Position numbers and translations under genes: made by a program
In this document: in pieces, positions 1 through 64,000 of the stretch
Numbering within the stretch: position 1 is the first letter of the stretch
Layout: each line of letters begins with the position of its first letter
The notes under the pieces: generated by a model
Seen by the model: only the letters and a program-made list of their open reading frames with translations
The model's database searches: none
What the model was told of the DNA's origin: nothing
Source of the DNA: Segatella baroniae B14
Lineage (GTDB): Bacteria; Bacteroidota; Bacteroidia; Bacteroidales; Bacteroidaceae
Direction: 5' to 3'
DNA length: 64,000 bases
Assembly: GCF_022024235.1 (NCBI RefSeq)
Contig: NZ_CP091799.1
Span: 908,001 to 972,000 of the forward strand

Positions 1-161
1 ATGGAACTTATGGAGTGACAAGGTACTCTCACTCTATCCGCCTACAAATTTACATATTTTTCTACTAATTACGACTGATTATTACGGTTTTAACAATGCT
101 TCAATACATTATTTTACAAAATCGTGATTGTGTTACGTATGTATTGCAAACATTCAGCAAC

Positions 162-767
162 CTACATAGCCATCACTTGTACGATATACTCCAAAAGGAT
201 AGCAGGGTTAATTGCCTTGCCATCCTTTTTTGTTGTTAGATGCAGATGAGGACCTGTAGATGTTCCCGTGTTACCACTACGGCAGATAGGCGTTCCTGCT
301 TCCACGAAATCACCCTGACGGACAAACACTTTCGACAAGTGGCAGTAACTGACTGTATAGCAATCCGTTTTGACAATTACAAAGTTACCAGACCGCTTGT
401 CATTACCCACCTGCACAACACGTCCCGGAAACATGGAATACACCACTTCGTAGTTGGCAGCCAGATCAACGCCGTTATGCATCATCTTATTATGAAAAAC
501 AGGATGGTATCTCATTCCGAACTTGCTTACGACCTTAATCTGTTTTAAAGGGAAAGAAACAAGTGGTATCAGTGAAATCTGGCAGCTCTCCCCTACACTA
601 TCTGACATATCAAGAGAATCCTTTGGAGCAAGCGATAACTGCTCTGGAGGATTTACTATATGCAATGACCTGTTTTGCGACACAGGTCCGAGTGTATAGA
701 ATTGAGCCTGACAACAGAGTGGAGACAGGGACAAAAGCCCAAACATAAGTATTATTGAAGTTTTCAT
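162..767 (-). CDS. Secreted M23 (LytM-type) peptidase
   Basis: 201-residue zinc endopeptidase predicted to cut peptidoglycan cross-links in the periplasm. Residues 1-22 form a signal peptide (hydrophobic core IILMFGLLSLSPLCC). The M23 domain fills the C-terminal half: H97-x3-D101 (HNGVD), H143 (CHLSK) and the HLH motif at H174-H176 after TSTGP, so all zinc ligands and the catalytic histidine are present. It is divergent from the large + strand operon at 985 and shares the intergenic region with it. A cell-wall hydrolase beside transfer genes suggests a role in opening the wall for the mating apparatus; this is inference. Family call is firm, role less so. Confidence 0.88.
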   Translation of the reverse strand: MKTSIILMFGLLSLSPLCCQAQFYTLGPVSQNRSLHIVNPPEQLSLAPKDSLDMSDSVGESCQISLIPLVSFPLKQIKVVSKFGMRYHPVFHNKMMHNGVDLAANYEVVYSMFPGRVVQVGNDKRSGNFVIVKTDCYTVSYCHLSKVFVRQGDFVEAGTPICRSGNTGTSTGPHLHLTTKKDGKAINPAILLEYIVQVMAM

Positions 768-846
768 GCCACAAATGTATAGACAATATCGACTGACAGG
801 CAGAATCTACAGACAAACATCTAAGCCTATAACATAAATTAGTATG

Positions 847-878
847 CGAGTTTGATTTCTCATGTAAAATCATACTCG
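847..878. promoter_or_regulatory. Operator-like inverted repeat, copy 1
   Basis: 32-bp imperfect inverted repeat with half-sites CGAGTTTGATT and AATCATACTCG, between the divergent M23 gene (start 767) and the operon starting at 985. A second 32-bp copy with identical spacing lies at 18552-18583 in reverse orientation, and single half-sites lie at 23759 and 23974-24045. No other role is visible, so a binding site for an element-encoded regulator is inferred. Confidence 0.6.
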
Positions 879-945
879 TATATTAAATGTTGTCAATTTT
901 AGAAGGGTTAAAAATAAAACATCTGTCAGCAGGGTAAATAAGGAT

Positions 946-953
946 TAGATTTG
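946..953 (+). promoter_or_regulatory. Bacteroidales -7 promoter box for the transfer operon
   Basis: TAGATTTG fits the TAnnTTTG -7 consensus of Bacteroidales, 32 bp before the ATG at 985. No clear TTG -33 box is seen at the expected distance, which could mean the promoter needs an activator; the operator-like repeat lies about 70 bp upstream. Confidence 0.45.
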
Positions 954-984
954 CACTGTTTTTACGTACATAATCAATTCGACA

Positions 985-1740
985 ATGAACAGAAAGTTTT
1001 TTAACGACAGCGAGTGGCCATACAACACACTTGCACAATTCGGGCTAACCCGAGAAATGATAGAAGACCTGCCGACCCATGTCCTAGCAGACCTCTCTGC
1101 CGGACGCCGCTCACCTGTCCTGCCAGTTCTATTCACAAATGAAGAAGGCGACAGTATCAAGGCAAGAGCCCGATTCGGATTTTTCACCAATGAAGACCAA
1201 AGCATCGGCGTCCTCTTTTTCCCTGAACTTCGTGAAGCAGACCTCAGCATGTTTGATGCCCAGCAGCAGGCCCGTCTGACGGATGGTAAGGCAATTCTTG
1301 CAGAGCTTGGAGATAAAGAAGGCCAGAAAGTGCTGAGCTATGTGCAGATTGACGAAGGTACCAAACAGGTTCTCTCTGCTCCTGCAAGCATTATCCGTCA
1401 GAATATGAATACCCTTTATACAAATCAGCATTTCAGCGAGACAGAAGCATCGGCTTTAGAAAAAGGAGATACGGTTACTTTCGTGCTTGATGATAAGGAT
1501 GTTGTGACAGTTGGAGTAGATCTGACCAGCAAGTGCGGCCTTCGCATCAATGATGGTGACGAGCAAGCTTGGAAGGAACGCAACAAAAAAGGGTTTGAGG
1601 AGTACAATTTCGGTGCTTTCGGCTGCTGGATGCAGGACGAAAACGGCAATCTGGAGTATATTCGTGAAGATGACTATACTGAAGCCATCTGGGAGGAACA
1701 GAAGAAAGCAGGTGCAAGAGCCATGGGCATGCACCGTTAA
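985..1740 (+). CDS. DUF4099-type mobile-element protein
   Basis: 251-residue soluble protein opening with the FNDSEWPYNTLAQFGLTREM signature that I associate with the DUF4099 N-terminal domain of Bacteroidales mobile-element proteins often linked to DUF3945. No enzyme motif or membrane segment is visible. It is the first gene of a tightly spaced + strand operon running to about 16.9 kb and has its own -7 box at 946. The biochemical role is unknown; the context is conjugation or element maintenance. Confidence 0.7.
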   Translation: MNRKFFNDSEWPYNTLAQFGLTREMIEDLPTHVLADLSAGRRSPVLPVLFTNEEGDSIKARARFGFFTNEDQSIGVLFFPELREADLSMFDAQQQARLTDGKAILAELGDKEGQKVLSYVQIDEGTKQVLSAPASIIRQNMNTLYTNQHFSETEASALEKGDTVTFVLDDKDVVTVGVDLTSKCGLRINDGDEQAWKERNKKGFEEYNFGAFGCWMQDENGNLEYIREDDYTEAIWEEQKKAGARAMGMHR

Positions 1741-1768
1741 ACTCAAATCTATTAAAGCACAAATCAAG

Positions 1769-1984
1769 ATGGAAAAGAAAGACTATGCAGCAGCTGCTGC
1801 CCAGAACGCAGTGTTGGACAACGTGAATATCTCCTATCTGGAGGGTATTCAGGAGTTCGAGCCACAGTACGTGGATGAATATGTGGAATATTGCATTGAG
1901 CGACAGCTGGAACTCAATGAAGATTCCGCTTACGAGTTTCTTGAAATGAAGCATCAGCTCATGATGGAGAACATGGACAACTAA
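1769..1984 (+). CDS. Small acidic hypothetical protein
   Basis: 71-residue protein starting MEKKDYAAAAAQNAV, with the ATG 28 bp after the previous stop and 34 bp before the next gene. It is acidic and Glu/Asp/Tyr-rich with a predicted helical middle (YVDEYVEYCIERQLELNEDS). The frame is open further upstream to 1550, but that part lies over the previous gene, so the internal ATG is preferred. No family recognised. It is supported as a gene by operon position and protein-like composition. Confidence 0.55.
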   Translation: MEKKDYAAAAAQNAVLDNVNISYLEGIQEFEPQYVDEYVEYCIERQLELNEDSAYEFLEMKHQLMMENMDN

Positions 1985-2018
1985 CGCATACTGTACAATC
2001 ATTAAAACGACAACGACC

Positions 2019-3650
2019 ATGTCAATAAGATCAAACTCATTACCTCTGCGAGGAGATCTCTCCTGGGAACTACAAGATTTGCTGAGACGCAACGGAATGC
2101 AAGGACATATCATCCGTGAAGGTGATGTCTGGAAACTTGCCGTTCAAGGACACGACTCACCGCTGATAACATACAATATTACCCCACAGCAGATGAAAGC
2201 TCTTTGTAACTGGGGTTCCAACTATGCCAACAAGACTGCCTACAACACATTTGCAGAGCTTGTTGAGAAAGACTTCTACATACCGAAGAATTTTGTTCAT
2301 GCACGCAATGCCAACGGACGAGTAGCTATGGGACTCCACGGCTACCGTATTGGTGTCGGTGAGTATGGACGAATGCCAATGGAAAGAGCTATGATGTGGG
2401 GGGTCCCGCATCGGGCATTTCTTGGATGGACACCACGACAACAGGCTGGATGGCATATGCGAAGAGTCGGTGGGGCCCTGTTCATGCAAGGTGCGCCCAT
2501 GGTTCCTGAACGTCCTGACTACCGCATGAAACCAGGAGAGTTACAGAGCGGAGGTTATGGTTTTTACTATAAAGGAAATACACAAGACGTTCCTGCTCCA
2601 CGGAGAGATGTACTCGACGACCTGAAAACTGTCATAACACCTGTGCAGATACCTCCCAGACCCCGGGAAGATGCCAAACCTTACAAAGAGCTCGTTACCA
2701 GCGAAGTCTATTTCTCAGATGAGAAATGGAGGGAATGCCTGCAGAGTCACGGTCTTGTTGTTGACCCAGAAAAGAAAACACTCACTGTCCAGTCTGCTGC
2801 CACCCGACAGGATTTTGTCTATGATATCACAGACGAAGAACTAAAGGCTTTTACCAGCAATTCACTGAAGGAAATACCACTGCGTTCAAGGATTGACACA
2901 CTGAATGTTATCATCCGTAACGACTTCGAAGACAAGATAACCATGGACATGCTGAACAGTAAGCAGCAGATCAGCATCAAGCTCAGACCCGAAGTCGAAG
3001 CCGAGCTTAACCATCCTCTTTCAATGCAGGATGATACCATTGTGGCAATGGACGGACAGCAGTTGCCATTACAGGCAGAGAAAGAGGACAAGAGTATAGC
3101 CCATGTAGATGGAAACAGCCTCTATGAGCTCAACGAGAGCAAGGGGTGGTACAGAGAAGGGGTACACGGACGAGAGGTAAATGTGGATGACATCAAAGTT
3201 GAGCCTGTCCGCAACGAGCAGGGCGAGCTGGAAAAAGACAAGAAAAGTGAAGTCAAATACCGCATGACCGCTATTATCAATGGCGATAGTATCAGCCATG
3301 ACATCACGCAGAAGCAGTACGACAAGTTTATGGCTATCGATGACTACCACCGCATGAAGCTTTTCTCTCATATCTTCAATGAAGTCGATATGAAGACCGT
3401 TCCCGGAATGGAAGCCAATGTCGGAGCCAAAATCGGAGGCGCCCTTCTTGCAGGACTTGCTGTTATGGGAGAACTCACCCATGGTCATCACCATTGTGGA
3501 CCGGTCATCTTTGAGGAACAATTTGAAGGCCGTCCCCACACCGTTTACATGAAACCTGGTGTTGATTCCCCTCATGATATAGCAGCACGAGCCTTTGAAG
3601 CAGGTCTGAATGCCGGAGAACACGGCGTAGGACTCGGTCATTCCCGATAA
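2019..3650 (+). CDS. Hypothetical element protein, 543 aa
   Basis: Large soluble protein with no family I can name. Two similar segments recur, around residues 60-110 (ITPQQMKALCNWGSN) and 430-470 (ITQKQYDKFMAIDDY), with a third at about 272 (ITDEELKAF). Each follows a short beta-rich stretch, suggesting three copies of one small domain. A Gly-rich segment near residues 470-480 is followed by a His cluster (HGHHHC), a possible metal site. It sits between the small protein at 1769 and the Toprim protein at 3671 (20 bp gap), so it is probably co-transcribed. Function unknown. Confidence 0.6.
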   Translation: MSIRSNSLPLRGDLSWELQDLLRRNGMQGHIIREGDVWKLAVQGHDSPLITYNITPQQMKALCNWGSNYANKTAYNTFAELVEKDFYIPKNFVHARNANGRVAMGLHGYRIGVGEYGRMPMERAMMWGVPHRAFLGWTPRQQAGWHMRRVGGALFMQGAPMVPERPDYRMKPGELQSGGYGFYYKGNTQDVPAPRRDVLDDLKTVITPVQIPPRPREDAKPYKELVTSEVYFSDEKWRECLQSHGLVVDPEKKTLTVQSAATRQDFVYDITDEELKAFTSNSLKEIPLRSRIDTLNVIIRNDFEDKITMDMLNSKQQISIKLRPEVEAELNHPLSMQDDTIVAMDGQQLPLQAEKEDKSIAHVDGNSLYELNESKGWYREGVHGREVNVDDIKVEPVRNEQGELEKDKKSEVKYRMTAIINGDSISHDITQKQYDKFMAIDDYHRMKLFSHIFNEVDMKTVPGMEANVGAKIGGALLAGLAVMGELTHGHHHCGPVIFEEQFEGRPHTVYMKPGVDSPHDIAARAFEAGLNAGEHGVGLGHSR

Positions 3651-3670
3651 TAACGAATAACAGAACAACT

Positions 3671-5278
3671 ATGTCACAACTCACATACGATGATTACAAG
3701 GCACGACTCAGCATACAGGATGTGCTGGTGGAAGCAGGCTACACACTGAATAGGCGTGATGGTCTGCGCTATCCCACATATATACGCCTGGACAGCACCG
3801 GTCACCGCATCCATAATGATAAATTCATTGTCTGCGGCAATGGTCAATGTTGTTTTCATCCTCCAATTGTAAGGAACTACAACATTATCTCTTTCATCAA
3901 GGAACACCCAGAGATGTTTGCAGACTATCAGGCAGGGATGGACAAAGACCGCCTTGTAAATCTCGTATGCTGCCGTCTTCTGAATATTCCTATAGAAGAG
4001 CGAAACAGCAGGACGGTAACAACTTTGCCACCTTTGGAGCCATTCCGTATAGAAGAATACAAACTGCATCAGTTCAAAGGTGATGACAGAGAGTCACAGA
4101 AACCTTTCTTTCCGTATTTCCAGCAGCGAGGACTGGATCTCAGTACCCAATATGCTTTCCGTCATGCGTTTGTCCTTGCATCAAGGGAAACAAAATCAGG
4201 CAATGTATTGAGAAATCTTGCCTTTCCAATGACTATTCCAGGCAGTCCAAACAAGGTCGTTGGCTTTGAGGAAAGAGGCAGAAAAGGCAAGGATGGCAAA
4301 TCGTACAAAGGCATGGCACGAGGTTCCAATGCCAGTGAAGGCATGTGGATAGCCAGTCCAGAGCACACATCATTAAAGGATGCCCAAAGGGTCTTCATTT
4401 TCGAAAGTGCATATGATGCCATGGCATTCTATCAGATGCTGACAGGAAAGGACAGTAAGCTCAGCTATAAGGAAAAGAAAGTGCTGAAGACAGCCATCTA
4501 TGCAAGCACGGGAGGCAATCCTTCTACCCGACAGCTCGAAGGACTGATGCATACAGCCAAAGCTGCCTGTTTCCACCTCTGTTTTGATATGGATGAAGCA
4601 GGTAATAGGTTCGCAGAGCAGTTCAAGGCATTGGCAATACGCGAGAATGTACCGGAGAAGCACATCATCCGCGAAGAACCATCACAAGGATTCAAGGATT
4701 TCAACGATGAGCTTCTTGACAGGATCAGGACCAGACAACATCCTCTTTACGATGCCAATGTACCAGAAAGTCTCAAAGACTATGTTGACTCCTTCCGTCA
4801 GGACGATGCTCTCCCATCCATCAAAGGAATCCTTCATTTGTCCATCTTCGACTATGAACGTATTTCCCTGCTTCCTGAGCCATTGCAAAAACTCTTTAAT
4901 ACCTATGTTGATGCCAAGGAAGAAGCCATGGAACTCTGTGCTTCCAGACTTGTTGCACCAGAAGACAAGGGCGAGGCACTTAAAGTATGCAGTGACAGCT
5001 ATAAGACCTTCAAAGATGAACTGTGCAAGGAACTCAACATCAAGGAAGAACATATTCGTGAAGAAAATGACCGAACTGCCAGAATTGCAGAGAAGGAAAT
5101 AATCACGGAAAAACCAAAAGAGCAGCAGACAACTGTCACGGATGACACACCTGACGAGAAGGAAGAAAAGAAGTTTCTGCATGATGTAGACTATACCACT
5201 TTGATGGATGAACAGGGCAATATGGAGATGGAAGAAGAAGTCAACGACCAGGAAGAAAAAAGACATTTCAGAAGATAG
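3671..5278 (+). CDS. Toprim-domain primase-like protein
   Basis: 535 residues. An N-terminal DnaG-like region has a Cys/His cluster (CGNGQCCFH, about residues 57-67) resembling a reduced CHC2-type zinc finger. A Toprim fold follows, with the conserved Glu in VFIFESAYDAMAF (about 242) and the DxD metal motif in CFDMDEAG (about 303). The C-terminal 100 residues are Glu/Lys-rich and probably disordered. The family resembles the Toprim/DUF3991 proteins of Bacteroidales mobile elements, thought to prime DNA synthesis after transfer or during replication. The PH-domain gene follows after only 3 bp. Confidence 0.75.
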   Translation: MSQLTYDDYKARLSIQDVLVEAGYTLNRRDGLRYPTYIRLDSTGHRIHNDKFIVCGNGQCCFHPPIVRNYNIISFIKEHPEMFADYQAGMDKDRLVNLVCCRLLNIPIEERNSRTVTTLPPLEPFRIEEYKLHQFKGDDRESQKPFFPYFQQRGLDLSTQYAFRHAFVLASRETKSGNVLRNLAFPMTIPGSPNKVVGFEERGRKGKDGKSYKGMARGSNASEGMWIASPEHTSLKDAQRVFIFESAYDAMAFYQMLTGKDSKLSYKEKKVLKTAIYASTGGNPSTRQLEGLMHTAKAACFHLCFDMDEAGNRFAEQFKALAIRENVPEKHIIREEPSQGFKDFNDELLDRIRTRQHPLYDANVPESLKDYVDSFRQDDALPSIKGILHLSIFDYERISLLPEPLQKLFNTYVDAKEEAMELCASRLVAPEDKGEALKVCSDSYKTFKDELCKELNIKEEHIREENDRTARIAEKEIITEKPKEQQTTVTDDTPDEKEEKKFLHDVDYTTLMDEQGNMEMEEEVNDQEEKRHFRR

Positions 5279-5281
5279 CCA

Positions 5282-5770
5282 ATGGATAGTATCAAACGAT
5301 TCAGAACCATCACACTGCGTCCCCATTGGGCACAGTATTTCATCAGTCAGGGAATGCTTTTTATCATTACCCTGTTACTGTTGCTGGCAGCAGGTTGGGA
5401 AGGAACACCCATTCGTTTCCCTTTCATTGTCTGTGCTTGTATCATTGGTTTAGTACTATTATATAGATGCTTGTATCTCAACACATTGAAATATATCGTT
5501 TCAAGTGAACAGTTAATCATTGAACATGGCGTTTTCAGACGCAAAAATGACTATATTGAGCTATACCGTGTTGTTGATTACGAAGTCAACCGCAGCCTTG
5601 CTGAACAGCTTTTCGGACTGAAGACGGTCAGCATCTACAGCGGTGACAGAACCAGTCCCCGACTCGACATTTTAGGTGTCAAAGAAAACCTTGATGTAGT
5701 CAGCATTATCCGAGAACGAGTAGAATGGAACCGTCAGATAAAACACATATATGAAGTCACGAACAGGTAA
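5282..5770 (+). CDS. bPH2-type PH-domain membrane protein
   Basis: 162 residues with two transmembrane helices near the N terminus (FISQGMLFIITLLLLLAA and FPFIVCACIIGLVLLYRCLYL), then a bacterial PH-like domain recognisable by LKYIVSSEQLIIEHGVFRRK and a DYEVNRSLAEQLFGLKTVSI segment (YdbS/YdbT type). It probably sits in the inner membrane with the PH domain in the cytoplasm. It lies between the Toprim protein and a secreted protein and is translationally packed with both. Its role is unknown, perhaps a membrane component of the transfer system. Confidence 0.75.
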   Translation: MDSIKRFRTITLRPHWAQYFISQGMLFIITLLLLLAAGWEGTPIRFPFIVCACIIGLVLLYRCLYLNTLKYIVSSEQLIIEHGVFRRKNDYIELYRVVDYEVNRSLAEQLFGLKTVSIYSGDRTSPRLDILGVKENLDVVSIIRERVEWNRQIKHIYEVTNR

Positions 5771-5771
5771 T

Positions 5772-6461
5772 ATGAATAAGATATACGGAATTGTCTGTGT
5801 TATACTATTGTCTGGTGCCAGCCATATCCATGCACAGATAGCATCGAGCAACCCATTAGAGTATGTTGCCCTTGCGGAAGGCAATGAACTCATCAACCAT
5901 CAAGTCAGTACGGAGATTGACCATCAGGAGAAGACCGCATTACTGCAGAACACCATAGCTGCAGAGTTCACCATGATTCATTCGTGGGAGAAGAAGTACA
6001 ATTCCTATATCAAGAATGTCAGTGGATATGCATCTTCTCTGAATGCCTGTTCTCATCTCTATGACGACGGTGTACGGATATTTTTGGGTCTTATCAATCT
6101 GAGAAAAGCCATCAGCAGCCATCCACAGGGCATTGTGGCGACCTTGTCGATGAACAATCTCTACCTGGAGACAGCCACGGAACTTGTCAGTGTCTATACG
6201 CTATTGAAGGATGCCATTGCCAAAGGAGGAAAGGAGAACATGCTGACAGGTGCAGAGCGCAGCAAGACCCTTTGGGAACTGAATGACAGACTTGCTGCTT
6301 TCAGCAAAAAACTCAGTCAGCTTCAGCTATGCATCCGATATTATACGATGACTGATGTCTGGAACTCTGTTACGGCAGGAATGCTTGACAGAAGTCATGG
6401 AGAGATTGCTTCGCAGGCACATGAACGATGGGTTAGGTGCGGAAGGATGGTCAGACCATAA
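5772..6461 (+). CDS. Secreted helical protein, paralogue A
   Basis: 229 residues from ATG 5772, chosen because it directly precedes a signal peptide (MNKIYGIVCVILLSGASHIHA). The mature part is mostly helical, with a central stretch LITLRKAISSHPQG-like region and a C-terminal YYTMTDVWN motif followed by a basic tail. The next gene encodes a clear paralogue: the central PQ/SAHPGNAVAV and YTSMADVW regions align. The layout (signal peptide, helical periplasmic body, near transfer genes) recalls VirB5/TrbJ-like pilus accessory proteins, but this is a guess from architecture only. Confidence 0.65.
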   Translation: MNKIYGIVCVILLSGASHIHAQIASSNPLEYVALAEGNELINHQVSTEIDHQEKTALLQNTIAAEFTMIHSWEKKYNSYIKNVSGYASSLNACSHLYDDGVRIFLGLINLRKAISSHPQGIVATLSMNNLYLETATELVSVYTLLKDAIAKGGKENMLTGAERSKTLWELNDRLAAFSKKLSQLQLCIRYYTMTDVWNSVTAGMLDRSHGEIASQAHERWVRCGRMVRP

Positions 6462-6473
6462 ATACAGGAAACT

Positions 6474-7169
6474 ATGCATCACACTCTGAAAGTTATCTTC
6501 TTTTCCCTACTCTTCCTGATTCCCTTCAAAGAACTGGGAGACACTGTAACAGCACAAGGCAATGATCCTGCTCTTGCCGGTATGATTATGCTTTATACAG
6601 ACAAGGCAAAGAAAGAATACAAGCAGCAAGAGGCCGCCATGCTTCTTGAAACCACAGGACATGTGTGGATAAAAGAAGAAGTGAGCGCCACGACGGATCT
6701 TCAGAAGGAGTTCAATGACTATCTGGATTCCTTTCATTCCATTATCACCTACGCTGCACAGACATACGGATTCTTTCATGAAATCAGCAGGATGGCTGAC
6801 AATATAGGGAATTTCCAAAAACAGCTGAGTGCCCATCCCGGCAATGCCGTTGCGGTAGCTCTGTCAGCTAACCGGAATAGAATCTATCGTGAAATCATCA
6901 TGAACAGCGTTGACATTGTCAATGACATCAGACAGGTCTGTATATCAGATATCAAGATGACTGAAAAACAGAGAATGGAAATTGTATTCGGCATCAGACC
7001 GAAACTGAAAGACATGAACAGGAAACTGTTACGTCTTTCCAAAGCCGTCAAATACACAAGCATGGCCGATGTATGGTACGAGATAGAAGACGGATCCAGG
7101 GACAAGGCAGACAAGCAAGAGATAATAAAGAAATGCATGACACGCTGGAAGCGTTCTGCAAGATTTTAG
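6474..7169 (+). CDS. Secreted helical protein, paralogue B
   Basis: 231 residues with an N-terminal signal sequence (TLKVIFFSLLFLIPFKELG). It aligns with the preceding protein along its length: a helical region around HEISRMADNIGNFQKQLSAHPG, then YTSMADVWYEIEDG and a basic C terminus. The gene starts 13 bp after paralogue A, pointing to a tandem duplication. It probably acts in the periplasm; the operon suggests conjugation. No enzyme motif. Confidence 0.65.
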   Translation: MHHTLKVIFFSLLFLIPFKELGDTVTAQGNDPALAGMIMLYTDKAKKEYKQQEAAMLLETTGHVWIKEEVSATTDLQKEFNDYLDSFHSIITYAAQTYGFFHEISRMADNIGNFQKQLSAHPGNAVAVALSANRNRIYREIIMNSVDIVNDIRQVCISDIKMTEKQRMEIVFGIRPKLKDMNRKLLRLSKAVKYTSMADVWYEIEDGSRDKADKQEIIKKCMTRWKRSARF

Positions 7170-7194
7170 AAAGAAATAATTAAACCAGAAAAAT

Positions 7195-7902
7195 ATGGGC
7201 TGGAGTACAGTATTGAAATCATTCGGCAAATGGGGACTCAGAGGCAGCAAAGCAGCCGTAGAGTCAGCCGGTAGTGCCATCGTTCATCCACAGCGGACGT
7301 TGAAAGGATTAGGTACATCTGCCAAGACGGTAGCCGCAGGAGGGGCTGCCGCCTATGTCGGTTGGGAAAAGCTCACCACCGACAAAAGTGTTGCGAGAAT
7401 TGTCGGTGATGCAGTCGTAGGAGAAGGCACCATCAATGGCATTAGTCAGAAGATGGATGGTGCAGTCAGTTCCGTTACAGGGCTGACGGAATCCGTAGGA
7501 GGAGCCGTAAACACGATGAATGATGCTTTGACCAGTGTTGACAGCAAGTGGAGTGGCATGTCAAACTTCCTCAGAGGTATCTTCTCCGGCAATGGAGGTG
7601 ATATGATAGGTAATTTCTTCAGAAACCTCGGAAGCGGCAATGTATCGGGACTTAGTCTTGCCGGACTGGTTGTTTCTGCTCTGCTCGTCTTCGGTCGCTT
7701 CGGATGGCTCGGTAAGATTGCAGGAGCCGTTCTCGGAATGATGATGATAGGAAACAATGCAGATATGGCACAGGTTCTTAGCGGTCACAAGCAACCGTCA
7801 GAACCCTTGTCTGCCAAAGCTGAGTCTCATACTCAAAAGTCTGATTTCCCCCTTGTTCCACAGCCTGAAGAAGAACGCGAACACATCCACAGATTCAGAT
7901 AA
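7195..7902 (+). CDS. Gly/Ser-rich membrane-associated hypothetical protein
   Basis: 235 residues. The N-terminal 90 residues are small-residue-rich (Gly, Ala, Ser, Val), with GGAAAYVGWEKL. A central amphipathic part precedes a hydrophobic stretch around residues 150-185 (LSLAGLVVSALLVFGRFGWL, then AGAVLGMMMIGN) that could span the membrane once or twice. The C-terminal 40 residues are polar and proline-rich. No family recognised. Related GLxxxM and small-residue stretches occur in the protein at 9078, suggesting a shared membrane-anchored role in the same apparatus. Confidence 0.55.
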   Translation: MGWSTVLKSFGKWGLRGSKAAVESAGSAIVHPQRTLKGLGTSAKTVAAGGAAAYVGWEKLTTDKSVARIVGDAVVGEGTINGISQKMDGAVSSVTGLTESVGGAVNTMNDALTSVDSKWSGMSNFLRGIFSGNGGDMIGNFFRNLGSGNVSGLSLAGLVVSALLVFGRFGWLGKIAGAVLGMMMIGNNADMAQVLSGHKQPSEPLSAKAESHTQKSDFPLVPQPEEEREHIHRFR

Positions 7903-7931
7903 TACTCAACCGATTACATAAAGAATAAAGC

Positions 7932-8759
7932 ATGAAATATACCCAAGATATGATGCTCCAGTCAGAAAGCGGCTACTGTATGCCCTTTGAGGAGCGAGAC
8001 AAAGATGTCACCGTGACCCTTGCATACGGCAAGCAGATTCATCCCCTAACCCATGAACCGTTCTTTCATCATGGTATAGACTTTAAAGCCAGCCACTATC
8101 TGCTATCAGCGGTTGCCAGCGGTATAGTGACAGGATTGGGCAATGACAGTGTACATGGTGTTTATCAGATTATCCGCTATGATGACTATGAAGTGACCTA
8201 TGCCCATCTGAGCAATGTATTCGTTACTTATGGAAAGCAGGTCCGTGCTGGACAGGCAGTGGCAGTCAGTGACCAGTTGCTTCATATGGAAGTCAGGTTC
8301 CGTGGAGAAGAACTCGATCCGATAACGTTCCTTACTATGCTTTACGGCAATCTCAAAAGCATGGAACAACAGGGCAAGGTAGGTATACCTGAGTTTGTTA
8401 CTATTGACATGGATGTACATACTGCTTATGACAAAGATCGAAAGGAGATCGAAGAGCTGATGATCAGATATATTCCCGATTATCTTCACGATCTGTACAA
8501 AGGACTCTATATGGTACCCGAACACACCGAACTTGCTCTTCGCAATATCTTTGCACTGAGTACCAGCAAAGGGTACTTCTTTGAAGAACTGCCCAGCATG
8601 GCCAATCCGCTTGGGCTCGGTGTCCATAGTGTCGGTATTGCTGAGAAGGTACAGAACCTGTTGATTGGAGACTTTCTCAATTATATGGCACTCCGTCACC
8701 ATGTCTATCTGAGTTCCCTCAGTGCACTCGAAAAAAAAAAGTATACGATGCAGCCATAA
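7932..8759 (+). CDS. M23-like protein, frame ends just after an A10 run
   Basis: 275 residues. The first 130 form an M23 peptidase-like domain: zinc ligands H46 and D50 (FHHGID), an AHLS motif near 91-94 and LLHMEV at 116-121. The usual HLH is LLH here, so the zinc ligand His118 is kept but the catalytic-base position is Leu116. No signal peptide is seen. The frame stops 19 nt after ten consecutive A residues (8731-8740). A -1 shift there, or one extra A, continues without interruption into the frame of the next entry. The gene may therefore encode a short and a long product by slippage, or carry a sequencing or real frameshift. Confidence 0.7.
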   Translation: MKYTQDMMLQSESGYCMPFEERDKDVTVTLAYGKQIHPLTHEPFFHHGIDFKASHYLLSAVASGIVTGLGNDSVHGVYQIIRYDDYEVTYAHLSNVFVTYGKQVRAGQAVAVSDQLLHMEVRFRGEELDPITFLTMLYGNLKSMEQQGKVGIPEFVTIDMDVHTAYDKDRKEIEELMIRYIPDYLHDLYKGLYMVPEHTELALRNIFALSTSKGYFFEELPSMANPLGLGVHSVGIAEKVQNLLIGDFLNYMALRHHVYLSSLSALEKKKYTMQP

Positions 8760-8773
8760 CATCAGCCAACCTC

Positions 8774-9064
8774 GTGGATCCGCTGGCAAATCTGGAGATT
8801 GACATACAGAGCTTTGACATCAAACGTATCGTGAGTGTCTATCCTGACCGTTCAGGACTGCGGTGGTGGACTAAAGCCTGGTTCAACAACAGTGAGAACG
8901 GAGAAGATGCCATCGAGATAGACCGACAGATCGCCATCCGATTCATCAACGACAACATCGACAAGGATGAATGGCTCGAAGAATATTTTCCCAAGCAGAT
9001 GGAAGTATATCATCATGCCATCGAGCAGACACGAGAACAGATACTGAGTCAGATGAATCTATAA
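8774..9064 (+). CDS. Continuation of the M23-like protein in the -1 frame
   Basis: 96 residues if started at GTG 8774, but the frame is open from the A10 run (8731-8740) onward, reading KKKVYDAAITSANLVDPLAN. No convincing ribosome-binding site precedes GTG 8774, and the stop of the upstream frame lies inside the open region. The most economical reading is that 7932-9064 is one gene of about 376 codons, either with ribosomal or transcriptional slippage on A10 or with a one-base indel. The peptide is acidic and aromatic (GLRWWTKAWFNN) with no recognised domain. Confidence 0.6.
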   Translation: MDPLANLEIDIQSFDIKRIVSVYPDRSGLRWWTKAWFNNSENGEDAIEIDRQIAIRFINDNIDKDEWLEEYFPKQMEVYHHAIEQTREQILSQMNL

Positions 9065-9077
9065 CAGACAGACAAAA

Positions 9078-10511
9078 ATGAACAGTAACGATATATTCAA
9101 CAAGAAGGTCATTCCTATCATGGACAAGGTGATGAAAGACCTTCGCCATAAACAGTTGGAAGAGATTGGCAGGCATACGAGCAGTCTGTCATACATCATG
9201 GCTGGTGCAGCAGGTCCCGATGGAGGTATGGCAGCACAGGCCGCCAGCCTTGACTCGCTACGTTATACGGGAAAATGGAACTCAAAGCATACAGAGGACT
9301 ATATCCTGTTGGTTAAGGAAGAACTCAGGAAACAGAAGATTACGGTTACTCCCGATATGGAGAAAAGGATGATTGACAAGATGATTAAGGATGAAATACC
9401 CCGCTCATCTATTGAATACATCCTGAAGAAAGCTGCCTCAAATACCATCTTCTACCTTCCGCAGGCAATGAACAAATCTCCGCTTGAAAACCACATTTCA
9501 GAACAGGCAGAGAAAAAGTACAATCCTTCGCGCCTTGAAAAGGGAACTGGCTATGCCCTTGGTGCTGCTGCAGACTATCTTACGATGGGTGGCATAGGAG
9601 GAAGCTGGTCTGGCGCTGCCCGATTCGTGGGAATAGACCTGGCTGCCAATGCAGTTCTGGACAAGTCTGGTCGTTCAAAGAAGGACGATATCCCCCTGAT
9701 TATTGACCCTAAATACAGAGAACAATACAAGGCAGAACAGGCTAAAAAAACGGATAAAGCTAAATGCTATGAGCATCCCAAACAGCCAGTTTCTGAACCG
9801 GTTACACAGAAGGAAGCATCTGTCAAAGGCTCCGAAAACAATAATCCAACAGAACCAGAGGAAGGACAGCATCAGACAACAACGCAATCCAGCCAAAACA
9901 ATGCTGACGGATGGAGCGGCTTGCTCAATTCTTTCGGACTGAAAGGGATGTCTGATGTCAGTCATAATCTTGGCTACATCCTTGCTATGATGCCGGAACT
10001 GCTTGTAGGTATGCTGACTGGCAAGACACGAATGAAAGTCAAAGACAATCTTATTCCTATAGCGAGCATCGTAGCAGGTTTGTTTGTCAGGAATCCCCTT
10101 CTGAAGATGGTGCTTATCAGCATGGGAGGAGCCAATCTGATTAACAAAGGCGGTCATGAGATTCTGGAAGACAGAAAGGAAACTTCCGCTGGTGTTACAA
10201 AAACGAACTATATGCAGTATAGTGACCAGCCACTGAACCCACGCATACAGGACCCGGAACTAAGAGGAAACTGTTTGATTGCCACCATCGACAAGGTTCC
10301 ATGTACCATTACGCTCTCCCCTATTATCGTTGATGCCTGCAATCAGGGAGCTTTGCCTCTGAATACATTGGCCAATGCCATTCTGAAGAAAAATGATCAG
10401 ATGAAACTAACGGCTCAACAGAACTATAGAGACAGTGAAGTACAACAGACTACCCGTGAGAATTACGAGGAAAGGCAGCAGAGTATTGTACGTCCATTGG
10501 CACAAAGGTAA
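9078..10511 (+). CDS. Hypothetical membrane-associated element protein, 477 aa
   Basis: The N-terminal half is soluble and helical. Around residues 160-190 comes a Gly/Ala-rich stretch (GYALGAAADYLTMGGIGG), then a polar low-complexity linker (about 215-280, rich in Lys, Glu, Gln, Thr), then a second hydrophobic part (about 293-360, including LGYILAMMPELLVGML and IASIVAGLFVRNPLLKMVLI). A C-terminal domain ends in a Gln/Arg-rich tail. Gene order and the small-residue hydrophobic stretches resemble the 7195 product. No family named; likely part of the same transfer or maintenance machinery. Confidence 0.6.
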   Translation: MNSNDIFNKKVIPIMDKVMKDLRHKQLEEIGRHTSSLSYIMAGAAGPDGGMAAQAASLDSLRYTGKWNSKHTEDYILLVKEELRKQKITVTPDMEKRMIDKMIKDEIPRSSIEYILKKAASNTIFYLPQAMNKSPLENHISEQAEKKYNPSRLEKGTGYALGAAADYLTMGGIGGSWSGAARFVGIDLAANAVLDKSGRSKKDDIPLIIDPKYREQYKAEQAKKTDKAKCYEHPKQPVSEPVTQKEASVKGSENNNPTEPEEGQHQTTTQSSQNNADGWSGLLNSFGLKGMSDVSHNLGYILAMMPELLVGMLTGKTRMKVKDNLIPIASIVAGLFVRNPLLKMVLISMGGANLINKGGHEILEDRKETSAGVTKTNYMQYSDQPLNPRIQDPELRGNCLIATIDKVPCTITLSPIIVDACNQGALPLNTLANAILKKNDQMKLTAQQNYRDSEVQQTTRENYEERQQSIVRPLAQR

Positions 10512-10538
10512 AACAGGTACAAATCTAAATATACGCTT

Positions 10539-13013
10539 ATGACAGAAAAGAATCAGCATGAAAAGAATGCAGCAGAACGCCAGGTCGAACTGCTCATCAA
10601 CGCACTGAAAAGTGCCAGACAAAATGGTGGTGTATGGTTGAATCCATCTTCCAAGACTGCGCCACAGTTCTATCCCAAGGGGGCGACCGTATCACCCTTC
10701 AATTCCCTCATATTGGCGCTTCACAGCGACCAGAACGGCTACAAAACCAACCTGTACACCCTGTTTAGTGAAGCCAAGAAACGAGGAGAAAGTGTTAAGG
10801 GAAGCGAAAAAGGCGTACCTTTCATCTGGTATAGCTGGAATGAGTATGTCAACAAAGAGAATCCCGAAGATAAAATTTCACGTACAGATTATCTGAAGCT
10901 GACTGCCGAACAGCAGGAGCAGTACAAGGGTGTCCGCAGCCGTGAGATGCGCATTCTCTTCAACATTGATCAGACTACCCTACCATTTGTAGCAAAAGAA
11001 GCCTATGCCAGTGTTGTATCAGAACACGGAAGCGCTGAAGACCGAGGTGTGGCAAACAGCAACCTCGCAGCTATAACAGTCAACGACATGCTTTTGAAGG
11101 CACGTGAGAACATGGTGGATGTACGCATGTCAGACAATGGTATTGCCTTTTACCACAAACGAGAGGATTATGTTTCCATCCCCTCTGAGGAAAACTATGA
11201 CAGCCCAGATGACCGTGCTCGTGATGTGGTTGCCCAACTTATCAGTGCAACAGGGCATCCGCAGCGTCTGAACCGTGAAGGTATCATGGCACAGGGTGGC
11301 AAGATGACTACTGACGATGCTACCAGACAGAATGCGCTTGTCAACGAACTTGCCACAGGAGTCCGACTGCTCAGTATGGGTATTCAGGCAAAACTTTCAC
11401 CTGAAAGCATGAAGATGGTAGATTACTGGGAGCGTGAACTCAAAGAGAATCCCTGTTTGATAGACAGTATAGAGACAGATGTCAACCAAGCGGTGGATAT
11501 GTTGGAAAGGATGGAAAAAGGCGAGAAGATTGAGAAGAAACCTTCGCTGACCGACCAGCGTATTGACGCACTTCATGAAAGCGTGAACAAACACTATTAT
11601 ATAGCCGACGAAATCAGGAATATTCCGAACAGGGACACAAAAGAGATGGTGATAGTACGTGACAAAGCAGGAAAGACCGCAGATGTCATCCTGCCTGCCG
11701 GAGCCTCACTTACTGTAGATAATGAAGTGCCAGGCATGAACAAGACCCGTATAGAGTCTGCCCTTAAAAAAGAAGGATTTGATACCGTAAAGTTCTTCAA
11801 TCCCGATGGCATCCATGGTTATCATCCAGATGATAGCCGCTTCGAAGATAAGGAAGTCTGTGTTTCCCGACTCATCAACTGGAATCTGAAGGAATTGGCA
11901 CAGATTGATGTCAGTGAAGCCATCAAGCGTTCTGGCAGCATCGACTTTGAGAAGATTCTTATGCTCAAAGATGATGCAGGGAAATGGGTGATGTATATGA
12001 AGCCTCAGAACGAGACTTCCATTGCTATATATCCTGACAAGAATGATGTCAGTCTCTTCTTCAATACCATACGAGAAGGTAATGATGAAAAGTCCGAGCA
12101 GGTACGCTTCGACATGGCACAGAAGTATTATAATCAGTTCAAAGACAATTCTGCTCTGAAAGTTGAACTTTTCAAAAGTGACGCTACTGCGGAAGAACTC
12201 AGCAGAATAGAGCGAGTAAACATTTTCAAGACCAAAGAACAGGAGAACAAACCAAGCCGACTTCTCTGCATCGCTAAGATTGCCGGCATGGAGAAGATAC
12301 CTCCCCGTGAAGTCAGTCAGGAACAATGGCAGCGACTATGGCTTGCTGATGACATGCGCGATTTCAAGACCCATCTTGCAGCCACACTCTTTGCAGATGT
12401 ACTCCGTCAAGGCAAAACCGAATCAGTTGGTCTGGGCACTGACAAGAACGAGCAGGAGGCTCAGACAGAGTCCAGGGAACAAACTCAGCAAGCTGCATTC
12501 CAGGAAGATAACGACAGACAGGAAGCAGAACAGAAGGAATCAGCAGAGGAGAAAGAAAAACAGCAGAAAAAAGCCGATAAAGAGGCATCTGAGGAGGAAG
12601 CCAAGACTGCAACGCTCTCCCCTATGCTCCGTCAGTTTCTTGACCTTAAAAAGAAACATCCCGATGCTCTTCTGCTTTTTCGTTGCGGTGATTGTTACGA
12701 GACATATAAGGAAGATGCGGAGAAATCTTCGAAGATTCTTGGCATCACACTGACCAAGAGCACAAAGAATATGGATGATAAGGGCAAGCCCCTTGCGATG
12801 GCAGGTTTTCCCTACCACGCACTTGACATCTATCTTCCCAAGCTCATCCGTGCTGGAGAGCGTGTGGCAATCTGTGACCAGCTGGAAGCACCACGTCAGA
12901 CCACAAGAAGAAGTATCAGTGAGCTGGTCAGTCCGGGAATTGCATCACAACAGGAGCAAACCGACCAGAAACAGGGAGTCAGACATGAGGAAAGCCAAGG
13001 ATTCCATCGTTAA
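10539..13013 (+). CDS. ArdC-N-like protein fused to a MutS mismatch-recognition domain
   Basis: 824 residues. Residues about 10-150 resemble the ArdC N-terminal ssDNA-binding domain ([10 protein letters not shown] to the [18 protein letters not shown] and [10 protein letters not shown] segments). The middle is a long region of unknown fold, then a Glu/Lys/Gln-rich linker (about 625-690). Residues about 694-810 match MutS domain [55 protein letters not shown]. The mismatch-stacking Phe of the MutS Phe-x-Glu motif is Cys here (CYE). No MutS ATPase or clamp is present. It may bind incoming single-stranded or mismatched DNA during transfer. Confidence 0.75.
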
Positions 13014-13035
13014 CAATTAAAAAATACAGAATACA

Positions 13036-14652
13036 GTGACCAAATCCAGAGAAGATTATATCAACCAGTATGCTGAGTATGCTATGTTGCAGATGCGCAA
13101 ATATGGCATACCAGCATCTGTAACGCTGGCTCAGGGTATCATTGAGTCAGCAGACGGAAAAAGTATGCTTTCCAGAACAGCCAACAACCATTTTGGCGTA
13201 AAGGGAGAGTTTAATGGAGCGTATATCCTTGCCAACGATGACAAGCCTAACGAGAAGTTTAAGAAGTATGACAATGTCGGCCAGAGCTATGAAGACCACT
13301 CTAAGGTACTCATGAGTGACCGTTATCGGAAGTACTGTGCAAAGCTTGCTCCTGACGACTATCGAGGATGGGCTACAGGCATCAAGGCAGGAGGTTATGC
13401 AAGTTCCAAAACCTACGTGAATACGATATGTGGCATCATTGAAAGTGCCAATCTACAGAAGTATGACAAAATGGTCATAGAACAGGCGCAAAAGGAAGGC
13501 AAGAAGATTGGCTCAGCAGACTACCGTAACAGTGATAACTCTGCAAAAGTCCTGTCGGTCCAGACACAAGGGCTGAATGCGAAGCCAGAATCCAATGGTC
13601 TCTATTCCCTTCCATTACAACGTTCGGAGTTCCTGCTCGTCACTTCACCTTTTGGGAACCGTCGTGACCCAATGGATCAGAACAGAACTCAGTTTCATGC
13701 AGGTATTGACATCCACTGCAAGAATGAACCGTTACTGGCGACAGAGAATAACGGCAAAATTGTGGGAGTAAACCACAACACCAATAATGGTGGCGGAAAA
13801 ACCGTTACCATCGAGTATAACCGTCAGGATGGAACCAGGTATCAGACAACCTATATGCACATGTCCACTATTGATGTAAAAGTCGGCGATACCGTCCATG
13901 CAGGTCAGAAGATTGGTGTCTCGGGAAATACCGGAACAAGATCAACTGGCCCACATCTGCATTTCGAAGTCAAGACTATAGGCGAAGACGGTACACGACG
14001 CAATATCGACCCCGCGGCATATATTGCAGAAATCTGTCAGAAAGGTGGATTGTCTCAACAACTACTCAGTAATGGTAAGGACCTTCTTGCGAAATACAAG
14101 GTAGATAATCCCGTAACGGTTGAAAATGGTGCTGCCATTGGCCAGCAACGTCAGGAAGATTTGTCTCCAGAGGGATGGATGAAGAAACTACTTTCTTCAG
14201 AGGATAGTGGCACTGGTCTTGGCATAGATGGCGACCCCGTCATGGAGATGGCCATGGGAATGTTTTCTTCACTGATGGTACTTGCCCTGCAGATTGACAA
14301 CAAAAGCCAGGAAGAAAAAATGTCGGCCGTAACAGAGGCTGCAATCAGCAAAAGAATAAACCTAACACAACTGGTACCAGCCATGAAATCGTGTGTTCTC
14401 TTGCTGGATGAATCAGGAAATGCTTCTCTTGAAATGGCAAATGGCAACCAGTCCATAAAACACCGTCTCAGCAACGCTGAAATGCAGAAAATAGCTGCTG
14501 CCCTCAATGATAGCACGTTGAGTGATGACGTAAAACGACAGCGAATAGCCGGCATCATCAGCAATATCGGTATCAGTCAGCAAATGTCCCAAAACTATGA
14601 ACTGGCACGTGATCAGCAGGAGACTCAGAGTGAAACCCTTCAGCGAAGATAG
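13036..14652 (+). CDS. Bifunctional glucosaminidase / M23 peptidase
   Basis: 538 residues from a GTG start. Residues about 5-145 form a GH73-type N-acetylglucosaminidase (VTLAQGIIESADGKSML, NNHFGVKGEF, YRGWATGIKAGGYASS). Residues about 195-335 form a complete M23 domain: FHAGIDIH (zinc His and Asp near 221 and 225), YMHMS, and GPHLHFEV (His near 306 and 308). A helical C-terminal domain of about 170 residues is unassigned. Two activities cutting glycan and peptide bonds fit a transfer-associated wall hydrolase (VirB1-like role). No signal peptide is visible, so export would need another route or a different start. Confidence 0.85.
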   Translation: MTKSREDYINQYAEYAMLQMRKYGIPASVTLAQGIIESADGKSMLSRTANNHFGVKGEFNGAYILANDDKPNEKFKKYDNVGQSYEDHSKVLMSDRYRKYCAKLAPDDYRGWATGIKAGGYASSKTYVNTICGIIESANLQKYDKMVIEQAQKEGKKIGSADYRNSDNSAKVLSVQTQGLNAKPESNGLYSLPLQRSEFLLVTSPFGNRRDPMDQNRTQFHAGIDIHCKNEPLLATENNGKIVGVNHNTNNGGGKTVTIEYNRQDGTRYQTTYMHMSTIDVKVGDTVHAGQKIGVSGNTGTRSTGPHLHFEVKTIGEDGTRRNIDPAAYIAEICQKGGLSQQLLSNGKDLLAKYKVDNPVTVENGAAIGQQRQEDLSPEGWMKKLLSSEDSGTGLGIDGDPVMEMAMGMFSSLMVLALQIDNKSQEEKMSAVTEAAISKRINLTQLVPAMKSCVLLLDESGNASLEMANGNQSIKHRLSNAEMQKIAAALNDSTLSDDVKRQRIAGIISNIGISQQMSQNYELARDQQETQSETLQRR

Positions 14653-14700
14653 CCAATAAAAGAACAGCCCCCAGACTAACAATTATAAAAAAAGAATATT

Positions 14701-15333
14701 ATGATTAAATGTATTGTAACAGTTTGCGGTACACTTTCCCGAACAGCGATAAAGCGTACCAACAGAGAAGGCAATCCTTTCTCTGCTTTCGGAATCAAAG
14801 TGATCATTCCTGACAATACAGGAAATGACAAGGTCATTGAAATCAGCGTAGCCAAAGATGGTGACGAAGATCTTTCCATGCTTACTATTGGCAGTCGTAT
14901 TGAGGTCACAGGTGTACTCACCTTTCACAAAAAAGAGGATAACATATGGCTTAACATCTCTGCCACCGGCATCAACTCTTTCAATGCTGGAAACAAGGAC
15001 AGTATCACCGGAGATATGGAGTTTCGCGGCACACTTGGCAAGAAAACCATCGAAATAAAGAAAGACAAGAAAGGCAAACCTTTCAAGATTTTCTTTGCTT
15101 ACAGTTCTGAACGTATCACATCTGCAACAGAGAATGAAGACGCGAAATATGCCTTTATCTGGGTACGTTTCGTCCAGTTCAATGCTATCGGTTCGGATTG
15201 GCTTGCGCCATCTGTTGGAGTCGATGTCAAGGGAGATTTGAACCTGACCGTGTATAACAACAACATCAGTCTGGGCTGCCGTGTCAAGGAACTTACACAG
15301 TGGGACAAGACGCAACATGGAACTAATGCATGA
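14701..15333 (+). CDS. OB-fold single-stranded-DNA-binding-like protein
   Basis: 210 residues with two consecutive beta-rich modules of OB type. The first reads VTVCGTLSRTAIKRTNREG to SRIEVTGVLTFHKKEDNIWLN; the second reads MEFRGTLGKKTIEIKKDKKGKP to GVDVKGDLNLTVYNNNISLG. The pattern of a modified-DNA or SSB-like strand followed by GDL-V---NN-I-L is typical of OB-fold SSB relatives on Bacteroidales elements. It sits next to two ArdC-type proteins, consistent with protection of transferred single strands. It overlaps the next gene by ATGA. Confidence 0.6.
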   Translation: MIKCIVTVCGTLSRTAIKRTNREGNPFSAFGIKVIIPDNTGNDKVIEISVAKDGDEDLSMLTIGSRIEVTGVLTFHKKEDNIWLNISATGINSFNAGNKDSITGDMEFRGTLGKKTIEIKKDKKGKPFKIFFAYSSERITSATENEDAKYAFIWVRFVQFNAIGSDWLAPSVGVDVKGDLNLTVYNNNISLGCRVKELTQWDKTQHGTNA

Positions 15334-16877
15334 AGCCTATGACAAAAGAAAACAAACATTACAACGTTGATGGTCATTCAGCAGAAGACCGTGCGCTTGA
15401 CAAGTTTGCAGAGCTTATGATTGAAAAGCTGGAGACCATTCAGAGCGACTGGAAAAAACCATGGTTCACCAAGGGAGCCTTTGTTGCCTTGCCTAAAAAT
15501 CTCAGCGGACGTGAGTACAATGGCATGAACTCACTTATGCTGATGATGCAGGCTGAGAAACATGGCTATGAGCTTCCCGTATGGTGCACCTTTGACCGTG
15601 TTACCGGTCTAAACTTCACAAAGGACAAGCAAGGAGAAAGAACGCAAACCCGAGATTCTGAGGGCAAAACCCTACCACGCGTAGCAGTCAACAAGGGCGA
15701 AAAGAGCTTTCCAGTCTTCATTACGACATTTACTTGCGTTGATTCTGAGACGAAGGAACGAATCAAGTACGATGACTACAAGAAACTTAGCGAGGAGGAA
15801 AGAGCCCGATACAATGTCTATCCTAAGCTCCAGGTCTATAATGTATTCAACGTAGCACAGACAAACATCTGTGAAGCACGCCCAGAACTCTACCAGAAAT
15901 TGTTAGAACAGAACACACAACAGAAAGTTCCAGAAGTCCAGGAAGGTGAGCAGTTTATTTTCCCTGCCATCGACCACATGATTACGCATAATGAATGGAT
16001 TTGTCCTATCAAACCGACTTACGGGGACGATGCCTACTATTCCATCAGCAAGGCAGAAATTGTCATCCCTGAGAAGAAACAGTTCAAGAGCGGAGAGTCT
16101 TTCTATGCCAATCTTGCACATGAGATGGCACACTCTACAGGTGCAGAACAACACTTGAACAGACTACAACCAACATCCTTTGGTTCAAAGGAATATGCAC
16201 GTGAAGAATTGGTTGCAGAATTGACAGCAGCTCTGACTTCCCAGCGTTATGGCATGAGTAAAGTCATCAAGGAAGACAGCGTACCCTATCTGAAAAACTG
16301 GCTTGATTCTCTGAAGGAAGAACCATCTTATATCAAGAACGTTCTTCAGGATGTCAAGAGGGCATCGAGCATGATCAATCAGTATATCGACAAGGTTCAG
16401 CTTCAGTTGGACGATGGTGTAGAAGTCAGTCAGGATGAGACGCAAAAAGAAAGTATCAGTTATGGCTCCTATGATATACCAAAGTGGGCACTCCCCTATA
16501 TTCTGAATGGTGATACTTCTGGTATCAGCGACCGTGAACTGGAACTGATTGACACCTTTCTTGACCATCATTTTCCCGAAGGGTTCATCCCGGAAGTAGA
16601 AGAAGGCAAGGATAAAGAGCTCAACCTCTACCCCGCTTTTGGCGAGAAAAATGAGAATGCCATTACAGACAAAGGAGAATCCCCTTTTCTAGCCGTAGAG
16701 ACCGTGTCTGTCAGGTTCGAATCACCTGGCTACTTTGAGGTGCGTTCAGAAGAACCATCTGGATATGCCACTGAAGTTGTAACAGACAACACACAGGACA
16801 TACATGCCGCCAAAGATGTTCCACAACAACAGGAACAAGAGGAGGAAGAAGATGTTCATTATCATCGAGGAAGATAG
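15330..16877 (+). CDS. ArdC-like antirestriction protein
   Basis: 515 residues. The N-terminal ArdC ssDNA-binding domain spans about 15-160 (DWKKPWFTKGAF, NGMNSLMLMMQAEKHG, VFNVAQTN). A metallopeptidase-like domain follows with the zincin motif HEMAHSTGAEQHLNR (about 263-277) and EELVAELTAAL downstream. This is the canonical ArdC architecture, which protects entering single-stranded plasmid DNA from type I restriction. The C-terminal 150 residues are acidic and linker-like. The start ATG overlaps the stop of the OB-fold gene (ATGA), showing translational coupling; a second ATG lies 9 bp further in. Confidence 0.85.
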   Translation: MKPMTKENKHYNVDGHSAEDRALDKFAELMIEKLETIQSDWKKPWFTKGAFVALPKNLSGREYNGMNSLMLMMQAEKHGYELPVWCTFDRVTGLNFTKDKQGERTQTRDSEGKTLPRVAVNKGEKSFPVFITTFTCVDSETKERIKYDDYKKLSEEERARYNVYPKLQVYNVFNVAQTNICEARPELYQKLLEQNTQQKVPEVQEGEQFIFPAIDHMITHNEWICPIKPTYGDDAYYSISKAEIVIPEKKQFKSGESFYANLAHEMAHSTGAEQHLNRLQPTSFGSKEYAREELVAELTAALTSQRYGMSKVIKEDSVPYLKNWLDSLKEEPSYIKNVLQDVKRASSMINQYIDKVQLQLDDGVEVSQDETQKESISYGSYDIPKWALPYILNGDTSGISDRELELIDTFLDHHFPEGFIPEVEEGKDKELNLYPAFGEKNENAITDKGESPFLAVETVSVRFESPGYFEVRSEEPSGYATEVVTDNTQDIHAAKDVPQQQEQEEEEDVHYHRGR

Positions 16878-16998
16878 TTTTGAAACTATCAAAGGATTGC
16901 AGAGGATTACCATTACTGATAATACTCTGCTTTTGTTATGGGAAAAACAAAGGGCACCGCTCAGAGAGCAGCACCCTTTCTTGTTTTACATGGGATGA
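16852..16998 (+). CDS. Possible small protein overlapping the operon end
   Basis: 48-codon frame beginning MFIIIEEDSFETIKGLQ, preceded by a purine-rich GGAGGAAGAA stretch that would be a strong ribosome-binding site, though it also codes for the Glu run at the end of ArdC. The last third runs through the terminator hairpin at 16944-16986, which argues against strong conservation. No family known. Uncertain. Confidence 0.35.
   Translation: MFIIIEEDSFETIKGLQRITITDNTLLLLWEKQRAPLREQHPFLFYMG
16944..16986 (+). terminator. Terminator hairpin at the end of the transfer operon
   Basis: Arms AAACAAAGGG and CCCTTTCTTGTTT enclose an inner GCTC/GAGC pairing. It lies between the + strand operon and the convergent OmpA-type gene ending at 17004, so it may serve both strands. 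Confidence 0.6.
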
Positions 16999-17003
16999 GT
17001 CTT

Positions 17004-18434
17004 TCAAAAAGAAAGTATCACACAACTGTTACGATTAGCGGTAACAGGAGAAAAACTGTCAATACCGCCGATGGGATGAATAGTAATGTTTCTGGAATCA
17101 ACTCCACGCTCAATCATTAGCCTTTTGATGAATTCAGCACGTTTGGTACTCAATTCGCAGTTGATAGCTTCAGTACCTGTAGCAGAATCTGCTGCCCCAC
17201 TGATTTTCATTTTAAGACCATATTTCACTGCAATTCCAGCAATTCCCTCAATATTGAGCAGCTGACTAGGTTCTGTCAGTTCATCAGTGCCAATCTTGAA
17301 GAAGAAATAGACGGGAGCACCAATACAACCATTACTGTCATTCATACTGACCAGACAATCATGCTTGTACCCATCGATAGCATTCTCAGTTCTCTCATCT
17401 TGATTATAGCCACTTTTCTTCATTGAGTTCTGTGTGTTCTCCGACCTTCCGTTCAATCCCTTGTCATTCATACGGGCACGCAGCGAATTGAGTCCAGAAT
17501 AGTTATTCTTCGGAAACAGTCGTTTGGAGGCTATCATCCCTTTTTGTTCAACGGAATCTCCATATATATCGAGCAATCCTTCTATCTCCAGGATCTTGTG
17601 ATACTCCGCAATGATGCGGACATCTTCAACATGACGGTCTTTCAATCTGTTGCAGTATTCCATGAGTCTGTCGTTCTGATTTATGTATGGTCTTGCATCG
17701 ATAACACGCTTCCATCCTGGCTTTCCTAAGGTGAGAGAAAGACCAGCACTCAGATTAAGCATATTGTCTCCAAAACGGTTTGATGCACCTGCAGCATCAA
17801 AGCTCCTGAAGGTGGTCATGCCGCTAAACTCGGCAGTCAGGTAAAGGCGGTTTGTCATTCGGCAACGTCCTTGTATGCCGTAAGAGAATGCAAAGGGGTG
17901 AGTATCACCGCACATTTTGCCATAGTTACCATTGGATTGAAAATCCTTATTATGAATCATACCGACTCCAACAAAAGGAATGACATCCCATCTGGATAAT
18001 CCCTGGTCATTCAGACAGAAATCATGTGTCAGGTTATATAAAAAATCCGCATGAACATATCTGTATTTTCTGGTCTCCAGCTGACAGTCTTTGAATTCCA
18101 TTCCCTGCCAAGCGATACGTCCACCGATAGCAGGTGTAAACCATTTGCCGACATTCACCTGAATGACAGGTCTTGTCCGGTCAAACAAGTCTGCACATCC
18201 CAAAGGAGAGCCGACGAAAGCAGATGTTCCACCCTGAATATTCAGGAACCAGTTTGAGCGCCAATCTCCCCCTAAAGTAACAGATGAAAGATAAGCAGGT
18301 CTGAGAGGAGTCAAAAGAGACGCCTCCCCAGATTCCTCCATATCAAAGAGACTGTCGCTCTTTGATATGGATGCGTGTGTCTGGACAACTGATGCCAAAG
18401 ACAGCACAAAAATAAATGTAGTTTTATAAAACAT
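17004..18434 (-). CDS. OmpA-family outer-membrane protein
   Basis: 476 residues from ATG 18434, chosen because it begins a clean signal peptide (MFYKTTFIFVLSLASVVQTH); the frame stays open 25 codons further upstream. The N-terminal part up to about residue 260 is rich in alternating aromatic/polar strands typical of an outer-membrane beta-barrel (RSNWFLNIQGGTSAFVG, FAFSYGIQGRCRMTNRLYLT, NLSAGLSLTLGKPGW). The C-terminal 110 residues resemble an OmpA peptidoglycan-binding domain (MKISGAADSATGTEAIN, LSTKRAEFIKRLMIERGVD). It could anchor a mating structure or act as an exclusion factor. An operator-like repeat lies 118 bp upstream. Confidence 0.75.
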   Translation of the reverse strand: MFYKTTFIFVLSLASVVQTHASISKSDSLFDMEESGEASLLTPLRPAYLSSVTLGGDWRSNWFLNIQGGTSAFVGSPLGCADLFDRTRPVIQVNVGKWFTPAIGGRIAWQGMEFKDCQLETRKYRYVHADFLYNLTHDFCLNDQGLSRWDVIPFVGVGMIHNKDFQSNGNYGKMCGDTHPFAFSYGIQGRCRMTNRLYLTAEFSGMTTFRSFDAAGASNRFGDNMLNLSAGLSLTLGKPGWKRVIDARPYINQNDRLMEYCNRLKDRHVEDVRIIAEYHKILEIEGLLDIYGDSVEQKGMIASKRLFPKNNYSGLNSLRARMNDKGLNGRSENTQNSMKKSGYNQDERTENAIDGYKHDCLVSMNDSNGCIGAPVYFFFKIGTDELTEPSQLLNIEGIAGIAVKYGLKMKISGAADSATGTEAINCELSTKRAEFIKRLMIERGVDSRNITIHPIGGIDSFSPVTANRNSCVILSF

Positions 18435-18551
18435 GTTTCTTACTAATATCTGTTGTTGATTTTCAAATGCAGGCACAAAGAAACGATGTTTTTTCCTATC
18501 ATATTCCATTATTTATAAGTTCTCCACATCTACTTAACACTTATTTATATC

Positions 18552-18583
18552 CGAGTATGATTTTACATAACGAATCAAACTCG
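18552..18583. promoter_or_regulatory. Operator-like inverted repeat, copy 2
   Basis: 32-bp inverted repeat with half-sites CGAGTATGATT and AATCAAACTCG, the reverse-oriented counterpart of the copy at 847-878 and of equal length. It lies upstream of the OmpA-type gene (start 18434) and downstream of the relaxase gene. Conservation of both arms and spacing but not of the centre indicates selection on a protein-binding site. Confidence 0.6.
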
Positions 18584-18639
18584 CGGTTATTCCTGACAAT
18601 AAGAATAACCACGAGAATGAACATAAAAAGCAGATATTG

Positions 18640-20100
18640 TCATCGCTTGACCTTTTTGGTTGCAGATGGCTTCATCATCTGGTTAGCCATGCGGACACAA
18701 CGACGAGCCCAGCGACGATCATCCTCATCTGGATCTCTCCCCCACTTCATGTCACTGCCTCCTCCGCCACCTCCATGACTTTCGGCAAATTCTGTTGCTT
18801 GATCTAGATAGCCACCTACCAGCATAACTGCGCATTGGGCTATGGCATTCCCCCTTCTGGCGAAGTCCATCATCAGAGACCCATCAAAATGTTCGATGGT
18901 GTCATCGTCCGCATTAGCCATTACATGTTTGAACTCTTCCATCAGCACATTGTACATAGCATCAGACACTCCTGCCATACGATTCTTTGTAATCGTATCT
19001 GCCAATGCATTAGCTTCTGCATCCAGCTGGTCTCTCCGCTGTTTGACCTCACTCATATCAGTCTGCAACTGAGTAAGCTTATCTTTTGCCTGTACAAGCT
19101 TGACGGTCTTGTCTGCAAGTTTTTCCTCAATCCTGTCAAGCACAGAGCGTAGACTGCGAACTTTTGCATCCATGTCTTCGGGACTGATCTGTCCGTCTGC
19201 TACCGACCTGAAGCACTTGTCAAGCTGGTCTTCAATATCCTTCTTCTGTTTGAGAAGATTATCCACCATTGTAGAGAGACCTTTGGTCCGTATTTCAGCC
19301 ATACGAATTTCCCTACGGAGTTCTTCCAACGTCTTTCTGTCCTTAGCCAGCTGTTCCTCCATGGAGACACACTCATCATTTAACTGGCGGCGATACTCTT
19401 CTGTTGTCCGGTGCCGTGCTCCCGTTTCGGTAATATCGCTGCCACGATGAAGTCCCCATCGGGCATTGACTACTGCAAGGTCATCATGAATGGCATGATT
19501 GATGGCAATATAGTCATACTTGTCTTTCCCTGCAAACATCTTTTTGTAGGCGAATTTATTTCTTTCGTCTATCGGAAGAAGTGTGAGATGTCCGTGCGGA
19601 TTGGTCTCATCGAGGTGGACAACGAACGATACGATATTCTCTTCACCATATCTTCTGGCGAAGAAATTATACATATCCTTTGCCCAGTTCTCAATATCCT
19701 TTGTTCGCTGGATATGCGAATTGTCAGCTCCCTTCGTCAGATTAACCGTTTGACTGCCGAATGCAATTTCATGCATCCGTTCACGGGAACCGCCAAGAAT
19801 GAAGTTTACCACCGTACGGTACTTTGGTTCATCGAGCCCCACATTCGGGTCAATGATGCCACGTGCCTTCAGGTTTTCCTTGATTCTTAAAGGAATACTT
19901 CTTGTTTTGTCAACAGGTTGTATTTTCCCTCCTTTCACAACTTCAAAGTTCAGATGCTCACGAGTAGCATCATAGTTGCCAATGCTCTCGGCGTAAGCCC
20001 TCGCCTTTTCAGACCGCTTACGCTGTATCTCATTACTGGTAGATGTGGTGATTCCCTTCGAAGGACGAAAGTCTATCACCTGTTTTGCTGTCTTTCCCAT
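18640..20100 (-). CDS. MobV-type relaxase
   Basis: 486 residues. The N-terminal 230 form a Pre/Mob (MobV) HUH-type relaxase domain with the signature HLDETNPHGHLTLLP (His-x-Asp-Glu and the downstream His pair that binds metal) and an upstream NLTKGADNSHI segment. A long coiled coil follows (about 240-390, heptads in ECVSMEEQLAKDRKTLEELR), then a C-terminal region with a GGGGGS stretch and basic tail. It nicks oriT and pilots the strand during mobilisation. The intergenic hairpins at 20172-20277, just upstream of its start, are the likely oriT. No dedicated coupling protein gene is in the window. Confidence 0.85.
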   Translation of the reverse strand: MGKTAKQVIDFRPSKGITTSTSNEIQRKRSEKARAYAESIGNYDATREHLNFEVVKGGKIQPVDKTRSIPLRIKENLKARGIIDPNVGLDEPKYRTVVNFILGGSRERMHEIAFGSQTVNLTKGADNSHIQRTKDIENWAKDMYNFFARRYGEENIVSFVVHLDETNPHGHLTLLPIDERNKFAYKKMFAGKDKYDYIAINHAIHDDLAVVNARWGLHRGSDITETGARHRTTEEYRRQLNDECVSMEEQLAKDRKTLEELRREIRMAEIRTKGLSTMVDNLLKQKKDIEDQLDKCFRSVADGQISPEDMDAKVRSLRSVLDRIEEKLADKTVKLVQAKDKLTQLQTDMSEVKQRRDQLDAEANALADTITKNRMAGVSDAMYNVLMEEFKHVMANADDDTIEHFDGSLMMDFARRGNAIAQCAVMLVGGYLDQATEFAESHGGGGGGSDMKWGRDPDEDDRRWARRCVRMANQMMKPSATKKVKR

Positions 20101-20171
20101 AATCTTTGATTTTGTTATTGTTCACTCCAACACCTGTCCCAGCTTGCTGCCTCAGTGGACAACAAGCCCAT

Positions 20172-20277
20172 CTTCGTTGCCGAAGTGGGGGATTAGGCTC
20201 CCCTTCCCTTCTTTCAAGTGGACACTGCGCAAGCGCTGCACTGAAAAGGGCAAGCCCTTGCGTATGGTTTATTAACC
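20172..20277. other. Candidate oriT with serial hairpins
   Basis: Within 110 bp upstream of the relaxase gene lie five short inverted repeats: CTTCG/CGAAG (20172-20185), GGGGG/CCCC (20187-20203), GCGC/GCGC (20227-20236), AAGGGC/GCCCTT (20246-20259) and GGTT/AACC (20266-20277). MobV origins are normally intergenic, beside the relaxase gene and hairpin-rich. The GC content is higher than in the flanks. The nick site cannot be assigned from sequence alone. Confidence 0.45.
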
Positions 20278-20345
20278 ACCACGTTCAGACTTGCCCAAGC
20301 AAAAAAAATGAAGAAACATCTGACAGGGTCCGAAATAATCGGTTA

Positions 20346-21221
20346 TCATTTGCGAGTATCGTCTTTCTGTTCGGACGAACCAACAGACTCCGCTGCAAGA
20401 GACTGCGGCTTGTTACAACGAGACTGCACTGACAGGTAATAGTCGTAAAGTTTGCCCAGCAAAGAAAGATCATCTTCAGAGAACACATGATGCATATCCA
20501 TATCCAGCGAAGGACGGCGCTTTTCATCAAGAGCAATGTCAAGCAGGCTGGCAGCCTGAATCCATTTGCCAACCGTCCATGGCTGGTCACCACGAAGTGT
20601 GTCAAGCATCAATGATTCAAAACTGGAATCAAGTGAGACTTCACCTGATTGTCTTGTTGCCTTAAAAGAAGAAATGATGAGTGCATGAACAAAGCGGATG
20701 ATATAAGCTTCGTCACACCAGTACCTGCGGTTCACACCTTCCGACTCTGCCGAGAGGCGGCAATATTGCTCTGCGAACGGGACAAGCTCATTCATGCTGC
20801 GAAGACGCATGGAGAGGTGCACATAGAGAATCCTGCAATAGTCAAGCATATCTTCGGGAGTGTCTATTGGAATGAACATTCGCACATGGTTTACCATGGA
20901 CACTTTATAACAATGCTTCTGAATTATCTTCTTGATTTCACCAATCTCTTCAAGTGAATCAAGGAAACTGCGGACAGTGGCACGATGCCAGTTCCATTTC
21001 ACTGAGAGTTCTGTGATGGTTACAGCAAACTCGCCTGGTACGACACTAACCACTTCTCCGGTATGGACATCGTCATTTTTCTGGGAAGCGATTCTGTCCA
21101 GCAGGTCTATGTAAGCTTCCAGCTTGGTATATCTGCCACTTCTTTTAGGGCAGAGCAAATCAAGCACCGGACGGTTAAGCTTACATGCATTGATAATTTT
21201 GTCATTGATTTCAATTTTCAT
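20346..21221 (-). CDS. Winged-helix-like hypothetical protein
   Basis: 291 residues. Residues about 62-100 look like a helix-turn-helix (FAVTITELSVKWNWHRATVRSFLDS), followed by a wing (IGEIKKIIQKHCYKVSM). The rest is helical without membrane segments. It lies upstream of the relaxase and oriT region on the same strand, so it may be an auxiliary DNA-binding factor for mobilisation or a replication regulator. No family named. Confidence 0.55.
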   Translation of the reverse strand: MKIEINDKIINACKLNRPVLDLLCPKRSGRYTKLEAYIDLLDRIASQKNDDVHTGEVVSVVPGEFAVTITELSVKWNWHRATVRSFLDSLEEIGEIKKIIQKHCYKVSMVNHVRMFIPIDTPEDMLDYCRILYVHLSMRLRSMNELVPFAEQYCRLSAESEGVNRRYWCDEAYIIRFVHALIISSFKATRQSGEVSLDSSFESLMLDTLRGDQPWTVGKWIQAASLLDIALDEKRRPSLDMDMHHVFSEDDLSLLGKLYDYYLSVQSRCNKPQSLAAESVGSSEQKDDTRK

Positions 21222-21302
21222 TTGTAATTAATGAGGAATATGCCCTGACAGGACAAATCCATCAGGGCGATTAAACATTTGTTCCGTACGTATTCACGCA
21301 TG

Positions 21303-21800
21303 TCAGGCAAAATAATGTTTAACCGTTTCTTTCTCCAGCTCTTCGTAGCTGCCATACTGTGGTTCATCAAAGACATATTCTTTCATCTCCTTAGTCGGAT
21401 AGAAGACTGCTGCCAAAAGAATATAACCCAGAGTAACAGCGAGCGTGTACATTCCTGTAGCAAATACGTTAGCCACTGCAACAAAACCAAGAATAGCCAT
21501 TGCCACAGAACTTTTACGTAAACCTTCAAGAAGACAAGCTGTCCATTTAGGCGATACCAGAAATACGGCAAGAGCTGTGGATGCATATACTCCAGGGTGC
21601 CCTCCGTAAAGTTCAGGGCAGGTGGCATGGAACATAAGCACAAAAGCCAGCAGCATATAGCCGTACCGTCTGCGTTGATATTCACTACGTGCCATACGCT
21701 GACAGAACAGTACCATTCTCCTTGACTTTCTCTGATAGAAGAAAAGCGGTACCCACAGTAAAACGCTTACGAAAAGCAGATTAAGAATTGCAAGAATCAT
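21303..21800 (-). CDS. Small polytopic membrane protein
   Basis: 165 residues with about four transmembrane helices: residues 2-22 (ILAILNLLFVSVLLWVPLFF), about 46-62, about 70-88, and about 98-135 (SVAMAILGFVAVANVFATGM, LAVTLGYILLAAVFY). A basic cytoplasmic loop (QRKSRRMVLFCQRMARSEYQRRR) follows helix 1. The C-terminal 30 residues are acidic. No family recognised. It lies in the - strand cluster between the winged-helix protein and two small unknowns. Confidence 0.6.
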   Translation of the reverse strand: MILAILNLLFVSVLLWVPLFFYQRKSRRMVLFCQRMARSEYQRRRYGYMLLAFVLMFHATCPELYGGHPGVYASTALAVFLVSPKWTACLLEGLRKSSVAMAILGFVAVANVFATGMYTLAVTLGYILLAAVFYPTKEMKEYVFDEPQYGSYEELEKETVKHYFA

Positions 21801-21869
21801 AATATCTTCAAATTAGTGTTGAATTATCGTATAATGAAAGTAATAATGTTTATTACCACCAAGTCTCTT

Positions 21870-22232
21870 TCAGAAACTATAAGGGTCGAGATGAAGGTGT
21901 ACCAGACATAAGGTAGACTCCTCTATCAGTTGCTCTATCTGTTTCAATGACAATCTTCGCCGTGCGAAGTTGAAAGCGAACTGTGTGTCGAAAGCTCTCA
22001 GTTTACGTACACTTTTGTCTAGAACATACTCATGGATTGTCCACTTCTGTCCTTTGGAATAACCATCCATGCATCGATAGGATTCAAGCTTCATCGACCT
22101 GCCATAGATGACCTTTTCATTTCCAGCATGTGGGATGAAATACGGAACTAGTTCCTCAGAGAGTTCGGCTCTGATCCAGGTGCGATGCTCGTTAATTGTC
22201 TCTGCTAACCTGGCAAGAAATATGGTTTCCAT
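21870..22232 (-). CDS. Hypothetical protein, 120 aa
   Basis: Soluble protein with no recognised family. It contains LAETINEHRTWIRAELSEEL, a WTIHEYVLDKSVRKLRAF segment and an Arg/Phe-rich FNFARRRLSLKQIEQLIEES helix, perhaps nucleic-acid-binding. It lies 27 bp downstream of the 22259 gene and is probably co-transcribed with it. Confidence 0.5.
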   Translation of the reverse strand: METIFLARLAETINEHRTWIRAELSEELVPYFIPHAGNEKVIYGRSMKLESYRCMDGYSKGQKWTIHEYVLDKSVRKLRAFDTQFAFNFARRRLSLKQIEQLIEESTLCLVHLHLDPYSF

Positions 22233-22258
22233 AAACCGTATTGTACATCAAAGCTGAA

Positions 22259-22705
22259 CTAACAGAAAGCCGTCATCACCTCGTCTTTGGACATTGAAAA
22301 CTCGAATGTTCCTGTGCCTGTATGCTGTTCGAGGTCTTCAACGAGATGATTCATCATTACTTCTACAGAGAAGAATAGGGTTGCCGTAATCCTATGGATA
22401 AGACCATCAGCATCCGTGAGGGCATGAACAGCAAACTTATCATCAAAAGAATGATCGGAATAAGCGCACAGGCTGACACCCATATCCGTATTAACAGAAC
22501 GGTGATGGACATACATGACAGTCATCTCCATATTATCCTCCAGCATATCCAGGACATCGTCCTTTGAAAGTGCTTTTCCAAGTTTGAACTCTATGACAGC
22601 ATAGTAGTCATGGACCTCACAATTGCCAAGACTGGTATCAGCAAATACTCCTGGCATGAGGTCGGCTGCAAGCTCAATAAAATCTTCAATTTGCTTGTCG
22701 AACAT
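22259..22705 (-). CDS. Hypothetical protein, 148 aa
   Basis: Soluble, acidic protein of mixed alpha/beta pattern (MFDKQIEDFIELAADLMPGV, DYYAVIEFKLGKALSKDDVL, AVHALTDADGLIHRITATLF). No motif I can assign. It sits between a lipoprotein gene (22750-23754) and the 21870 gene on the same strand, with short gaps suggesting one transcript. Confidence 0.5.
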   Translation of the reverse strand: MFDKQIEDFIELAADLMPGVFADTSLGNCEVHDYYAVIEFKLGKALSKDDVLDMLEDNMEMTVMYVHHRSVNTDMGVSLCAYSDHSFDDKFAVHALTDADGLIHRITATLFFSVEVMMNHLVEDLEQHTGTGTFEFSMSKDEVMTAFC

Positions 22706-22749
22706 ATTGTAGTCTATTAAAGTTAATACGATAGATGTTTGTTTGAGTA

Positions 22750-23754
22750 TCAGTATGAAGTCAGATACAGTTTCAGAATCAGATTTACCATATGAGAAAC
22801 ATTTTCCAAGTCTTTCGATACATGACTGTTTCGGTCAAGACGATGTATCTCGTCTGCAGCTTCACAGATTCGACAGAACTGTTCATCCGAAAGAGCAGCC
22901 CATCCCAATTGGTCTATGGAAACAAATGGCTGGATTGCCATCCAGTAATAAGCCTTCTTTTGGGATAATGAAAGTTTCCTGTGTTTGCGCAAACTCTCAA
23001 TACATGTTTCTGCATTCAAAAGAATCCTTCGATTTGAGCGACAGGACATAATAAGCAAAGTTGTTTTGCTATCAATCTTTCCCTGAGAAGCGCTTTTGAA
23101 GATGCTATTGCATATTTCTTCTGTACCTTTAGTGATGTCGGAAAGATTTTCGCCACTCATTTCGGCGAGATTGTAGAGGAATGTACGGAAGATTCTGTCT
23201 TCCTCTCTGACGAAGTCCTTCAATTCCCCTGCATTACCACAACCTTTTTTCTTTGCACTTTGCAGAAAATCCCTGTATCTTGACAGGACTTTGTTCTTGT
23301 CTGCATGATAAAGAGGTATAGAATCGAGCCTCGAAAAGAAAGGAAGAATCCCGGCTACCGAAGCAGTCACATCCACGTCTTTCGAATATACTGATGAACC
23401 ACGTTTTATGACAGCAACATCCTTCAACGAAAAATTCTTTTCAAGTACCATATTCAAAAGACGGGATCTGATGGAGTCATCTATGGAAGAATATCTGGAT
23501 AGAATCCATGAATGTGCATAATAGGCTGAATCTTTCTGCAAAAAAGACAGCACGGTATCACGTACCTCTTTCCATTCCTTAAGTACTGAAACAACATCTT
23601 CAGAATGAGCAATCTCTTTCCCTTTCGTTTCATCACAGAATGACTGGTAACAGTCCAAAGCCTGACTGGTTGATTTGAAATCAAAATCATATTTGCTATC
23701 ACTACATGACACCATTAAAAATACAGAAAGGATTGCTACTATAAATCTCTTCAT
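22750..23754 (-). CDS. Lipoprotein of unknown function
   Basis: 334 residues from ATG 23754, preferred over the earlier in-frame ATG at 23832 because it begins a lipoprotein signal (MKRFIVAILSVFLMVSC with lipobox LMVSC). The mature part is helical and charged, without recognised domain. An operator-like half-site CGAGTATGAT (23759-23768) lies 5 bp upstream of this ATG, so the gene probably belongs to the same regulon as the M23 and OmpA-type genes. As an outer-membrane or surface lipoprotein it could support mating or entry exclusion; this is inference. Confidence 0.65.
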   Translation of the reverse strand: MKRFIVAILSVFLMVSCSDSKYDFDFKSTSQALDCYQSFCDETKGKEIAHSEDVVSVLKEWKEVRDTVLSFLQKDSAYYAHSWILSRYSSIDDSIRSRLLNMVLEKNFSLKDVAVIKRGSSVYSKDVDVTASVAGILPFFSRLDSIPLYHADKNKVLSRYRDFLQSAKKKGCGNAGELKDFVREEDRIFRTFLYNLAEMSGENLSDITKGTEEICNSIFKSASQGKIDSKTTLLIMSCRSNRRILLNAETCIESLRKHRKLSLSQKKAYYWMAIQPFVSIDQLGWAALSDEQFCRICEAADEIHRLDRNSHVSKDLENVSHMVNLILKLYLTSY

Positions 23755-23758
23755 TATA

Positions 23759-24045
23759 CGAGTATGATAATTTAACCATACAAGTATAATATTATATACT
23801 TTATCCATACAATTATCCAGTGAATTATTCATTTCTGTTTCTGATTAAGAATATACTATTTACGATGTTATACGAATGATAAACGCCACAAAGGTAAGCA
23901 TTTATTTTGACTTTGAAACCTGTTTGTATTGAGTTTAAGTTTAATTATGTATCATACATCAATAAAAAGTATAAATCATACTCGAAAAATATAACGAAAA
24001 CGAGTACAATTCTTCAAATTTTGCTTAATGTTTATCGAGTATGAT
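23759..24045. promoter_or_regulatory. Cluster of operator half-sites before the recombinase-like gene
   Basis: CGAGTATGAT occurs at 23759-23768 and 24036-24045. AATCATACTCG lies at 23974-23984 and a near match CGAGTACAAT at 24001-24010; the last two face each other as an inverted pair. The 24036 site falls where the -33 element of the 24067 promoter is expected. The stretch 23770-23970 holds only AT-rich sequence with short palindromes and no gene. Confidence 0.55.
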
Positions 24046-24066
24046 AATTATCCAGAGAAAATTTCG

Positions 24067-24074
24067 TATCTTTG
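24067..24074 (+). promoter_or_regulatory. -7 box TATCTTTG
   Basis: Perfect match to the Bacteroidales TAnnTTTG element, 57 bp before the ATG at 24132. No TTG is seen about 20 bp upstream; the operator-like half-site at 24036-24045 occupies that position. Confidence 0.65.
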
Positions 24075-24131
24075 TCGCTGAAAACATGCGTGCGTCCGCA
24101 TGCACGTATACGAAAAACTGACAATTAAACG

Positions 24132-24752
24132 ATGGCAAAAGTTGGTTATATTTTTTTGGCTGAAGGGTACGACACCTATGAAGCCGACATTCAGTGGATG
24201 AAGGAATACGGATGCGTTCGTATCATTGAAGAGAAAACGGCAAATGAAAGACTTCGTCCAGACTGGAGACAACTGCTCATGACCCTGGAGCGTGGAGATG
24301 TGCTTGTACTTAGCAAATTCAGTAACGCCCTTCGTGGAGTTCGTGAACTATCTGTCTTTCTGGAGTTATGCCGTATCAAGGTTATCCGCATCATCAGCAT
24401 CCGCGACAAAGTAGATTCCAAGGATGAGGTATTTCCTCCCCTTTCTTCCGAAGCTATGTTAAACTTGTTTGGTGCTTTACCGAGCGAAATTTCCATTCTT
24501 AGGAAAGCATCTTCACATGTTATCAGACTGAGACAGGTAAAAACAAAGTCTCCTTCCAGCAAAAGCCGTCAGGAACGGGAGATGACGATTGTGAATATGT
24601 ATAACGGAGGTCATTCTATCGATGACATCTGGCATATCAGCGGATTTCGTTCACGCAGTTCCATATTCCGCATACTTAACAAACACGGAATAACACTTAA
24701 TCGTGGGCCTCATTCCGGACCGATTAAAAAGAGAAGCGAAAGAACCCGATAA
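24132..24752 (+). CDS. Catalytically dead serine-recombinase-like protein
   Basis: 206 residues with resolvase-fold features: MAKVGYIFLAEG at the N terminus, VLVLSKFSNALRG, and an IRIISIRDKVD strand. The C-terminal helix-turn-helix reads MYNGGHSIDDIWHISGFRSRSSIFRILN. Against the resolvase consensus (GYxRVS), the nucleophile position, residue 10, is Ala, the Arg at 8 is Phe, and the DRLGR motif has become SNALR. Recombination should therefore be impossible, while DNA binding could persist. It has its own promoter, and operator-like sites around it recur upstream of transfer genes, suggesting a regulatory role. Family call firm; role inferred. Confidence 0.75.
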   Translation: MAKVGYIFLAEGYDTYEADIQWMKEYGCVRIIEEKTANERLRPDWRQLLMTLERGDVLVLSKFSNALRGVRELSVFLELCRIKVIRIISIRDKVDSKDEVFPPLSSEAMLNLFGALPSEISILRKASSHVIRLRQVKTKSPSSKSRQEREMTIVNMYNGGHSIDDIWHISGFRSRSSIFRILNKHGITLNRGPHSGPIKKRSERTR

Positions 24753-24768
24753 TCAAAGAAGACAAACA

Positions 24769-25455
24769 ATGACACTACAAGAAGCTATTGAAGCCCGGCA
24801 TAGTGTAAGGGCATACAAAAACGAGCCTTTGACAGAGGATGTTGTCAAGGTTCTGGAAGAGCAGATTGTTCTTCTGAACCGTGAAGGCAACTTGCACATG
24901 CAGTTAATCCTTAATGAGCCAAAGGCATTCCAAGGGACAATGGCCAAATATGGGAAGTTCCGTAATGCCAACAACTATATTGTCATGGCAGGAAAGAAAG
25001 CTGAAGATCTTGATGAACGCATTGGCTATTATGGTGAGCATCTGGTGTTGCTGGCTCAGACTCTTGGATTGAACACCTGCTGGGTAGGTCTTTCCTACTC
25101 GAAGGTGGCAGGAACGTATGAGCTTGGCGAAGACGAGAAAATTGCTTGCTACATTTCCATCGGTTATGGTGAGACACAAGGTGTCAGCCATAAAATCAAG
25201 ACCGTCGAGCAAGTGAGCAATGCTAGTGACATCACTCCATCATGGTTTAAGAAAGGCGTTGAAGCAGCATTGCTTGCTCCTACAGCCGTAAACCAACAGA
25301 AATTTTCGTTTGAACACGTTGGAGTGAAAAACAATCGCCATCAAATAAGAGCAAAGAAGGGTTTTTCCATGATTGGTTATACCAAGATGGATTTAGGGAT
25401 TGCCAGATACCACTTTGAGATTGGTGCTGGAGAAGTCAACTTTGATTGGGTATAG
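24769..25455 (+). CDS. Nitroreductase-family protein
   Basis: 228 residues from ATG 24769, chosen because the protein begins with the family start MTLQEAIEARHSVRAYKNEPL. Further motifs: NYIVMAGKKAEDLDERIGYYGEHLVLLAQTLGLNTCWVGLSYSK, the typical second FMN-binding region, and WFKKGVEAALLAPTAVNQQKF, a second repeat of the fold as in TM-nitroreductase (PF14512-like) proteins. It is probably an FMN-dependent reductase. It starts 16 bp after the recombinase-like gene and may share its transcript; such genes are common metabolic cargo. Confidence 0.8.
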   Translation: MTLQEAIEARHSVRAYKNEPLTEDVVKVLEEQIVLLNREGNLHMQLILNEPKAFQGTMAKYGKFRNANNYIVMAGKKAEDLDERIGYYGEHLVLLAQTLGLNTCWVGLSYSKVAGTYELGEDEKIACYISIGYGETQGVSHKIKTVEQVSNASDITPSWFKKGVEAALLAPTAVNQQKFSFEHVGVKNNRHQIRAKKGFSMIGYTKMDLGIARYHFEIGAGEVNFDWV

Positions 25456-25528
25456 AAAGGTGTTAAGCAGATAAATCGAAATTTATCTGTCCTCATTATT
25501 TTTCATATAATCAAACAATTTGAGCAAA

Positions 25529-26752
25529 ATGATGAAAAAGGTTTTTACAGTTCTAACGATTGCGTTATCAATAATGCAATTGTACGCGCAGCAAACAGAG
25601 ATAAGACGCTCTGAATATCGTAGTATGGACGATGATGGAAATTTCATAAATGTTGTACAATTAGAGATAGGTGGTCGATATTTTTATGATATTGACGAAA
25701 ATACCCATACGGCTATTTTTGAAAGGTGGTATGGCCGTGAGAACGATACAGAACTCATAATTCCTTCGTCTATAGATTATAACGGAGTGACATATAAGAT
25801 TGTTGCTCTCGGTGACGAAGTAGGTAACCAAAACGAAAAGCTCGAGAAGGTAATTATACCAGAAGGTGTAACCAGAATTAATGGATTTGCATTTTGCCAT
25901 GGATTAAAAAATATAACAATACCCTCTAGTGTAAAAGAAATTGGCAGCAATGCTTTTAAAGAATGTATTGAGTTGGAGAGTATAGTCTTACCTGAGGGAC
26001 TTTCCACACTAGGTTATCGCGCCTTCTATAATTGTGTTAAGCTCAAATCGATTGTTATTCCTAGTAGTGTTGCTCGTATCGAGTCAGGCGTATTTCACAA
26101 TTGTCAGCAACTTTCATCCATAACGATACCTTCGACTATTTCAGAGATAGGAGAAGAGGTATTCTATAACTGTGTAAGTTTGAAGACTATAAACTTTAAT
26201 GAGGGACTCCAATCTATAGGAAAGGGGGCTTTCCTTCATTGTGAAGCATTAAAATCTATTGTTTTACCGAATAGTCTTAAAGCATTAGCTTCTTATGCTT
26301 TTTCTGATTGCACTTCTCTTGAAAGTGTTAAGTTCCCTAAATCGTTAAAGGTGATTCCAGAAGCAGCATTCGCGAAATGTGAAGCTCTCACTAGCATTGA
26401 GTTCCCAGAAAGTATATACAAAATTGAACGCTCTGCCTTCAGGGAATGTACAAGTTTGAAAAAAGTAGAGCTACCAAGAAATTTGACTGCATTAAACAAC
26501 TGTGTATTCCAAGGATGTTCATCGCTTATTGAAATCGTTGTTCCTGAGGGAGTGACTAAAATTGGTTACGGTTCTTTCTGTTCATGTAATAGCCTCACGG
26601 ATATATACTGTTATTCGGAGATGCCACCAGCGATAGATGGTGCTTTTGATGATGTCCCTCTGGAACAAGTTACCGTGCATGTTCCCGTTGTTAAAAAGTA
26701 TAAGAAGGATATTAGTTGGAAAGCATTTGGCAAACTTGTGCCAATACAATAA
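25529..26752 (+). CDS. Secreted BspA-like leucine-rich repeat protein
   Basis: 407 residues. The ATG at 25529 precedes a signal peptide (MMKKVFTVLTIALSIMQLYA). Most of the protein consists of about ten LRR_5 repeats of 23 residues, each with an AFxxCxxLxxIxIPxxVxxI pattern (for example GFAFCHGLKNITIPSSVKEI). Such BspA-like proteins are surface adhesins or binding proteins of Bacteroidales. Codon composition is more AT-rich than in the transfer operon, pointing to separate acquisition. It is the first of a run of AT-rich cargo genes. Confidence 0.85.
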   Translation: MMKKVFTVLTIALSIMQLYAQQTEIRRSEYRSMDDDGNFINVVQLEIGGRYFYDIDENTHTAIFERWYGRENDTELIIPSSIDYNGVTYKIVALGDEVGNQNEKLEKVIIPEGVTRINGFAFCHGLKNITIPSSVKEIGSNAFKECIELESIVLPEGLSTLGYRAFYNCVKLKSIVIPSSVARIESGVFHNCQQLSSITIPSTISEIGEEVFYNCVSLKTINFNEGLQSIGKGAFLHCEALKSIVLPNSLKALASYAFSDCTSLESVKFPKSLKVIPEAAFAKCEALTSIEFPESIYKIERSAFRECTSLKKVELPRNLTALNNCVFQGCSSLIEIVVPEGVTKIGYGSFCSCNSLTDIYCYSEMPPAIDGAFDDVPLEQVTVHVPVVKKYKKDISWKAFGKLVPIQ

Positions 26753-26786
26753 ATATAATAATTGATTAAGTTGATTTGATTATTAT

Positions 26787-27344
26787 ATGACAGAATTGGA
26801 ATGTTTAAGAAATAGTCTTGTGTTAACAGAGACAGATCCTACCAAAATTGAAAGCATTTTCAAGGGAATAGCTAAGAATTTGCTCAACAATTTTGTCATC
26901 AGAAAAGGAAAAAAATTATATCACATGGTCGAGATAGAGTTTTATTATAACTTAACTGACACAGCGCATATAACGTACAAGCGTATGACTGAGGCTGGAG
27001 AGTGGTTCAACCATGACTATGGTGTTGATCTTGCATTCAAGAGTAATGAAAAGTCATACGGAGGAATACTCATCCGCTCCATCGAGTGCAATGGTAAATT
27101 TTGCAATGGACCATTAAAGACCAGAGCCTTGCTATTCCAGTTTGATGCTTTAGGAGAAAAGGGGGCTGTTCCTGCGCTAGAATATTGTCCAAGGGCAAAA
27201 GCAATTGAGCCTATTGCAGTTACACGGTATAATATATCTGAAAGACAAAAATTCAGGTACTGCATTCCAAGGGAACTCTGGATCGAACACAAGGGATATA
27301 CAGCATACCCATGGGATTATAAAGGAAATCCTAAATATAGATAA
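26787..27344 (+). CDS. 3-methyladenine-DNA-glycosylase-like protein, copy 1
   Basis: 185 residues. Segments match the order of AAG/3MG glycosylases: HMVEIEFYYN with the Glu-x-Tyr pair of the active site (the ETEAY region of human AAG), a His ten residues on, DYGVDLAF (the YG-x-x-x-x-N/D strand), GGILIRSIE (the LIRALEP strand) and NGPLKTRALL (the GPxKLxxAL motif). Overall identity is low, so this is a remote call. A second member lies at 48075. It is followed by a small nuclease-like gene and umuDC, a DNA-damage or defence setting. Confidence 0.5.
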   Translation: MTELECLRNSLVLTETDPTKIESIFKGIAKNLLNNFVIRKGKKLYHMVEIEFYYNLTDTAHITYKRMTEAGEWFNHDYGVDLAFKSNEKSYGGILIRSIECNGKFCNGPLKTRALLFQFDALGEKGAVPALEYCPRAKAIEPIAVTRYNISERQKFRYCIPRELWIEHKGYTAYPWDYKGNPKYR

Positions 27345-27409
27345 TAGATGTATATGTTGTGGAGAATAAATAAAATCTACAAAGAAATTCCAATTTATCT
27401 GAGTGTGAT

Positions 27410-27841
27410 ATGACTTTAAGAAATAAACTTATAGATATTGCTTTGCAATGGCAAGAAAGCTTCGGGGTTGCACCATCAATTACAAGTGCCATTTCCGAAT
27501 ATGATGCTGCAATGTTAGTTGGAATGAAAGAAAGCGAATATTCTGAATATATGAAGGATAAAACAGCCGTAAGCAAAGGTGCAGATTTTGTTTTTAAAAA
27601 TATAAGATACCAAGTAAAAGGAAATCGTCCAAGCGGGAAAAAAGGCAGTTTTGTAACAAAGGTGCCAAAGGCTTCTAATTACGAATGGGACAAGTTGATA
27701 TGGATACTTTACGATAAAAACTACGTAATGCAAGAAGCATGGGAATGGTGTGTCCAAGACTACAGGTTAGCTTTTGACAGTATAAAGAGACTATCTCCCA
27801 ATCATTACAGAAAAGGGAAATGTCTATATCAAAAAGAATAA
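27410..27841 (+). CDS. Small PD-(D/E)xK-like hypothetical protein
   Basis: 143 residues. The segment EYDAAML, GADFVFKNIRYQVKGNRPSGKKGSF resembles a restriction-endonuclease-like core: an acidic residue (Glu/Asp) upstream, Asp in GADF, then Q-x-K (YQVKGN), the variant seen in Mrr-type enzymes. A Trp/Asp-rich second half (WDKLIWILYD, WEWCVQDY) is consistent with the last strands of that fold. No HTH. It lies between the glycosylase-like gene and umuD. Nuclease activity is plausible but unproven. Confidence 0.45.
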   Translation: MTLRNKLIDIALQWQESFGVAPSITSAISEYDAAMLVGMKESEYSEYMKDKTAVSKGADFVFKNIRYQVKGNRPSGKKGSFVTKVPKASNYEWDKLIWILYDKNYVMQEAWEWCVQDYRLAFDSIKRLSPNHYRKGKCLYQKE

Positions 27842-27887
27842 TATTGTAATAAGGTTAATTCCAATTTATAGAATAGACAAATAGATA

Positions 27888-28322
27888 ATGGCTAATATTC
27901 AAATTATACAAGGTGATTTTGAACAAAAACTGAAACTTCAGCTCGCTCCTGGCATAAAAGCTGGTTTTCCTTCTCCAGCTGATGATTACAGCCATGAGAC
28001 GCTGGATTTCAATCGTGATCTTATTCGTAATCCTGAAGCAACATTCTATGGCAGAGTGGAAGGCAACTCGATGATTGAAGCAGGCATTAATGATGGTGAT
28101 ATTGCTGTCATTGACCGTTCCGTAGAAGCTCAGCATGGGGATATTGTCGTTGGCTATATCAATGATGAGTTCACCATCAAGTACCTTGATTTACAACATC
28201 GTAAAGACGGCTATATAGAATTACTCCCTGCCAATAAGGACTTCAAGCCTATACGCATCGATCCAGATGATCGCTTCGAAGTATGGGGTGTGGTGATTTG
28301 GACTATCAAACGCTGGAAATAA
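27888..28322 (+). CDS. umuD: UmuD-like S24 peptidase
   Basis: 144 residues. S24/LexA-type self-cleaving protein with the catalytic Ser in EGNSMIEAGI and the catalytic Lys in FTIKYLDL. The cleavage site is probably the Ala-Gly bond in KAGFPSPADDY near residue 25. It lacks a LexA DNA-binding domain, as UmuD proteins do. After RecA-stimulated cleavage, UmuD' pairs with UmuC to form polymerase V. The umuC gene follows after 12 bp. Confidence 0.9.
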   Translation: MANIQIIQGDFEQKLKLQLAPGIKAGFPSPADDYSHETLDFNRDLIRNPEATFYGRVEGNSMIEAGINDGDIAVIDRSVEAQHGDIVVGYINDEFTIKYLDLQHRKDGYIELLPANKDFKPIRIDPDDRFEVWGVVIWTIKRWK

Positions 28323-28334
28323 AGGTTTTGACTC

Positions 28335-29630
28335 ATGTACGGCATCATTGACTGCGATAACTGTTACGTCTCATGCGAGCGTGTCTTTCGACCAGACCTG
28401 AAGGACAAGCCTGTCGTTGTTCTCTCGAACAATGACGGTTGTGTTGTGGCACGTTCAAATGAAGCCAAGAAGATGGGTATCAAAGCCGGCACACCTTATT
28501 TCCAACTGGCAGAACAGTTTCCAAATCAAAAGATAGCAGTTTTCTCATCTAACTATGAGCTATATGGTGAACTGACAGGTCGTGTGGTATCAATTATCCG
28601 TAAGGAGGCACCTGCATATTTCCGTTACAGTATCGACGAGTGCTTTGTTTATCTCGACGGCATGGAACATCTTGATTTAAAATCATGGGGCGAAAACCTT
28701 CATAAGATAATTAAACAGAACGTAGGAATGCCTGTCAGTATCGGGCTTGCACCAAACAAGACCCTCGCCAAGATGGCCAGTCACTTCGCCAAGAAATACC
28801 AGGGTTACCGTCATTGCTGCATGATTGATTCAGACGAAAAACGCATCAAGGCTTTGAAGCTCTACCCTATCGATGAAGTGTGGGGCATTGGCCGACGTTA
28901 TGCAGCACGACTTGAATCTCTTGGTGTGAAGACTGCCTATGACTTTGCCGAACACAGTCAGAGTTGGGTACGAACCACATTCAAGAATATCGTTATAGAA
29001 CGTACCTGGAGAGAACTGAACGGCGAAGACTGTGTGCCCAATGAAGAGATGGCTAAGAAGAAATCCATCTGTACTAGTCGTTCTTTCAACGGTATGATAA
29101 CAGACCTTGATGGACTACGTACTCACGTATCGAACTATGCTGCCAGATGTGCAGAGAAACTGCGTCAGCAAGGTACAGTTGCGTCCATTGTAGGCGTATT
29201 CCTAAACACCAATGCTTTCCGTGAAGACCTGCCTCAATACTGGAACTTTCAGGAAATGCAACTTCTCACACCCTCCAGTTCTACAATAACTATCGTAAAG
29301 ACAGCCAATGAGGTTCTTCAGAAACTCTATCGTAAAGGCTATCACTACAAGAAAGCTGGTGTTATTGTCATGGGGATCGGTCCGAGCAATCCATTCCAAC
29401 CGGATTTGTTCGATTTCAATGCAGAACAGTTTGAGAAGATGAAACGATTGGACGCCGTTATTGACCGCATCAACAAAGTCAATGGAACTGAGACCATTGT
29501 ACTTGGCAGTCAGCAATACACTCAAAAAGATGGCAAGGGAAAGGCTAACGTCTTTGCAAACGCCATCAAACATGATTTCAAGAGCAAGAATCCAACGACT
29601 CGCTGGAGTGACATTATTCGATTAAAATAA
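28335..29630 (+). CDS. umuC: UmuC-like Y-family DNA polymerase
   Basis: 431 residues, full-length for UmuC. Palm metal ligands are visible in YGIIDCDNCYVSCERVF (first Asp) and YSIDECFVYLDG (Asp-Glu). NNDGCVVARSNEAKKMGI and GIGRRYAARLESLGV (helix-hairpin-helix) are family hallmarks, and the little-finger/C-terminal UmuC region is present. It is the catalytic subunit of translesion polymerase V. Mobile-element copies often serve post-transfer repair or mutagenesis. Operon with umuD. Confidence 0.92.
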   Translation: MYGIIDCDNCYVSCERVFRPDLKDKPVVVLSNNDGCVVARSNEAKKMGIKAGTPYFQLAEQFPNQKIAVFSSNYELYGELTGRVVSIIRKEAPAYFRYSIDECFVYLDGMEHLDLKSWGENLHKIIKQNVGMPVSIGLAPNKTLAKMASHFAKKYQGYRHCCMIDSDEKRIKALKLYPIDEVWGIGRRYAARLESLGVKTAYDFAEHSQSWVRTTFKNIVIERTWRELNGEDCVPNEEMAKKKSICTSRSFNGMITDLDGLRTHVSNYAARCAEKLRQQGTVASIVGVFLNTNAFREDLPQYWNFQEMQLLTPSSSTITIVKTANEVLQKLYRKGYHYKKAGVIVMGIGPSNPFQPDLFDFNAEQFEKMKRLDAVIDRINKVNGTETIVLGSQQYTQKDGKGKANVFANAIKHDFKSKNPTTRWSDIIRLK

Positions 29631-29831
29631 AGGGTAAAAGAAAAAAAATAATGATACAGATAACAACATATAAAGAGAAATACAATCAAATAACAAGAGC
29701 CATCCAAATCTGAGGACGTATATGACAGTTTTAACACTTGATAAATGGCAATTTAAGTTGAATGTAAATGTCATCTTTCATATTCTTATATGTTATTTTG
29801 TCCGAAATTCTTAAAGTTTTTCGGACTTTTC

Positions 29832-29862
29832 TTGTAAAATCATGAAATAATGTGTATCTTTG
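29832..29862 (+). promoter_or_regulatory. Promoter of the AbiE-type pair
   Basis: TTG at 29832-29834, 20 bp, then TATCTTTG at 29855-29862: a full Bacteroidales -33/-7 promoter 25 bp before the ATG at 29888. Confidence 0.7.
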
Positions 29863-29887
29863 CATCGCAATTATACACTACAACATC

Positions 29888-30478
29888 ATGTCGAACGTAT
29901 TAACAAAGCAAATTAGAGAACGAATTGTATCGCAAGGAGAGAATTCCTTGTATATGGTTCGTGATTTCGCCGACTTGAATAATGACGGATTGGTTACTCG
30001 TGCTTTGTCGCGTTTGGAAAAAGATGGTATGCTAATACGTATATCACAAGGTATTTATCTATATCCTCAACGAAATCGTTTCGGAATCTTAAAACCAAAC
30101 ATTGATGAGATTGCAGCTGCTATTGCACAGAAGGACAAGGCTCGTATTATCCCATCTGGTCTTACTGCTCTGAATAAGCTTGGACTTTCTACTCAGGTTA
30201 CAATGAATGCTGTATACCTTACGGACGCTTCTGCACGAGAAATCAAGATTGGCAATAGAACTATTGTTTTCAAACGAAGTGCACCAAGAAACTTTGCCTA
30301 CAAAACAGATATATTCCCTCTTGTAGTTGGTGCCATGAAAGAAATAGGCGAGGCCAATCTGACAGAAAATCAACTTAGTATAATAAAAGAAACCATAAAC
30401 AGATGTGAAGACAAAGAGGCTATCATGTATGATTACAATATAGCCCCTGGTTGGATCAGAAAAAAACTCAAAATATGA
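29888..30478 (+). CDS. AbiEi-like antitoxin (DUF6088 type)
   Basis: 196 residues. The ATG at 29888 is chosen because the promoter -7 box (29855-29862) overlaps the region upstream of it. The N-terminal winged helix (VSQGENSLYMVRDFADLNND to LSRLEKDGMLIRISQGIYLYP) is the AbiEi DNA-binding domain. It is followed by the antitoxin body (IIPSGLTALNKLGLSTQV). It represses its own promoter and neutralises the nucleotidyltransferase toxin encoded next; the two genes overlap by ATGA. Type IV toxin-antitoxin systems act in plasmid stability and abortive infection. Confidence 0.82.
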   Translation: MSNVLTKQIRERIVSQGENSLYMVRDFADLNNDGLVTRALSRLEKDGMLIRISQGIYLYPQRNRFGILKPNIDEIAAAIAQKDKARIIPSGLTALNKLGLSTQVTMNAVYLTDASAREIKIGNRTIVFKRSAPRNFAYKTDIFPLVVGAMKEIGEANLTENQLSIIKETINRCEDKEAIMYDYNIAPGWIRKKLKI

Positions 30479-31488
30479 CACCTTGGACGAAACTCTCCGC
30501 TGAGGAACGTAAGACTATCCTCACAAACATAGCAGATGAAAAAGGTATTGTAGAAAATGCTGTCGAGAAAGACTATTGGGTAAGTATGGTTTTGAAAAGC
30601 ATATTTTCATTACCATACTCTGATGCGTTAGTCTTCAAAGGAGGCACAAGTCTTAGTAAAGGGTGGAATTTAATAGAACGCTTTTCGGAAGACATTGACC
30701 TCGCAATTGACCGCAAATTCTTGGGATTTGATGAAGTATTAAACAAGTCTCAACGCACGAAACTACGCAAAGAATCAAAGAAGTTCATTTGTAACACATT
30801 GGCAAATGATATTGAATCAAAGCTTAAAGAATATGGTATACTTGACGAATGTAAAATTATCGTCCCGGAAACACCCATAAGTGATCTCGATCCAGTAGTT
30901 TTGTTTGTTGAATACAACTCTGTTCTCAGCCAAACAATAAACTATATTCCAGAAAGAGTAAAGATAGAAATAAGCTGTCGTTCTTTAATAGAACCATTTG
31001 AAAAGATTGCTATGCGTTCAATGATAGAGGACGCATACCCCAATGAGGATTTCGTTATGCCAATGGTGGATATTCCAACTGTATTGCCTGGCAGGACATT
31101 CTTGGAAAAAATCTTCTTATTACACGAAGAATTCACAAGACCTGGTGGATGTACTCATCTTGAACGACTCACACGACACATGTATGACATCGTAAAGATG
31201 ATGGATAAGACCTTTGCATCCGATGCAATGAATAACCCCGATATGTATAATGAGATAGTTACACATCGAAAGACATTCACAGCATGGAGTGGATTAGATT
31301 ATGCTACTCATAATCCACAGACCATAAGCTTTGTGCCACCTACAGAAATAGATTCAATTCTGCGTAATGACTACGAACAGATGAAATATGGATTTATTTA
31401 TAAAGATGCTCCAGAATATGACTTCTTAATAGAGAAGCTCAAAGAATTACAACAGAAATTCAGGGAATTATCATGGTCAAAGCAATAA
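30475..31488 (+). CDS. AbiEii-like nucleotidyltransferase toxin
   Basis: 337 residues from ATG 30475, overlapping the antitoxin stop. The nucleotidyltransferase motif is intact: FKGGTSLSKGWNLIERFSEDIDLAI, with the GG[TS]-S and D-x-D residues. It likely transfers nucleotides to tRNA or another RNA acceptor when unrestrained by the antitoxin. A C-terminal helical region is typical. This is the first of three AbiE-like pairs in the window. Confidence 0.85.
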   Translation: MTPWTKLSAEERKTILTNIADEKGIVENAVEKDYWVSMVLKSIFSLPYSDALVFKGGTSLSKGWNLIERFSEDIDLAIDRKFLGFDEVLNKSQRTKLRKESKKFICNTLANDIESKLKEYGILDECKIIVPETPISDLDPVVLFVEYNSVLSQTINYIPERVKIEISCRSLIEPFEKIAMRSMIEDAYPNEDFVMPMVDIPTVLPGRTFLEKIFLLHEEFTRPGGCTHLERLTRHMYDIVKMMDKTFASDAMNNPDMYNEIVTHRKTFTAWSGLDYATHNPQTISFVPPTEIDSILRNDYEQMKYGFIYKDAPEYDFLIEKLKELQQKFRELSWSKQ

Positions 31489-31561
31489 CACTAGGACTTG
31501 ACCATAAACAAAAAGGCAATAAAAAACACCATATTTTGCTCTGATTATTAACTATTTAAAT

Positions 31562-31592
31562 TTTGATATTTCAGAAAAAATCATTATATTTG
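31562..31592 (+). promoter_or_regulatory. Promoter of the 37-residue membrane peptide
   Basis: TTTG at 31562-31565, 19 bp, then TATATTTG at 31585-31592: a near-perfect -33/-7 pair, 42 bp before the small ATG at 31635. Confidence 0.7.
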
Positions 31593-31634
31593 CATATAGA
31601 AATAATAGTATTTGCATTAAAAGTATAAGCTTGT

Positions 31635-31748
31635 ATGGAGGATCTCATTTCTGTACTTATCGTAGTCGGCGTCTTCTATGTTTTGTCTGGCATCCTCAAA
31701 GGTCTTTGGGGCGGTTGGACAAAGAACGATTATAGACGTGACCGATAA
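31635..31748 (+). CDS. 37-residue single-span membrane peptide
   Basis: The frame begins MEDLISVLIVVGVFYVLSG and ends with a basic, Trp-containing tail (GLWGGWTKNDYRRDR). One transmembrane helix covers residues 4-24 with a positively charged C terminus. It has its own promoter (31562-31592) and terminator (31818-31850), so it is an independent transcription unit. Small membrane peptides of this kind include hypothetical regulators and type I-like toxins; no antisense antitoxin was found by eye. Family unknown. Confidence 0.55.
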   Translation: MEDLISVLIVVGVFYVLSGILKGLWGGWTKNDYRRDR

Positions 31749-31817
31749 ACTCTGACTCAATAATTGATTCGTTGGAGCTTACAGAACAAGGTACATTCCT
31801 TTCCCTCTTTTATAAAT

Positions 31818-31850
31818 AGGTCTATCCAAAGTGATAGGCCTTTCTTTTTT
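31818..31850 (+). terminator. Rho-independent terminator
   Basis: AGGTCTATC and GATAGGCCT pair with one mismatch around a short loop, followed by a T-rich tract (TTTCTTTTTT). It ends the short transcript of the 37-residue peptide. Confidence 0.7.
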
Positions 31851-32035
31851 CCATTATAAGGGCGGGAGACAAAATAATGATAAAGCAGCCAGACTCGAAC
31901 ATAAACAGAATGACCTTCAGACAAAACAGAAAGCAAAATACTGACGGAAGCGTATAGTTTCCTTCAGTATCATGATTTCATGTATGAAGATCTTTCCGTT
32001 CGAGTCCTTTGACAGAGTGTATTTCCTGTATTAGT

Positions 32036-32392
32036 CATGCTTTGCTGACCAAGAAAGGAAAGTCTCTATGGCAAACTGCCTTTTCATGCTTTGTCTGGCG
32101 AGGGCAACGATTATAAATATGAATTGACAGCTATGTAGCTCTATAATGACAAGCATACTCCTACGTATGCGCAAAAAAGGGAGGGTGCAATATGTCTGCC
32201 AGAGCAAACGTAAAGGACGGACTTGAAGACAGAACGGCAGCATCAGTGGCTCTGACACCGATCCTGACTTGATGGCGGCGAGTTGGTCCGGTTTGCTCCT
32301 TTAGGCAAGAGTGTCTTGACTCTCACGTCACGCTACGCTGACATGAATATCAAGACTCTCAAATTGTCTAAACAGGCATACTGCTTGGTGTG
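32036..32392 (+). ncRNA. Structured RNA of unknown family, copy A
   Basis: Aligns with copy B (36212-36536) over about 350 nt with long conserved unpaired blocks (AAAGGACGGACT, ATCAGTGGC, TGACACCGA, CTTTAGGCAA, GCTGACATGAAT). Helices visible: ATTATA 32110-32115 with TATAAT 32142-32147; GCATAC/GTATGC hairpin near 32153-32170; CTGCC 32196-32200 with GGCAG 32236-32240; GAGCAAAC 32202-32209 with GTTTGCTC 32291-32298, which crosses the previous helix as a pseudoknot; GTCTTGA 32313-32319 with TCAAGAC 32350-32356. No open frame is shared by the two copies. Ends and strand are inferred, and no matching promoter was found for this copy. Confidence 0.6.
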
Positions 32393-32562
32393 GGGCGAAG
32401 CATTTTAACTTAAAGAGAAGACATAACTCCATAGAATGTGATCATGTAAGGTTCACTTACTCGGGAGGAATGATTATATCCTTAAAGGTGTAAGTTTGAA
32501 GCAGATAAGGTCGGCTTCTATCTTACACCCTACTCTCTCGAAACTCATGTATCATTGTATTC

Positions 32563-32660
32563 GTGTTTACACGTACACATTTATACATGTAGTTACGTTT
32601 ATATTGATACACGTCCACACGTTTACGTTAATACTTGTATCAACGTTTACTTGTGGACGT
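32563..32660. repeat. Centromere-like repeat cluster 1
   Basis: Repeated heptamers of the TACAYGT/TACTTGT type in both orientations, interspersed with CGTTTAC units (for example TTTACACGTACAC and CAACGTTTACTTGT). The same units recur at 33267-33340 and 34452-34512 around the parA gene. They are probably binding sites for the small ParA partner. Confidence 0.55.
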
Positions 32661-32678
32661 GAGTACATCAGCGCATGA

Positions 32679-32718
32679 AAAAAACACCATCAAGAGAACT
32701 CTCTTGGTGGTGTTTTTT
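32679..32718. terminator. Bidirectional terminator
   Basis: Long inverted repeat AAAAAACACCA ... TGGTGTTTTTT with an inner TCAAGAG/CTCTTGG pairing. It lies just after the stop of the - strand lipoprotein gene and has T-tracts in both directions. Confidence 0.7.
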
Positions 32719-32731
32719 CGTTTCCTGCGCC

Positions 32732-33235
32732 TTAATAGACGAAGGAGTAGTTGATATTGAAGCAAGAGTCTGAAATTTTGACCGTGGTTACTACCAGGGA
32801 CTTGTCTGGTGTTGTAAAGCAATACTGAAGTGTTGTCTTATCAGAACTGACAAACGTATAATGTTCCGAAAGATAGTCTATGATGACAGAACTGTTTATG
32901 CACAGTTCCGTGTCTATGACAGAATAGAGCTGACCACTGAGCGCGGAGAAACTATACAGGATTCCCACATTTCCATTGCTGGCAGAATAAGCCAGTTGAA
33001 TGTGGTCTGAACCGGAGGTCTCTGCCGAAAGCTGGTAATCCGTCATCGAAGAATCCATATAAGCCTTGACTTCTTCAACTGTTGCGTTTCTTACATGGAA
33101 CGGTTCTACCCATTCTTTCATAACTTGTTCCTGCTTTTCTTCAGGAATAAGGTCGTCGTCATCACCACAAGAACTGAAAAACACTGGAACTGCCATCAGA
33201 AACAAAAGGATGGCAAGATAATTAAACTTTTTCAT
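32732..33235 (-). CDS. Small lipoprotein
   Basis: 167 residues with a lipoprotein signal (MKKFNYLAILLFLMAVPVFFSSC, lipobox FFSSC) followed by an Asp-rich GDDDD stretch typical of Bacteroidales surface lipoprotein export signals. The mature domain is beta-rich with several Tyr/Ser strands. No family recognised. It sits between two ParA-type repeat clusters and downstream of the partition genes, so it may be co-regulated with them. Confidence 0.65.
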   Translation of the reverse strand: MKKFNYLAILLFLMAVPVFFSSCGDDDDLIPEEKQEQVMKEWVEPFHVRNATVEEVKAYMDSSMTDYQLSAETSGSDHIQLAYSASNGNVGILYSFSALSGQLYSVIDTELCINSSVIIDYLSEHYTFVSSDKTTLQYCFTTPDKSLVVTTVKISDSCFNINYSFVY

Positions 33236-33266
33236 TGATTGAATATTATTAAGTTTGACAATAGAT

Positions 33267-33340
33267 ACATGTTTTAACGTACACTTGTTTACAAGTATTC
33301 ATGTGTACATATATACATGTTTTAATGTTTACATGACATC
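33267..33340. repeat. Centromere-like repeat cluster 2
   Basis: Direct and inverted TACATGT-type heptamers (ACATGTTTTAACG, CACTTGTTTACAAGT, GTGTACATATATACATGT, TTTACATG), between the lipoprotein gene and the ParA-partner gene, overlapping the 3' end of the latter. Same units as clusters 1 and 3. Confidence 0.55.
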
Positions 33341-33667
33341 TGTCACGCCTTTATGCTTGATTTTACGCACTTTACCATTCTTTGACTCATAAGTAGCAAT
33401 CCCCTGGCGCATCATGTATTCCATCAATGCACGAATTGTAAAACCCTCCTTATGAGCGATGGCTTGTACCTTTTCTACAAGTTCCACAGAGCAGATGAAC
33501 GAGAAGTGCTTCCAAGGTTCATCAGAACCATTTTGCCTGTCAGGAACCTGTGAAGCAACAGCTCTTTCCGCATTTACGATTTCTGAACTTGACGGAACAG
33601 ATTCTGGTCTGACTATATCTTCACCCATGATATTACTGAGCAAAGCATCCATATTCTTTTTTGCCAT
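33329..33667 (-). CDS. ParA-partner protein (DUF3408/ribbon-helix-helix-like)
   Basis: 112 residues. The C-terminal half (FICSVELVEKVQAIAHKEGFTIRALMEYMMRQGIATYE) has the strand-helix-helix pattern of ribbon-helix-helix DNA-binding proteins, resembling DUF3408 proteins that follow ParA on Bacteroidales conjugative elements. The N-terminal part is polar and could contact ParA. It lies 2 bp after parA. The TACAYGT repeats on both sides are its probable operator/centromere sites. Confidence 0.7.
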   Translation of the reverse strand: MAKKNMDALLSNIMGEDIVRPESVPSSSEIVNAERAVASQVPDRQNGSDEPWKHFSFICSVELVEKVQAIAHKEGFTIRALMEYMMRQGIATYESKNGKVRKIKHKGVTDVM

Positions 33668-33669
33668 GG

Positions 33670-34428
33670 TTATACGATATTCAGGTGGTTTATTAATTCA
33701 TTGGTGAGTTCAAGATAATCCTTGGCTCCGTTTGAGTTCGGCTCATATTCAAATATGCTCTTACCACTTCCGGCAGACTCTGCTAGGGATATATTCTCTC
33801 GGATGATAGTATGAAAAGTTATGTCCGCATATCGGTTTTTCAAAGCCTCGGCAACAACCTTGTTCAACTTGCGGTGATTGTATCTCGTGATGAATACGCC
33901 GTTCAGTTTGACCGATGGCTTTATCACCTGAAGTGATGAAACGAATGAATCAAGCATCTTCATGCCTTTCAGCGGCAATAGTTCCGGAGTCATCGGAACA
34001 AGAATCTCGTCAGCAGCAAGGAAAGCATTGGTTGTGACTATCCCAAGAGATGGAGGGCAATCTATCAGAATGAAATCGTAATGAGATTTGACACTGGTCA
34101 GTGCTCGGGTAAGCAGCAATTCACGTGCAAGCATATTGGTCATGGCAATTTCTGCGCTTGCCATTTCCAAGGATGAAGGAACGATGTCAAGGTTCGGCTT
34201 GACATTGATTATTGGTAAAGAAGCATCATGAATCAGGGTGTCAAAGATGCTTGTTTCAAGGTTGTCGGCATTCTGAACATAGTAAAGCGTCAGATTACTC
34301 TGTCCATCAAGGTCAACCAACAGGACCTTGTAGCCTTTCATGGCTAAACATGCTCCAATCGAGGCGGTCGAAGTACTCTTTCCTATCCCACCCTTGAAGT
34401 TCGCCAATGTAATAATTTTCTGCAACAT
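33670..34428 (-). CDS. parA: ParA-type partition ATPase
   Basis: 252 residues. Deviant Walker A FKGGIGKSTSTASIG (residues about 11-25), Walker A' DLDGQSNLTL, Walker B FILIDCPPSLG: the ParA/Soj/MinD signature. No N-terminal HTH, so it is of the small ParA type. It partitions the element with the small protein encoded 2 bp downstream. Centromere-like repeats lie upstream (34452-34512) and downstream. A partition system indicates that the element can exist as an extrachromosomal form. Confidence 0.9.
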   Translation of the reverse strand: MLQKIITLANFKGGIGKSTSTASIGACLAMKGYKVLLVDLDGQSNLTLYYVQNADNLETSIFDTLIHDASLPIINVKPNLDIVPSSLEMASAEIAMTNMLARELLLTRALTSVKSHYDFILIDCPPSLGIVTTNAFLAADEILVPMTPELLPLKGMKMLDSFVSSLQVIKPSVKLNGVFITRYNHRKLNKVVAEALKNRYADITFHTIIRENISLAESAGSGKSIFEYEPNSNGAKDYLELTNELINHLNIV

Positions 34429-34451
34429 AACTATTTATGTTTTTAATGTTT

Positions 34452-34512
34452 GTAACTACGTTTACACGTCCATAGGTAAACATGTACACATATAAACGTG
34501 TAAAAACGTGTG
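34452..34512. repeat. Centromere-like repeat cluster 3 upstream of parA
   Basis: TTTACACGT, AACATGTACAC and inverted ACGTGTAAAAACGTGT units in the parA promoter region. The position fits both autoregulation and centromere function. Confidence 0.55.
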
Positions 34513-34593
34513 CAAAGATAAAGGCTTGTTCTCTTGCATGAGCAATGGAATCTTTATAGTAAAGCAACTCTAAAGTCCATAGTAAAGAATCTG

Positions 34594-35043
34594 CTATAGA
34601 ATGACAGTTTTCATGTGATATTTCTCTGTTACTTTGGCGTCATATTCCTGCTTGCTCATTCCTCCAGACTCAATGAGAGAGTCAAGAACACCGCCAAGTT
34701 CATCAAAAGCTATATCTACTCGTTTCTCTTCAAGTTTGCCGTCTTTCTCGAAATAGATACGATAGTAGTCGCAGCCTTCATCAAGCGCTACGTAAACATT
34801 GCCTTGAAAAAGAAAACCATCAACATTCAGTATGAGGGCTGCCATTGTAAAATCATAACCATTGATGTTCCGAACAATCTGTTTGGCTGAAAGTCTGGAT
34901 ATGCCCCAACTGCCGATTACATCAGGTGCTGTCGTAACGACCAGTTGCATCCATATTGTGTTGACCACTTGTCTTACATGTTCTTTTGATAAAGTTTCCA
35001 TATCTGATTTGTTTTGCGTGAAGGCACGAGCCGCATTGACCAC
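34594..35043 (-). CDS. Hypothetical protein, 149 aa
   Basis: Soluble protein. A central part (WMQLVVTTAPDVIGSWGISRL, MAALILNVDGFLFQGNVYVALDEGCDYYRIYF) is alternating hydrophobic/polar and beta-rich; a C-terminal acidic helix ends in KYHMKTVIL. No family I can name with confidence. It is part of a three-gene - strand set (34594, 35062, 35669) of the sort carried as accessory genes on Bacteroidales elements. Confidence 0.55.
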   Translation of the reverse strand: MVNAARAFTQNKSDMETLSKEHVRQVVNTIWMQLVVTTAPDVIGSWGISRLSAKQIVRNINGYDFTMAALILNVDGFLFQGNVYVALDEGCDYYRIYFEKDGKLEEKRVDIAFDELGGVLDSLIESGGMSKQEYDAKVTEKYHMKTVIL

Positions 35044-35061
35044 GTGCCCTCACTTGTTTGG

Positions 35062-35649
35062 TTATTCAAATGTAAATGGATGGATGTAGTAATAGGTATC
35101 ATCATTCTCGTACTCATACCCGTTGATGAAATCCACCATTTCTTCGTTAGTTCGTTCTCCCTGCTCTATGCCTGTCTTTGACGTCCATTCCAGGATTGCA
35201 TCCTCTATGGTATTGTAAACGTCTTCACAAACATCATCGAATGGCTCTCCTGAAGAACTTACGCAACACTCCTCGGGGAAGAATGAACCTTCATCATGGA
35301 CATAGAAGACATCACAACCACATTCACACACTCTGTATGAGATAGAAAGGTCGTCACCAAGAGCATGGTTAATCTCTTCAAATAATTCATTGCAGGCGTC
35401 CCATGATGTCTCTGTATCAAATGAAAGAAGATAACTGTCTTTGGCTGGGTCTTCCTCATATTCTGCCCAATAGATGTGACCACGAACACTGATTTGCTTT
35501 GCTTCGTAGTCGATACCGTAATGCTCAGCCAACTGGTAAAGCCAAACATTTTTTGAATTGACGTTCATACCCTGAAGGGTAGCCCAAAGGTTGCTCACGG
35601 CTTTGCGAGAGCCTGTCACCTTATAATTCGTTGTTGCAGGATTTGACAT
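35062..35649 (-). CDS. Hypothetical acidic protein, 195 aa
   Basis: Start at ATG 35649 (MSNPATTNYKVTGSRKAVSNL) rather than the in-frame ATG at 35757, because the latter lies inside the upstream gene. The start KVTGSRKAVSNLWATLQGM looks like a small ferredoxin-like or DUF1281-type fold. The middle has ISVRGHIYWAEYEED, and a CECGCDVFYVHDEGSFFPEECCV segment supplies several Cys that could bind zinc. Strongly acidic. No defined function. Confidence 0.55.
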   Translation of the reverse strand: MSNPATTNYKVTGSRKAVSNLWATLQGMNVNSKNVWLYQLAEHYGIDYEAKQISVRGHIYWAEYEEDPAKDSYLLSFDTETSWDACNELFEEINHALGDDLSISYRVCECGCDVFYVHDEGSFFPEECCVSSSGEPFDDVCEDVYNTIEDAILEWTSKTGIEQGERTNEEMVDFINGYEYENDDTYYYIHPFTFE

Positions 35650-35668
35650 ATTACTAATATTTTTAAGT

Positions 35669-36019
35669 TTACCATTCAGTATAATAACTCTGGTCATTGT
35701 CCTCACACTCTTTTGACCATTCTTCTTCAGTGTACTCGGCATGAAGACAATCATCACTGCAGTAGTATGCTGCTCCCATATCTACGCAATAGCCTTCACG
35801 CATCAGTCTGCCACACTCTGAGCAACGTCTGCAGGTCCTGTCCGTGTCCCACCAATAGTCTGTGAAAGACTCTGCAATCACGTCCTCACTTGTATTTTCG
35901 TCCCACTTGTCAAGATAGAAAGTAGCGAACTTTATCAGTTCTTCCTCTGTGTAAAGTTCCTTGTCTGTACCGCTAACCGCTTTGGTCAGTCTGGTCAAAA
36001 TGGATTCAATTGTTGTCAT
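35669..36019 (-). CDS. Zinc-ribbon hypothetical protein
   Basis: 116 residues. A clear zinc ribbon near residues 57-85 (CRRCSECGRLMREGYC and YYCSDDCLHAEY), flanked by acidic regions. The N-terminal 45 residues are helical (LTRLTKAVSGTDKELYTEEEL). Ends in a low-complexity acidic/Tyr tail. First gene of the - strand set; function unknown. Confidence 0.6.
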   Translation of the reverse strand: MTTIESILTRLTKAVSGTDKELYTEEELIKFATFYLDKWDENTSEDVIAESFTDYWWDTDRTCRRCSECGRLMREGYCVDMGAAYYCSDDCLHAEYTEEEWSKECEDNDQSYYTEW

Positions 36020-36178
36020 GTCGTTCTTTTTTTATTTCCCTTCTGTAGATTCTTCTACTTCTGGGATTGATTAAAAATTATGTTGACTCACAAAGGTGAT
36101 TGTTCAAGCAATGCAAGAAGTCATTAAGAAATACTACCCGAAGGTGTGGAGATTTCTTAATGAACCGAAGGCTTGTTC

Positions 36179-36211
36179 TTGCATGGTCGCAAGAATAATC
36201 ATGTACCTTTG
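36179..36211 (+). promoter_or_regulatory. Promoter of the structured RNA, copy B
   Basis: TTG at 36179-36181, 22 bp, then TACCTTTG at 36204-36211, matching TAnnTTTG. It directly precedes copy B and no gene follows on this strand for over 1 kb. Confidence 0.55.
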
Positions 36212-36536
36212 CAACAGAATTTTATCAATCCAATGAAGTAGATACGTAAGCTCTATTGCCATAGCACACGAACAACCAGTCCATTACAGCTGACTATAAT
36301 GGACTATCTATAATGCTTTCAAAAGAAGATAGGGTTGGGAGAAAGTATGTCTGCTTTGCAACAAGAAAGGACGGACTGTAAGCAATATGTCTAGATCAGT
36401 GGCATTGACACCGAAGCAGGCATGGAAGTGAACAGTTGGTCCTAGTTGCATCTTTAGGCAAAAGTGTCTTGGCACTCTGATCACGCTTTGCTGACATGAA
36501 TGACAAGACTCAAAACTTGACTAAACAAACATACTG
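36212..36536 (+). ncRNA. Structured RNA of unknown family, copy B
   Basis: Homologue of copy A (32036-32392). Corresponding helices carry different but complementary bases: AGTCCATT 36278-36285 with AATGGACT 36298-36305; TGCTT 36352-36356 with AAGCA 36380-36384; TGCAAC 36357-36362 with GTTGCA 36445-36450 (the pseudoknot); GTCTTG 36466-36471 with CAAGAC 36504-36509. Single-stranded blocks such as AAAGGACGGACT and GCTGACATGAAT are identical. Such double substitutions argue for an RNA under structural selection. A promoter lies just upstream. Family not recognised. Confidence 0.65.
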
Positions 36537-36539
36537 GGA

Positions 36540-37017
36540 AAAGGGAAATAGTATAGGTTAAAATCATGGAATATAAGAAAGCAATTTTGCCTTGAAAAGA
36601 GATAATTTTGACCACTTACTTCTGCGTGCAGAAATGCGAAAAGACGTTATATCATAATGAATCATATCATCTAATTTATATATGTCTCTTCAAGTCGGTA
36701 TGGTCAATCCCATTTTAAATATACATTGACCATACTAAACATATAAAAATAAGAGGATAAAGATGGTTATGACGCCAATATCAACGAGTTATAACCAACG
36801 ATGATTTGACTACAGTTCATAAACATTTTCACCAACACTTCGTGAGGGGTAATTCCTATGGTTTTAGACCTCATTTTACCCTTCTTTTGAAGGCAAAAAT
36901 CGATGATTTATCGACTTTTGAAAAGGTCGTTTTTATTGAATTGTTAAACAAACAACCATTGACAAATGAAATCAACCATTTGGAATGAAAAATTACCACG
37001 TTACAAATTTTGGACTC
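36540..37017. other. Intergenic stretch without convincing gene
   Basis: AT-rich. The only + strand frame (36806-36988, 60 codons, Phe/His-rich) has no ribosome-binding site or family. A sequence TTCTGCGTGCAGAAATGC at 36620 resembles the TTCTGCGT repeats of the island ends and may be an ancestral or partial site. Confidence 0.4.
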
Positions 37018-37048
37018 TTGATTATTTGCAATTAAATTTGTATATTTG
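37018..37048 (+). promoter_or_regulatory. Promoter reading into the island left end
   Basis: TTG at 37018-37020, 20 bp, TATATTTG at 37041-37048. The transcript would run through the TTCTGCGT repeats toward the excisionase-like gene at 37475, or it may produce a short leader RNA. Confidence 0.5.
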
Positions 37049-37159
37049 CCAATGGGAATCCAAATAAAGTCCTCATTTGGTCACCCGAAGGCAAAACACT
37101 GTCTGATATAAGAAATGCAATTTAATGATTATCAGTTTGTTACACGCATGAATTAAATA

Positions 37160-37420
37160 TTCTGCGTCGGAAAATAAACATTCTGCGTGGGAAAATAGGT
37201 TGTAACTCGTTGATTATTAGATAGTTATAATGTTTTATTAGAGTATTTTAACAAATACGGTAACTGTCTAATTATCAGCTGTTTGCAAAAATCTGCAAAT
37301 AAAAATTATCACATTCTACGGTAGAAAGTACGAAAAATGGGGGTAAAAATCTGCAAATATCCGATACTCATTTTGAGGGTAGTTGTCACCTGATATTTGC
37401 AGATTTTTGTAGATGTTTGC
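37160..37420. repeat. Left end of integrated island (attL-like)
   Basis: Two direct repeats TTCTGCGTCGGAAAATA (37160-37176) and TTCTGCGTGGGAAAATA (37181-37197) at the outer edge. Inward come arm-type sites: CAAAAATCTGCAAA near 37286, AAAATCTGCAAAT near 37351 and ATTTGCAGATTTTTG near 37394. The right ends at 46989-47260 and 51889-52141 contain the same repeat and the same arm motif in mirrored order. These are most likely the core and arm sites of the tyrosine integrase encoded next. Confidence 0.65.
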
Positions 37421-37474
37421 ATTGCACTAATTTCATTATATTATCATGCCTGCACTAAAGCAGGTTTTGATAAT

Positions 37475-38080
37475 ATGATATACAACAACAAGAAACACTT
37501 CTACGATCCATACGATAGTTTGGACGCAGAATGGAAAGCAAGAATCTCTCATGAGATGCTTTCTGTAAGAGAAGCGGCTCATCTCTCTGGATTCAGTCGC
37601 CAGTACATTAACAAACTCATTGCAAACGGCATCATTGATGCAAAAAAGAACAACGATGGGAACTATGTAATAGCATGGATAAAGTTCGTCAGATGGTTCT
37701 CGGCTCTTCCAATTACACCAACCTCCCCTATCGGTTATGCCAGTTACTCTTTGAAAGAGCTGATGCGCTACACGGGCATGAGCAGATGCTGGTTACTTAA
37801 GTTTGCGACACGTAATTCTATTCCTTCATACTATGTTGGTATGTATCGTCGTTTCTGCAAGTCAGCCTGTGAAGAAGCATGGAAACGTGAATCTATAGCA
37901 CTGAAGCGTTGGCTTATCATTGAAGAAGCCTGCGCACTCTTCGATATTGATGAGGAAGTCATCTTTGCTCTTGCCGCCCTACATAAGATAAGAGTGAAAA
38001 GACTGAATAAAAGCCAGGGTTATAATAAGGCAGATATACTGTCCGTCGTGAAGAAAGGAGGTAAATTATGTCACGAGTGA
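37475..38080 (+). CDS. Helix-turn-helix excisionase-like protein
   Basis: 201 residues from ATG 37475 (MIYNNKKHFYDPYDS). It contains two or three MerR/excisionase-type HTH units: LSVREAAHLSGFSRQYINKLIANGII, YSLKELMRYTGMSRCWLLKFATRNSI and IIEEACALFDIDEEVIFALAAL. It overlaps the integrase gene by 13 bp, the usual xis-int arrangement. A hairpin (CCTGC/GCAGG within TTATCA/TGATAA, 37441-37473) precedes the start and could control expression. Confidence 0.75.
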   Translation: MIYNNKKHFYDPYDSLDAEWKARISHEMLSVREAAHLSGFSRQYINKLIANGIIDAKKNNDGNYVIAWIKFVRWFSALPITPTSPIGYASYSLKELMRYTGMSRCWLLKFATRNSIPSYYVGMYRRFCKSACEEAWKRESIALKRWLIIEEACALFDIDEEVIFALAALHKIRVKRLNKSQGYNKADILSVVKKGGKLCHE

Positions 38081-39165
38081 TTCTAAAGTACAGAAATATT
38101 TCACAGGGTAAAATGAAATCCATCTACCTGGAGTTTAATCCTGCTATTCATGACATAAAGGGCAATAGCATAAGATACGAATGCTTGAATTTGGAAATAT
38201 ACACCAATCCGGAGAATAGCCATCAGTTCAAGCACAATAGATCCGTAGAGGAGATTGCAGAAACAATTAGATGTGAAAGGTATCTGCAGCTGGTTCGTCA
38301 CGACTACAGTTTCTTGGCTAAGGCCAGGCTTGACGAGGACTTTTTAGAGTATTTCAGATTGAATGGTGATTGTCATGGTGCAAAATATCAAAGCAGCCGA
38401 CTTCATTTTGAGAGATTTTGCAAGGGACAATGCAAGTTTAGGGACATCAATGCCAGTCTCTGCGAGCGGTTCCGTCTTTACCTGCTTCGTGCCAAGGGGT
38501 TGCAGCACACCAAGAAAAAGCTATCCAAGAACTCTGCAAGTGCATATTTTAATGCATTCCTTAGCATTGTCCATTTTGCCTATAGGGACAATATTCTTTC
38601 TGAAGACTACACCACATGCATAGAAAAGATAAAATGGAACCATGACATTCCAAAGGAATACTTATCGAGTGCAGAAATCAAGCAGTTGGCAAGTACACCA
38701 TATGATGATAATCCAGATGTGTATAGGGCTGGCATGTTTTCCATCTATACAGGATTAAGAAGGAGTGACATCCTTGCTCTCAGATGGGAGAACATACATC
38801 ATGACCGTGGACGAAAAGCATATATCAGGTTCCGTATCAAAAAAACGAGAACATTGATTCAATTGCCTTTGTCTCTTCCTGCCATAAGGGTATTAGGGGA
38901 TCCGAAATCTGAAGGAAAGATATTCCCCATGATAACAGAAAGCATCCTTACAATACATATCCCCAGATGGGTCAGCAAGGCTAGAATCCGCAAGCACATC
39001 ACCTTCCATTGCTTCCGGCACACTTTTGCTATGCAGTTGTTAGACAAAGGGGTAGACATTTATACCATCGCTGCACTTCTCGGACACAAGCAGGTGTCAA
39101 GCACACAGAACTATGCCAAGATGTCTTCGAAGAAAATGATTGAAGCTATAGTGAAAATGGAATAG
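38068..39165 (+). CDS. Tyrosine recombinase (integrase)
   Basis: 365 residues. The SAM-like core-binding domain is N-terminal (FLEYFRLNGDCHGAKYQSSR). The catalytic domain carries Arg in YTGLRRSDILALRW, then HCFRHTF (His-x-x-Arg), LLGHKQ (His) and the nucleophile Tyr in TQNYAKM. All key residues are present, so it should be active. It presumably recombines the TTCTGCGTSGGAAA core repeats at the island ends. A hairpin at 39182-39219 terminates the xis-int transcript. Confidence 0.9.
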   Translation: MSRVILKYRNISQGKMKSIYLEFNPAIHDIKGNSIRYECLNLEIYTNPENSHQFKHNRSVEEIAETIRCERYLQLVRHDYSFLAKARLDEDFLEYFRLNGDCHGAKYQSSRLHFERFCKGQCKFRDINASLCERFRLYLLRAKGLQHTKKKLSKNSASAYFNAFLSIVHFAYRDNILSEDYTTCIEKIKWNHDIPKEYLSSAEIKQLASTPYDDNPDVYRAGMFSIYTGLRRSDILALRWENIHHDRGRKAYIRFRIKKTRTLIQLPLSLPAIRVLGDPKSEGKIFPMITESILTIHIPRWVSKARIRKHITFHCFRHTFAMQLLDKGVDIYTIAALLGHKQVSSTQNYAKMSSKKMIEAIVKME

Positions 39166-39181
39166 CAACCTAATAATCATT

Positions 39182-39219
39182 ATAGATTCGGCAATAACAA
39201 GCCATATTGCCGAATCTAT
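39182..39219. terminator. Terminator-like hairpin after the integrase gene
   Basis: Perfect 15-bp inverted repeat ATAGATTCGGCAATA/TATTGCCGAATCTAT with an 8-nt loop, 17 bp after the integrase stop. There is no long T-tract, so termination strength is uncertain. Confidence 0.55.
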
Positions 39220-39338
39220 ATACCAATTAGTTCAGACGTTTTTTATGTTTGACCTGCTGATAATGCCAATTCCAACAAGTTTTTTTTGCATAAAACTAAA
39301 GTAAAACTATAGAAAAACGCATTATTTTCAACCAAATG

Positions 39339-39370
39339 TTTGGTTATATCCTAAAAAAATTATATCTTTG
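39339..39370 (+). promoter_or_regulatory. Promoter of the second AbiE pair
   Basis: TTTG at 39339-39342, 20 bp, TATCTTTG at 39363-39370, 29 bp before the ATG at 39400: a full Bacteroidales promoter. Confidence 0.75.
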
Positions 39371-39399
39371 CGGTTGAAATATTCAACGTATTATAAAAT

Positions 39400-40164
39400 A
39401 TGGCTATAGAAACGAAGAGCAAAATCAACTCATTACTAATGAATATACTCCCTGGAGGAATACTATTTTCCGAGGGACTAAAGAAGCAGGGGTATTCTGA
39501 TCAGTTGATGAAGCAGTACCGTAAATCTGGCTGGCTGACATCCTTGTCTAAGGGGGTGATGTATCGTAGCGGAGATTCTCTATCAGCATTGGCGGCTTTA
39601 GCAAGTTGCCAGGAGCAAACTGGTAAACAGTATCGTGTAGCAGCCCACTCTGCTCTTGAACTTTCTGGTTATTACCATTTTGTACCAATGGGGAAACCTC
39701 AACTTATGGTTGCTAGCAATGAGCCAAGAACTCCTCAATGGGCAAAAAGTGATTTGTTTGATATGACAATAGAGTTTTTTACGACATCGGCTTTCGGCCT
39801 AATCCAGAAACAAGCAATAAAGCAAAATAATTATACCGTACAAGCATCTTCACCTGAACTTGCTTTCATGGAATGTCTTCTATTGGCCCCAAATAGATAT
39901 AGCTTCATGGATTTATATTACATCATGGAGCAATTAACAGCACTTCGCCCAGCCAAAGTTCAGCAATTGCTTGAAACGACGAATAACATGACTGTCAAAA
40001 GAATGTTTCTTTATATGGCAGAAAAGGCTAATTATCCTTGGTATCAAGCTATTGATGTTGGCCGAATAAACCTTGGCACTTCTAAAATACAATTGTGCAA
40101 AGGTGGTGTCTATGTCTCAAAATACAAAATAACAATTCCAAGAGAATTAGCAGAATATGAATAA
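39400..40164 (+). CDS. AbiEi-like antitoxin
   Basis: 254 residues. N-terminal winged helix (LFSEGLKKQGYSDQLMKQYRKSGWLTSLSKGVMYR) followed by the AbiEi antitoxin domain (YRVAAHSALELSGYYHFVPM, ASSPELAFMECLLLAPN). It differs from the DUF6088 type at 29888, so it represents a separate acquisition. It overlaps the toxin gene by 8 bp. It has its own promoter and probably autoregulates. Confidence 0.8.
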   Translation: MAIETKSKINSLLMNILPGGILFSEGLKKQGYSDQLMKQYRKSGWLTSLSKGVMYRSGDSLSALAALASCQEQTGKQYRVAAHSALELSGYYHFVPMGKPQLMVASNEPRTPQWAKSDLFDMTIEFFTTSAFGLIQKQAIKQNNYTVQASSPELAFMECLLLAPNRYSFMDLYYIMEQLTALRPAKVQQLLETTNNMTVKRMFLYMAEKANYPWYQAIDVGRINLGTSKIQLCKGGVYVSKYKITIPRELAEYE

Positions 40165-41077
40165 ACAAGATATACAATCAAGTGTTTATGCTCAGAAGGT
40201 TGACCTTCTGTTGCGGCTTTTACCTTTGGTTATGGAGGAAAAGGTTTTTGCTGTACACGGAGGAACGGCAATCAATCTGTTCCTAAGGAATCTGCCTAGG
40301 TATTCAGTTGACATTGATCTCACTTATATTCCCTTAGCAGACCGTAAGAAAAGTATTGATGACATTAACTTCCATCTGAAATCGATTAGCGAGAAAGCAC
40401 GTAAAGCATTCCCTGGTATGCACATCATTCCAAACTATGATACTTGTAAATTGCTATGCGAATATCGAGGCAAACAAGTCAAGGTTGAGGTTAACCAAAC
40501 AAAACGAGGTATCGTAGGTGGTGAGTTAATGCATCTTCCATTATGCGAAAAGGCTCAGGATGAGTTCCAAGTATATTGTATCGCTGACATTGTTCCTATT
40601 TCACTACTCTATGGAGGTAAGGTTGCAGCTGCACTCTCACGTCAACATCCACGAGACCTATTCGATGTAAAGTACATGACAATTCCGCTGAAGGATTGCC
40701 GTGAAGGTCTCATTTTCTGTTTACTTGGCAGTGACCGTCCCATTCATGAATCGTTTGCTCCGACTCTTATTGATCAGCATGAGGCTCTTGCCAATCAATT
40801 TGTTGGTATGACCGATACTCCATTTTCATACGAAGAATTTGAAGAAACTCGTACCAAACTAATATCTGACGTTAAAAACATCATAACAGATGCAGACCGC
40901 CACTTCCTGGTCAGCTTTGAATATGGTGCCCCAGAATGGGACAACTATGAGTTTGCACATTTCAAAGACTATCCATCTGTCAAATGGAAACTTCTCAATC
41001 TCCAGAAACTGGCTGAACAGAATCCTGAGAAGTTGAAAATAGAAGCAGAGAAATTAAACAGAATATTATGGAAATAA
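40157..41077 (+). CDS. AbiEii-like nucleotidyltransferase toxin
   Basis: 306 residues. The nucleotidyltransferase motif is intact: VHGGTAINLFLRNLPRYSVDIDLTYIP. A Lys/Arg-rich C-terminal part follows. Toxin of the type IV TA pair with 39400-40164; the putAbiC-like gene follows after 22 bp in the same orientation, suggesting a three-gene phage-defence cassette. Confidence 0.85.
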   Translation: MNKQDIQSSVYAQKVDLLLRLLPLVMEEKVFAVHGGTAINLFLRNLPRYSVDIDLTYIPLADRKKSIDDINFHLKSISEKARKAFPGMHIIPNYDTCKLLCEYRGKQVKVEVNQTKRGIVGGELMHLPLCEKAQDEFQVYCIADIVPISLLYGGKVAAALSRQHPRDLFDVKYMTIPLKDCREGLIFCLLGSDRPIHESFAPTLIDQHEALANQFVGMTDTPFSYEEFEETRTKLISDVKNIITDADRHFLVSFEYGAPEWDNYEFAHFKDYPSVKWKLLNLQKLAEQNPEKLKIEAEKLNRILWK

Positions 41078-41099
41078 TTATTATTAATTCACTTTGAAT

Positions 41100-41963
41100 A
41101 TGGCAAACAACAACAAAGAAACAAAAAGCAATTATAGAACTATTGCGATTTGTGTATCAATCATAACAATCATCATTTGGGCTCTTTCATTTTTACTATT
41201 TACAACGAACTGGGACAAGGAAGAGCGAGGAACTTTTGGAGACATGTTTGGAGCAGTAAATGCATTATTTTCCGGATTAGCTTTTGCTGGACTTATTGTC
41301 ACACTAATTATGCAACATGAAGAACTTGGCCTTCAACGGAAGGAATTGGCACAAACAAATGATGAACTCGCGGCACAAAGAGAAGAATTTGTTGCCCAAA
41401 CAAAGACAATGAAAATACAGCGATTCGAAAACACACTTTTTAATATGCTTTCCTTGCAACAAGGCATAGTATATAGTCTTGACTATATTCCACAAGACGG
41501 TGCAGACCCGAATCCTGAATCTAGAGGGAAATACGTATTTGACGTATTCTACAATAAAAAGATCACAAAATTCCAATATGGTAATGAACAGCAAATAATG
41601 GGTATAAAAGGACTAATTCAAGCAGAAAATGATATCCAAGCATACCGTCGTGTCAGTGAGATTTCTATTTTTGATAGCTATTTCCGCCATCTATATAGAA
41701 TTTTCAAATACATTGATGAATCACAACTAATAGATGACACAGAGCGATATAGCTATTCATGCATTGTTCGTGCACAACTATCAGATTATGAATTGTTATT
41801 ACTATTTTATAATGCACTCACCATTGATGACAATGGCGCCTTTAAATTTAAGCATTTAATTGAAAAATATGCAATTTTCAACAACATTAGAGAATCCATG
41901 CTTGCAAGGCAGCATGAAGACTATATACTTTATCATGGTGGAGCATATATACACCAAATTTAA
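41100..41963 (+). CDS. Putative abortive-infection membrane protein (putAbiC-like)
   Basis: 287 residues from ATG 41100. Two N-terminal transmembrane helices (IAICVSIITIIIWALSFLLF and LFSGLAFAGLIVTLIMQ) with FGDMFGAVNALF between them, then a coiled coil (LGLQRKELAQTNDELAAQRE) and the family stretch RFENTLFNMLSLQQGIV. This is the architecture of putative phage abortive-infection proteins (putAbiC). It is in line with an AbiE pair and upstream of DUF262 genes, all defence-type. Confidence 0.75.
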   Translation: MANNNKETKSNYRTIAICVSIITIIIWALSFLLFTTNWDKEERGTFGDMFGAVNALFSGLAFAGLIVTLIMQHEELGLQRKELAQTNDELAAQREEFVAQTKTMKIQRFENTLFNMLSLQQGIVYSLDYIPQDGADPNPESRGKYVFDVFYNKKITKFQYGNEQQIMGIKGLIQAENDIQAYRRVSEISIFDSYFRHLYRIFKYIDESQLIDDTERYSYSCIVRAQLSDYELLLLFYNALTIDDNGAFKFKHLIEKYAIFNNIRESMLARQHEDYILYHGGAYIHQI

Positions 41964-42100
41964 AAGTTGGTAATCTCTAAAAGAAAGAACATGTATAACT
42001 TTCTCCGTTTATTCATATATTTATAAACGACTAATTTTCAGGCACGAGCAACACTTTAAGTTGGAACTATTTTGTAAAAAAAAGAAAAACAACAAATAAT

Positions 42101-44020
42101 ATGGCAACAAATAATATAGAATTAAGAAGCATCCGTTCCCTATCAGGATTCAACTTCTACATACCAGACTATCAACGTGGTTATAGATGGTCTGATGGCC
42201 AGGTCAAGCAGATGCTCAATGACTTTAAGGAGTTCTGTAAACGGATTGATAATAAGCAGTTAAAGGCAGGAGAATTCTATTGTCTGCAACCTATTGTTGT
42301 CAAGAAAAGGACATGGACAGATACTGATGGTGGGCAGACTGTGACAACAGTCGGATATGAAGTAATCGACGGACAGCAACGTCTTACTACACTTTACATC
42401 ATTCTGAAGAGCGTTGAACAGGTATGCCAAATTCTATATCCCCAGTTCAAGTTTTATAGCATCAAGTATGAGACCCGACTTGAATATGATTCGCAAAACT
42501 ATCTCCAGAATATCAATACAAGTACAGCACAAGCTGACGAGTTTATTGATTTTTACTATATGAAATTAGTACATGATGCTGTTACATCATGGTTTGAAAG
42601 TAATCCTGACGACAAGTTGAAAATTGCTCGCGCATTATTAGAACAATCTATCGATTTAGACACAAATATTGATAATGAGAATAATATTCGGGTTATATGG
42701 TATGAAGTCATGGATGAGGAATCTGCCACCTCAATAGACATCTTTACTCGTCTAAACATTGGAAAGATTCCTTTGACCAATGCCGAACTGATAAAGGCAC
42801 TTTTGCTTCGTCGGGGAAATTTTGTAGATACAGATGTTACAATGAAGCAGTTGCAGATTGCTACCGAGTGGAACCGTATAGAGCAAAAGTTACAGGATGA
42901 TTCATTCTGGTATTTCCTGTACAGGACTGACAACCCTTTCATCTACGAGAACCGTATCGAGTTTATCTTTGACCTGATGAAAAACAGGACAAAGGACTCA
43001 GAGTTCTACCATACATTTAATGAGTTCAATAAAGATTTTGAAATGCTTCAGACAGATAAGGAGCATTATCGCAATGACCAGGCTCGCATAGACAAGATAT
43101 GGGATGGAGTCAAGGAAGTTTTCCAAAGTTTCGAGGAATGGTTTGAGGACAGAACCCTCTACCATTACATTGGTTTCTTAATTGAATACAAATCTGACAT
43201 CAAGAAGCTCATGAATGCGTCCACTTCCATGAACAAGAAACAATTCCTAGACGTATTCATAAAGAACGAAATTTCAGAAAAGATTGCCGGTATAAACCTT
43301 GATGACTTATCATTTAATGACAGTAAGGGGAACGTCAGGAAGATACTACTATTGTTTAACATCCTTACTGTTCTCCAAGACAAAAAATCAGATTTGCGAT
43401 TCCCGTTTAACAAATACAAAGTTGAAAAATGGGATATTGAACACGTCTGTTCACAAACGGACAAGCTAATTACTGACGAGAATCAGAGAAGACTTTGGAT
43501 CACTGACATGTTTGAATACTTTGTAGGGAGTTCTTCAAAAAAAGCTATTGATGAATATATAGAAAACTTGAAGTTGCAGATTGCGCAGACTGATGAAAGT
43601 TCAGATATTCAAGAAAAAGCCAAACTTCTCTCACTTCGGTCTGAGCTTGATGTTATTGAAACTATCAATGGCTTGTCCATGACAGAAGACAAGATTAATG
43701 ACTCTGAATTTGATGAAGCTTTCAAGAAGGTTCAGGCATATTTCCAAGAGGATAAAATTACTGATAAGGACAGTATCGCCAATTTAGCGTTGCTTGACCA
43801 AGAAACCAATCGCAGCTATGGGAATGCCTACTTCCCTGTTAAGCGTAAGCGGATTATATCCAATGATAAGATGGGTATATTTGTCCCTATTGCCACAAAG
43901 AATCTCTTTTTGAAATATTACTCACGAAAGAGTAATAGTCTAATGTCCTGGCAAGAATCAGATGCAGATGATTATCTTGACAGTATTAAATCACTTATTA
44001 TCCCTTTCACTAAAGCTTAG
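42101..44020 (+). CDS. DUF262/DUF1524 protein (GmrSD-like), gene 1
   Basis: 639 residues. DUF262 N-terminal domain: FYIPDYQRGYRWSDGQVKQM, then VIDGQQRLTTLYI (the DGQQR NTPase-like/ParB-like motif) and IFTRLNIGKIPLTNAELIKA. Near residue 445 a DUF1524-like HNH motif appears (WDIEHVCSQTD). This layout is that of GmrSD-type modification-dependent enzymes, which use NTP hydrolysis and cut modified phage DNA. It is followed after 5 bp by a second DUF262 gene. Confidence 0.8.
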   Translation: MATNNIELRSIRSLSGFNFYIPDYQRGYRWSDGQVKQMLNDFKEFCKRIDNKQLKAGEFYCLQPIVVKKRTWTDTDGGQTVTTVGYEVIDGQQRLTTLYIILKSVEQVCQILYPQFKFYSIKYETRLEYDSQNYLQNINTSTAQADEFIDFYYMKLVHDAVTSWFESNPDDKLKIARALLEQSIDLDTNIDNENNIRVIWYEVMDEESATSIDIFTRLNIGKIPLTNAELIKALLLRRGNFVDTDVTMKQLQIATEWNRIEQKLQDDSFWYFLYRTDNPFIYENRIEFIFDLMKNRTKDSEFYHTFNEFNKDFEMLQTDKEHYRNDQARIDKIWDGVKEVFQSFEEWFEDRTLYHYIGFLIEYKSDIKKLMNASTSMNKKQFLDVFIKNEISEKIAGINLDDLSFNDSKGNVRKILLLFNILTVLQDKKSDLRFPFNKYKVEKWDIEHVCSQTDKLITDENQRRLWITDMFEYFVGSSSKKAIDEYIENLKLQIAQTDESSDIQEKAKLLSLRSELDVIETINGLSMTEDKINDSEFDEAFKKVQAYFQEDKITDKDSIANLALLDQETNRSYGNAYFPVKRKRIISNDKMGIFVPIATKNLFLKYYSRKSNSLMSWQESDADDYLDSIKSLIIPFTKA

Positions 44021-44025
44021 AAGTT

Positions 44026-46587
44026 ATGGCACAGAATATGACAGAGTATAGAGGTGAACGTCTATCGTTCTTCAAAATCTTCTCGCAGAAGAACTTCAAA
44101 CTAGTTATCCCCATTATCCAACGTGATTATGCACAGGGAAGGACAAATGATGATACGAAAGAAGTTAGAACTGACTTTCTTGATGCCTTATATACTTACC
44201 TAAAGGAGAATAGACCGAATAGAGATTTGGATTTTGTTTATGGCACACTTCAGAAAGGGGATGACGAAGATGAACGAGTGCATTTCATTCCTCTTGATGG
44301 CCAGCAGAGATTAACAACATTGTTTCTCCTTCACTGGTTCTTATATCAGATATCAGATAACATTGAACTGAAATCAATGTTCAGGGATAAGCTTTTAGAT
44401 GGAGACAAATCTCAGTTTACCTATGAGACACGCCAAAGTAGCATTGATTTCTGTGATGCACTTATGAAGGCTAATGTTGACATGTTCAATCTTATCACGA
44501 TAAAGGATAAGCAAGGTCATGACGTGCCCTCTTTATCAGCTACCCTGAAGAATGAGCATTGGTACTATCGTATATGGAATAATGACCCGACAGTACAATC
44601 AATGCTTGTAATGTTGGATGCCATCTATCAGAAATTCGATGGAAAGAAGGAATACTTTGCCGGTCTGATGGATGAAGACAATCCTATCATTACGTTTATA
44701 TTCATGGATTTGAAAGAGTACAAGTTGACAGATGATTTGTATATTAAAATGAATTCAAGAGGTAAACCTCTATCAAAATTTGAGAATTTCAAAGCCAAAT
44801 TTGAGCAATACATCAAAGTTTTACTCAACAATGATGCATCTTTGAAGAACAAGAAGTACAAGATAAATTATTCATCGACAGAGACCGAGGTCGATTTATA
44901 TAAATACTTCTCATACAATATAGACACAAAGTGGACGACTTTGTTCTGGCAATATTGTAAAAACGGCAAGGCTCAGAACCTTGATTCATATATTGAGAAT
45001 TTTATCCGTGTCATTCTTACGTGCCATTATGCATCAAAGGTTGAGTTGGCACCAAAAGCTACTTCTGACGAAACGCTGAATGTGCTAATGAGTTCGGATT
45101 CGGATTACAAAAGCCTAACATTCAACAAATACGAAGGCACAAAGGCTCTTTCACTGGATGCTGTTTTGTCATTGGTAGATTCTCTTGACGCATTGTATAA
45201 TGGGAAAAACGGCATTAAACACTATGTATCCGAGGACTATAAGTTCTATTTTGATGAAGATGATATTTTCAAGAAGGTTATTGAAAATAACCTTACTCGA
45301 AATGAACGTATTCAGTTTTATGCATACATAAGGTTCTTAGTTCTGAATCAATGCAATGGTGATGGTATTGATGAGTGGATGAGAGTTATTCATAACATAT
45401 CACATCCAGACAACTCAATTATAGACGGTAATGATGATATGGCACGTGGCATCAGATCGGTTAATACGCTCTTGCCTTATGCTAACGACATCATCAACCA
45501 TCTTAAGAATCATTCAATTACTGGTTTTGCCACACATCAATGTGCAGAAGAATGTATCAAGGCACAACTCATTGACCGACCAATATGGAAACAAAGCATT
45601 GAGAATACAGAGAAACATCCATATTTTAATGGACAAATCGGATTCATACTTCAATTCTCTGGCATTTGTGATGACTATCAGCAGAATCACGAACTGAGAT
45701 GGTCTGAACAAGAAGAAAAAGACAAATTACATCTCTTCAAACGATATGCTCAGATAGCCTCTTATATGTTTGACCTTGACGCTAATGGTATCAGGTACAA
45801 TGATAAAAACTATTGTTTCGAACGTGCCATACTTGTTCAAGGTGACTATCTCATGGAAGCATCTAACGACAGGTTCAATCTCCTTTCTACAGAGACAGTT
45901 GCAAAGAATGTCAAACGTGACCATAGTTGGAAACGACTTTTGAGAATCAATGAAACGAGAGAAGAGTTGATCGAAAGCCAGAACTATGTCAAATCAGCTT
46001 TTGATAAAGTCTCAGACATGAATGATATTACTGGTTCCTTTGAAAATCAATGTGAAGATGTTAAGACAGGATCACAATGGCGTGATTTGTTAATAACTAC
46101 GCCCGAATTGTATGAGATCTCCGAGAAAGGCTTTATGGCTTTTGATGAAGACCAGCTGCTAATTCTAAGATACTGGTTCCGAAATTCATATCATGTGGAA
46201 CTCTATACATATCATCTCTGGTTGAATAAATTAGAGAACAACTTAATGGAGTTTTCTCCATTGTTTGAGCTTAATTACATGGAGCAAAAAACAGGAGACA
46301 TTACACCATTTATCCGACTCTCTGGATACACGTATAAACGAAACAAGTATCATATTGATATTCAATCCTCAATAAAAGAAAGTGACTGGAGTCTTGAAAC
46401 ATTCTGGGTATCATTTGCTTTTGATAATGAAAAGCGGACAGATTATCCAGATGATTTATTAGAAATCTTTAATGAACTCAAATTCACGAGAAGCGAAGTC
46501 GATAATTCGTACGAATGGACGTCATCTTCTGAAAACTCAGTTTTCAAAAAATTAAAAGAAATAATCAAAAGATTATTAGAACTTTGA
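44026..46587 (+). CDS. DUF262 protein, gene 2
   Basis: 853 residues. DUF262 motifs: LVIPIIQRDYAQGRTND, PLDGQQRLTTLFLLHWFL and KMNSRGKPLSKFENFKAKFE. The C-terminal 450 residues show no HNH motif by eye. Paired DUF262 genes, one with and one without DUF1524, suggest a two-subunit system. Terminator at 46686-46731. Confidence 0.78.
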   Translation: MAQNMTEYRGERLSFFKIFSQKNFKLVIPIIQRDYAQGRTNDDTKEVRTDFLDALYTYLKENRPNRDLDFVYGTLQKGDDEDERVHFIPLDGQQRLTTLFLLHWFLYQISDNIELKSMFRDKLLDGDKSQFTYETRQSSIDFCDALMKANVDMFNLITIKDKQGHDVPSLSATLKNEHWYYRIWNNDPTVQSMLVMLDAIYQKFDGKKEYFAGLMDEDNPIITFIFMDLKEYKLTDDLYIKMNSRGKPLSKFENFKAKFEQYIKVLLNNDASLKNKKYKINYSSTETEVDLYKYFSYNIDTKWTTLFWQYCKNGKAQNLDSYIENFIRVILTCHYASKVELAPKATSDETLNVLMSSDSDYKSLTFNKYEGTKALSLDAVLSLVDSLDALYNGKNGIKHYVSEDYKFYFDEDDIFKKVIENNLTRNERIQFYAYIRFLVLNQCNGDGIDEWMRVIHNISHPDNSIIDGNDDMARGIRSVNTLLPYANDIINHLKNHSITGFATHQCAEECIKAQLIDRPIWKQSIENTEKHPYFNGQIGFILQFSGICDDYQQNHELRWSEQEEKDKLHLFKRYAQIASYMFDLDANGIRYNDKNYCFERAILVQGDYLMEASNDRFNLLSTETVAKNVKRDHSWKRLLRINETREELIESQNYVKSAFDKVSDMNDITGSFENQCEDVKTGSQWRDLLITTPELYEISEKGFMAFDEDQLLILRYWFRNSYHVELYTYHLWLNKLENNLMEFSPLFELNYMEQKTGDITPFIRLSGYTYKRNKYHIDIQSSIKESDWSLETFWVSFAFDNEKRTDYPDDLLEIFNELKFTRSEVDNSYEWTSSSENSVFKKLKEIIKRLLEL

Positions 46588-46685
46588 TTTTCTGAAAAAT
46601 CAACTGAGTATACTCATTAAGCAATTCGTAGATTCGCTTCTTGAAAAGTCTTTACCTTCAAAAGAAAAAGAATATGTATGATTGA

Positions 46686-46731
46686 GTTTGAGATAATGGT
46701 CGCCCAAAATCAACGAAGCATTATCTCAAAC
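46686..46731 (+). terminator. Terminator of the DUF262 operon
   Basis: 13-bp perfect inverted repeat GTTTGAGATAATG/CATTATCTCAAAC with a 20-nt loop, followed by a T-rich stretch. Lies 99 bp after the second DUF262 stop. Between here and 46989 there is only AT-rich sequence with a TTTAGTTTA/TAAACTAAA inverted repeat. Confidence 0.55.
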
Positions 46732-46988
46732 TATTATCTTGTTTTTATCAAATGATAGATATCGTGTATTCTCTACTCCACATGCTATTACTCAAGAAAA
46801 ATATACCAACCATATATAGTAAAAGAGTTTAGTTTATTCCCATATTATATATCCATAATCCAAACTAAACCTTTATTTTCGACAACGAAGCCTTCTATAA
46901 ATTCCTTACCACAAAAAATGATTAGAAATGACAATGAGCATCACTAAAGAACACAACAGATTCGTTCGCTGCTCGCTTCTCAGCGATT

Positions 46989-47260
46989 GCAAGAATGTGC
47001 AAAAATCTGCGTTAAAAAGTGTAAACGTGCAAAGAACTGGAAAATCGATTTTGCAGATGTTTGCATTTTCTTTTTTTGAAGGCAGTCATATTTGCAGATT
47101 TTTGCCTATTTTACGTCCCCCCACCGTCCCTCGGAGTCACTTTAGTTACCCTAAAACAAAGGTGTTTATACTGATTATCAGCTACTTATATTTGCAGATT
47201 TTACATTCTGCGTCGGAAAGTAGATTTTGCGTGGGAAAGTAGATTCTGCGTGGGAAAGTA
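46989..47260. repeat. Island right end (attR-like), copy 2
   Basis: About 270 bp, very similar to 51889-52141 with identical spacing (217 bp from the first base to the first TTCTGCGT). It contains arm-type CAAAAATCTGC, GATTTTGCAGATG and ATTTGCAGATTTTTG, then three core repeats with 19-bp period at 47206-47222, 47225-47241 (TTTTGCGT) and 47244-47260. A -7 box TATATTTG (47187-47194) points outward to the GIY-YIG gene. Confidence 0.7.
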
Positions 47261-47281
47261 AGTTACTAAAAACGAGATATT

Positions 47282-48049
47282 ATGAGCGTTATCAATACCT
47301 TCGACCAACGGACCATTGAAGCTCTCGCATATTATGTTTACGCTTTAGTTGATCCAAGAGACAATAAGATTTTCTATATCGGCAAAGGAAAAGGAAACAG
47401 AGTATTTCAGCACGCAAAAGATGCTCTGAACGAAGAAGACGAAAGCCTTAAACTTGATAAAATCCGGAGTATTCTGCAAGAAGGGAAACAAGTCAACCTC
47501 TATATCTTACGACATAACTTAACAGAAGATGTTGCATATATTGTGGAATCTACGCTCATCGATTTATTAACCTACAGCAAGTTTAACAAGATAAATCAAT
47601 TGACAAATATTGTTGCAGGTCATCATCAATGGGATGAAGGTATTAAAGACGTTGATGAGATAAATGCCATATACAATTGTTCGAAAATAAACATAAATCA
47701 TGGTGAGACATTGCTATTAGTTAGTCTAAATAGAAGTTTCAATCAGGCAAAAGCGAATGGGGTATATCGCAGGCTTGACATTTATGAAGCTACCCGAAAG
47801 TATTGGAAGATTAGTAAAAATGCACCTCACGAGGTTAAGTATGTGCTGGGGGTTTATAAAGGAGTTGTCCGTAGCGTCATAGAGGTCAATTCCTGGCATT
47901 GGACAACTGTTGCAGAAGATGGTACGACGTTTGATAAAGAACGTTGTGTCTTTGAAGGTAAACTCATAGAAGATTCGCCATACTTAAACAAAGATATTTC
48001 AGATTATCCTTTTGGAAGTGGAGGAGCCGTGAGGTATATTAGATCATGA
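47282..48049 (+). CDS. GIY-YIG nuclease-like protein
   Basis: 255 residues. The GIY-YIG core is near residues 16-80: YYVYALVDPRDNKIFYIGKGKGNRVFQHAKDA, with the YVY...YIG pair and Arg in NRVFQH. ESTLIDLL matches the later catalytic Glu. The LEM-3-like subtype is likely. The C-terminal 110 residues are unassigned. It starts 22 bp after the last core repeat, so it may be transcribed from the -7 box within the island end. It is the first gene of the second island unit. Confidence 0.75.
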   Translation: MSVINTFDQRTIEALAYYVYALVDPRDNKIFYIGKGKGNRVFQHAKDALNEEDESLKLDKIRSILQEGKQVNLYILRHNLTEDVAYIVESTLIDLLTYSKFNKINQLTNIVAGHHQWDEGIKDVDEINAIYNCSKININHGETLLLVSLNRSFNQAKANGVYRRLDIYEATRKYWKISKNAPHEVKYVLGVYKGVVRSVIEVNSWHWTTVAEDGTTFDKERCVFEGKLIEDSPYLNKDISDYPFGSGGAVRYIRS

Positions 48050-48074
48050 TTGGGCAATATCATCGTGAAGATGT

Positions 48075-48740
48075 TTATCGCAAATAACCATAAGGTTTCT
48101 CTATAAAATCACAAAAATCTTTGTACAGTTTCTCCTTTTCTGGGTATTTTGAATACGCATAAAGAATATTGTCTACTTTCTTTTCTGCAATTTGATTTGA
48201 TCTCAGAATATTAACACGAGATTTTGTAATTATGTTTTCTGCATTCCCATTATCACATTCCACTAGTATCGGTAAGTCATCTTTCATATTACTCCCCGTA
48301 GCATCGTAACTTCTGAATAACTCAGCACAAGCTAATGGACCTTTCAGAACTTTGCCACTTTTCTTTTCTATCAACTGACGAATAAGAATACCGCCAAAGT
48401 ATGCACTATCATCTAGCACAAACTTCTGAACTATCTTCCCTTTATCATCAAATTTGTTTGTAGACTCAATACTACTTGAAAAGTTAAGGTCTATTCCTCC
48501 GAAATCATTAACGTACCAATATAATGGTTTGGACACTCGTGGATGAGTGATAATATCACGATGATTCTTGTTGTAAAAGTAAAACTCAATCTCCTTGAAA
48601 AGATACTTCTTCTCACCCTTTTGGATAGCAAAACTTTCAAACAACATCTTTGCTATTTTTTCAAAACGCTCTTCGATGTCAGATGTATTCATGTTGGCAT
48701 CGAGAGTCATTAGCTGTCGGAGTTGCTCTGTGTTATTCAT
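48075..48740 (-). CDS. 3-methyladenine-DNA-glycosylase-like protein, copy 2
   Basis: 221 residues. Clear relative of the protein at 26787: FKEIEFYFYN, FGGIDLNF, FGGILIRQLIE and LKGPLACAELF occur in the same order and carry the Glu-x-Tyr, YG/FG and GP motifs expected of the AAG/3MG fold. It has a longer C-terminal tail. It follows a secreted protein gene on the - strand and faces the GIY-YIG gene (25 bp between stops). Glycosylase activity is inferred from remote similarity. Confidence 0.5.
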   Translation of the reverse strand: MNNTEQLRQLMTLDANMNTSDIEERFEKIAKMLFESFAIQKGEKKYLFKEIEFYFYNKNHRDIITHPRVSKPLYWYVNDFGGIDLNFSSSIESTNKFDDKGKIVQKFVLDDSAYFGGILIRQLIEKKSGKVLKGPLACAELFRSYDATGSNMKDDLPILVECDNGNAENIITKSRVNILRSNQIAEKKVDNILYAYSKYPEKEKLYKDFCDFIEKPYGYLR

Positions 48741-48757
48741 ATAAAGGAAGCTAATTG

Positions 48758-49543
48758 TTAATCTTCGTGTATTGTCAACTTTCCATTCTTGAGTTCATAC
48801 ACCCTTATTCGAACTTTTATTTTCTCTAAGGGCAAACGAGTAGCTATAATTTTTGATTTATATTGTCCATTTGGTAAATAGGCTACCTTCCATGTGCTCA
48901 CCGAATTACCCTTAACATCTCCATATATCAATTTGAAAGAAGTGTCATTCAATCGTTCGATTTTTAAGAGAATATCAAAATCATGTGTATGATCCAAATT
49001 CAGTTGTTGAAGATAACTTACTCCCTCCTTACTCCAATAAAAACGGGATGACGTTATGAGTTTCAACTCTTTCTTAACGTAATTCTGCGCAATTTGATTT
49101 TCCTTTTTGAAGTTGTACTTGTTAGTCTTATAATCATTAATATATGTTTGCCGCAAAAGCTCGTCTGTTACTCTTTGGGATATTGGACGTCGATTAAAAT
49201 CAAATATGTCAACAACTCTAACCAGTTGCCCTTTTTCATTATAAACTTCTTCACCAATTACACGATATTGTGGATGTGACTTATATTTGTTGTAGGACAT
49301 TCGTAATGGGTATGCTTCAAATACATCCTCACTTTCCTCCTTGTCAATCCACTCCCATCCTTCAGTAGAATCAATAATAATTGGAATCTTTGTGAATTCA
49401 GAATTGTCACCTTTGTCATTATTTATCGAATCCTCAAAAGATGACATATTATCTATAGGAGCCTGACGTGGAACAACATCCTGTCCCAAAACTTGCACAG
49501 ATAAATATATCAATATGGCTATTAAGAAAAATCTATTATTCAT
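48758..49543 (-). CDS. Secreted hypothetical protein, 261 aa
   Basis: Signal peptide MNNRFFLIAILIYLSVQVLGQ. The mature part is acidic first (SFEDSINNDKGDNSEF), then a mixed, beta-rich region (GWEWIDKEESEDVFEAYPLR, YNEKGQLVRVVDIFDF). No family recognised. Gene order suggests it travels with the 3MG-like gene 17 bp away on the same strand. Confidence 0.55.
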   Translation of the reverse strand: MNNRFFLIAILIYLSVQVLGQDVVPRQAPIDNMSSFEDSINNDKGDNSEFTKIPIIIDSTEGWEWIDKEESEDVFEAYPLRMSYNKYKSHPQYRVIGEEVYNEKGQLVRVVDIFDFNRRPISQRVTDELLRQTYINDYKTNKYNFKKENQIAQNYVKKELKLITSSRFYWSKEGVSYLQQLNLDHTHDFDILLKIERLNDTSFKLIYGDVKGNSVSTWKVAYLPNGQYKSKIIATRLPLEKIKVRIRVYELKNGKLTIHED

Positions 49544-49803
49544 AATCTCAAATATATAAGGTGTAAATCTTTGCTTACTTTTCTCTCTTTTATATTAGCT
49601 ATTTCTTCGCTATAACGTGGCTGGGGTGAAAGATAGAGCTTATGCAAAGCTGTTCCACCTCGGAATGCCAACTGCGATGCAAGGAACTCATCACTAAAGA
49701 TGGAAACCAAGGCACGGCATATAATCAGGTCTTGCTCAATCTGGGCATTATCTATCCACGGAGCATGTTCGCTCCATTGCTGTATCGCTGTTCTATTAAT
49801 CAT
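49540..49803 (-). pseudogene. AbiEii toxin fragment
   Basis: The start at 49803 overlaps the stop of the antitoxin remnant (ATGA), as in intact AbiE pairs. It retains the nucleotidyltransferase start LAFRGGTALHKLYLSPQPRYSE, but just after RYSE the sequence diverges: the D-x-D residues expected there are lost and a 20-residue unrelated tail follows. This is a 5' fragment created by deletion. Confidence 0.65.
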
Positions 49804-50450
49804 ATATCGTCTGTTTCTATTTCTACGTTTATGTTTATCTTCCATCGGATATCTCTATTTGATGGATTGTCTTCTGTCGATGTACTTAAAGGTTGATATT
49901 TGAGATAACCCAAAGATGCACGAAGCTGTTCATACAAGTCATCTGCCAAGTTCTTTTCCTCAACGACATTTTCAAGTATATAGCCACGTTGCCATACAAC
50001 CTTTTTCACATAAGTTGCAAGTGGCGCAAACTGCTTATTAATGTCAATCTGCTCTGAAAGCTCTTCAAGTATGGTGGCGACTCGCGACAATCCACCCTCA
50101 TGTTGCTGATACTGCACAAGGTCTGCGGCTGTTAAAAGAGGATTTGATATACGGATAGTTCCCGTTTCAGTATTCTTTGTAATCAGGGCTTCCTCTGGCA
50201 ATCCATCCCGATAATACCAATCAATGGTTACATTACGAGTAGAGACGACCCGACGCTTAGGAAAAGTCGTCATTACAGAGAATTGCTGGGGACGCTGATG
50301 AGCTGTACCAAGTAGCTCTGCAGCACTAAGCATACATACATAGTAAGGCTTTTGCAGATACGACATTAACTGATCAATATAATAGGTTGCTGGCACAGAT
50401 CCACGCAACAAATATTGAACGGGAATAATAACGTAATAGCCTCTATAAAC
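49800..50450 (-). pseudogene. AbiEi antitoxin lacking its N terminus
   Basis: Homology can be followed back to about 50450 (VYRGYYVIIPVQYLLRGSVP), but no ATG or winged helix precedes it. The first possible starts are TTG codons at 50411. The body (YYIDQLMSYLQKPYYVCMLSAAELLGTAHQRPQQFSVM) is typical AbiEi. With the truncated toxin next to it, this third AbiE pair is non-functional. A -7-like TATATTTG on this strand lies near 50491-50498. Confidence 0.65.
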
Positions 50451-50728
50451 ACTAGCTATGGTCTTATTTGAACACTGAGTAATTTTGGTGCAAATATAAT
50501 AAAATAAATATTAGCTTTGAACTATTTCTGCCTAAAATCACTCTGTTTTATAGAAATTTATTTCCAAATTCACAATTTTATCGAATTTGGAAGCAAAATA
50601 CACGCATATAACTCTAAATATGAGATATGATTGCCGTCCAAAAGAAAAGAGAAGCCAATTATTCTGTTTGATAGCGCAACCCTTTGCTTTAGTTTATACC
50701 CATATTAAATATCTATAACCTAAGCAGG

Positions 50729-51867
50729 ATTCACATTAATAACGCAACAACTTTATAATTGTTTTATTCTCTCCGTATTTTTGTCTGATAAACTCGACAG
50801 GCGTTTTGTAATTCAATCTCTTTCTAGGTCTGTTGTTGATTCTGTCCTGTACCATATTGATGTCTTTATCTGTTATCTTTGTAAAATCACTCCCTTTAAG
50901 GAAATATTGCCTGACTAGACCGTTAGTGTTTTCATTAGCACCTCTTTCCCATGAGTGGTATGGTCTTGCAAAGAAGATGTCTATTTTCAGTGCTCTAGCA
51001 ATCTGCTGGTGCCTGGAGAACTCTGTACCATTATCTGCGGTCATGGTATGCAATCCCTTTCTTATCGGCTTAAGTGCGGCAATGGCTGCCTCCGCCAGAG
51101 GCTCTGCCTCTTTTGAAGGAAGCTTTCTCATGATTAGGAACCCGGACTCCCTATCATTGATTGTCATGATGACGCTCCGCCTGTTCTTCCCCACAATGGT
51201 GTCGATCTCCAGATCTCCGAACCTTCCTTTCTCATCAACGACCGCAGGTCTTTGCTCTATCCCGACACGTCCAGGTATTCCCCTTGACTTATACGATGAA
51301 CCGCGCTTGTTATAGCGCCTGCCCCTGTGGCGCAGATGCTTATAGAGAGGCTTCCCCCATTTGTGCTTCTCCTCCCACACATATCTGTAGATGGTTTCGT
51401 GTGAGATGGGCGGTAATCCCAGTGCACGCCGTCTTCCGGATATCTGCTCGGGAGACCACTGTTCCTGTGTGAGCTTATGGTCAATGTAAACCTTTATTTC
51501 GTCCGTAAGGACGGTATAGTGCTTTCTTGCGCTCATTCTCCTGTCTGACAGCCACTGGGCCTTTTCCGCATTATACCTGCCATGGGGTGCCTTGTTGCGC
51601 CTAATTTCTCGGCTAATGGTGCTGCGGTGCACACCAAGAGCCCTGGCTATGTCTGTTGAACGTTCTTTTTTTTGCAGTCTGAAAGATATTTCGTACCTTT
51701 GCTGCGCAGTTAGATGCTTTGTCATATTTGCAACTTATGTGGAAGTTTGTCTGCAAAGGTAAGCATTTAATGCTGGGGACGAAAGATCTTGTGGAACTTT
51801 TGTCCCTTTTTTCATGCTCCTTGCTCACTTACTTCTTTGACACATTTGTTGCATTATCAATTTGAAT
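50729..51867 (-). mobile_element. IS30-family insertion sequence (IS4351-like)
   Basis: Imperfect terminal inverted repeats: left ATTCACATTAATAACGCAAC and right (reverse complement) ATTCAAATTGATAATGCAAC, about 22 bp each, enclosing one transposase gene; 1139 bp in total. Inserted within the upstream part of the right-end repeat of the second island unit: the TTTAGTTTATACCCATATTA segment (about 50690-50715) on its left and the TAAACTAAACC segment on its right are adjacent in copy 2 (about 46830-46872). Confidence 0.8.
50736..51725 (-). CDS. IS30-family transposase
   Basis: 329 residues. N-terminal HTH (LTAQQRYEISFRLQKKERSTDIARALGVHRSTISREI) and the DDE core: LEIDTIVG (first Asp), MTADNGTEFSRH (second Asp), and the Glu in WERGANENTNGLVRQYFLKG. 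Length and motifs match IS4351-type enzymes. It lies within inverted repeats, so the element seems complete and potentially active. Confidence 0.93.
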   Translation of the reverse strand: MTKHLTAQQRYEISFRLQKKERSTDIARALGVHRSTISREIRRNKAPHGRYNAEKAQWLSDRRMSARKHYTVLTDEIKVYIDHKLTQEQWSPEQISGRRRALGLPPISHETIYRYVWEEKHKWGKPLYKHLRHRGRRYNKRGSSYKSRGIPGRVGIEQRPAVVDEKGRFGDLEIDTIVGKNRRSVIMTINDRESGFLIMRKLPSKEAEPLAEAAIAALKPIRKGLHTMTADNGTEFSRHQQIARALKIDIFFARPYHSWERGANENTNGLVRQYFLKGSDFTKITDKDINMVQDRINNRPRKRLNYKTPVEFIRQKYGENKTIIKLLRY

Positions 51868-51888
51868 TCAAGTAAACTAAACCTTAAT

Positions 51889-52141
51889 GCAAGAATGTGC
51901 AAAAGTCTGCGTTAAAAAGTGTAAACGTGCAAAGAAATGGAAAATCGATTTTGCAGATGTTTGCATTTTCTTATTTTGACGGCAGTCATATTTGCAGATT
52001 TTTGCCTATTTTGCGTCCCCCCACCGTCCCTCGGAATCACTTTAGACACCCCAAAACAAAGGCGTTTGAGTTGATTATCAGCTACTTATATTTGCAGATT
52101 TTACATTCTGCGTCGGAAAGTAGATTCTGCGTGGGAAAGTA
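51889..52141. repeat. Island right end (attR-like), copy 3
   Basis: Near-identical to 46989-47241. Core repeats at 52106-52122 (TTCTGCGTCGGAAAGTA) and 52125-52141 (TTCTGCGTGGGAAAGTA). It includes a full outward promoter: TTTG 52065-52068, 18 bp, TATATTTG 52087-52094. It marks the right boundary of the second island unit. Confidence 0.7.
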
Positions 52142-52182
52142 GAATGACTAAAACAACTCAGAACAATTCAGAACAACTATTA

Positions 52183-52209
52183 GAAAGTCTCTCATTTTGA
52201 GGGACTTTC
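52183..52209. terminator. Terminator-like hairpin
   Basis: GAAAGTCTCTC and GAGGGACTTTC pair (one G-T) around a TTTT-containing loop. It lies between the island right end and the ISAon1 element. Confidence 0.5.
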
Positions 52210-52306
52210 GTCATTTTAACACTTTAAGGGGGCACCTGTATAACCACGTGTGAGCGTACACTAAAAGCGTGATGTTTTTCGTTCTTATAAGAAACGAGAT
52301 ATCACA

Positions 52307-52723
52307 ATGAACCCACAATACGAAATACTTGCCAAATGTTTGTTGCCAACACATATGTTGGGGTTTGAACTGACCAATGTTGAGGTGAAGCCCAAGGAAA
52401 AGACAGCCACACAAGATACGGAGTCAGATGAGAGTCCTGTGAACGTTATCCATCTGTATCTTGACGAGAATGAGTTAACACCTGACAATCGTGAAGATTT
52501 GCACCCTAACGGCTTTACGCCAGCCAAGACCTTCCATGACTTTCCTATACGCGGTCAGGAGGTGCTGCTGCATGTGCGCTGCCGTCGCTGGTTTGACTCC
52601 GACAATCACAATGTCATGTCAGAGTTTGATTTTATCCAGGAGTCGACCCGCTGTTCGAAGGAACTGACGGATTTTTTTAAAGAAGCGTTTGGAGACGCTC
52701 CCTATAACGGCCCGTTCGTTTGA
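52307..52723 (+). CDS. ISAon1 N-terminal ORF
   Basis: 138 residues (MNPQYEILAKCLLPTHMLG). Acidic, ending with ELTDFFKEAFGDAPY. This is the short N-terminal-region protein that precedes the transposase in ISAon1 elements. It overlaps the next frame by 35 bp, consistent with a programmed frameshift joining the two. Confidence 0.75.
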   Translation: MNPQYEILAKCLLPTHMLGFELTNVEVKPKEKTATQDTESDESPVNVIHLYLDENELTPDNREDLHPNGFTPAKTFHDFPIRGQEVLLHVRCRRWFDSDNHNVMSEFDFIQESTRCSKELTDFFKEAFGDAPYNGPFV

Positions 52724-53735
52724 GAAAGACTATCACATCAACGGTGATAACTTCGAGCGCTCATACAAGGAGACAATCAGTGGTTTCAAGATCTGGAAAG
52801 ACGCAGACCATGCAGAGAACTGGGTGATAATCCCGAAGAATATGGGCACTCATCTGAGCATAGATGAGACATGTCTGTCCACAGGTGAGGTCTATACCAT
52901 CCTGTCCAACAAGGAGGCTCATGGGCGAAAGGGATGCCTCGTGGCCATTGTGAAGGGAACCAAGGCAAAGGAAGTTACAAGCATCCTGAAGAAGATACCG
53001 GAAGTAGTACACCTGCAGATTGAAGAGGTGACGCTTGACTTCTCCGACAGCATGCACCAGATTGTCAGTGCCTGCTTCCCCAAGGCGATGATTACCCTTG
53101 ACCGTTTCCATCACCAGCAGTTCTGTCTGGAGGCATTACAGGAAATACGCATTGGGCATCGCCGTGAGGTAATGACGGAGGTCGCTAATGCCAGAGATGA
53201 CTTCAGGGCTATGATAAAAGACCTGATCAAGAGCGGAAAGCCGCTTGTAGATGCAGAAGGCAAGCCAATCCGTAGCAATGCCACATACCATCCTGAGAGG
53301 CTGAAGAACAACGAGACAAAGGCAGAGCTGCTCATGCGCAGTAAATACCTGCTGATGGTGTCACCTGAGAAGTGGACTCCAAGCCAAAGGGAGCGTGCGG
53401 AGATACTCTTTGAGCTGTATCCTGATATAGAGATGGCGTACAGCCTGACATACTCTCTGAGGATGATCTTTGCCCAGAAGTACGACAAGGAAGCCGGACG
53501 TAAGAGCATCAAGAAGTGGTACGCCAAAGTAGGCGAGTTTGATAATAAAGCCTTCAACGACATTGCCGCAGCCATGTACGACAGGGAGGACGAAATACTC
53601 AACTATTTTGTGAACAGGTCAACCAATGCTTCTACAGAATCGCTGAATGCTAAGATTAAGGACTTCAGGGCTCAGTTAAGAGGTGTTATTGACAAGAAAT
53701 TCTTCATCTTCAGACTGGTCAAGATTTTCGGTTAA
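52689..53735 (+). CDS. ISAon1-type transposase
   Basis: 348 residues. ISL3-like DDE features: LSIDETCLSTGEVYTILSNKE (first Asp), LDFSDSMHQIVSACFPKAMITLDRFHHQQF (second Asp with the DRFHHQQ motif) and the later Glu in NASTESLNAKIKDFRAQLRG. Terminal inverted repeats lie just outside. It appears intact. Confidence 0.88.
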   Translation: METLPITARSFEKDYHINGDNFERSYKETISGFKIWKDADHAENWVIIPKNMGTHLSIDETCLSTGEVYTILSNKEAHGRKGCLVAIVKGTKAKEVTSILKKIPEVVHLQIEEVTLDFSDSMHQIVSACFPKAMITLDRFHHQQFCLEALQEIRIGHRREVMTEVANARDDFRAMIKDLIKSGKPLVDAEGKPIRSNATYHPERLKNNETKAELLMRSKYLLMVSPEKWTPSQRERAEILFELYPDIEMAYSLTYSLRMIFAQKYDKEAGRKSIKKWYAKVGEFDNKAFNDIAAAMYDREDEILNYFVNRSTNASTESLNAKIKDFRAQLRGVIDKKFFIFRLVKIFG

Positions 53736-53760
53736 TCCACGCGGTTATGCAGGTGACCCA

Positions 53761-54025
53761 GAAAATCACTATTCACATGGGACAACTCCTCACTAATTAG
53801 GCAATATGCTTCTGCACGTCCCTCCTGTTCTTTAAGGAAACACTTCAAAGCATGGAACTTTCCCGTCTGCTCATCTTTCATTTTGAACACTACAGCAAAA
53901 TTGCCACTGGTCATTACCGGTAGTCCATATTCATGCAAAACAGGACGAAGATTCTTCAGCTGGTCGAGATTGTCTTCAGCAGCATTAATGGCCTCGACGT
54001 ATTCTGTAATGAGTGGATAGTCCAT
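53761..54025 (-). pseudogene. Protein-kinase-like gene truncated by ISAon1
   Basis: 88 codons of an N-terminal kinase lobe: glycine-rich loop SGNFAVVFKM, ATP-binding Lys in HALKCF and a Glu-containing helix (GRAEAYCLISEEL). The reading frame runs into the inverted repeat of the insertion sequence at 53760 and stops, so the catalytic HRD and DFG regions are gone. It is the last gene of the Hsp70/TerB operon. The remainder is not found to the left of the IS. Confidence 0.7.
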
Positions 54026-54053
54026 GTCTTATTGCTTAAATTAGCTCAACTCA

Positions 54054-54431
54054 CTATGACTTTGAACAATTTTCCATATCGTTGGGACTAACAGCATCTT
54101 CAAATGAAACATTTATGCCGCAAAAGTCTGCTACAATATCATATATAGCTGTCTCATTTGTGTTAATATCCTCATCGACAATAATCATTTTGCTCATGAG
54201 AGCAGCAAAATACTTCTTTTGTTCTTCTGTAAGCAACCTAACCTGAGAGAGGGCGATAAGAGAGTTTTTAGCTTTTACTACCTTATGGTCTTTTGCAGTA
54301 AGCCCAAACTCCTTTTTCAATTGTTCAAAGAAGAAAGTTTCTCTTGCATCGATAATGCCATCGGCATGTATGATGTCCAATAAAATTCGCATCATAGCGA
54401 TTTTTTGCTGATATGTTAATTCCATTGCCAT
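54054..54431 (-). CDS. TerB-like protein
   Basis: 125 residues from ATG 54431, just after the previous gene's stop (an earlier ATG at 54458 would overlap it). The TerB helical domain shows MRILLDIIHADGIIDARETFFFEQLKKEFGL and a second half LTEEQKKYFAALMSKMIIVDEDINTNE, with two acidic metal-binding-type clusters (ADGIID and VDEDIN). TerB proteins occur in tellurite-resistance and phage-defence related systems with kinases and AAA/TPR partners. Confidence 0.75.
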   Translation of the reverse strand: MAMELTYQQKIAMMRILLDIIHADGIIDARETFFFEQLKKEFGLTAKDHKVVKAKNSLIALSQVRLLTEEQKKYFAALMSKMIIVDEDINTNETAIYDIVADFCGINVSFEDAVSPNDMENCSKS

Positions 54432-54436
54432 ATATT

Positions 54437-55954
54437 TTATTTTTTTACTATTCTCCAATCATCTTTAGAATTTTTAAGTAACTCAAATTGCTCTTCTGTT
54501 ACATCTCTTATAGCGTCTTTTGCTTTTGAGGGCTTCCCTGATGACGTATATTTTTGTACAGTAATGAGAACCCTGTTTTCATCAGTACCAAATAGTGAAG
54601 GAGATTCCACCTTTATTTTCTTCCCGCCCTTAGTAGACGGAGTAGGTTCTTGAACAATGTTTGGCACATCTTCATGAAAGGGAGGTTTATACGGAGATTG
54701 CTCCTGCCCCTGAAAAGGTGAATAGGATCCTTCGTATCGTTTCCCGTATCCATAACTACCAGATGAACCATCATAAGGGTAAGAGGATTTGCCATAAGGG
54801 TTATATGATGATTTCTTTTTCTTTTTTCCCTGACCGCGAGAGAATTCGCTCCTCATCATTTTTTCGCGTTCACGATCATCTTCCATACGTTGCATTTCAC
54901 GCTTAGCTTTCTCTTTTTCATACTCCTTTTGCATTTTGATTCTCTGCATTTCTGTTTGAGATTTATAAATTGGAAGAGGAAGATTCTCATATAAGCACGA
55001 GTACGTTTTATCGTGAGTTAATGCTATACCCAACATATATGAAGCAAGTGTGAAGGATTGACCAAATGATGCCTTGCAACGCTCAACAAACTCTTGATCA
55101 TAAGTAAAGTCATCCGAGAAGCGTTCTCTCATGACTAAATAATTGATGGCTACACTTATGAAATCTACATCTGGCACAAATTCCGAAATCTTCTGAAGAA
55201 AACCAGAAGCTCGCTCATCTAGTCTTAAGCGATCATTAATATCATTAGATTTCAAATTTAAACCATTATAGGAATCAAGGATTTTATAGATTGCTGTACC
55301 CTCAACTTCATAATCATCCACCTCACGCTTTGCCATAAAATTGCATATAACATGAACTACATCCATGTAAAAGCCAAGTGTGTCTTTGGGATAGAAAGAA
55401 TGTCGCTCATATCGCATTAAGTAAGTCCAAATAGGCTTATTTCCGTTGGGACGAATATTATCATAAACATCAGATAGCATCTCTTCTACGGATATGTCAT
55501 CAATGATTGATTTGCAGAACTGCAATCCTTCCAATTTGAAAATGTTAAAGATATTTCTGGTGCCCTGCATTGAACTGTCAAACATTTGCCGTTTCTGAAT
55601 AAGGCTGACAGCATTATCCCATATGGGGTTATCTATGCGGATATGTTCGTCGAAAGATGATTCAAATTCCTTCTTAGCTTCTAAATCAAGAGGGAATATG
55701 TGTTGAACCTCCTCAATTGATATCGTTGCAGGGTTACTTAAACTGTCTTTCTTCTCATAATGCAATATAAGATATGCAAATGAACTGTCGAAAGAGTTAA
55801 CTTCCGCGAATATTGAATCATACAATTCTGGTTTTGATTCAATTTCTGGAATAGAACAATCAAAAGGAACAATTTTTTCCTTGTTCACGTTTAAAAAGCC
55901 ATATTTATACAAATCAATAAAATCGGCTCTTCTTAATAGTATCAAATAATTCAT
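54437..55954 (-). CDS. Hypothetical protein with coiled coil and Ser/Tyr/Gly-rich tail
   Basis: 505 residues. The N-terminal 340 are a globular helical region of unknown family. Residues about 343-375 form a charged coiled coil (MQKEYEKEKAKREMQRME). Then comes a Lys-rich patch (RGQGKKKKKSS) and about 60 residues rich in Tyr, Gly, Ser and Pro (YGKSSYPYDGSSGSYG), possibly a phase-separating or adaptor region. A small C-terminal domain (VLITVQKYTSSGKPSKAKDA) ends it. It probably bridges TerB and the NTPases; the gene lies 2 bp from the NTPase gene. Confidence 0.6.
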   Translation of the reverse strand: MNYLILLRRADFIDLYKYGFLNVNKEKIVPFDCSIPEIESKPELYDSIFAEVNSFDSSFAYLILHYEKKDSLSNPATISIEEVQHIFPLDLEAKKEFESSFDEHIRIDNPIWDNAVSLIQKRQMFDSSMQGTRNIFNIFKLEGLQFCKSIIDDISVEEMLSDVYDNIRPNGNKPIWTYLMRYERHSFYPKDTLGFYMDVVHVICNFMAKREVDDYEVEGTAIYKILDSYNGLNLKSNDINDRLRLDERASGFLQKISEFVPDVDFISVAINYLVMRERFSDDFTYDQEFVERCKASFGQSFTLASYMLGIALTHDKTYSCLYENLPLPIYKSQTEMQRIKMQKEYEKEKAKREMQRMEDDREREKMMRSEFSRGQGKKKKKSSYNPYGKSSYPYDGSSGSYGYGKRYEGSYSPFQGQEQSPYKPPFHEDVPNIVQEPTPSTKGGKKIKVESPSLFGTDENRVLITVQKYTSSGKPSKAKDAIRDVTEEQFELLKNSKDDWRIVKK

Positions 55955-55956
55955 AA

Positions 55957-57123
55957 TTAAATTCCAAATATATTGTTAGTACCCGCATTTATGGTTTGTC
56001 CATTCAATGCATCATGAATATTTATTTCAATACATTCCCCTGCAAAGTTGGAAAGATAAGCAGACCTTGTCCCGCTATGCGTAAGATAAAGGTTTTTGCG
56101 ACTTCTCGTCATCGCCACCATAAAAAGCGTCCTACTTAGTATTTCACTACTGTTTATATACAAGGACTGATTAAGGCCTGGCAGAAAAACATTATCAAAG
56201 TCAAGACCTTTTGAGCTGTGGTATGTCATCAAGCAGATTTTTCCGCTAGTTTCTGTGAATGAACCATACCCGTTTCCTACATATTGCATCTTTACATCTT
56301 GTGATGCCAGATATTGATTTAGTGCATTGTAATTCACTTTGCCATAATTGTTTAATTGTGCATTCCAGCGAGGCTTACCCAATACGGATAATGCTGTCTG
56401 AACAAAACTAATAATACTTCCGTGCGAAGGAATTAAGATGGCAGCTGTATCACCAACGCCAACAGCTTTTTGAGCTTCACGCATAACATACTTAACCTCA
56501 TCACTCATTGATGTAGCAGTACATAGTCTGATTTGAGTCGTACGCTTATTCATGTTTCTCTTTGCAGTGAAGATATTCATATTGGGTAGAAACTTTTGTA
56601 CGGCAGCAATGATGGAACTTGATAGTCTATGAATTATTCCAAGTTCGAAGTCACGAGAATTTAAGAGTGCCGTTATTTGCGTTGGAGTAACAGTTGGCTC
56701 TCTGAACTTTGGGTCACTATCGTAAATTGACTGGTTTTCATCGCCAGCCACGATAACATGTTTAGCTCTGCTATTCATAGAAGCTAATACACGCCCCGTC
56801 ATATCCTGTATCTCGTCACTTAGTACATAATCATAAGAACTTCCCCCTCTCATGAAGTCATAATATGTCATGATATTGGCGGCAATGCCCATTTCTGCAA
56901 AAGCGGCTTTAAACATGGCAATGAGAGAATGCGTAAAGACAACAACTGCAACTTTAGCATTTGGGTCTCTACGTTTAATCTTTTTCATTGTGTATGCTAA
57001 TAAAACTGACTTGCCTGAACCAGGAAATCCCTTAATCCAAACATTTTGTCTGTCAATGTCTACATTCTCGACAAATTGACGCTGCTGATCATCCAGCATA
57101 TTTTCCGGTACTAACCATGCCAT
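55957..57123 (-). CDS. Minimal SF1/UvrD-like P-loop NTPase, canonical copy
   Basis: 388 residues. Walker A KGFPGSGKSVLL (about 31-42), Walker B LSDEIQDM (DExQ), motif III AGDENQSIYD, motif V MTYHSSKGLDFDNVFLPG and motif VI MVAMTRSRKNLYL are all intact. The protein is half the length of UvrD, with no recognisable 1B/2B insertions. It begins MAWLVPENMLDD, nearly identical to its neighbour (MGWLVPENMWD), so the pair arose by duplication. Confidence 0.82.
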   Translation of the reverse strand: MAWLVPENMLDDQQRQFVENVDIDRQNVWIKGFPGSGKSVLLAYTMKKIKRRDPNAKVAVVVFTHSLIAMFKAAFAEMGIAANIMTYYDFMRGGSSYDYVLSDEIQDMTGRVLASMNSRAKHVIVAGDENQSIYDSDPKFREPTVTPTQITALLNSRDFELGIIHRLSSSIIAAVQKFLPNMNIFTAKRNMNKRTTQIRLCTATSMSDEVKYVMREAQKAVGVGDTAAILIPSHGSIISFVQTALSVLGKPRWNAQLNNYGKVNYNALNQYLASQDVKMQYVGNGYGSFTETSGKICLMTYHSSKGLDFDNVFLPGLNQSLYINSSEILSRTLFMVAMTRSRKNLYLTHSGTRSAYLSNFAGECIEINIHDALNGQTINAGTNNIFGI

Positions 57124-57134
57124 AATATTATAGT

Positions 57135-58292
57135 TTAAATTGCAAAAATATTATCATTATTCATGTTACTATTTATAGAATCAATACAATGTAGTCTCAC
57201 ACATTTATCTTTTATTAGTAGTAAGTATGGATGCATAGAACCACTAAATACAAGATATAGGTTACGAAGGGCTCTTGTCATTGCCAAGACAAAGACATTC
57301 TTGCTAGCTTCATCGCTCGGACTGATATATAGACTTGAATTGAGATACGGTAAAAATACGTTGTCGTATTTAAACCCCATTGAACCATGATATGTCATAA
57401 TGTTAATCTTGTTTTCAAGGTCTGACAGTCGACCATAGCTACTTCCTAAGCATTGATAATTAATATCGTTAGATATCAAATATTGATTAAGATTGTTATA
57501 GTCAATTCTCCCCCATTTATTCAAAACTTCATTCCAAGGATCCTTACCTTCTTGTTTAATTAAAGCCTGTGCAAAGTTTAACATGTCTCGATTTGTCGCC
57601 AATAAAATAGCAGACGTAGATCCACATCTAAGACATTTTTCCGACTCCTTTATAATAAATTGAACTTCTTCATCAACACAAGAACCTTCATAAATGCGAA
57701 CTTGCTGACGTTGACGTGAATTCATGGAATTCATTATGGGTTTGGTCATTTTTTTATTTAATATCAGTTCGGACAATCCAATAATATACCCATCATAATT
57801 GTGATTATATATTAAATCAAATTCTTTAGGATGCAAAGTTTCTCGGATTTGTTCTATCGTCAAAAGTGGCTCTTTAGTTTGTGGGGCATATTCAAAAAGT
57901 TTGAGATATGGATTAATAGTGACAATAATGTGAGTTGTCATTTTTCTTATTTCAGAAAGCAATTTCTGACTTATTAGTTGAACATCATCGCATAAAATGT
58001 AATCATAATGGTTGGGGGCTTTGCGGAATTGCCAATATGTTAACACTTTAGTCCTTATACCAATCTCAGAAAAAGCTTTTCTAAATTTTTCTACCTCAAC
58101 ATTCCTATAAACAAGCACAAGAATCCTTGAAATATTATTTAATCTTAGAATCTTTCTTATTAGACACATTAGAGTGAACGACTTTCCGCAATCCATATTG
58201 CCAGAAATGCAGATAGTCGTATCTGATAAGCCATATTCTATGACATTCCGAGTAGTCGGATCCCACATGTTTTCAGGAACAAGCCAACCCAT
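57135..58292 (-). CDS. Minimal SF1-like NTPase, degenerate paralogue
   Basis: 385 residues from ATG 58292 (MGWLVPENMWD), chosen to match the paralogue; a longer frame reaches 58382 but overlaps the Hsp70 gene. Walker A ISGNMDCGKSFTL and motif VI AMTRALRNLYLV remain. Walker B is CDDVQLI (Asp-Asp instead of Asp-Glu), motif III has lost the Gln (TINPYLKLFEY) and motif V reads MTYHGSMGFKYDNVFLP. It probably binds but poorly hydrolyses nucleotide, acting as a partner of the downstream copy. Confidence 0.75.
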   Translation of the reverse strand: MGWLVPENMWDPTTRNVIEYGLSDTTICISGNMDCGKSFTLMCLIRKILRLNNISRILVLVYRNVEVEKFRKAFSEIGIRTKVLTYWQFRKAPNHYDYILCDDVQLISQKLLSEIRKMTTHIIVTINPYLKLFEYAPQTKEPLLTIEQIRETLHPKEFDLIYNHNYDGYIIGLSELILNKKMTKPIMNSMNSRQRQQVRIYEGSCVDEEVQFIIKESEKCLRCGSTSAILLATNRDMLNFAQALIKQEGKDPWNEVLNKWGRIDYNNLNQYLISNDINYQCLGSSYGRLSDLENKINIMTYHGSMGFKYDNVFLPYLNSSLYISPSDEASKNVFVLAMTRALRNLYLVFSGSMHPYLLLIKDKCVRLHCIDSINSNMNNDNIFAI

Positions 58293-58311
58293 AGTTATTT
58301 TTTTTCGTAAA

Positions 58312-60720
58312 TTAACTCTTTTGTAATGCTTTTGTCCTTGTTTGTGTAAGATTATCTGCATCATAATAAGCAGTCTGCTCAATCTTTGGTTTCGCAGATC
58401 TTATTTCAAAGGCTTTGTCACGCATGCCAAGTTCTTCGGCTACAGAAGCGAACCAGCCATAATCAGCACGGTTTAATGAGTTGGTCTTCCATCTTCTCTC
58501 ATAGGCGTCAAATGCGACTTGTAACTTTAATTTAGCATCTTCTGCTTTCCCTTCCTGTTTGTCTATCCTTCCAAGAAGAATATTTACGCAAGGTTCTGAT
58601 GGATTTATCTCGTATGCTTTTTCAAGATGTTTTCTTGCACGTTTGGGGTCTTGGAATAAAAGTGTGTTGCCAATATTGAAATTAGGCCAATAGTCGTTAG
58701 GATTATGTTCTATGGCCCTTTCAAAGAACTCAACGGCTTTATGTCTATTTCCTGAATTGTGGTAATAAACACCAATCAGATTGTAATCGCTAGGATTCGG
58801 ATATATTTCGTTTTGCTGCTCTAACGTTTCTGCAGCTCGGAAGTCGTTTCCGGCATCTTCATATGCTTTCCTTAATTTTACGAGAGCATTCTTGGTTGGG
58901 ACACCTCCATTTTTCTCTGTTTCAATATTTGCTTCCCTTTCCGCTCTCAACACGATCCTCTCCTCAGTTGTTAATTCTTTATTTGCAAATGGGTTCTGGG
59001 GTTCAACCATACAATTTACCCCCATACAAGATGCTTTGGCTAAGAGTAGCTTATCTGCTGTAATTTCTACAGCTAGCGAAACTTGGGCAGATGTCGGGAA
59101 TCCACCATCTCTTGTGATTTTAAGGTTGAATAGCATTTTGTTCTCACTACCAACACAAATAGGGAGCTCAATAGCCTCTTGTTTCTCTTTTGTTGGCATT
59201 AAGTCATCAACAACAACTGTGTCACTAGGAATTGTTGTTCCTGCAGGAATAAGTACTTTGTTTGTCGTGTCTTTAGTAATAACGAAAATAGGCTCACTAG
59301 TAATAGGCTGTATGATGCATTTGTTCATACCGTTCATTAATAGCGAATGTATGGCAGCTCCTTTTGAAACATGTGTCTGTAGATCCTGGGGGACAAGAAT
59401 CTCAGCATCGTCAAAATAGTCTTTAATAGCCTCCTGAATAAATGGATTTTGAGCACTGCCGCCAATTAAAAGTATATAATCAATCTCTGATTTCTTAACA
59501 TTAGCCTTTCTGATAGCACTATCAATTGGCATGAAAATGTTATTGTAGTCCTCTTGACCGCTTATAGTGGTGGCTAATTTGGAATTCTTTACGAAGACAG
59601 ACATTGCTTCGCAGAACTCCTTATTTGAAAGATAAAAAGAGGATTGTGACAAAACGCCCTTACGTGTCTCTATGTTGATATCCACAGATATTTCTTCCTT
59701 GTCATCACGAGTCTTGAGGTGTTTGGGAATCTCCAGCTTATACACCTGTGTAGCAATTTTCTTACATATCAGTATTTTGAGCCTTTCTGCTACCTTATAT
59801 AACTGAGTGGCTATAAATTGCCTTTCCTTAGTTCTAAAATCTTCTGCTTTTACGTTGTTATGCTCAAAGAACCGTGGTAACAGATATTTATAGGTTAAAA
59901 ATCTGTCAACGTCATCGCCTCCCAATTTAGTGAACTTTGAAATCGCAACGTTCTTTGAGTATAATCCATTGACAGACTTTCCTATTTCTAGTATCGAGAT
60001 ATCACATGTACCACCACCAAAGTCGAAAACAAGGACTTTAGAATTGTAATGAGGACTAATAAGTAATGGCTTATCCGACTCTTCACTGTCATGAACATAA
60101 CTAATGAAAGCAGCATTTGGCTCGTCAATAAGAGACTGTTTTGTTACTGTCATTCCGTTAGTTTCCAATGCCTCCATTAGTTCTTTTCGCTGGTTTGCCT
60201 CAAAAGAAGCTGGAATACTTACCGCATAATCGATATTCTCAGATAATCCATTGTCTTTACAATACCTTTTTATTAGCATGTTTAGATACATGAAGAATAC
60301 CCTTACACAGTCTTTGGGATTTCTTATGTTAATGCCTTCCATGCTTCCAACCTCGCTTTCGTAATATTTCGCTCCAAGGTCTTCACCGATTTCCATCTTA
60401 AAGGAGAACCAGATGTTCTTACCCTTTGTTAGGGAATATTTCAAATTAGAAGCACCTTCTCCTACTAACAAACGGCCATTATACCAAGCTATTACACTTG
60501 GTAATTTTTCACTTTGAAAGATTGTCCCGTCTTCTAAGACCTGTGTCATCTGGATAGGCAACGTCTTAATAGAGTTCTTGCCATCTTCTTTGGTGGCTAT
60601 AGAAACAACTGTAGTCGATGTTCCAAAATCAATGCCAACATAAGTTCTTCCTTTGACCAACTGGGTCTCAGCCATCGTTGGAAGCATTGAATGAATGGAT
60701 AAAATATTGGAGTTATTCAT
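58312..60720 (-). CDS. Hsp70-like chaperone with C-terminal TPR
   Basis: 802 residues (a second ATG at 60675 would remove 15). The actin/Hsp70 nucleotide-binding domain shows YVGIDFGTSTTVVSI, VFDFGGGTCDISILEIG and ILLIGGSAQNPFIQEAI. A beta-rich, SBD-like part follows (about 480-590), then a helical linker and at least three TPR units near 650-770 (YNLIGVYYHNSGNRHKAVEFF, NFNIGNTLLFQDPKRARKHL, NILLGRIDKQEGKAEDAKLK). Far longer than and different from housekeeping DnaK. It leads the operon with the two NTPases, TerB and kinase. Confidence 0.88.
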   Translation of the reverse strand: MNNSNILSIHSMLPTMAETQLVKGRTYVGIDFGTSTTVVSIATKEDGKNSIKTLPIQMTQVLEDGTIFQSEKLPSVIAWYNGRLLVGEGASNLKYSLTKGKNIWFSFKMEIGEDLGAKYYESEVGSMEGINIRNPKDCVRVFFMYLNMLIKRYCKDNGLSENIDYAVSIPASFEANQRKELMEALETNGMTVTKQSLIDEPNAAFISYVHDSEESDKPLLISPHYNSKVLVFDFGGGTCDISILEIGKSVNGLYSKNVAISKFTKLGGDDVDRFLTYKYLLPRFFEHNNVKAEDFRTKERQFIATQLYKVAERLKILICKKIATQVYKLEIPKHLKTRDDKEEISVDINIETRKGVLSQSSFYLSNKEFCEAMSVFVKNSKLATTISGQEDYNNIFMPIDSAIRKANVKKSEIDYILLIGGSAQNPFIQEAIKDYFDDAEILVPQDLQTHVSKGAAIHSLLMNGMNKCIIQPITSEPIFVITKDTTNKVLIPAGTTIPSDTVVVDDLMPTKEKQEAIELPICVGSENKMLFNLKITRDGGFPTSAQVSLAVEITADKLLLAKASCMGVNCMVEPQNPFANKELTTEERIVLRAEREANIETEKNGGVPTKNALVKLRKAYEDAGNDFRAAETLEQQNEIYPNPSDYNLIGVYYHNSGNRHKAVEFFERAIEHNPNDYWPNFNIGNTLLFQDPKRARKHLEKAYEINPSEPCVNILLGRIDKQEGKAEDAKLKLQVAFDAYERRWKTNSLNRADYGWFASVAEELGMRDKAFEIRSAKPKIEQTAYYDADNLTQTRTKALQKS

Positions 60721-60795
60721 AACAGTTTTATTTATATCTGTGAATTATTTGCGTAAATTTACAACAAATATTCTATTTGCTTATTAGTTATGCTT

Positions 60796-61050
60796 TCACA
60801 AGCCTTGTGAAATCTCTTTTTTCCCTTCTTGGGGGAGAAGATAGCTCTTCTTGTATTCGCTTACTAGAAGTTCTTTAATATCAACTTCCAACAAATCTGC
60901 CATCTTCAAAAGGTTGCTGAGATCAGGCTGTGACGAATTAGTACACCATTTTGAAACAGTTGATGGTGTTACCCCCAACTGCTCTGACAACCACTTACTG
61001 GTACGCTTTTTCTCGACAAGCACCAATTTGATGCGATTAATATCTTCCAT
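60796..61050 (-). CDS. XRE-family transcriptional regulator
   Basis: 84 residues with a Cro/CI-type helix-turn-helix (TSKWLSEQLGVTPSTVSKWCTNSSQPDLSNLLKMADLLEV). The C-terminal tail is short and polar. It is divergent in position from nothing else: it lies 75 bp upstream of the Hsp70 gene on the same strand and likely controls the operon. Confidence 0.85.
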   Translation of the reverse strand: MEDINRIKLVLVEKKRTSKWLSEQLGVTPSTVSKWCTNSSQPDLSNLLKMADLLEVDIKELLVSEYKKSYLLPQEGKKEISQGL

Positions 61051-61069
61051 ATTTTAGGTTTTTATGCCT

Positions 61070-61077
61070 CAAATATA
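61070..61077 (-). promoter_or_regulatory. -7 box for the XRE gene
   Basis: CAAATATA on the + strand reads TATATTTG on the - strand, 20 bp before the XRE start. No -33 box is clear. Confidence 0.45.
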
Positions 61078-61139
61078 ATGAAAATATTTCAATTTATAAT
61101 ACTTCGCCTTTAGAATATATGCCAAATCATGTTTTTTTT

Positions 61140-62451
61140 GGTTCATCAGACAAATGACGTGATGTTAAATTGAATTGAAAAGAAATAGCTGGAAAATTCA
61201 TATCTTTGTAGCGACCAAACTATAAATGACATGATAAATTCCAGCTTCCTGTTTTTCGCATTCGGCATCAATGGATTCCAATGCAACAGTTTCAGCCACA
61301 AAGATAGCCAAATAGTTTTGAATATCCAAAAGCGAATGGACAAAATGCGCTGTCCATGTTGTAAGAGTCGTCATATTATTCGTAATGGTTATGTATGGCG
61401 CGACTTCAAGACTGTCCCGATAGGTCATATTCCAGTAGTCCTTCATACAAAGATTCAACGTATAAAGTGCAAGGATTGCGGTTGTGACATGCAGGAGGAG
61501 ATCCACTTTGCTCATGGTAAGCGCACCTATACTGCTCGTTTGGAGAACCTTGTAGTGGACCTGCTTGATATTGCAACCATCAAATCGGTGGCAGAATACC
61601 TCCATCTGACATGGGATACTGTAAAGGACATTCATAAACGTCGTCTGAAATCCAGGTATGGTAATCCGAACATACGGAATGTAAAGAGCATAGGAATAGA
61701 TGAGTTCGCAGTACGTAAAGGACATGTATACAAGACTATTGTCGTGGATTTGGAGACAGGCAGGATTATATATGTGGGAGACGGTAAGGGTGTAGATGCC
61801 CTGAAAGGTTTCTGGCGCAAGGTAGACCATTATGGGGTTGTCATTGAGCATATAGCTACAGATTTATCAAAGGCCTTCATTGCTTCTGTGATGGAACATG
61901 CACCGCTTGCCGTACATGTGTTTGACCATTTCCATGTTGTAAAGCTCATGAATGATGCGATAGACAAACTTAGAAGCAGGATGTACCATGAGGAGAAGGA
62001 TCTCAATAGACGGAAGGTCATAAAGGGTATGAGATGGCTGTTGCTCTGTAATGGTAAGGACATCTATGATGACAAACACAAGGAGAGACTTGAGAATGCC
62101 CTAGCCATGAACAAACCTCTTGCACAGGCGTACTATTTAAAGGAGAGCATGAGGGAAATATGGATGCAAGTCACTAAAACTCATGCAGAATCTTTCCTAG
62201 ACGAATGGATCAGACAAGCCAGGAGTACTAAAGTATCACTGATAGAAAAGGTGGCAAATACTATTGCAGCATATCGATCCGGCATCCTAGCATGGTACGA
62301 CTGTCACATATCTACTGCTAAAGTCGAAGGTATCAATAATAAGATCAAAGTACTCAAAAGAAATGCATACGGACTCAGGGATGATAAGTACTTTGAACTT
62401 AGACTCTATGCCTTACACGACAGACGCATCACGTCATTTGTCTGATGAACC
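61140..62451 (+). mobile_element. ISL3-family insertion sequence
   Basis: Perfect 25-bp terminal inverted repeats (left 61140-61164, starting GGTTCATCAGACAAATGACG; right 62427-62451). One transposase gene with a -7 box TATCTTTG at 61201-61208. Flanking bases do not show an 8-bp target duplication. Appears intact. Confidence 0.88.
61231..62445 (+). CDS. ISL3-family transposase
   Basis: 404 residues. N-terminal zinc ribbon (CPCCKSRHIIRNGYV, IKCKDCGCDM), HTH region (TIKSVAEYLHLTWDTVKDIHKRRL), then the DDE core: IGIDEFAVRKGHVYKTIVVDLETGRI, TDLSKAFIASVMEHAPLAVHVFDHFHVVKLMNDAID and the Glu in TAKVEGINNKIKVLKRNAYG. The C terminus runs into the right inverted repeat. Confidence 0.93.
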   Translation: MINSSFLFFAFGINGFQCNSFSHKDSQIVLNIQKRMDKMRCPCCKSRHIIRNGYVWRDFKTVPIGHIPVVLHTKIQRIKCKDCGCDMQEEIHFAHGKRTYTARLENLVVDLLDIATIKSVAEYLHLTWDTVKDIHKRRLKSRYGNPNIRNVKSIGIDEFAVRKGHVYKTIVVDLETGRIIYVGDGKGVDALKGFWRKVDHYGVVIEHIATDLSKAFIASVMEHAPLAVHVFDHFHVVKLMNDAIDKLRSRMYHEEKDLNRRKVIKGMRWLLLCNGKDIYDDKHKERLENALAMNKPLAQAYYLKESMREIWMQVTKTHAESFLDEWIRQARSTKVSLIEKVANTIAAYRSGILAWYDCHISTAKVEGINNKIKVLKRNAYGLRDDKYFELRLYALHDRRITSFV

Positions 62452-62533
62452 ATAATTATCAATTTAAAATATTCACTTGTTCACATTTCCGAACATCAAA
62501 ATCCAGAAATAAGATGGAGAACTAGACTAAGTA

Positions 62534-63796
62534 TCACATTCCCCATTCCACGAACCTCTCTGGTTCTCGAAGAAAATCCATAAGATTTACAATGTATACA
62601 CCCTCCTCATTCATGTAAGTAGGCTGTAATCCATTTACTATAACAATACGACGGAATCCATCGCGAAGCTTACGCAGAGACGCAAGTTCTTGATCACGTT
62701 TTTCTTGAGTTTCCATCGCATAAGCAGATTGTATATATACTCGCTCATACCCACGGTTGCAAACAAAATCCACCTCCAAAGTTTTTCTCTTTCGAGTACC
62801 ATCAACGTCCTTAACCTCAGTATATACTTGGCCAACGTCTACTTTCATGCCAACAGCACGTAGTTCATTGTAAAGCATATTTTCCATCATGTGTGTAGGC
62901 TCAACCTGTCTAAAACCAAGACGAGCATTTCTTAAACCTAGGTCTTCAAAATAATACTTATAAGGAGAGTCTATGTATTTGCGTCCCTTTATATCATAGC
63001 GTGTGGCACGTTCAAGTACGAACGCATCTTCCATATATTCAAGGTAGAGACGTATAGTATCCACTGAAATACTACTCTGCTTTACACTCTTGAAGGTATC
63101 TGCAATCTTTGGAGGATTGGTTAATCCACCAACACATGATGCCATGATATCTACCAGTTCTGCAAGATCACTATCTTGACGCACATCATAACGTTCTTTG
63201 ATATCACGCAAATAGGTATGTTCCATTTGTTGCTCTAAGTAGTTAACCTTCTTGTTAATATCTTTTTCAAGTACAACCTGAGGCAACCCCCCATATAGCA
63301 TATATTCACGAATCAATTCTTGTGAATAATTACCACGAAAATCTGCCACTTCTTTAAAAGTCAATGGACGTACATGTATTTCATCGCCACGACCACGAAA
63401 TTCTGTAATAACATCCTTCGATAAGAATTTAGCATTAGAACCTGTCACAAACACGTCTACGTTGCTGATGCTTAAAAATGAGTTCAAAACATCCTCAAAC
63501 TCGCTGACCATCTGTACCTCATCTAACATCACATAATATTGTCCATCTGTTGATAGACGTTTATCGATATATTGTAGTAAAGCATCAGGATCTCGCAAAC
63601 TTTTATTCAGACGATTTTCAAGATTCACTCCAATAATATGATCTTCCTTTACCCCTTGCCCAAGCAAGTAGTTCTTGAAAAGGGTAAATAGCAGATATGA
63701 TTTACCACATCTGCGCATGCCTGTTATCACCTTTATCAAACCATTACCACAACTGTGAATAAGTTGATTCAAGTACTTATCTCTACTTATATCCAT
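62534..63796 (-). CDS. DUF4143-type AAA ATPase
   Basis: 420 residues. AAA_14 domain with Walker A TGMRRCGKSYLLFTL, Walker B YYVMLDEVQMV and sensor VFVTGSNAKFLSKD, then the DUF4143 winged-helix/nuclease-like C-terminal domain (LAELVDIMASCVGGLTNPPKIADTFK, YYFEDLGLRNARLGF, LEVDFVCNRG). These proteins are frequent in Bacteroidales genomes; their function is unclear, some being linked to toxin-antitoxin-like or nuclease roles. The last 200 bp of the window (63797-64000) hold only its AT-rich upstream region. Confidence 0.85.
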   Translation of the reverse strand: MDISRDKYLNQLIHSCGNGLIKVITGMRRCGKSYLLFTLFKNYLLGQGVKEDHIIGVNLENRLNKSLRDPDALLQYIDKRLSTDGQYYVMLDEVQMVSEFEDVLNSFLSISNVDVFVTGSNAKFLSKDVITEFRGRGDEIHVRPLTFKEVADFRGNYSQELIREYMLYGGLPQVVLEKDINKKVNYLEQQMEHTYLRDIKERYDVRQDSDLAELVDIMASCVGGLTNPPKIADTFKSVKQSSISVDTIRLYLEYMEDAFVLERATRYDIKGRKYIDSPYKYYFEDLGLRNARLGFRQVEPTHMMENMLYNELRAVGMKVDVGQVYTEVKDVDGTRKRKTLEVDFVCNRGYERVYIQSAYAMETQEKRDQELASLRKLRDGFRRIVIVNGLQPTYMNEEGVYIVNLMDFLREPERFVEWGM

Positions 63797-64000
63797 ACTT
63801 TACTCGTCTATTTTGTGTAAATACACGTTTTTAACGATTACAAAAATATATTTTTCTCTTCATCCATACAAATTTTCAACCGATATTCTTTATATTTAGG
63901 CGCTTTTTTAACATAAATGCAGTCAAAATATAGTAAGGGTTTACATTTATTTTCAATTTTACTTGCCTTCTGTTTCTAATTAAACAAAAAATCCCTAATC

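Follow-up and report, generated by a model that had tools for sequence, protein, structure and literature searches.

A mobile cassette of an Hsp70-TPR protein, a UvrD-like NTPase and an ART-like protein in Segatella baroniae, probably a chaperone-controlled defense module

We analyzed a 64,000-nucleotide stretch of the Segatella baroniae B14 genome (contig NZ_CP091799.1 of assembly GCF_022024235.1, positions 908,001 to 972,000), hereafter the window. An original prediction, made from the sequence alone, had described seven tightly spaced minus-strand genes as a candidate conflict operon, and ORF calling returned all seven on that strand. They are given below together with two neighboring ISL3-type elements; "ADP" is a name coined in this analysis, and PADLOC refers to the 2023 release.

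61136-62455, + strand: ISL3-family insertion sequence just upstream of the XRE gene (DDE_Tnp_ISL3, 6.9e-67), with 29-bp terminal inverted repeats at 61136-61164 and 62427-62455
60796-61050, - strand: XRE-family DNA-binding protein, probable regulator, optional (HTH_3, 1.5e-10)
58312-60720, - strand: Hsp70-TPR, 802 aa, core gene 1 (HSP70, 5.2e-34, and TPR families)
57135-58292 from the ATG, - strand: SF1a, 385 aa, degenerate paralog of SF1b, predicted pseudo-NTPase (34% identity to SF1b)
55957-57123, - strand: SF1b, 388 aa, minimal UvrD/PcrA-like NTPase with intact motifs, core gene 2 (UvrD_C, 8.3e-16)
54437-55954, - strand: ADP, 505 aa, core gene 3 (homolog in 34 of the 35 loci able to show one)
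54054-54458, - strand: TerB-like protein, optional 3' add-on (PF05099, 7.6e-6, above gathering)
53732-54025, - strand: N-terminal fragment of a Ser/Thr-kinase-like protein, 97 aa, outside the conserved unit (PADLOC STK_OB, 7.6e-9, residues 1-89)
52307-53735, + strand: ISL3-type transposase unit cutting the kinase gene, overlapping ORFs 52307-52723 and 52689-53735 (DDE_Tnp_ISL3, 1.2e-45, second ORF)

Gaps between the genes are 75 nt from XRE to Hsp70-TPR, 19 nt from Hsp70-TPR to SF1a (from its ATG; a TTG at 58382 is a possible alternative start), 11 nt from SF1a to SF1b and 2 nt from SF1b to ADP, followed by a 22-nt overlap of ADP with the TerB gene and a 28-nt gap before the kinase fragment. 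The TerB gene had been recognized in the prediction, as had the kinase fragment, to which we add the correction that an ISL3-type transposase unit interrupts the gene. The match of this fragment to Pkinase is below gathering (E = 0.0097), and a search for the remainder of the kinase gave a single other STK_OB match in the genome, on the second contig. AbiE and GmrSD genes lie on the same mobile element as the cassette.

Hsp70-TPR consists of an Hsp70 nucleotide-binding domain, the beta part of a substrate-binding domain and then TPR repeats (matches at about 610-736), bearing out the long Hsp70 with TPRs that had been predicted. Its PF00012 match, nucleotide-binding motifs and SBD-beta region identify it as an Hsp70; in a profile of 28 homologs, positions 391-628 align with DnaK 313-557, and the nucleotide-binding motifs are invariant across the 28 rows. 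The protein is apparently active, as judged from its motifs. Four loci (L046, L053, L079 and L080) carry a HEPN domain N-terminally on the Hsp70, with RxxxxH kept.

The two SF1 proteins share one origin, as predicted, being 34% identical over their length (E = 6.6e-78), but only one of them is intact. The SF1b profile matches UvrD/PcrA structures, and the protein, a motor core with no recognized nuclease, keeps at least 49 of 51 near-invariant family positions (SF1b being among the 36 rows of the reference set). SF1a keeps 28 of the 51, has lost the Walker-B Glu, motif III, the motif IV Arg and the motif V Lys, and ends a branch of 2.65 in the SF1 tree. With its catalytic motifs lost, SF1a was ruled out as a second ordinary NTPase. 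Both SF1a and the pairing of NTPases occur only in this window among the surveyed loci.

Relatives were surveyed in 40 loci from named genomes that were found with SF1b; because they were found via two conserved SF1 motifs, divergent members were missed. The conserved unit is three genes, in the order Hsp70-TPR, SF1b and ADP (about 500 aa). Hsp70-TPR is present in 35 of the 40 loci and ADP in 34 of the 35 that are not truncated by contig ends, and the genes of the triad, or of most of it, are usually a few bases apart (gaps mostly <25 nt). At locus L048 and on two plasmids, ADP could not be recognized in the third protein (E = 0.2-0.6). TerB and XRE vary, so the full window operon lacks conservation: a TerB homolog follows ADP in 8/40 loci (of the remaining 32, 8 are cut short before its place), and an XRE gene resembling that of the window lies upstream of Hsp70 in 3/40 (L015, L016 and L017). 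The kinase fragment has no homolog in the 40 loci (phmmer, E<=1e-4). The seven-gene composition originally proposed is thus ruled out as a unit, which shrinks to Hsp70-TPR, one SF1 protein and ADP.

ADP had been called a coiled-coil/low-complexity protein; its tail of about 125 residues is disordered, but residues 1-375 are modeled as folded by AlphaFold (pLDDT mostly >90), with an ART-like N-terminal domain at about 1-110 and a helical domain at about 115-375. It matched no family in Pfam, NCBIfam or PADLOC at E<=0.1, none in a PDB sequence search and no viral fold at E<=0.001, and for 35 ADP proteins no ART family stood among the best 25 of 28 families at E<=1. Matches of the whole model to CC0527 and DarT did not rise above the noise level given for the tool (Z<=6.2), and the N-terminal domain was therefore refolded alone and then compared. 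Judged by title, 21 or 22 of the 23 entries that reached Z>=2 have ART-type folds (best Z 6.0); VPA0770 is uncertain and Cas3-AcrF3 is not ART-type. The best Foldseek E-value for this domain was 0.05, a middling ART-fold match. In an alignment of 34 rows, no column is invariant, only F12 and G19 reach 90%, and no polar residue is conserved at the expected catalytic places. The predicted N-terminal domain appears to resemble the ADP-ribosyltransferase fold, without conserved catalytic residues.

The cassette is rare, patchy and mobile. In one Haemophilus genome, a 5.4-kb insertion consists of the triad alone, is absent from 9/10 other Haemophilus genomes and holds no further ORF of >=60 aa. Among 393 genomes of the window's order, the Hsp70-TPR and SF1 profiles match the same two, and the ADP profile matches those two plus one weak, tail-only case; in the phylum, 2/392 genomes carry the cassette, the window's own included (two to four candidates scored per genome in both surveys). 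A search for more partner swaps in 249 Campylobacterota genomes (seven candidates scored per genome) gave one match, which was already known. Plasmids carried an Antarctobacter triad, a distant Persicobacter triad and a Priestia Hsp70 without the triad, and taxa are intermixed in the SF1 tree. Scans of viral contigs and phages led us to reject a phage-borne system in general: for SF1, one scan of viral contigs gave no relative, a second gave two short C-terminal matches (about 50-55 residues), and phages gave one C-terminal match covering 16% of the query. The Hsp70-TPR scan returned two contigs with the HEPN fusion; the first ends directly behind the gene, and in the second the gene stops beside an IS3-type transposase.

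Defense or toxin-antitoxin genes lie adjacent or near in at least 14 of the 40 loci, a raw count without a background rate and a minimum, since these neighbors (19 distinct proteins) were picked by eye as likely defense genes. In L033, Hachiman HamAB occupies the Hsp70 slot directly before SF1 and ADP (HamA 7.5e-200, HamB 1.1e-216). In L030, JAB, E2, E1 and ClpB-like genes precede SF1 and replace Hsp70, and L047 holds clustered homologs of these genes; the Hachiman version is thus one locus and the Clp version two near-identical ones. BREX PglZ and BrxL stand just before HEPN-Hsp70-TPR in L046. Other neighbors include SspBCD, a DrmD-like helicase, type I and IIG R-M, RT-UG19, AbiE, HepT, DarT and Schlafen-AlbA. 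The predicted recurrence of a conserved cluster near defense genes is borne out: it recurs, moves horizontally and is no core housekeeping operon, so the opposite outcome that had been foreseen, core genes only or no conservation, does not apply.

Because it sits repeatedly within or beside virus-defense systems, the triad is probably an undescribed chaperone-controlled defense module. With moderate confidence, we favor a mobile, chaperone-gated conflict cassette that most likely acts against phages or mobile elements. SF1b and ADP would be its constant part. Hsp70-TPR would hold or load them as a gate or sensor driven by ATP. Once it senses protein that is unfolded or comes from an invader, competition by clients or turnover of ATP would free SF1b-ADP or assemble it on nucleic acid, where it would stop the invader or the cell. 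The HEPN domain on the gate of some members is a likely RNase effector; we infer an effector in HEPN-less members as well, and in the plain triad none was recognized (no nuclease and no conserved ART catalytic residues). In other members, the front end would be Hachiman HamAB or an Hsp100 encoded with ubiquitin-like conjugation genes. TerB would be an accessory of the SF1b-ADP end and, in this window, the catalytically degenerate SF1a is probably a regulatory subunit paired with SF1b. Observed here are the content, order and conservation of the genes, their mobility, the partner swaps and fusions and the loss of motifs; the role in defense, the gating, the action on nucleic acid and the pairing of SF1a are inferences.

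The same genes could instead form a protein-quality or stress-tolerance operon, in which Hsp70-TPR (or ClpB) and the NTPase counter proteotoxic or DNA stress and the placement in defense islands is hitch-hiking. Hsp100 (ClpB) is the classical partner of Hsp70, and a ClpB-like Hsp100 does take its place in the Clp version; the Hsp70 motifs also look active, and 26/40 loci have no recognized defense gene nearby (judged by eye, with some neighbors scanned and several contigs short). Scanned neighbors in three loci were ordinary (pectinesterase and DUF4859 proteins in L013, NqrA in L031, a histidine kinase in L023), and one in L040 had no family match. However, same-strand joins to Hachiman, BREX and a type IIG R-M gene, the HEPN fusions and the rare, patchy distribution would be unexpected of such an operon, and we consider it unlikely.

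We rate as rather improbable a chaperone-controlled, toxin-antitoxin-like maintenance module that stabilizes mobile elements rather than conferring immunity, with ADP as a toxin held inactive by Hsp70-TPR and SF1b as co-factor. The likeness of the modeled ADP N-terminal domain to DarT, Rhs ART toxins and other ART folds points this way, as do the cassettes on mobile-element and plasmid DNA and an ADP-ribosylglycohydrolase near the L045 cassette, and SecB-ART three-gene systems are presented as chaperone thresholding in passages of PMC7159879. Against it stand the lack of conserved catalytic residues and of ART family matches, the cost of so large a triad for a toxin-antitoxin system and its insertion in Haemophilus without other ORFs of >=60 aa. 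Least probable, and in our view doubtful, is a helper that is inactive alone and boosts or licenses neighboring Hachiman, BREX, R-M or Ssp by stripping proteins from invader DNA via SF1b and the chaperone: operon-like joins to HamAB, PglZ-BrxL and REase genes and a motor core without recognized nuclease fit it, but the triad inserted alone in Haemophilus, and many other loci lack a partner system among the neighbors listed.

Returning to the putative defense cassette, we tentatively propose that SF1b and the ART-like ADP may be a new-family defense chassis to which various ATP-driven front ends can be fitted (Hsp70-TPR with or without HEPN, an Hsp100 disaggregase accompanied by ubiquitin-like conjugation genes, or Hachiman HamAB), in which proteostasis machinery would sense infection and a dead NTPase paralog would have been gained here as a regulator. 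It has been suggested that chaperones act as threshold switches in bacterial immunity, but few defined systems permit a test. This triad inserts on its own and sets an apparently active Hsp70 beside one motor and one uncharacterized protein, while the natural swaps to Hsp100 and HamAB, the HEPN fusions and the pseudo-NTPase show which parts are constant and which exchangeable. If it is confirmed as a defense system, how a chaperone gates an immune effector would become directly testable, and Hachiman and E1/E2-type operons would gain an unrecognized partner module.

We found no description of the triad in open-licence PMC papers, and known systems share only parts of it. The proposed link to Ter-type stress and defense systems is not supported: the TerB gene and the kinase fragment, which resembles the N-terminus of an OB-fused kinase model, recall Ter and TerY-P, but TerB is occasional, the kinase is an unconserved fragment, and none of the seven window proteins matches TerC, TerD, vWA or PP2C. 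SF1b scores against the GajB models of Gabija as a UvrD-like NTPase (best 3.8e-19), whereas it is shorter and forms its own family, and no GajA is among the matches listed for the seven window proteins. Hachiman shares L033 with SF1b and ADP, while the window cassette encodes neither HamA nor HamB (none among the listed matches; both only in L033 among the loci scanned), and SF1b belongs to SF1 whereas HamB is a DEAD-box protein. With DarT and DUF952 (CC0527), ADP may share a fold over its modeled residues 1-119 (Z 5.3-6.0 among the best matches), but it has no conserved catalytic residues, and sequence identity is 6-14%.

Passages of PMC7159879 describe GTPase-centered GAP1-N2 conflict systems with Hsp70, along with chaperone-thresholded systems more broadly, in which Hsp70 or other chaperones are a proposed threshold or switch for effectors and, as in the triad, the chaperone part is displaced in related systems. 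Those systems center on TRAFAC GTPases, whereas the triad has none, either as an extra ORF of >=60 aa in the Haemophilus insert or among the matches listed for the seven window proteins; the same passages contain no pairing of an SF1 NTPase with an ART-like protein. CoCoNuT types II and III, as portrayed in passages of PMC11090510, are predicted immune operons joining an Hsp70-like protein, an SF1 helicase and HEPN RNases, with types II and III-A often accompanied by TerY-P kinases. Their core is an McrB-type GTPase with a DUF2357 McrC protein, and both are absent from the Haemophilus insert and from the matches listed for the seven window proteins. The CoCoNuT SF1 is UPF1-like, with insertions that include a helical one after Walker A, whereas SF1b matches UvrD/PcrA and shows no large insertion after GSGKS in the alignment; the Hsp70 of CoCoNuTs is degenerate in its motifs and bears HEAT-like repeats, whereas that of the triad keeps its motifs and carries TPRs. 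Common to both are an Hsp70-type protein, an SF1 protein and HEPN, in the neighborhood of R-M and BREX.

The candidate operon in the window comprises seven minus-strand ORFs (53732-61050) with operon-like spacing. We named the fifth protein ADP; it had no family match in family searches of the seven proteins. The cluster and the elements around it are as follows.

29852-31488; 39400-41077: one AbiEi/AbiEii toxin-antitoxin pair at each site
42101-46587: GmrSD-like pair, two adjacent GmrSD_N (DUF262) proteins, with a GmrSD_C match in the first only
52307-53735: ISL3-type transposase unit, two overlapping ORFs in different frames, where the kinase fragment ends
53732-61050 (-): in gene order, XRE, Hsp70-TPR, two UvrD-like NTPases (SF1a, 57135-58292, then SF1b, 55957-57123), ADP (54437-55954, 505 aa), TerB and a kinase N-terminus (97 aa)
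61136-62455: another ISL3-family element, located upstream of XRE and bearing 29-bp inverted repeats

The window, whose genome consists of two contigs, also contains an integrase, a Mob_Pre protein and an ArdC-like protein. Given these three together with the AbiE and GmrSD-like pairs, the original prediction was fair in describing the cluster as part of a mobile element with defence genes next to it. By eye, AbiE-like fragments were also seen near 49540-50411.

A scan of genome_contigs (84,980 species, one genome each) with an alignment of three SF1b-type proteins gave 40 loci; loci are numbered L0xx below. The 40 were mostly from Bacteroidota, with others from Haemophilus, Arcobacteraceae, Lentisphaeria, an Acidimicrobium MAG and a 'Bacillota' MAG. 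Clustering placed Hsp70-TPR in 34 of the 40, and a further locus, L036, had a 55-aa match near its contig edge; the protein was absent from L030, L033, L047 and L048, and L019 starts at a contig edge. ADP followed SF1 in 33 loci by clustering and was also found in L046, whose protein matched an ADP profile built without it (1.4e-10). Five contigs (L017, L026, L044, L049 and L050) are too short to show ADP, and the third protein of L048 was not detectably ADP by profile (E 0.6). Across the set, start-minus-end distances were -25 to +23 between Hsp70 and SF1 and mostly 0 to 19 between SF1 and ADP, with extremes of -78 and 156, the latter in the broken L042, where both SF1 and ADP are split; L043 has a split SF1 gene.

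TerB occurred in 8 of the 40 loci (contigs too short to show it: L015, L017, L026, L028, L037, L044, L049 and L050) and an XRE like that of the window in three (L015-L017). The kinase fragment had no match in any of the 40 at E≤1e-4, and two SF1 genes stood together in the window and in none of the other loci. Divergent from the SF1 gene of L048, which lacks Hsp70, is a 1233-aa helicase with DUF559 and Zn-ribbon domains (6171-9872, -).

The triad of Hsp70-TPR, SF1b and ADP is a self-contained unit, because a 5.4-kb insert in Haemophilus sp. HMSC068C11 (L031; flanks ending near 7338 and resuming near 12776) holds these three genes and no further ORF of ≥60 aa in the gene list. The flanks are only 50-91 bp apart in nine of ten other Haemophilus genomes; the tenth matched one side only. 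Among 393 genomes of the window's order, the SF1 and Hsp70-TPR profiles matched the same two, and ADP matched both of these and, weakly and in its tail only, one more; SF1 was present in 2 of 392 phylum genomes, and among 100 close relatives two had ADP, the window's own genome being included in every count. Taxa are mixed in the SF1 tree: Tannerella groups with Raineya (support 98/92), and the Haemophilus SF1 falls among Bacteroidota on a long branch with support of only 92/91. An Antarctobacter (Alphaproteobacteria) plasmid carries Hsp70, an AAA ATPase and a hypothetical protein between IS6 and IS256, and a Persicobacter plasmid carries a distant triad; on neither plasmid did the profile recognise the third protein as ADP.

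The Hsp70 position can be occupied by other genes. In L033, HamA (Cap4 nuclease + HamA, 7.5e-200) and HamB (1.1e-216) take this slot, ending 43 nt before SF1, which is followed by ADP. The L030 counterparts encode a JAB-like protein (Prok-JAB match, below gathering), an E2-like protein (1.3e-4), a ThiF/E1 protein and a ClpB-like Hsp100, and SF1, ADP and TerB come after them; by clustering, the L047 genes are near-identical to this set. Between their E2- and E1-like genes, L030 and L047 both have a 60-aa ORF (5814-5996) that overlaps the E1 ORF start and might encode a ubiquitin-like or Pup-like modifier.

In L046, PglZ and BrxL immediately precede an Hsp70-TPR that begins with a Swt1-like HEPN domain at its N-terminus (PF18731, above gathering at 7.6e-11). 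The fusion recurs in L053, L079 and L080 below gathering, with the RxxxxH motif kept; these HEPN fusions show that Hsp70 can carry an attached effector. L079, an IMG/VR contig, has GTA-type tail genes (GTA_TIM, 1.3e-152) and then the fusion gene at the contig end (944-10367). In L080 (2037-8270), a Piwi-domain protein (2.6e-5, below gathering) lies near the fusion gene, which by eye stops short beside an IS3-type transposase.

At least 14 of the 40 loci have defence-type genes adjacent or nearby (L024, L026, L027, L030, L033, L036, L038-L041 and L044-L047), a minimum count rather than an enrichment over a background rate, as neighbour proteins were chosen by eye. The neighbours include SspB-SspC-SspD (L024), a type IIG R-M gene ending 30 nt before Hsp70 (L026) or nearby (L039), a DrmD-like helicase with a methylase (L027), AbiEi/AbiEii (L036), Schlafen-AlbA (L038), RT-UG19 (L040), type I restriction genes (L041, L044), HepT with an ADP-ribosylglycohydrolase (L045) and HepT with a DarT-domain protein (L047). 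Ordinary neighbours were found in L013, L023 and L031 by family scan and in L012 and L014 by eye. The L047 protein (14033-16030, 665 aa; C-terminal DarT domain, PF14487, 2.2e-17) is the second listed gene after TerB. Directly upstream of Hsp70 in L045, after the MNT/HepT and ADP-ribosylglycohydrolase genes, is a 447-aa protein (6102-7445) with a weak TerB match (phmmer 5.4e-5); at E≤0.001 it matched neither Pfam nor PADLOC families.

The AlphaFold2 model of ADP is confident for residues 1-375, and its N-terminal domain refolded alone with a pLDDT of 93. Structure comparison of this domain gave 23 PDB entries at Z 2-6; judging from their titles, 21 or 22 of these have an ART-type fold (CC0527/DUF952, DarT, Tpt1/KptA, Rhs ART toxins and others; VPA0770 is unsure and Cas3-AcrF3 is not ART). 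Because the Z scores are middling and the best Foldseek E is 0.05, an ART-type fold is likely, not proven; the homologue alignment showed no conserved catalytic residue in the domain.

For the SF1 and Hsp70 proteins, motif names and roles follow general usage. Hsp70-TPR keeps its nucleotide-binding motifs in 28 of 28 alignment rows; profile positions 391-628 align with DnaK 313-557, through the substrate-binding beta region, after which the TPRs come. SF1b has two RecA-type domains as in UvrD/PcrA and, judging by its 388-aa length, would have no room for domains 1B and 2B. Of the 51 positions that at least 35 of 36 other rows share, SF1a retains 28. Its K38, D103 and R340 are intact; gone are the glutamate of Walker B (E104D), motif III (GD..QS), the arginine of motif IV (R166N) and K305. 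In the tree SF1a belongs to a Bacteroidales clade with 14 rows (100/100), its exact place being unsure because of a branch length of 2.65. SF1a is probably a maintained pseudo-NTPase, and we infer that it pairs with SF1b.

We favour a chaperone-gated module, in which SF1b-ADP would be under the control of a protein-remodelling ATPase, either Hsp70-TPR or ClpB with conjugation genes. Alternatively, the set could be TA-like, serve as a stress operon or help other systems. No PADLOC-DB 2023 model matched Hsp70-TPR or ADP at E≤0.1, and we found no description of this gene set in the open-licence literature. Both the components and chaperone gating as a concept are already known. PMC7159879 argues that chaperones act as threshold devices in conflict systems, and according to PMC11090510 Hsp70-like, SF1 and HEPN proteins also occur together in CoCoNuTs.
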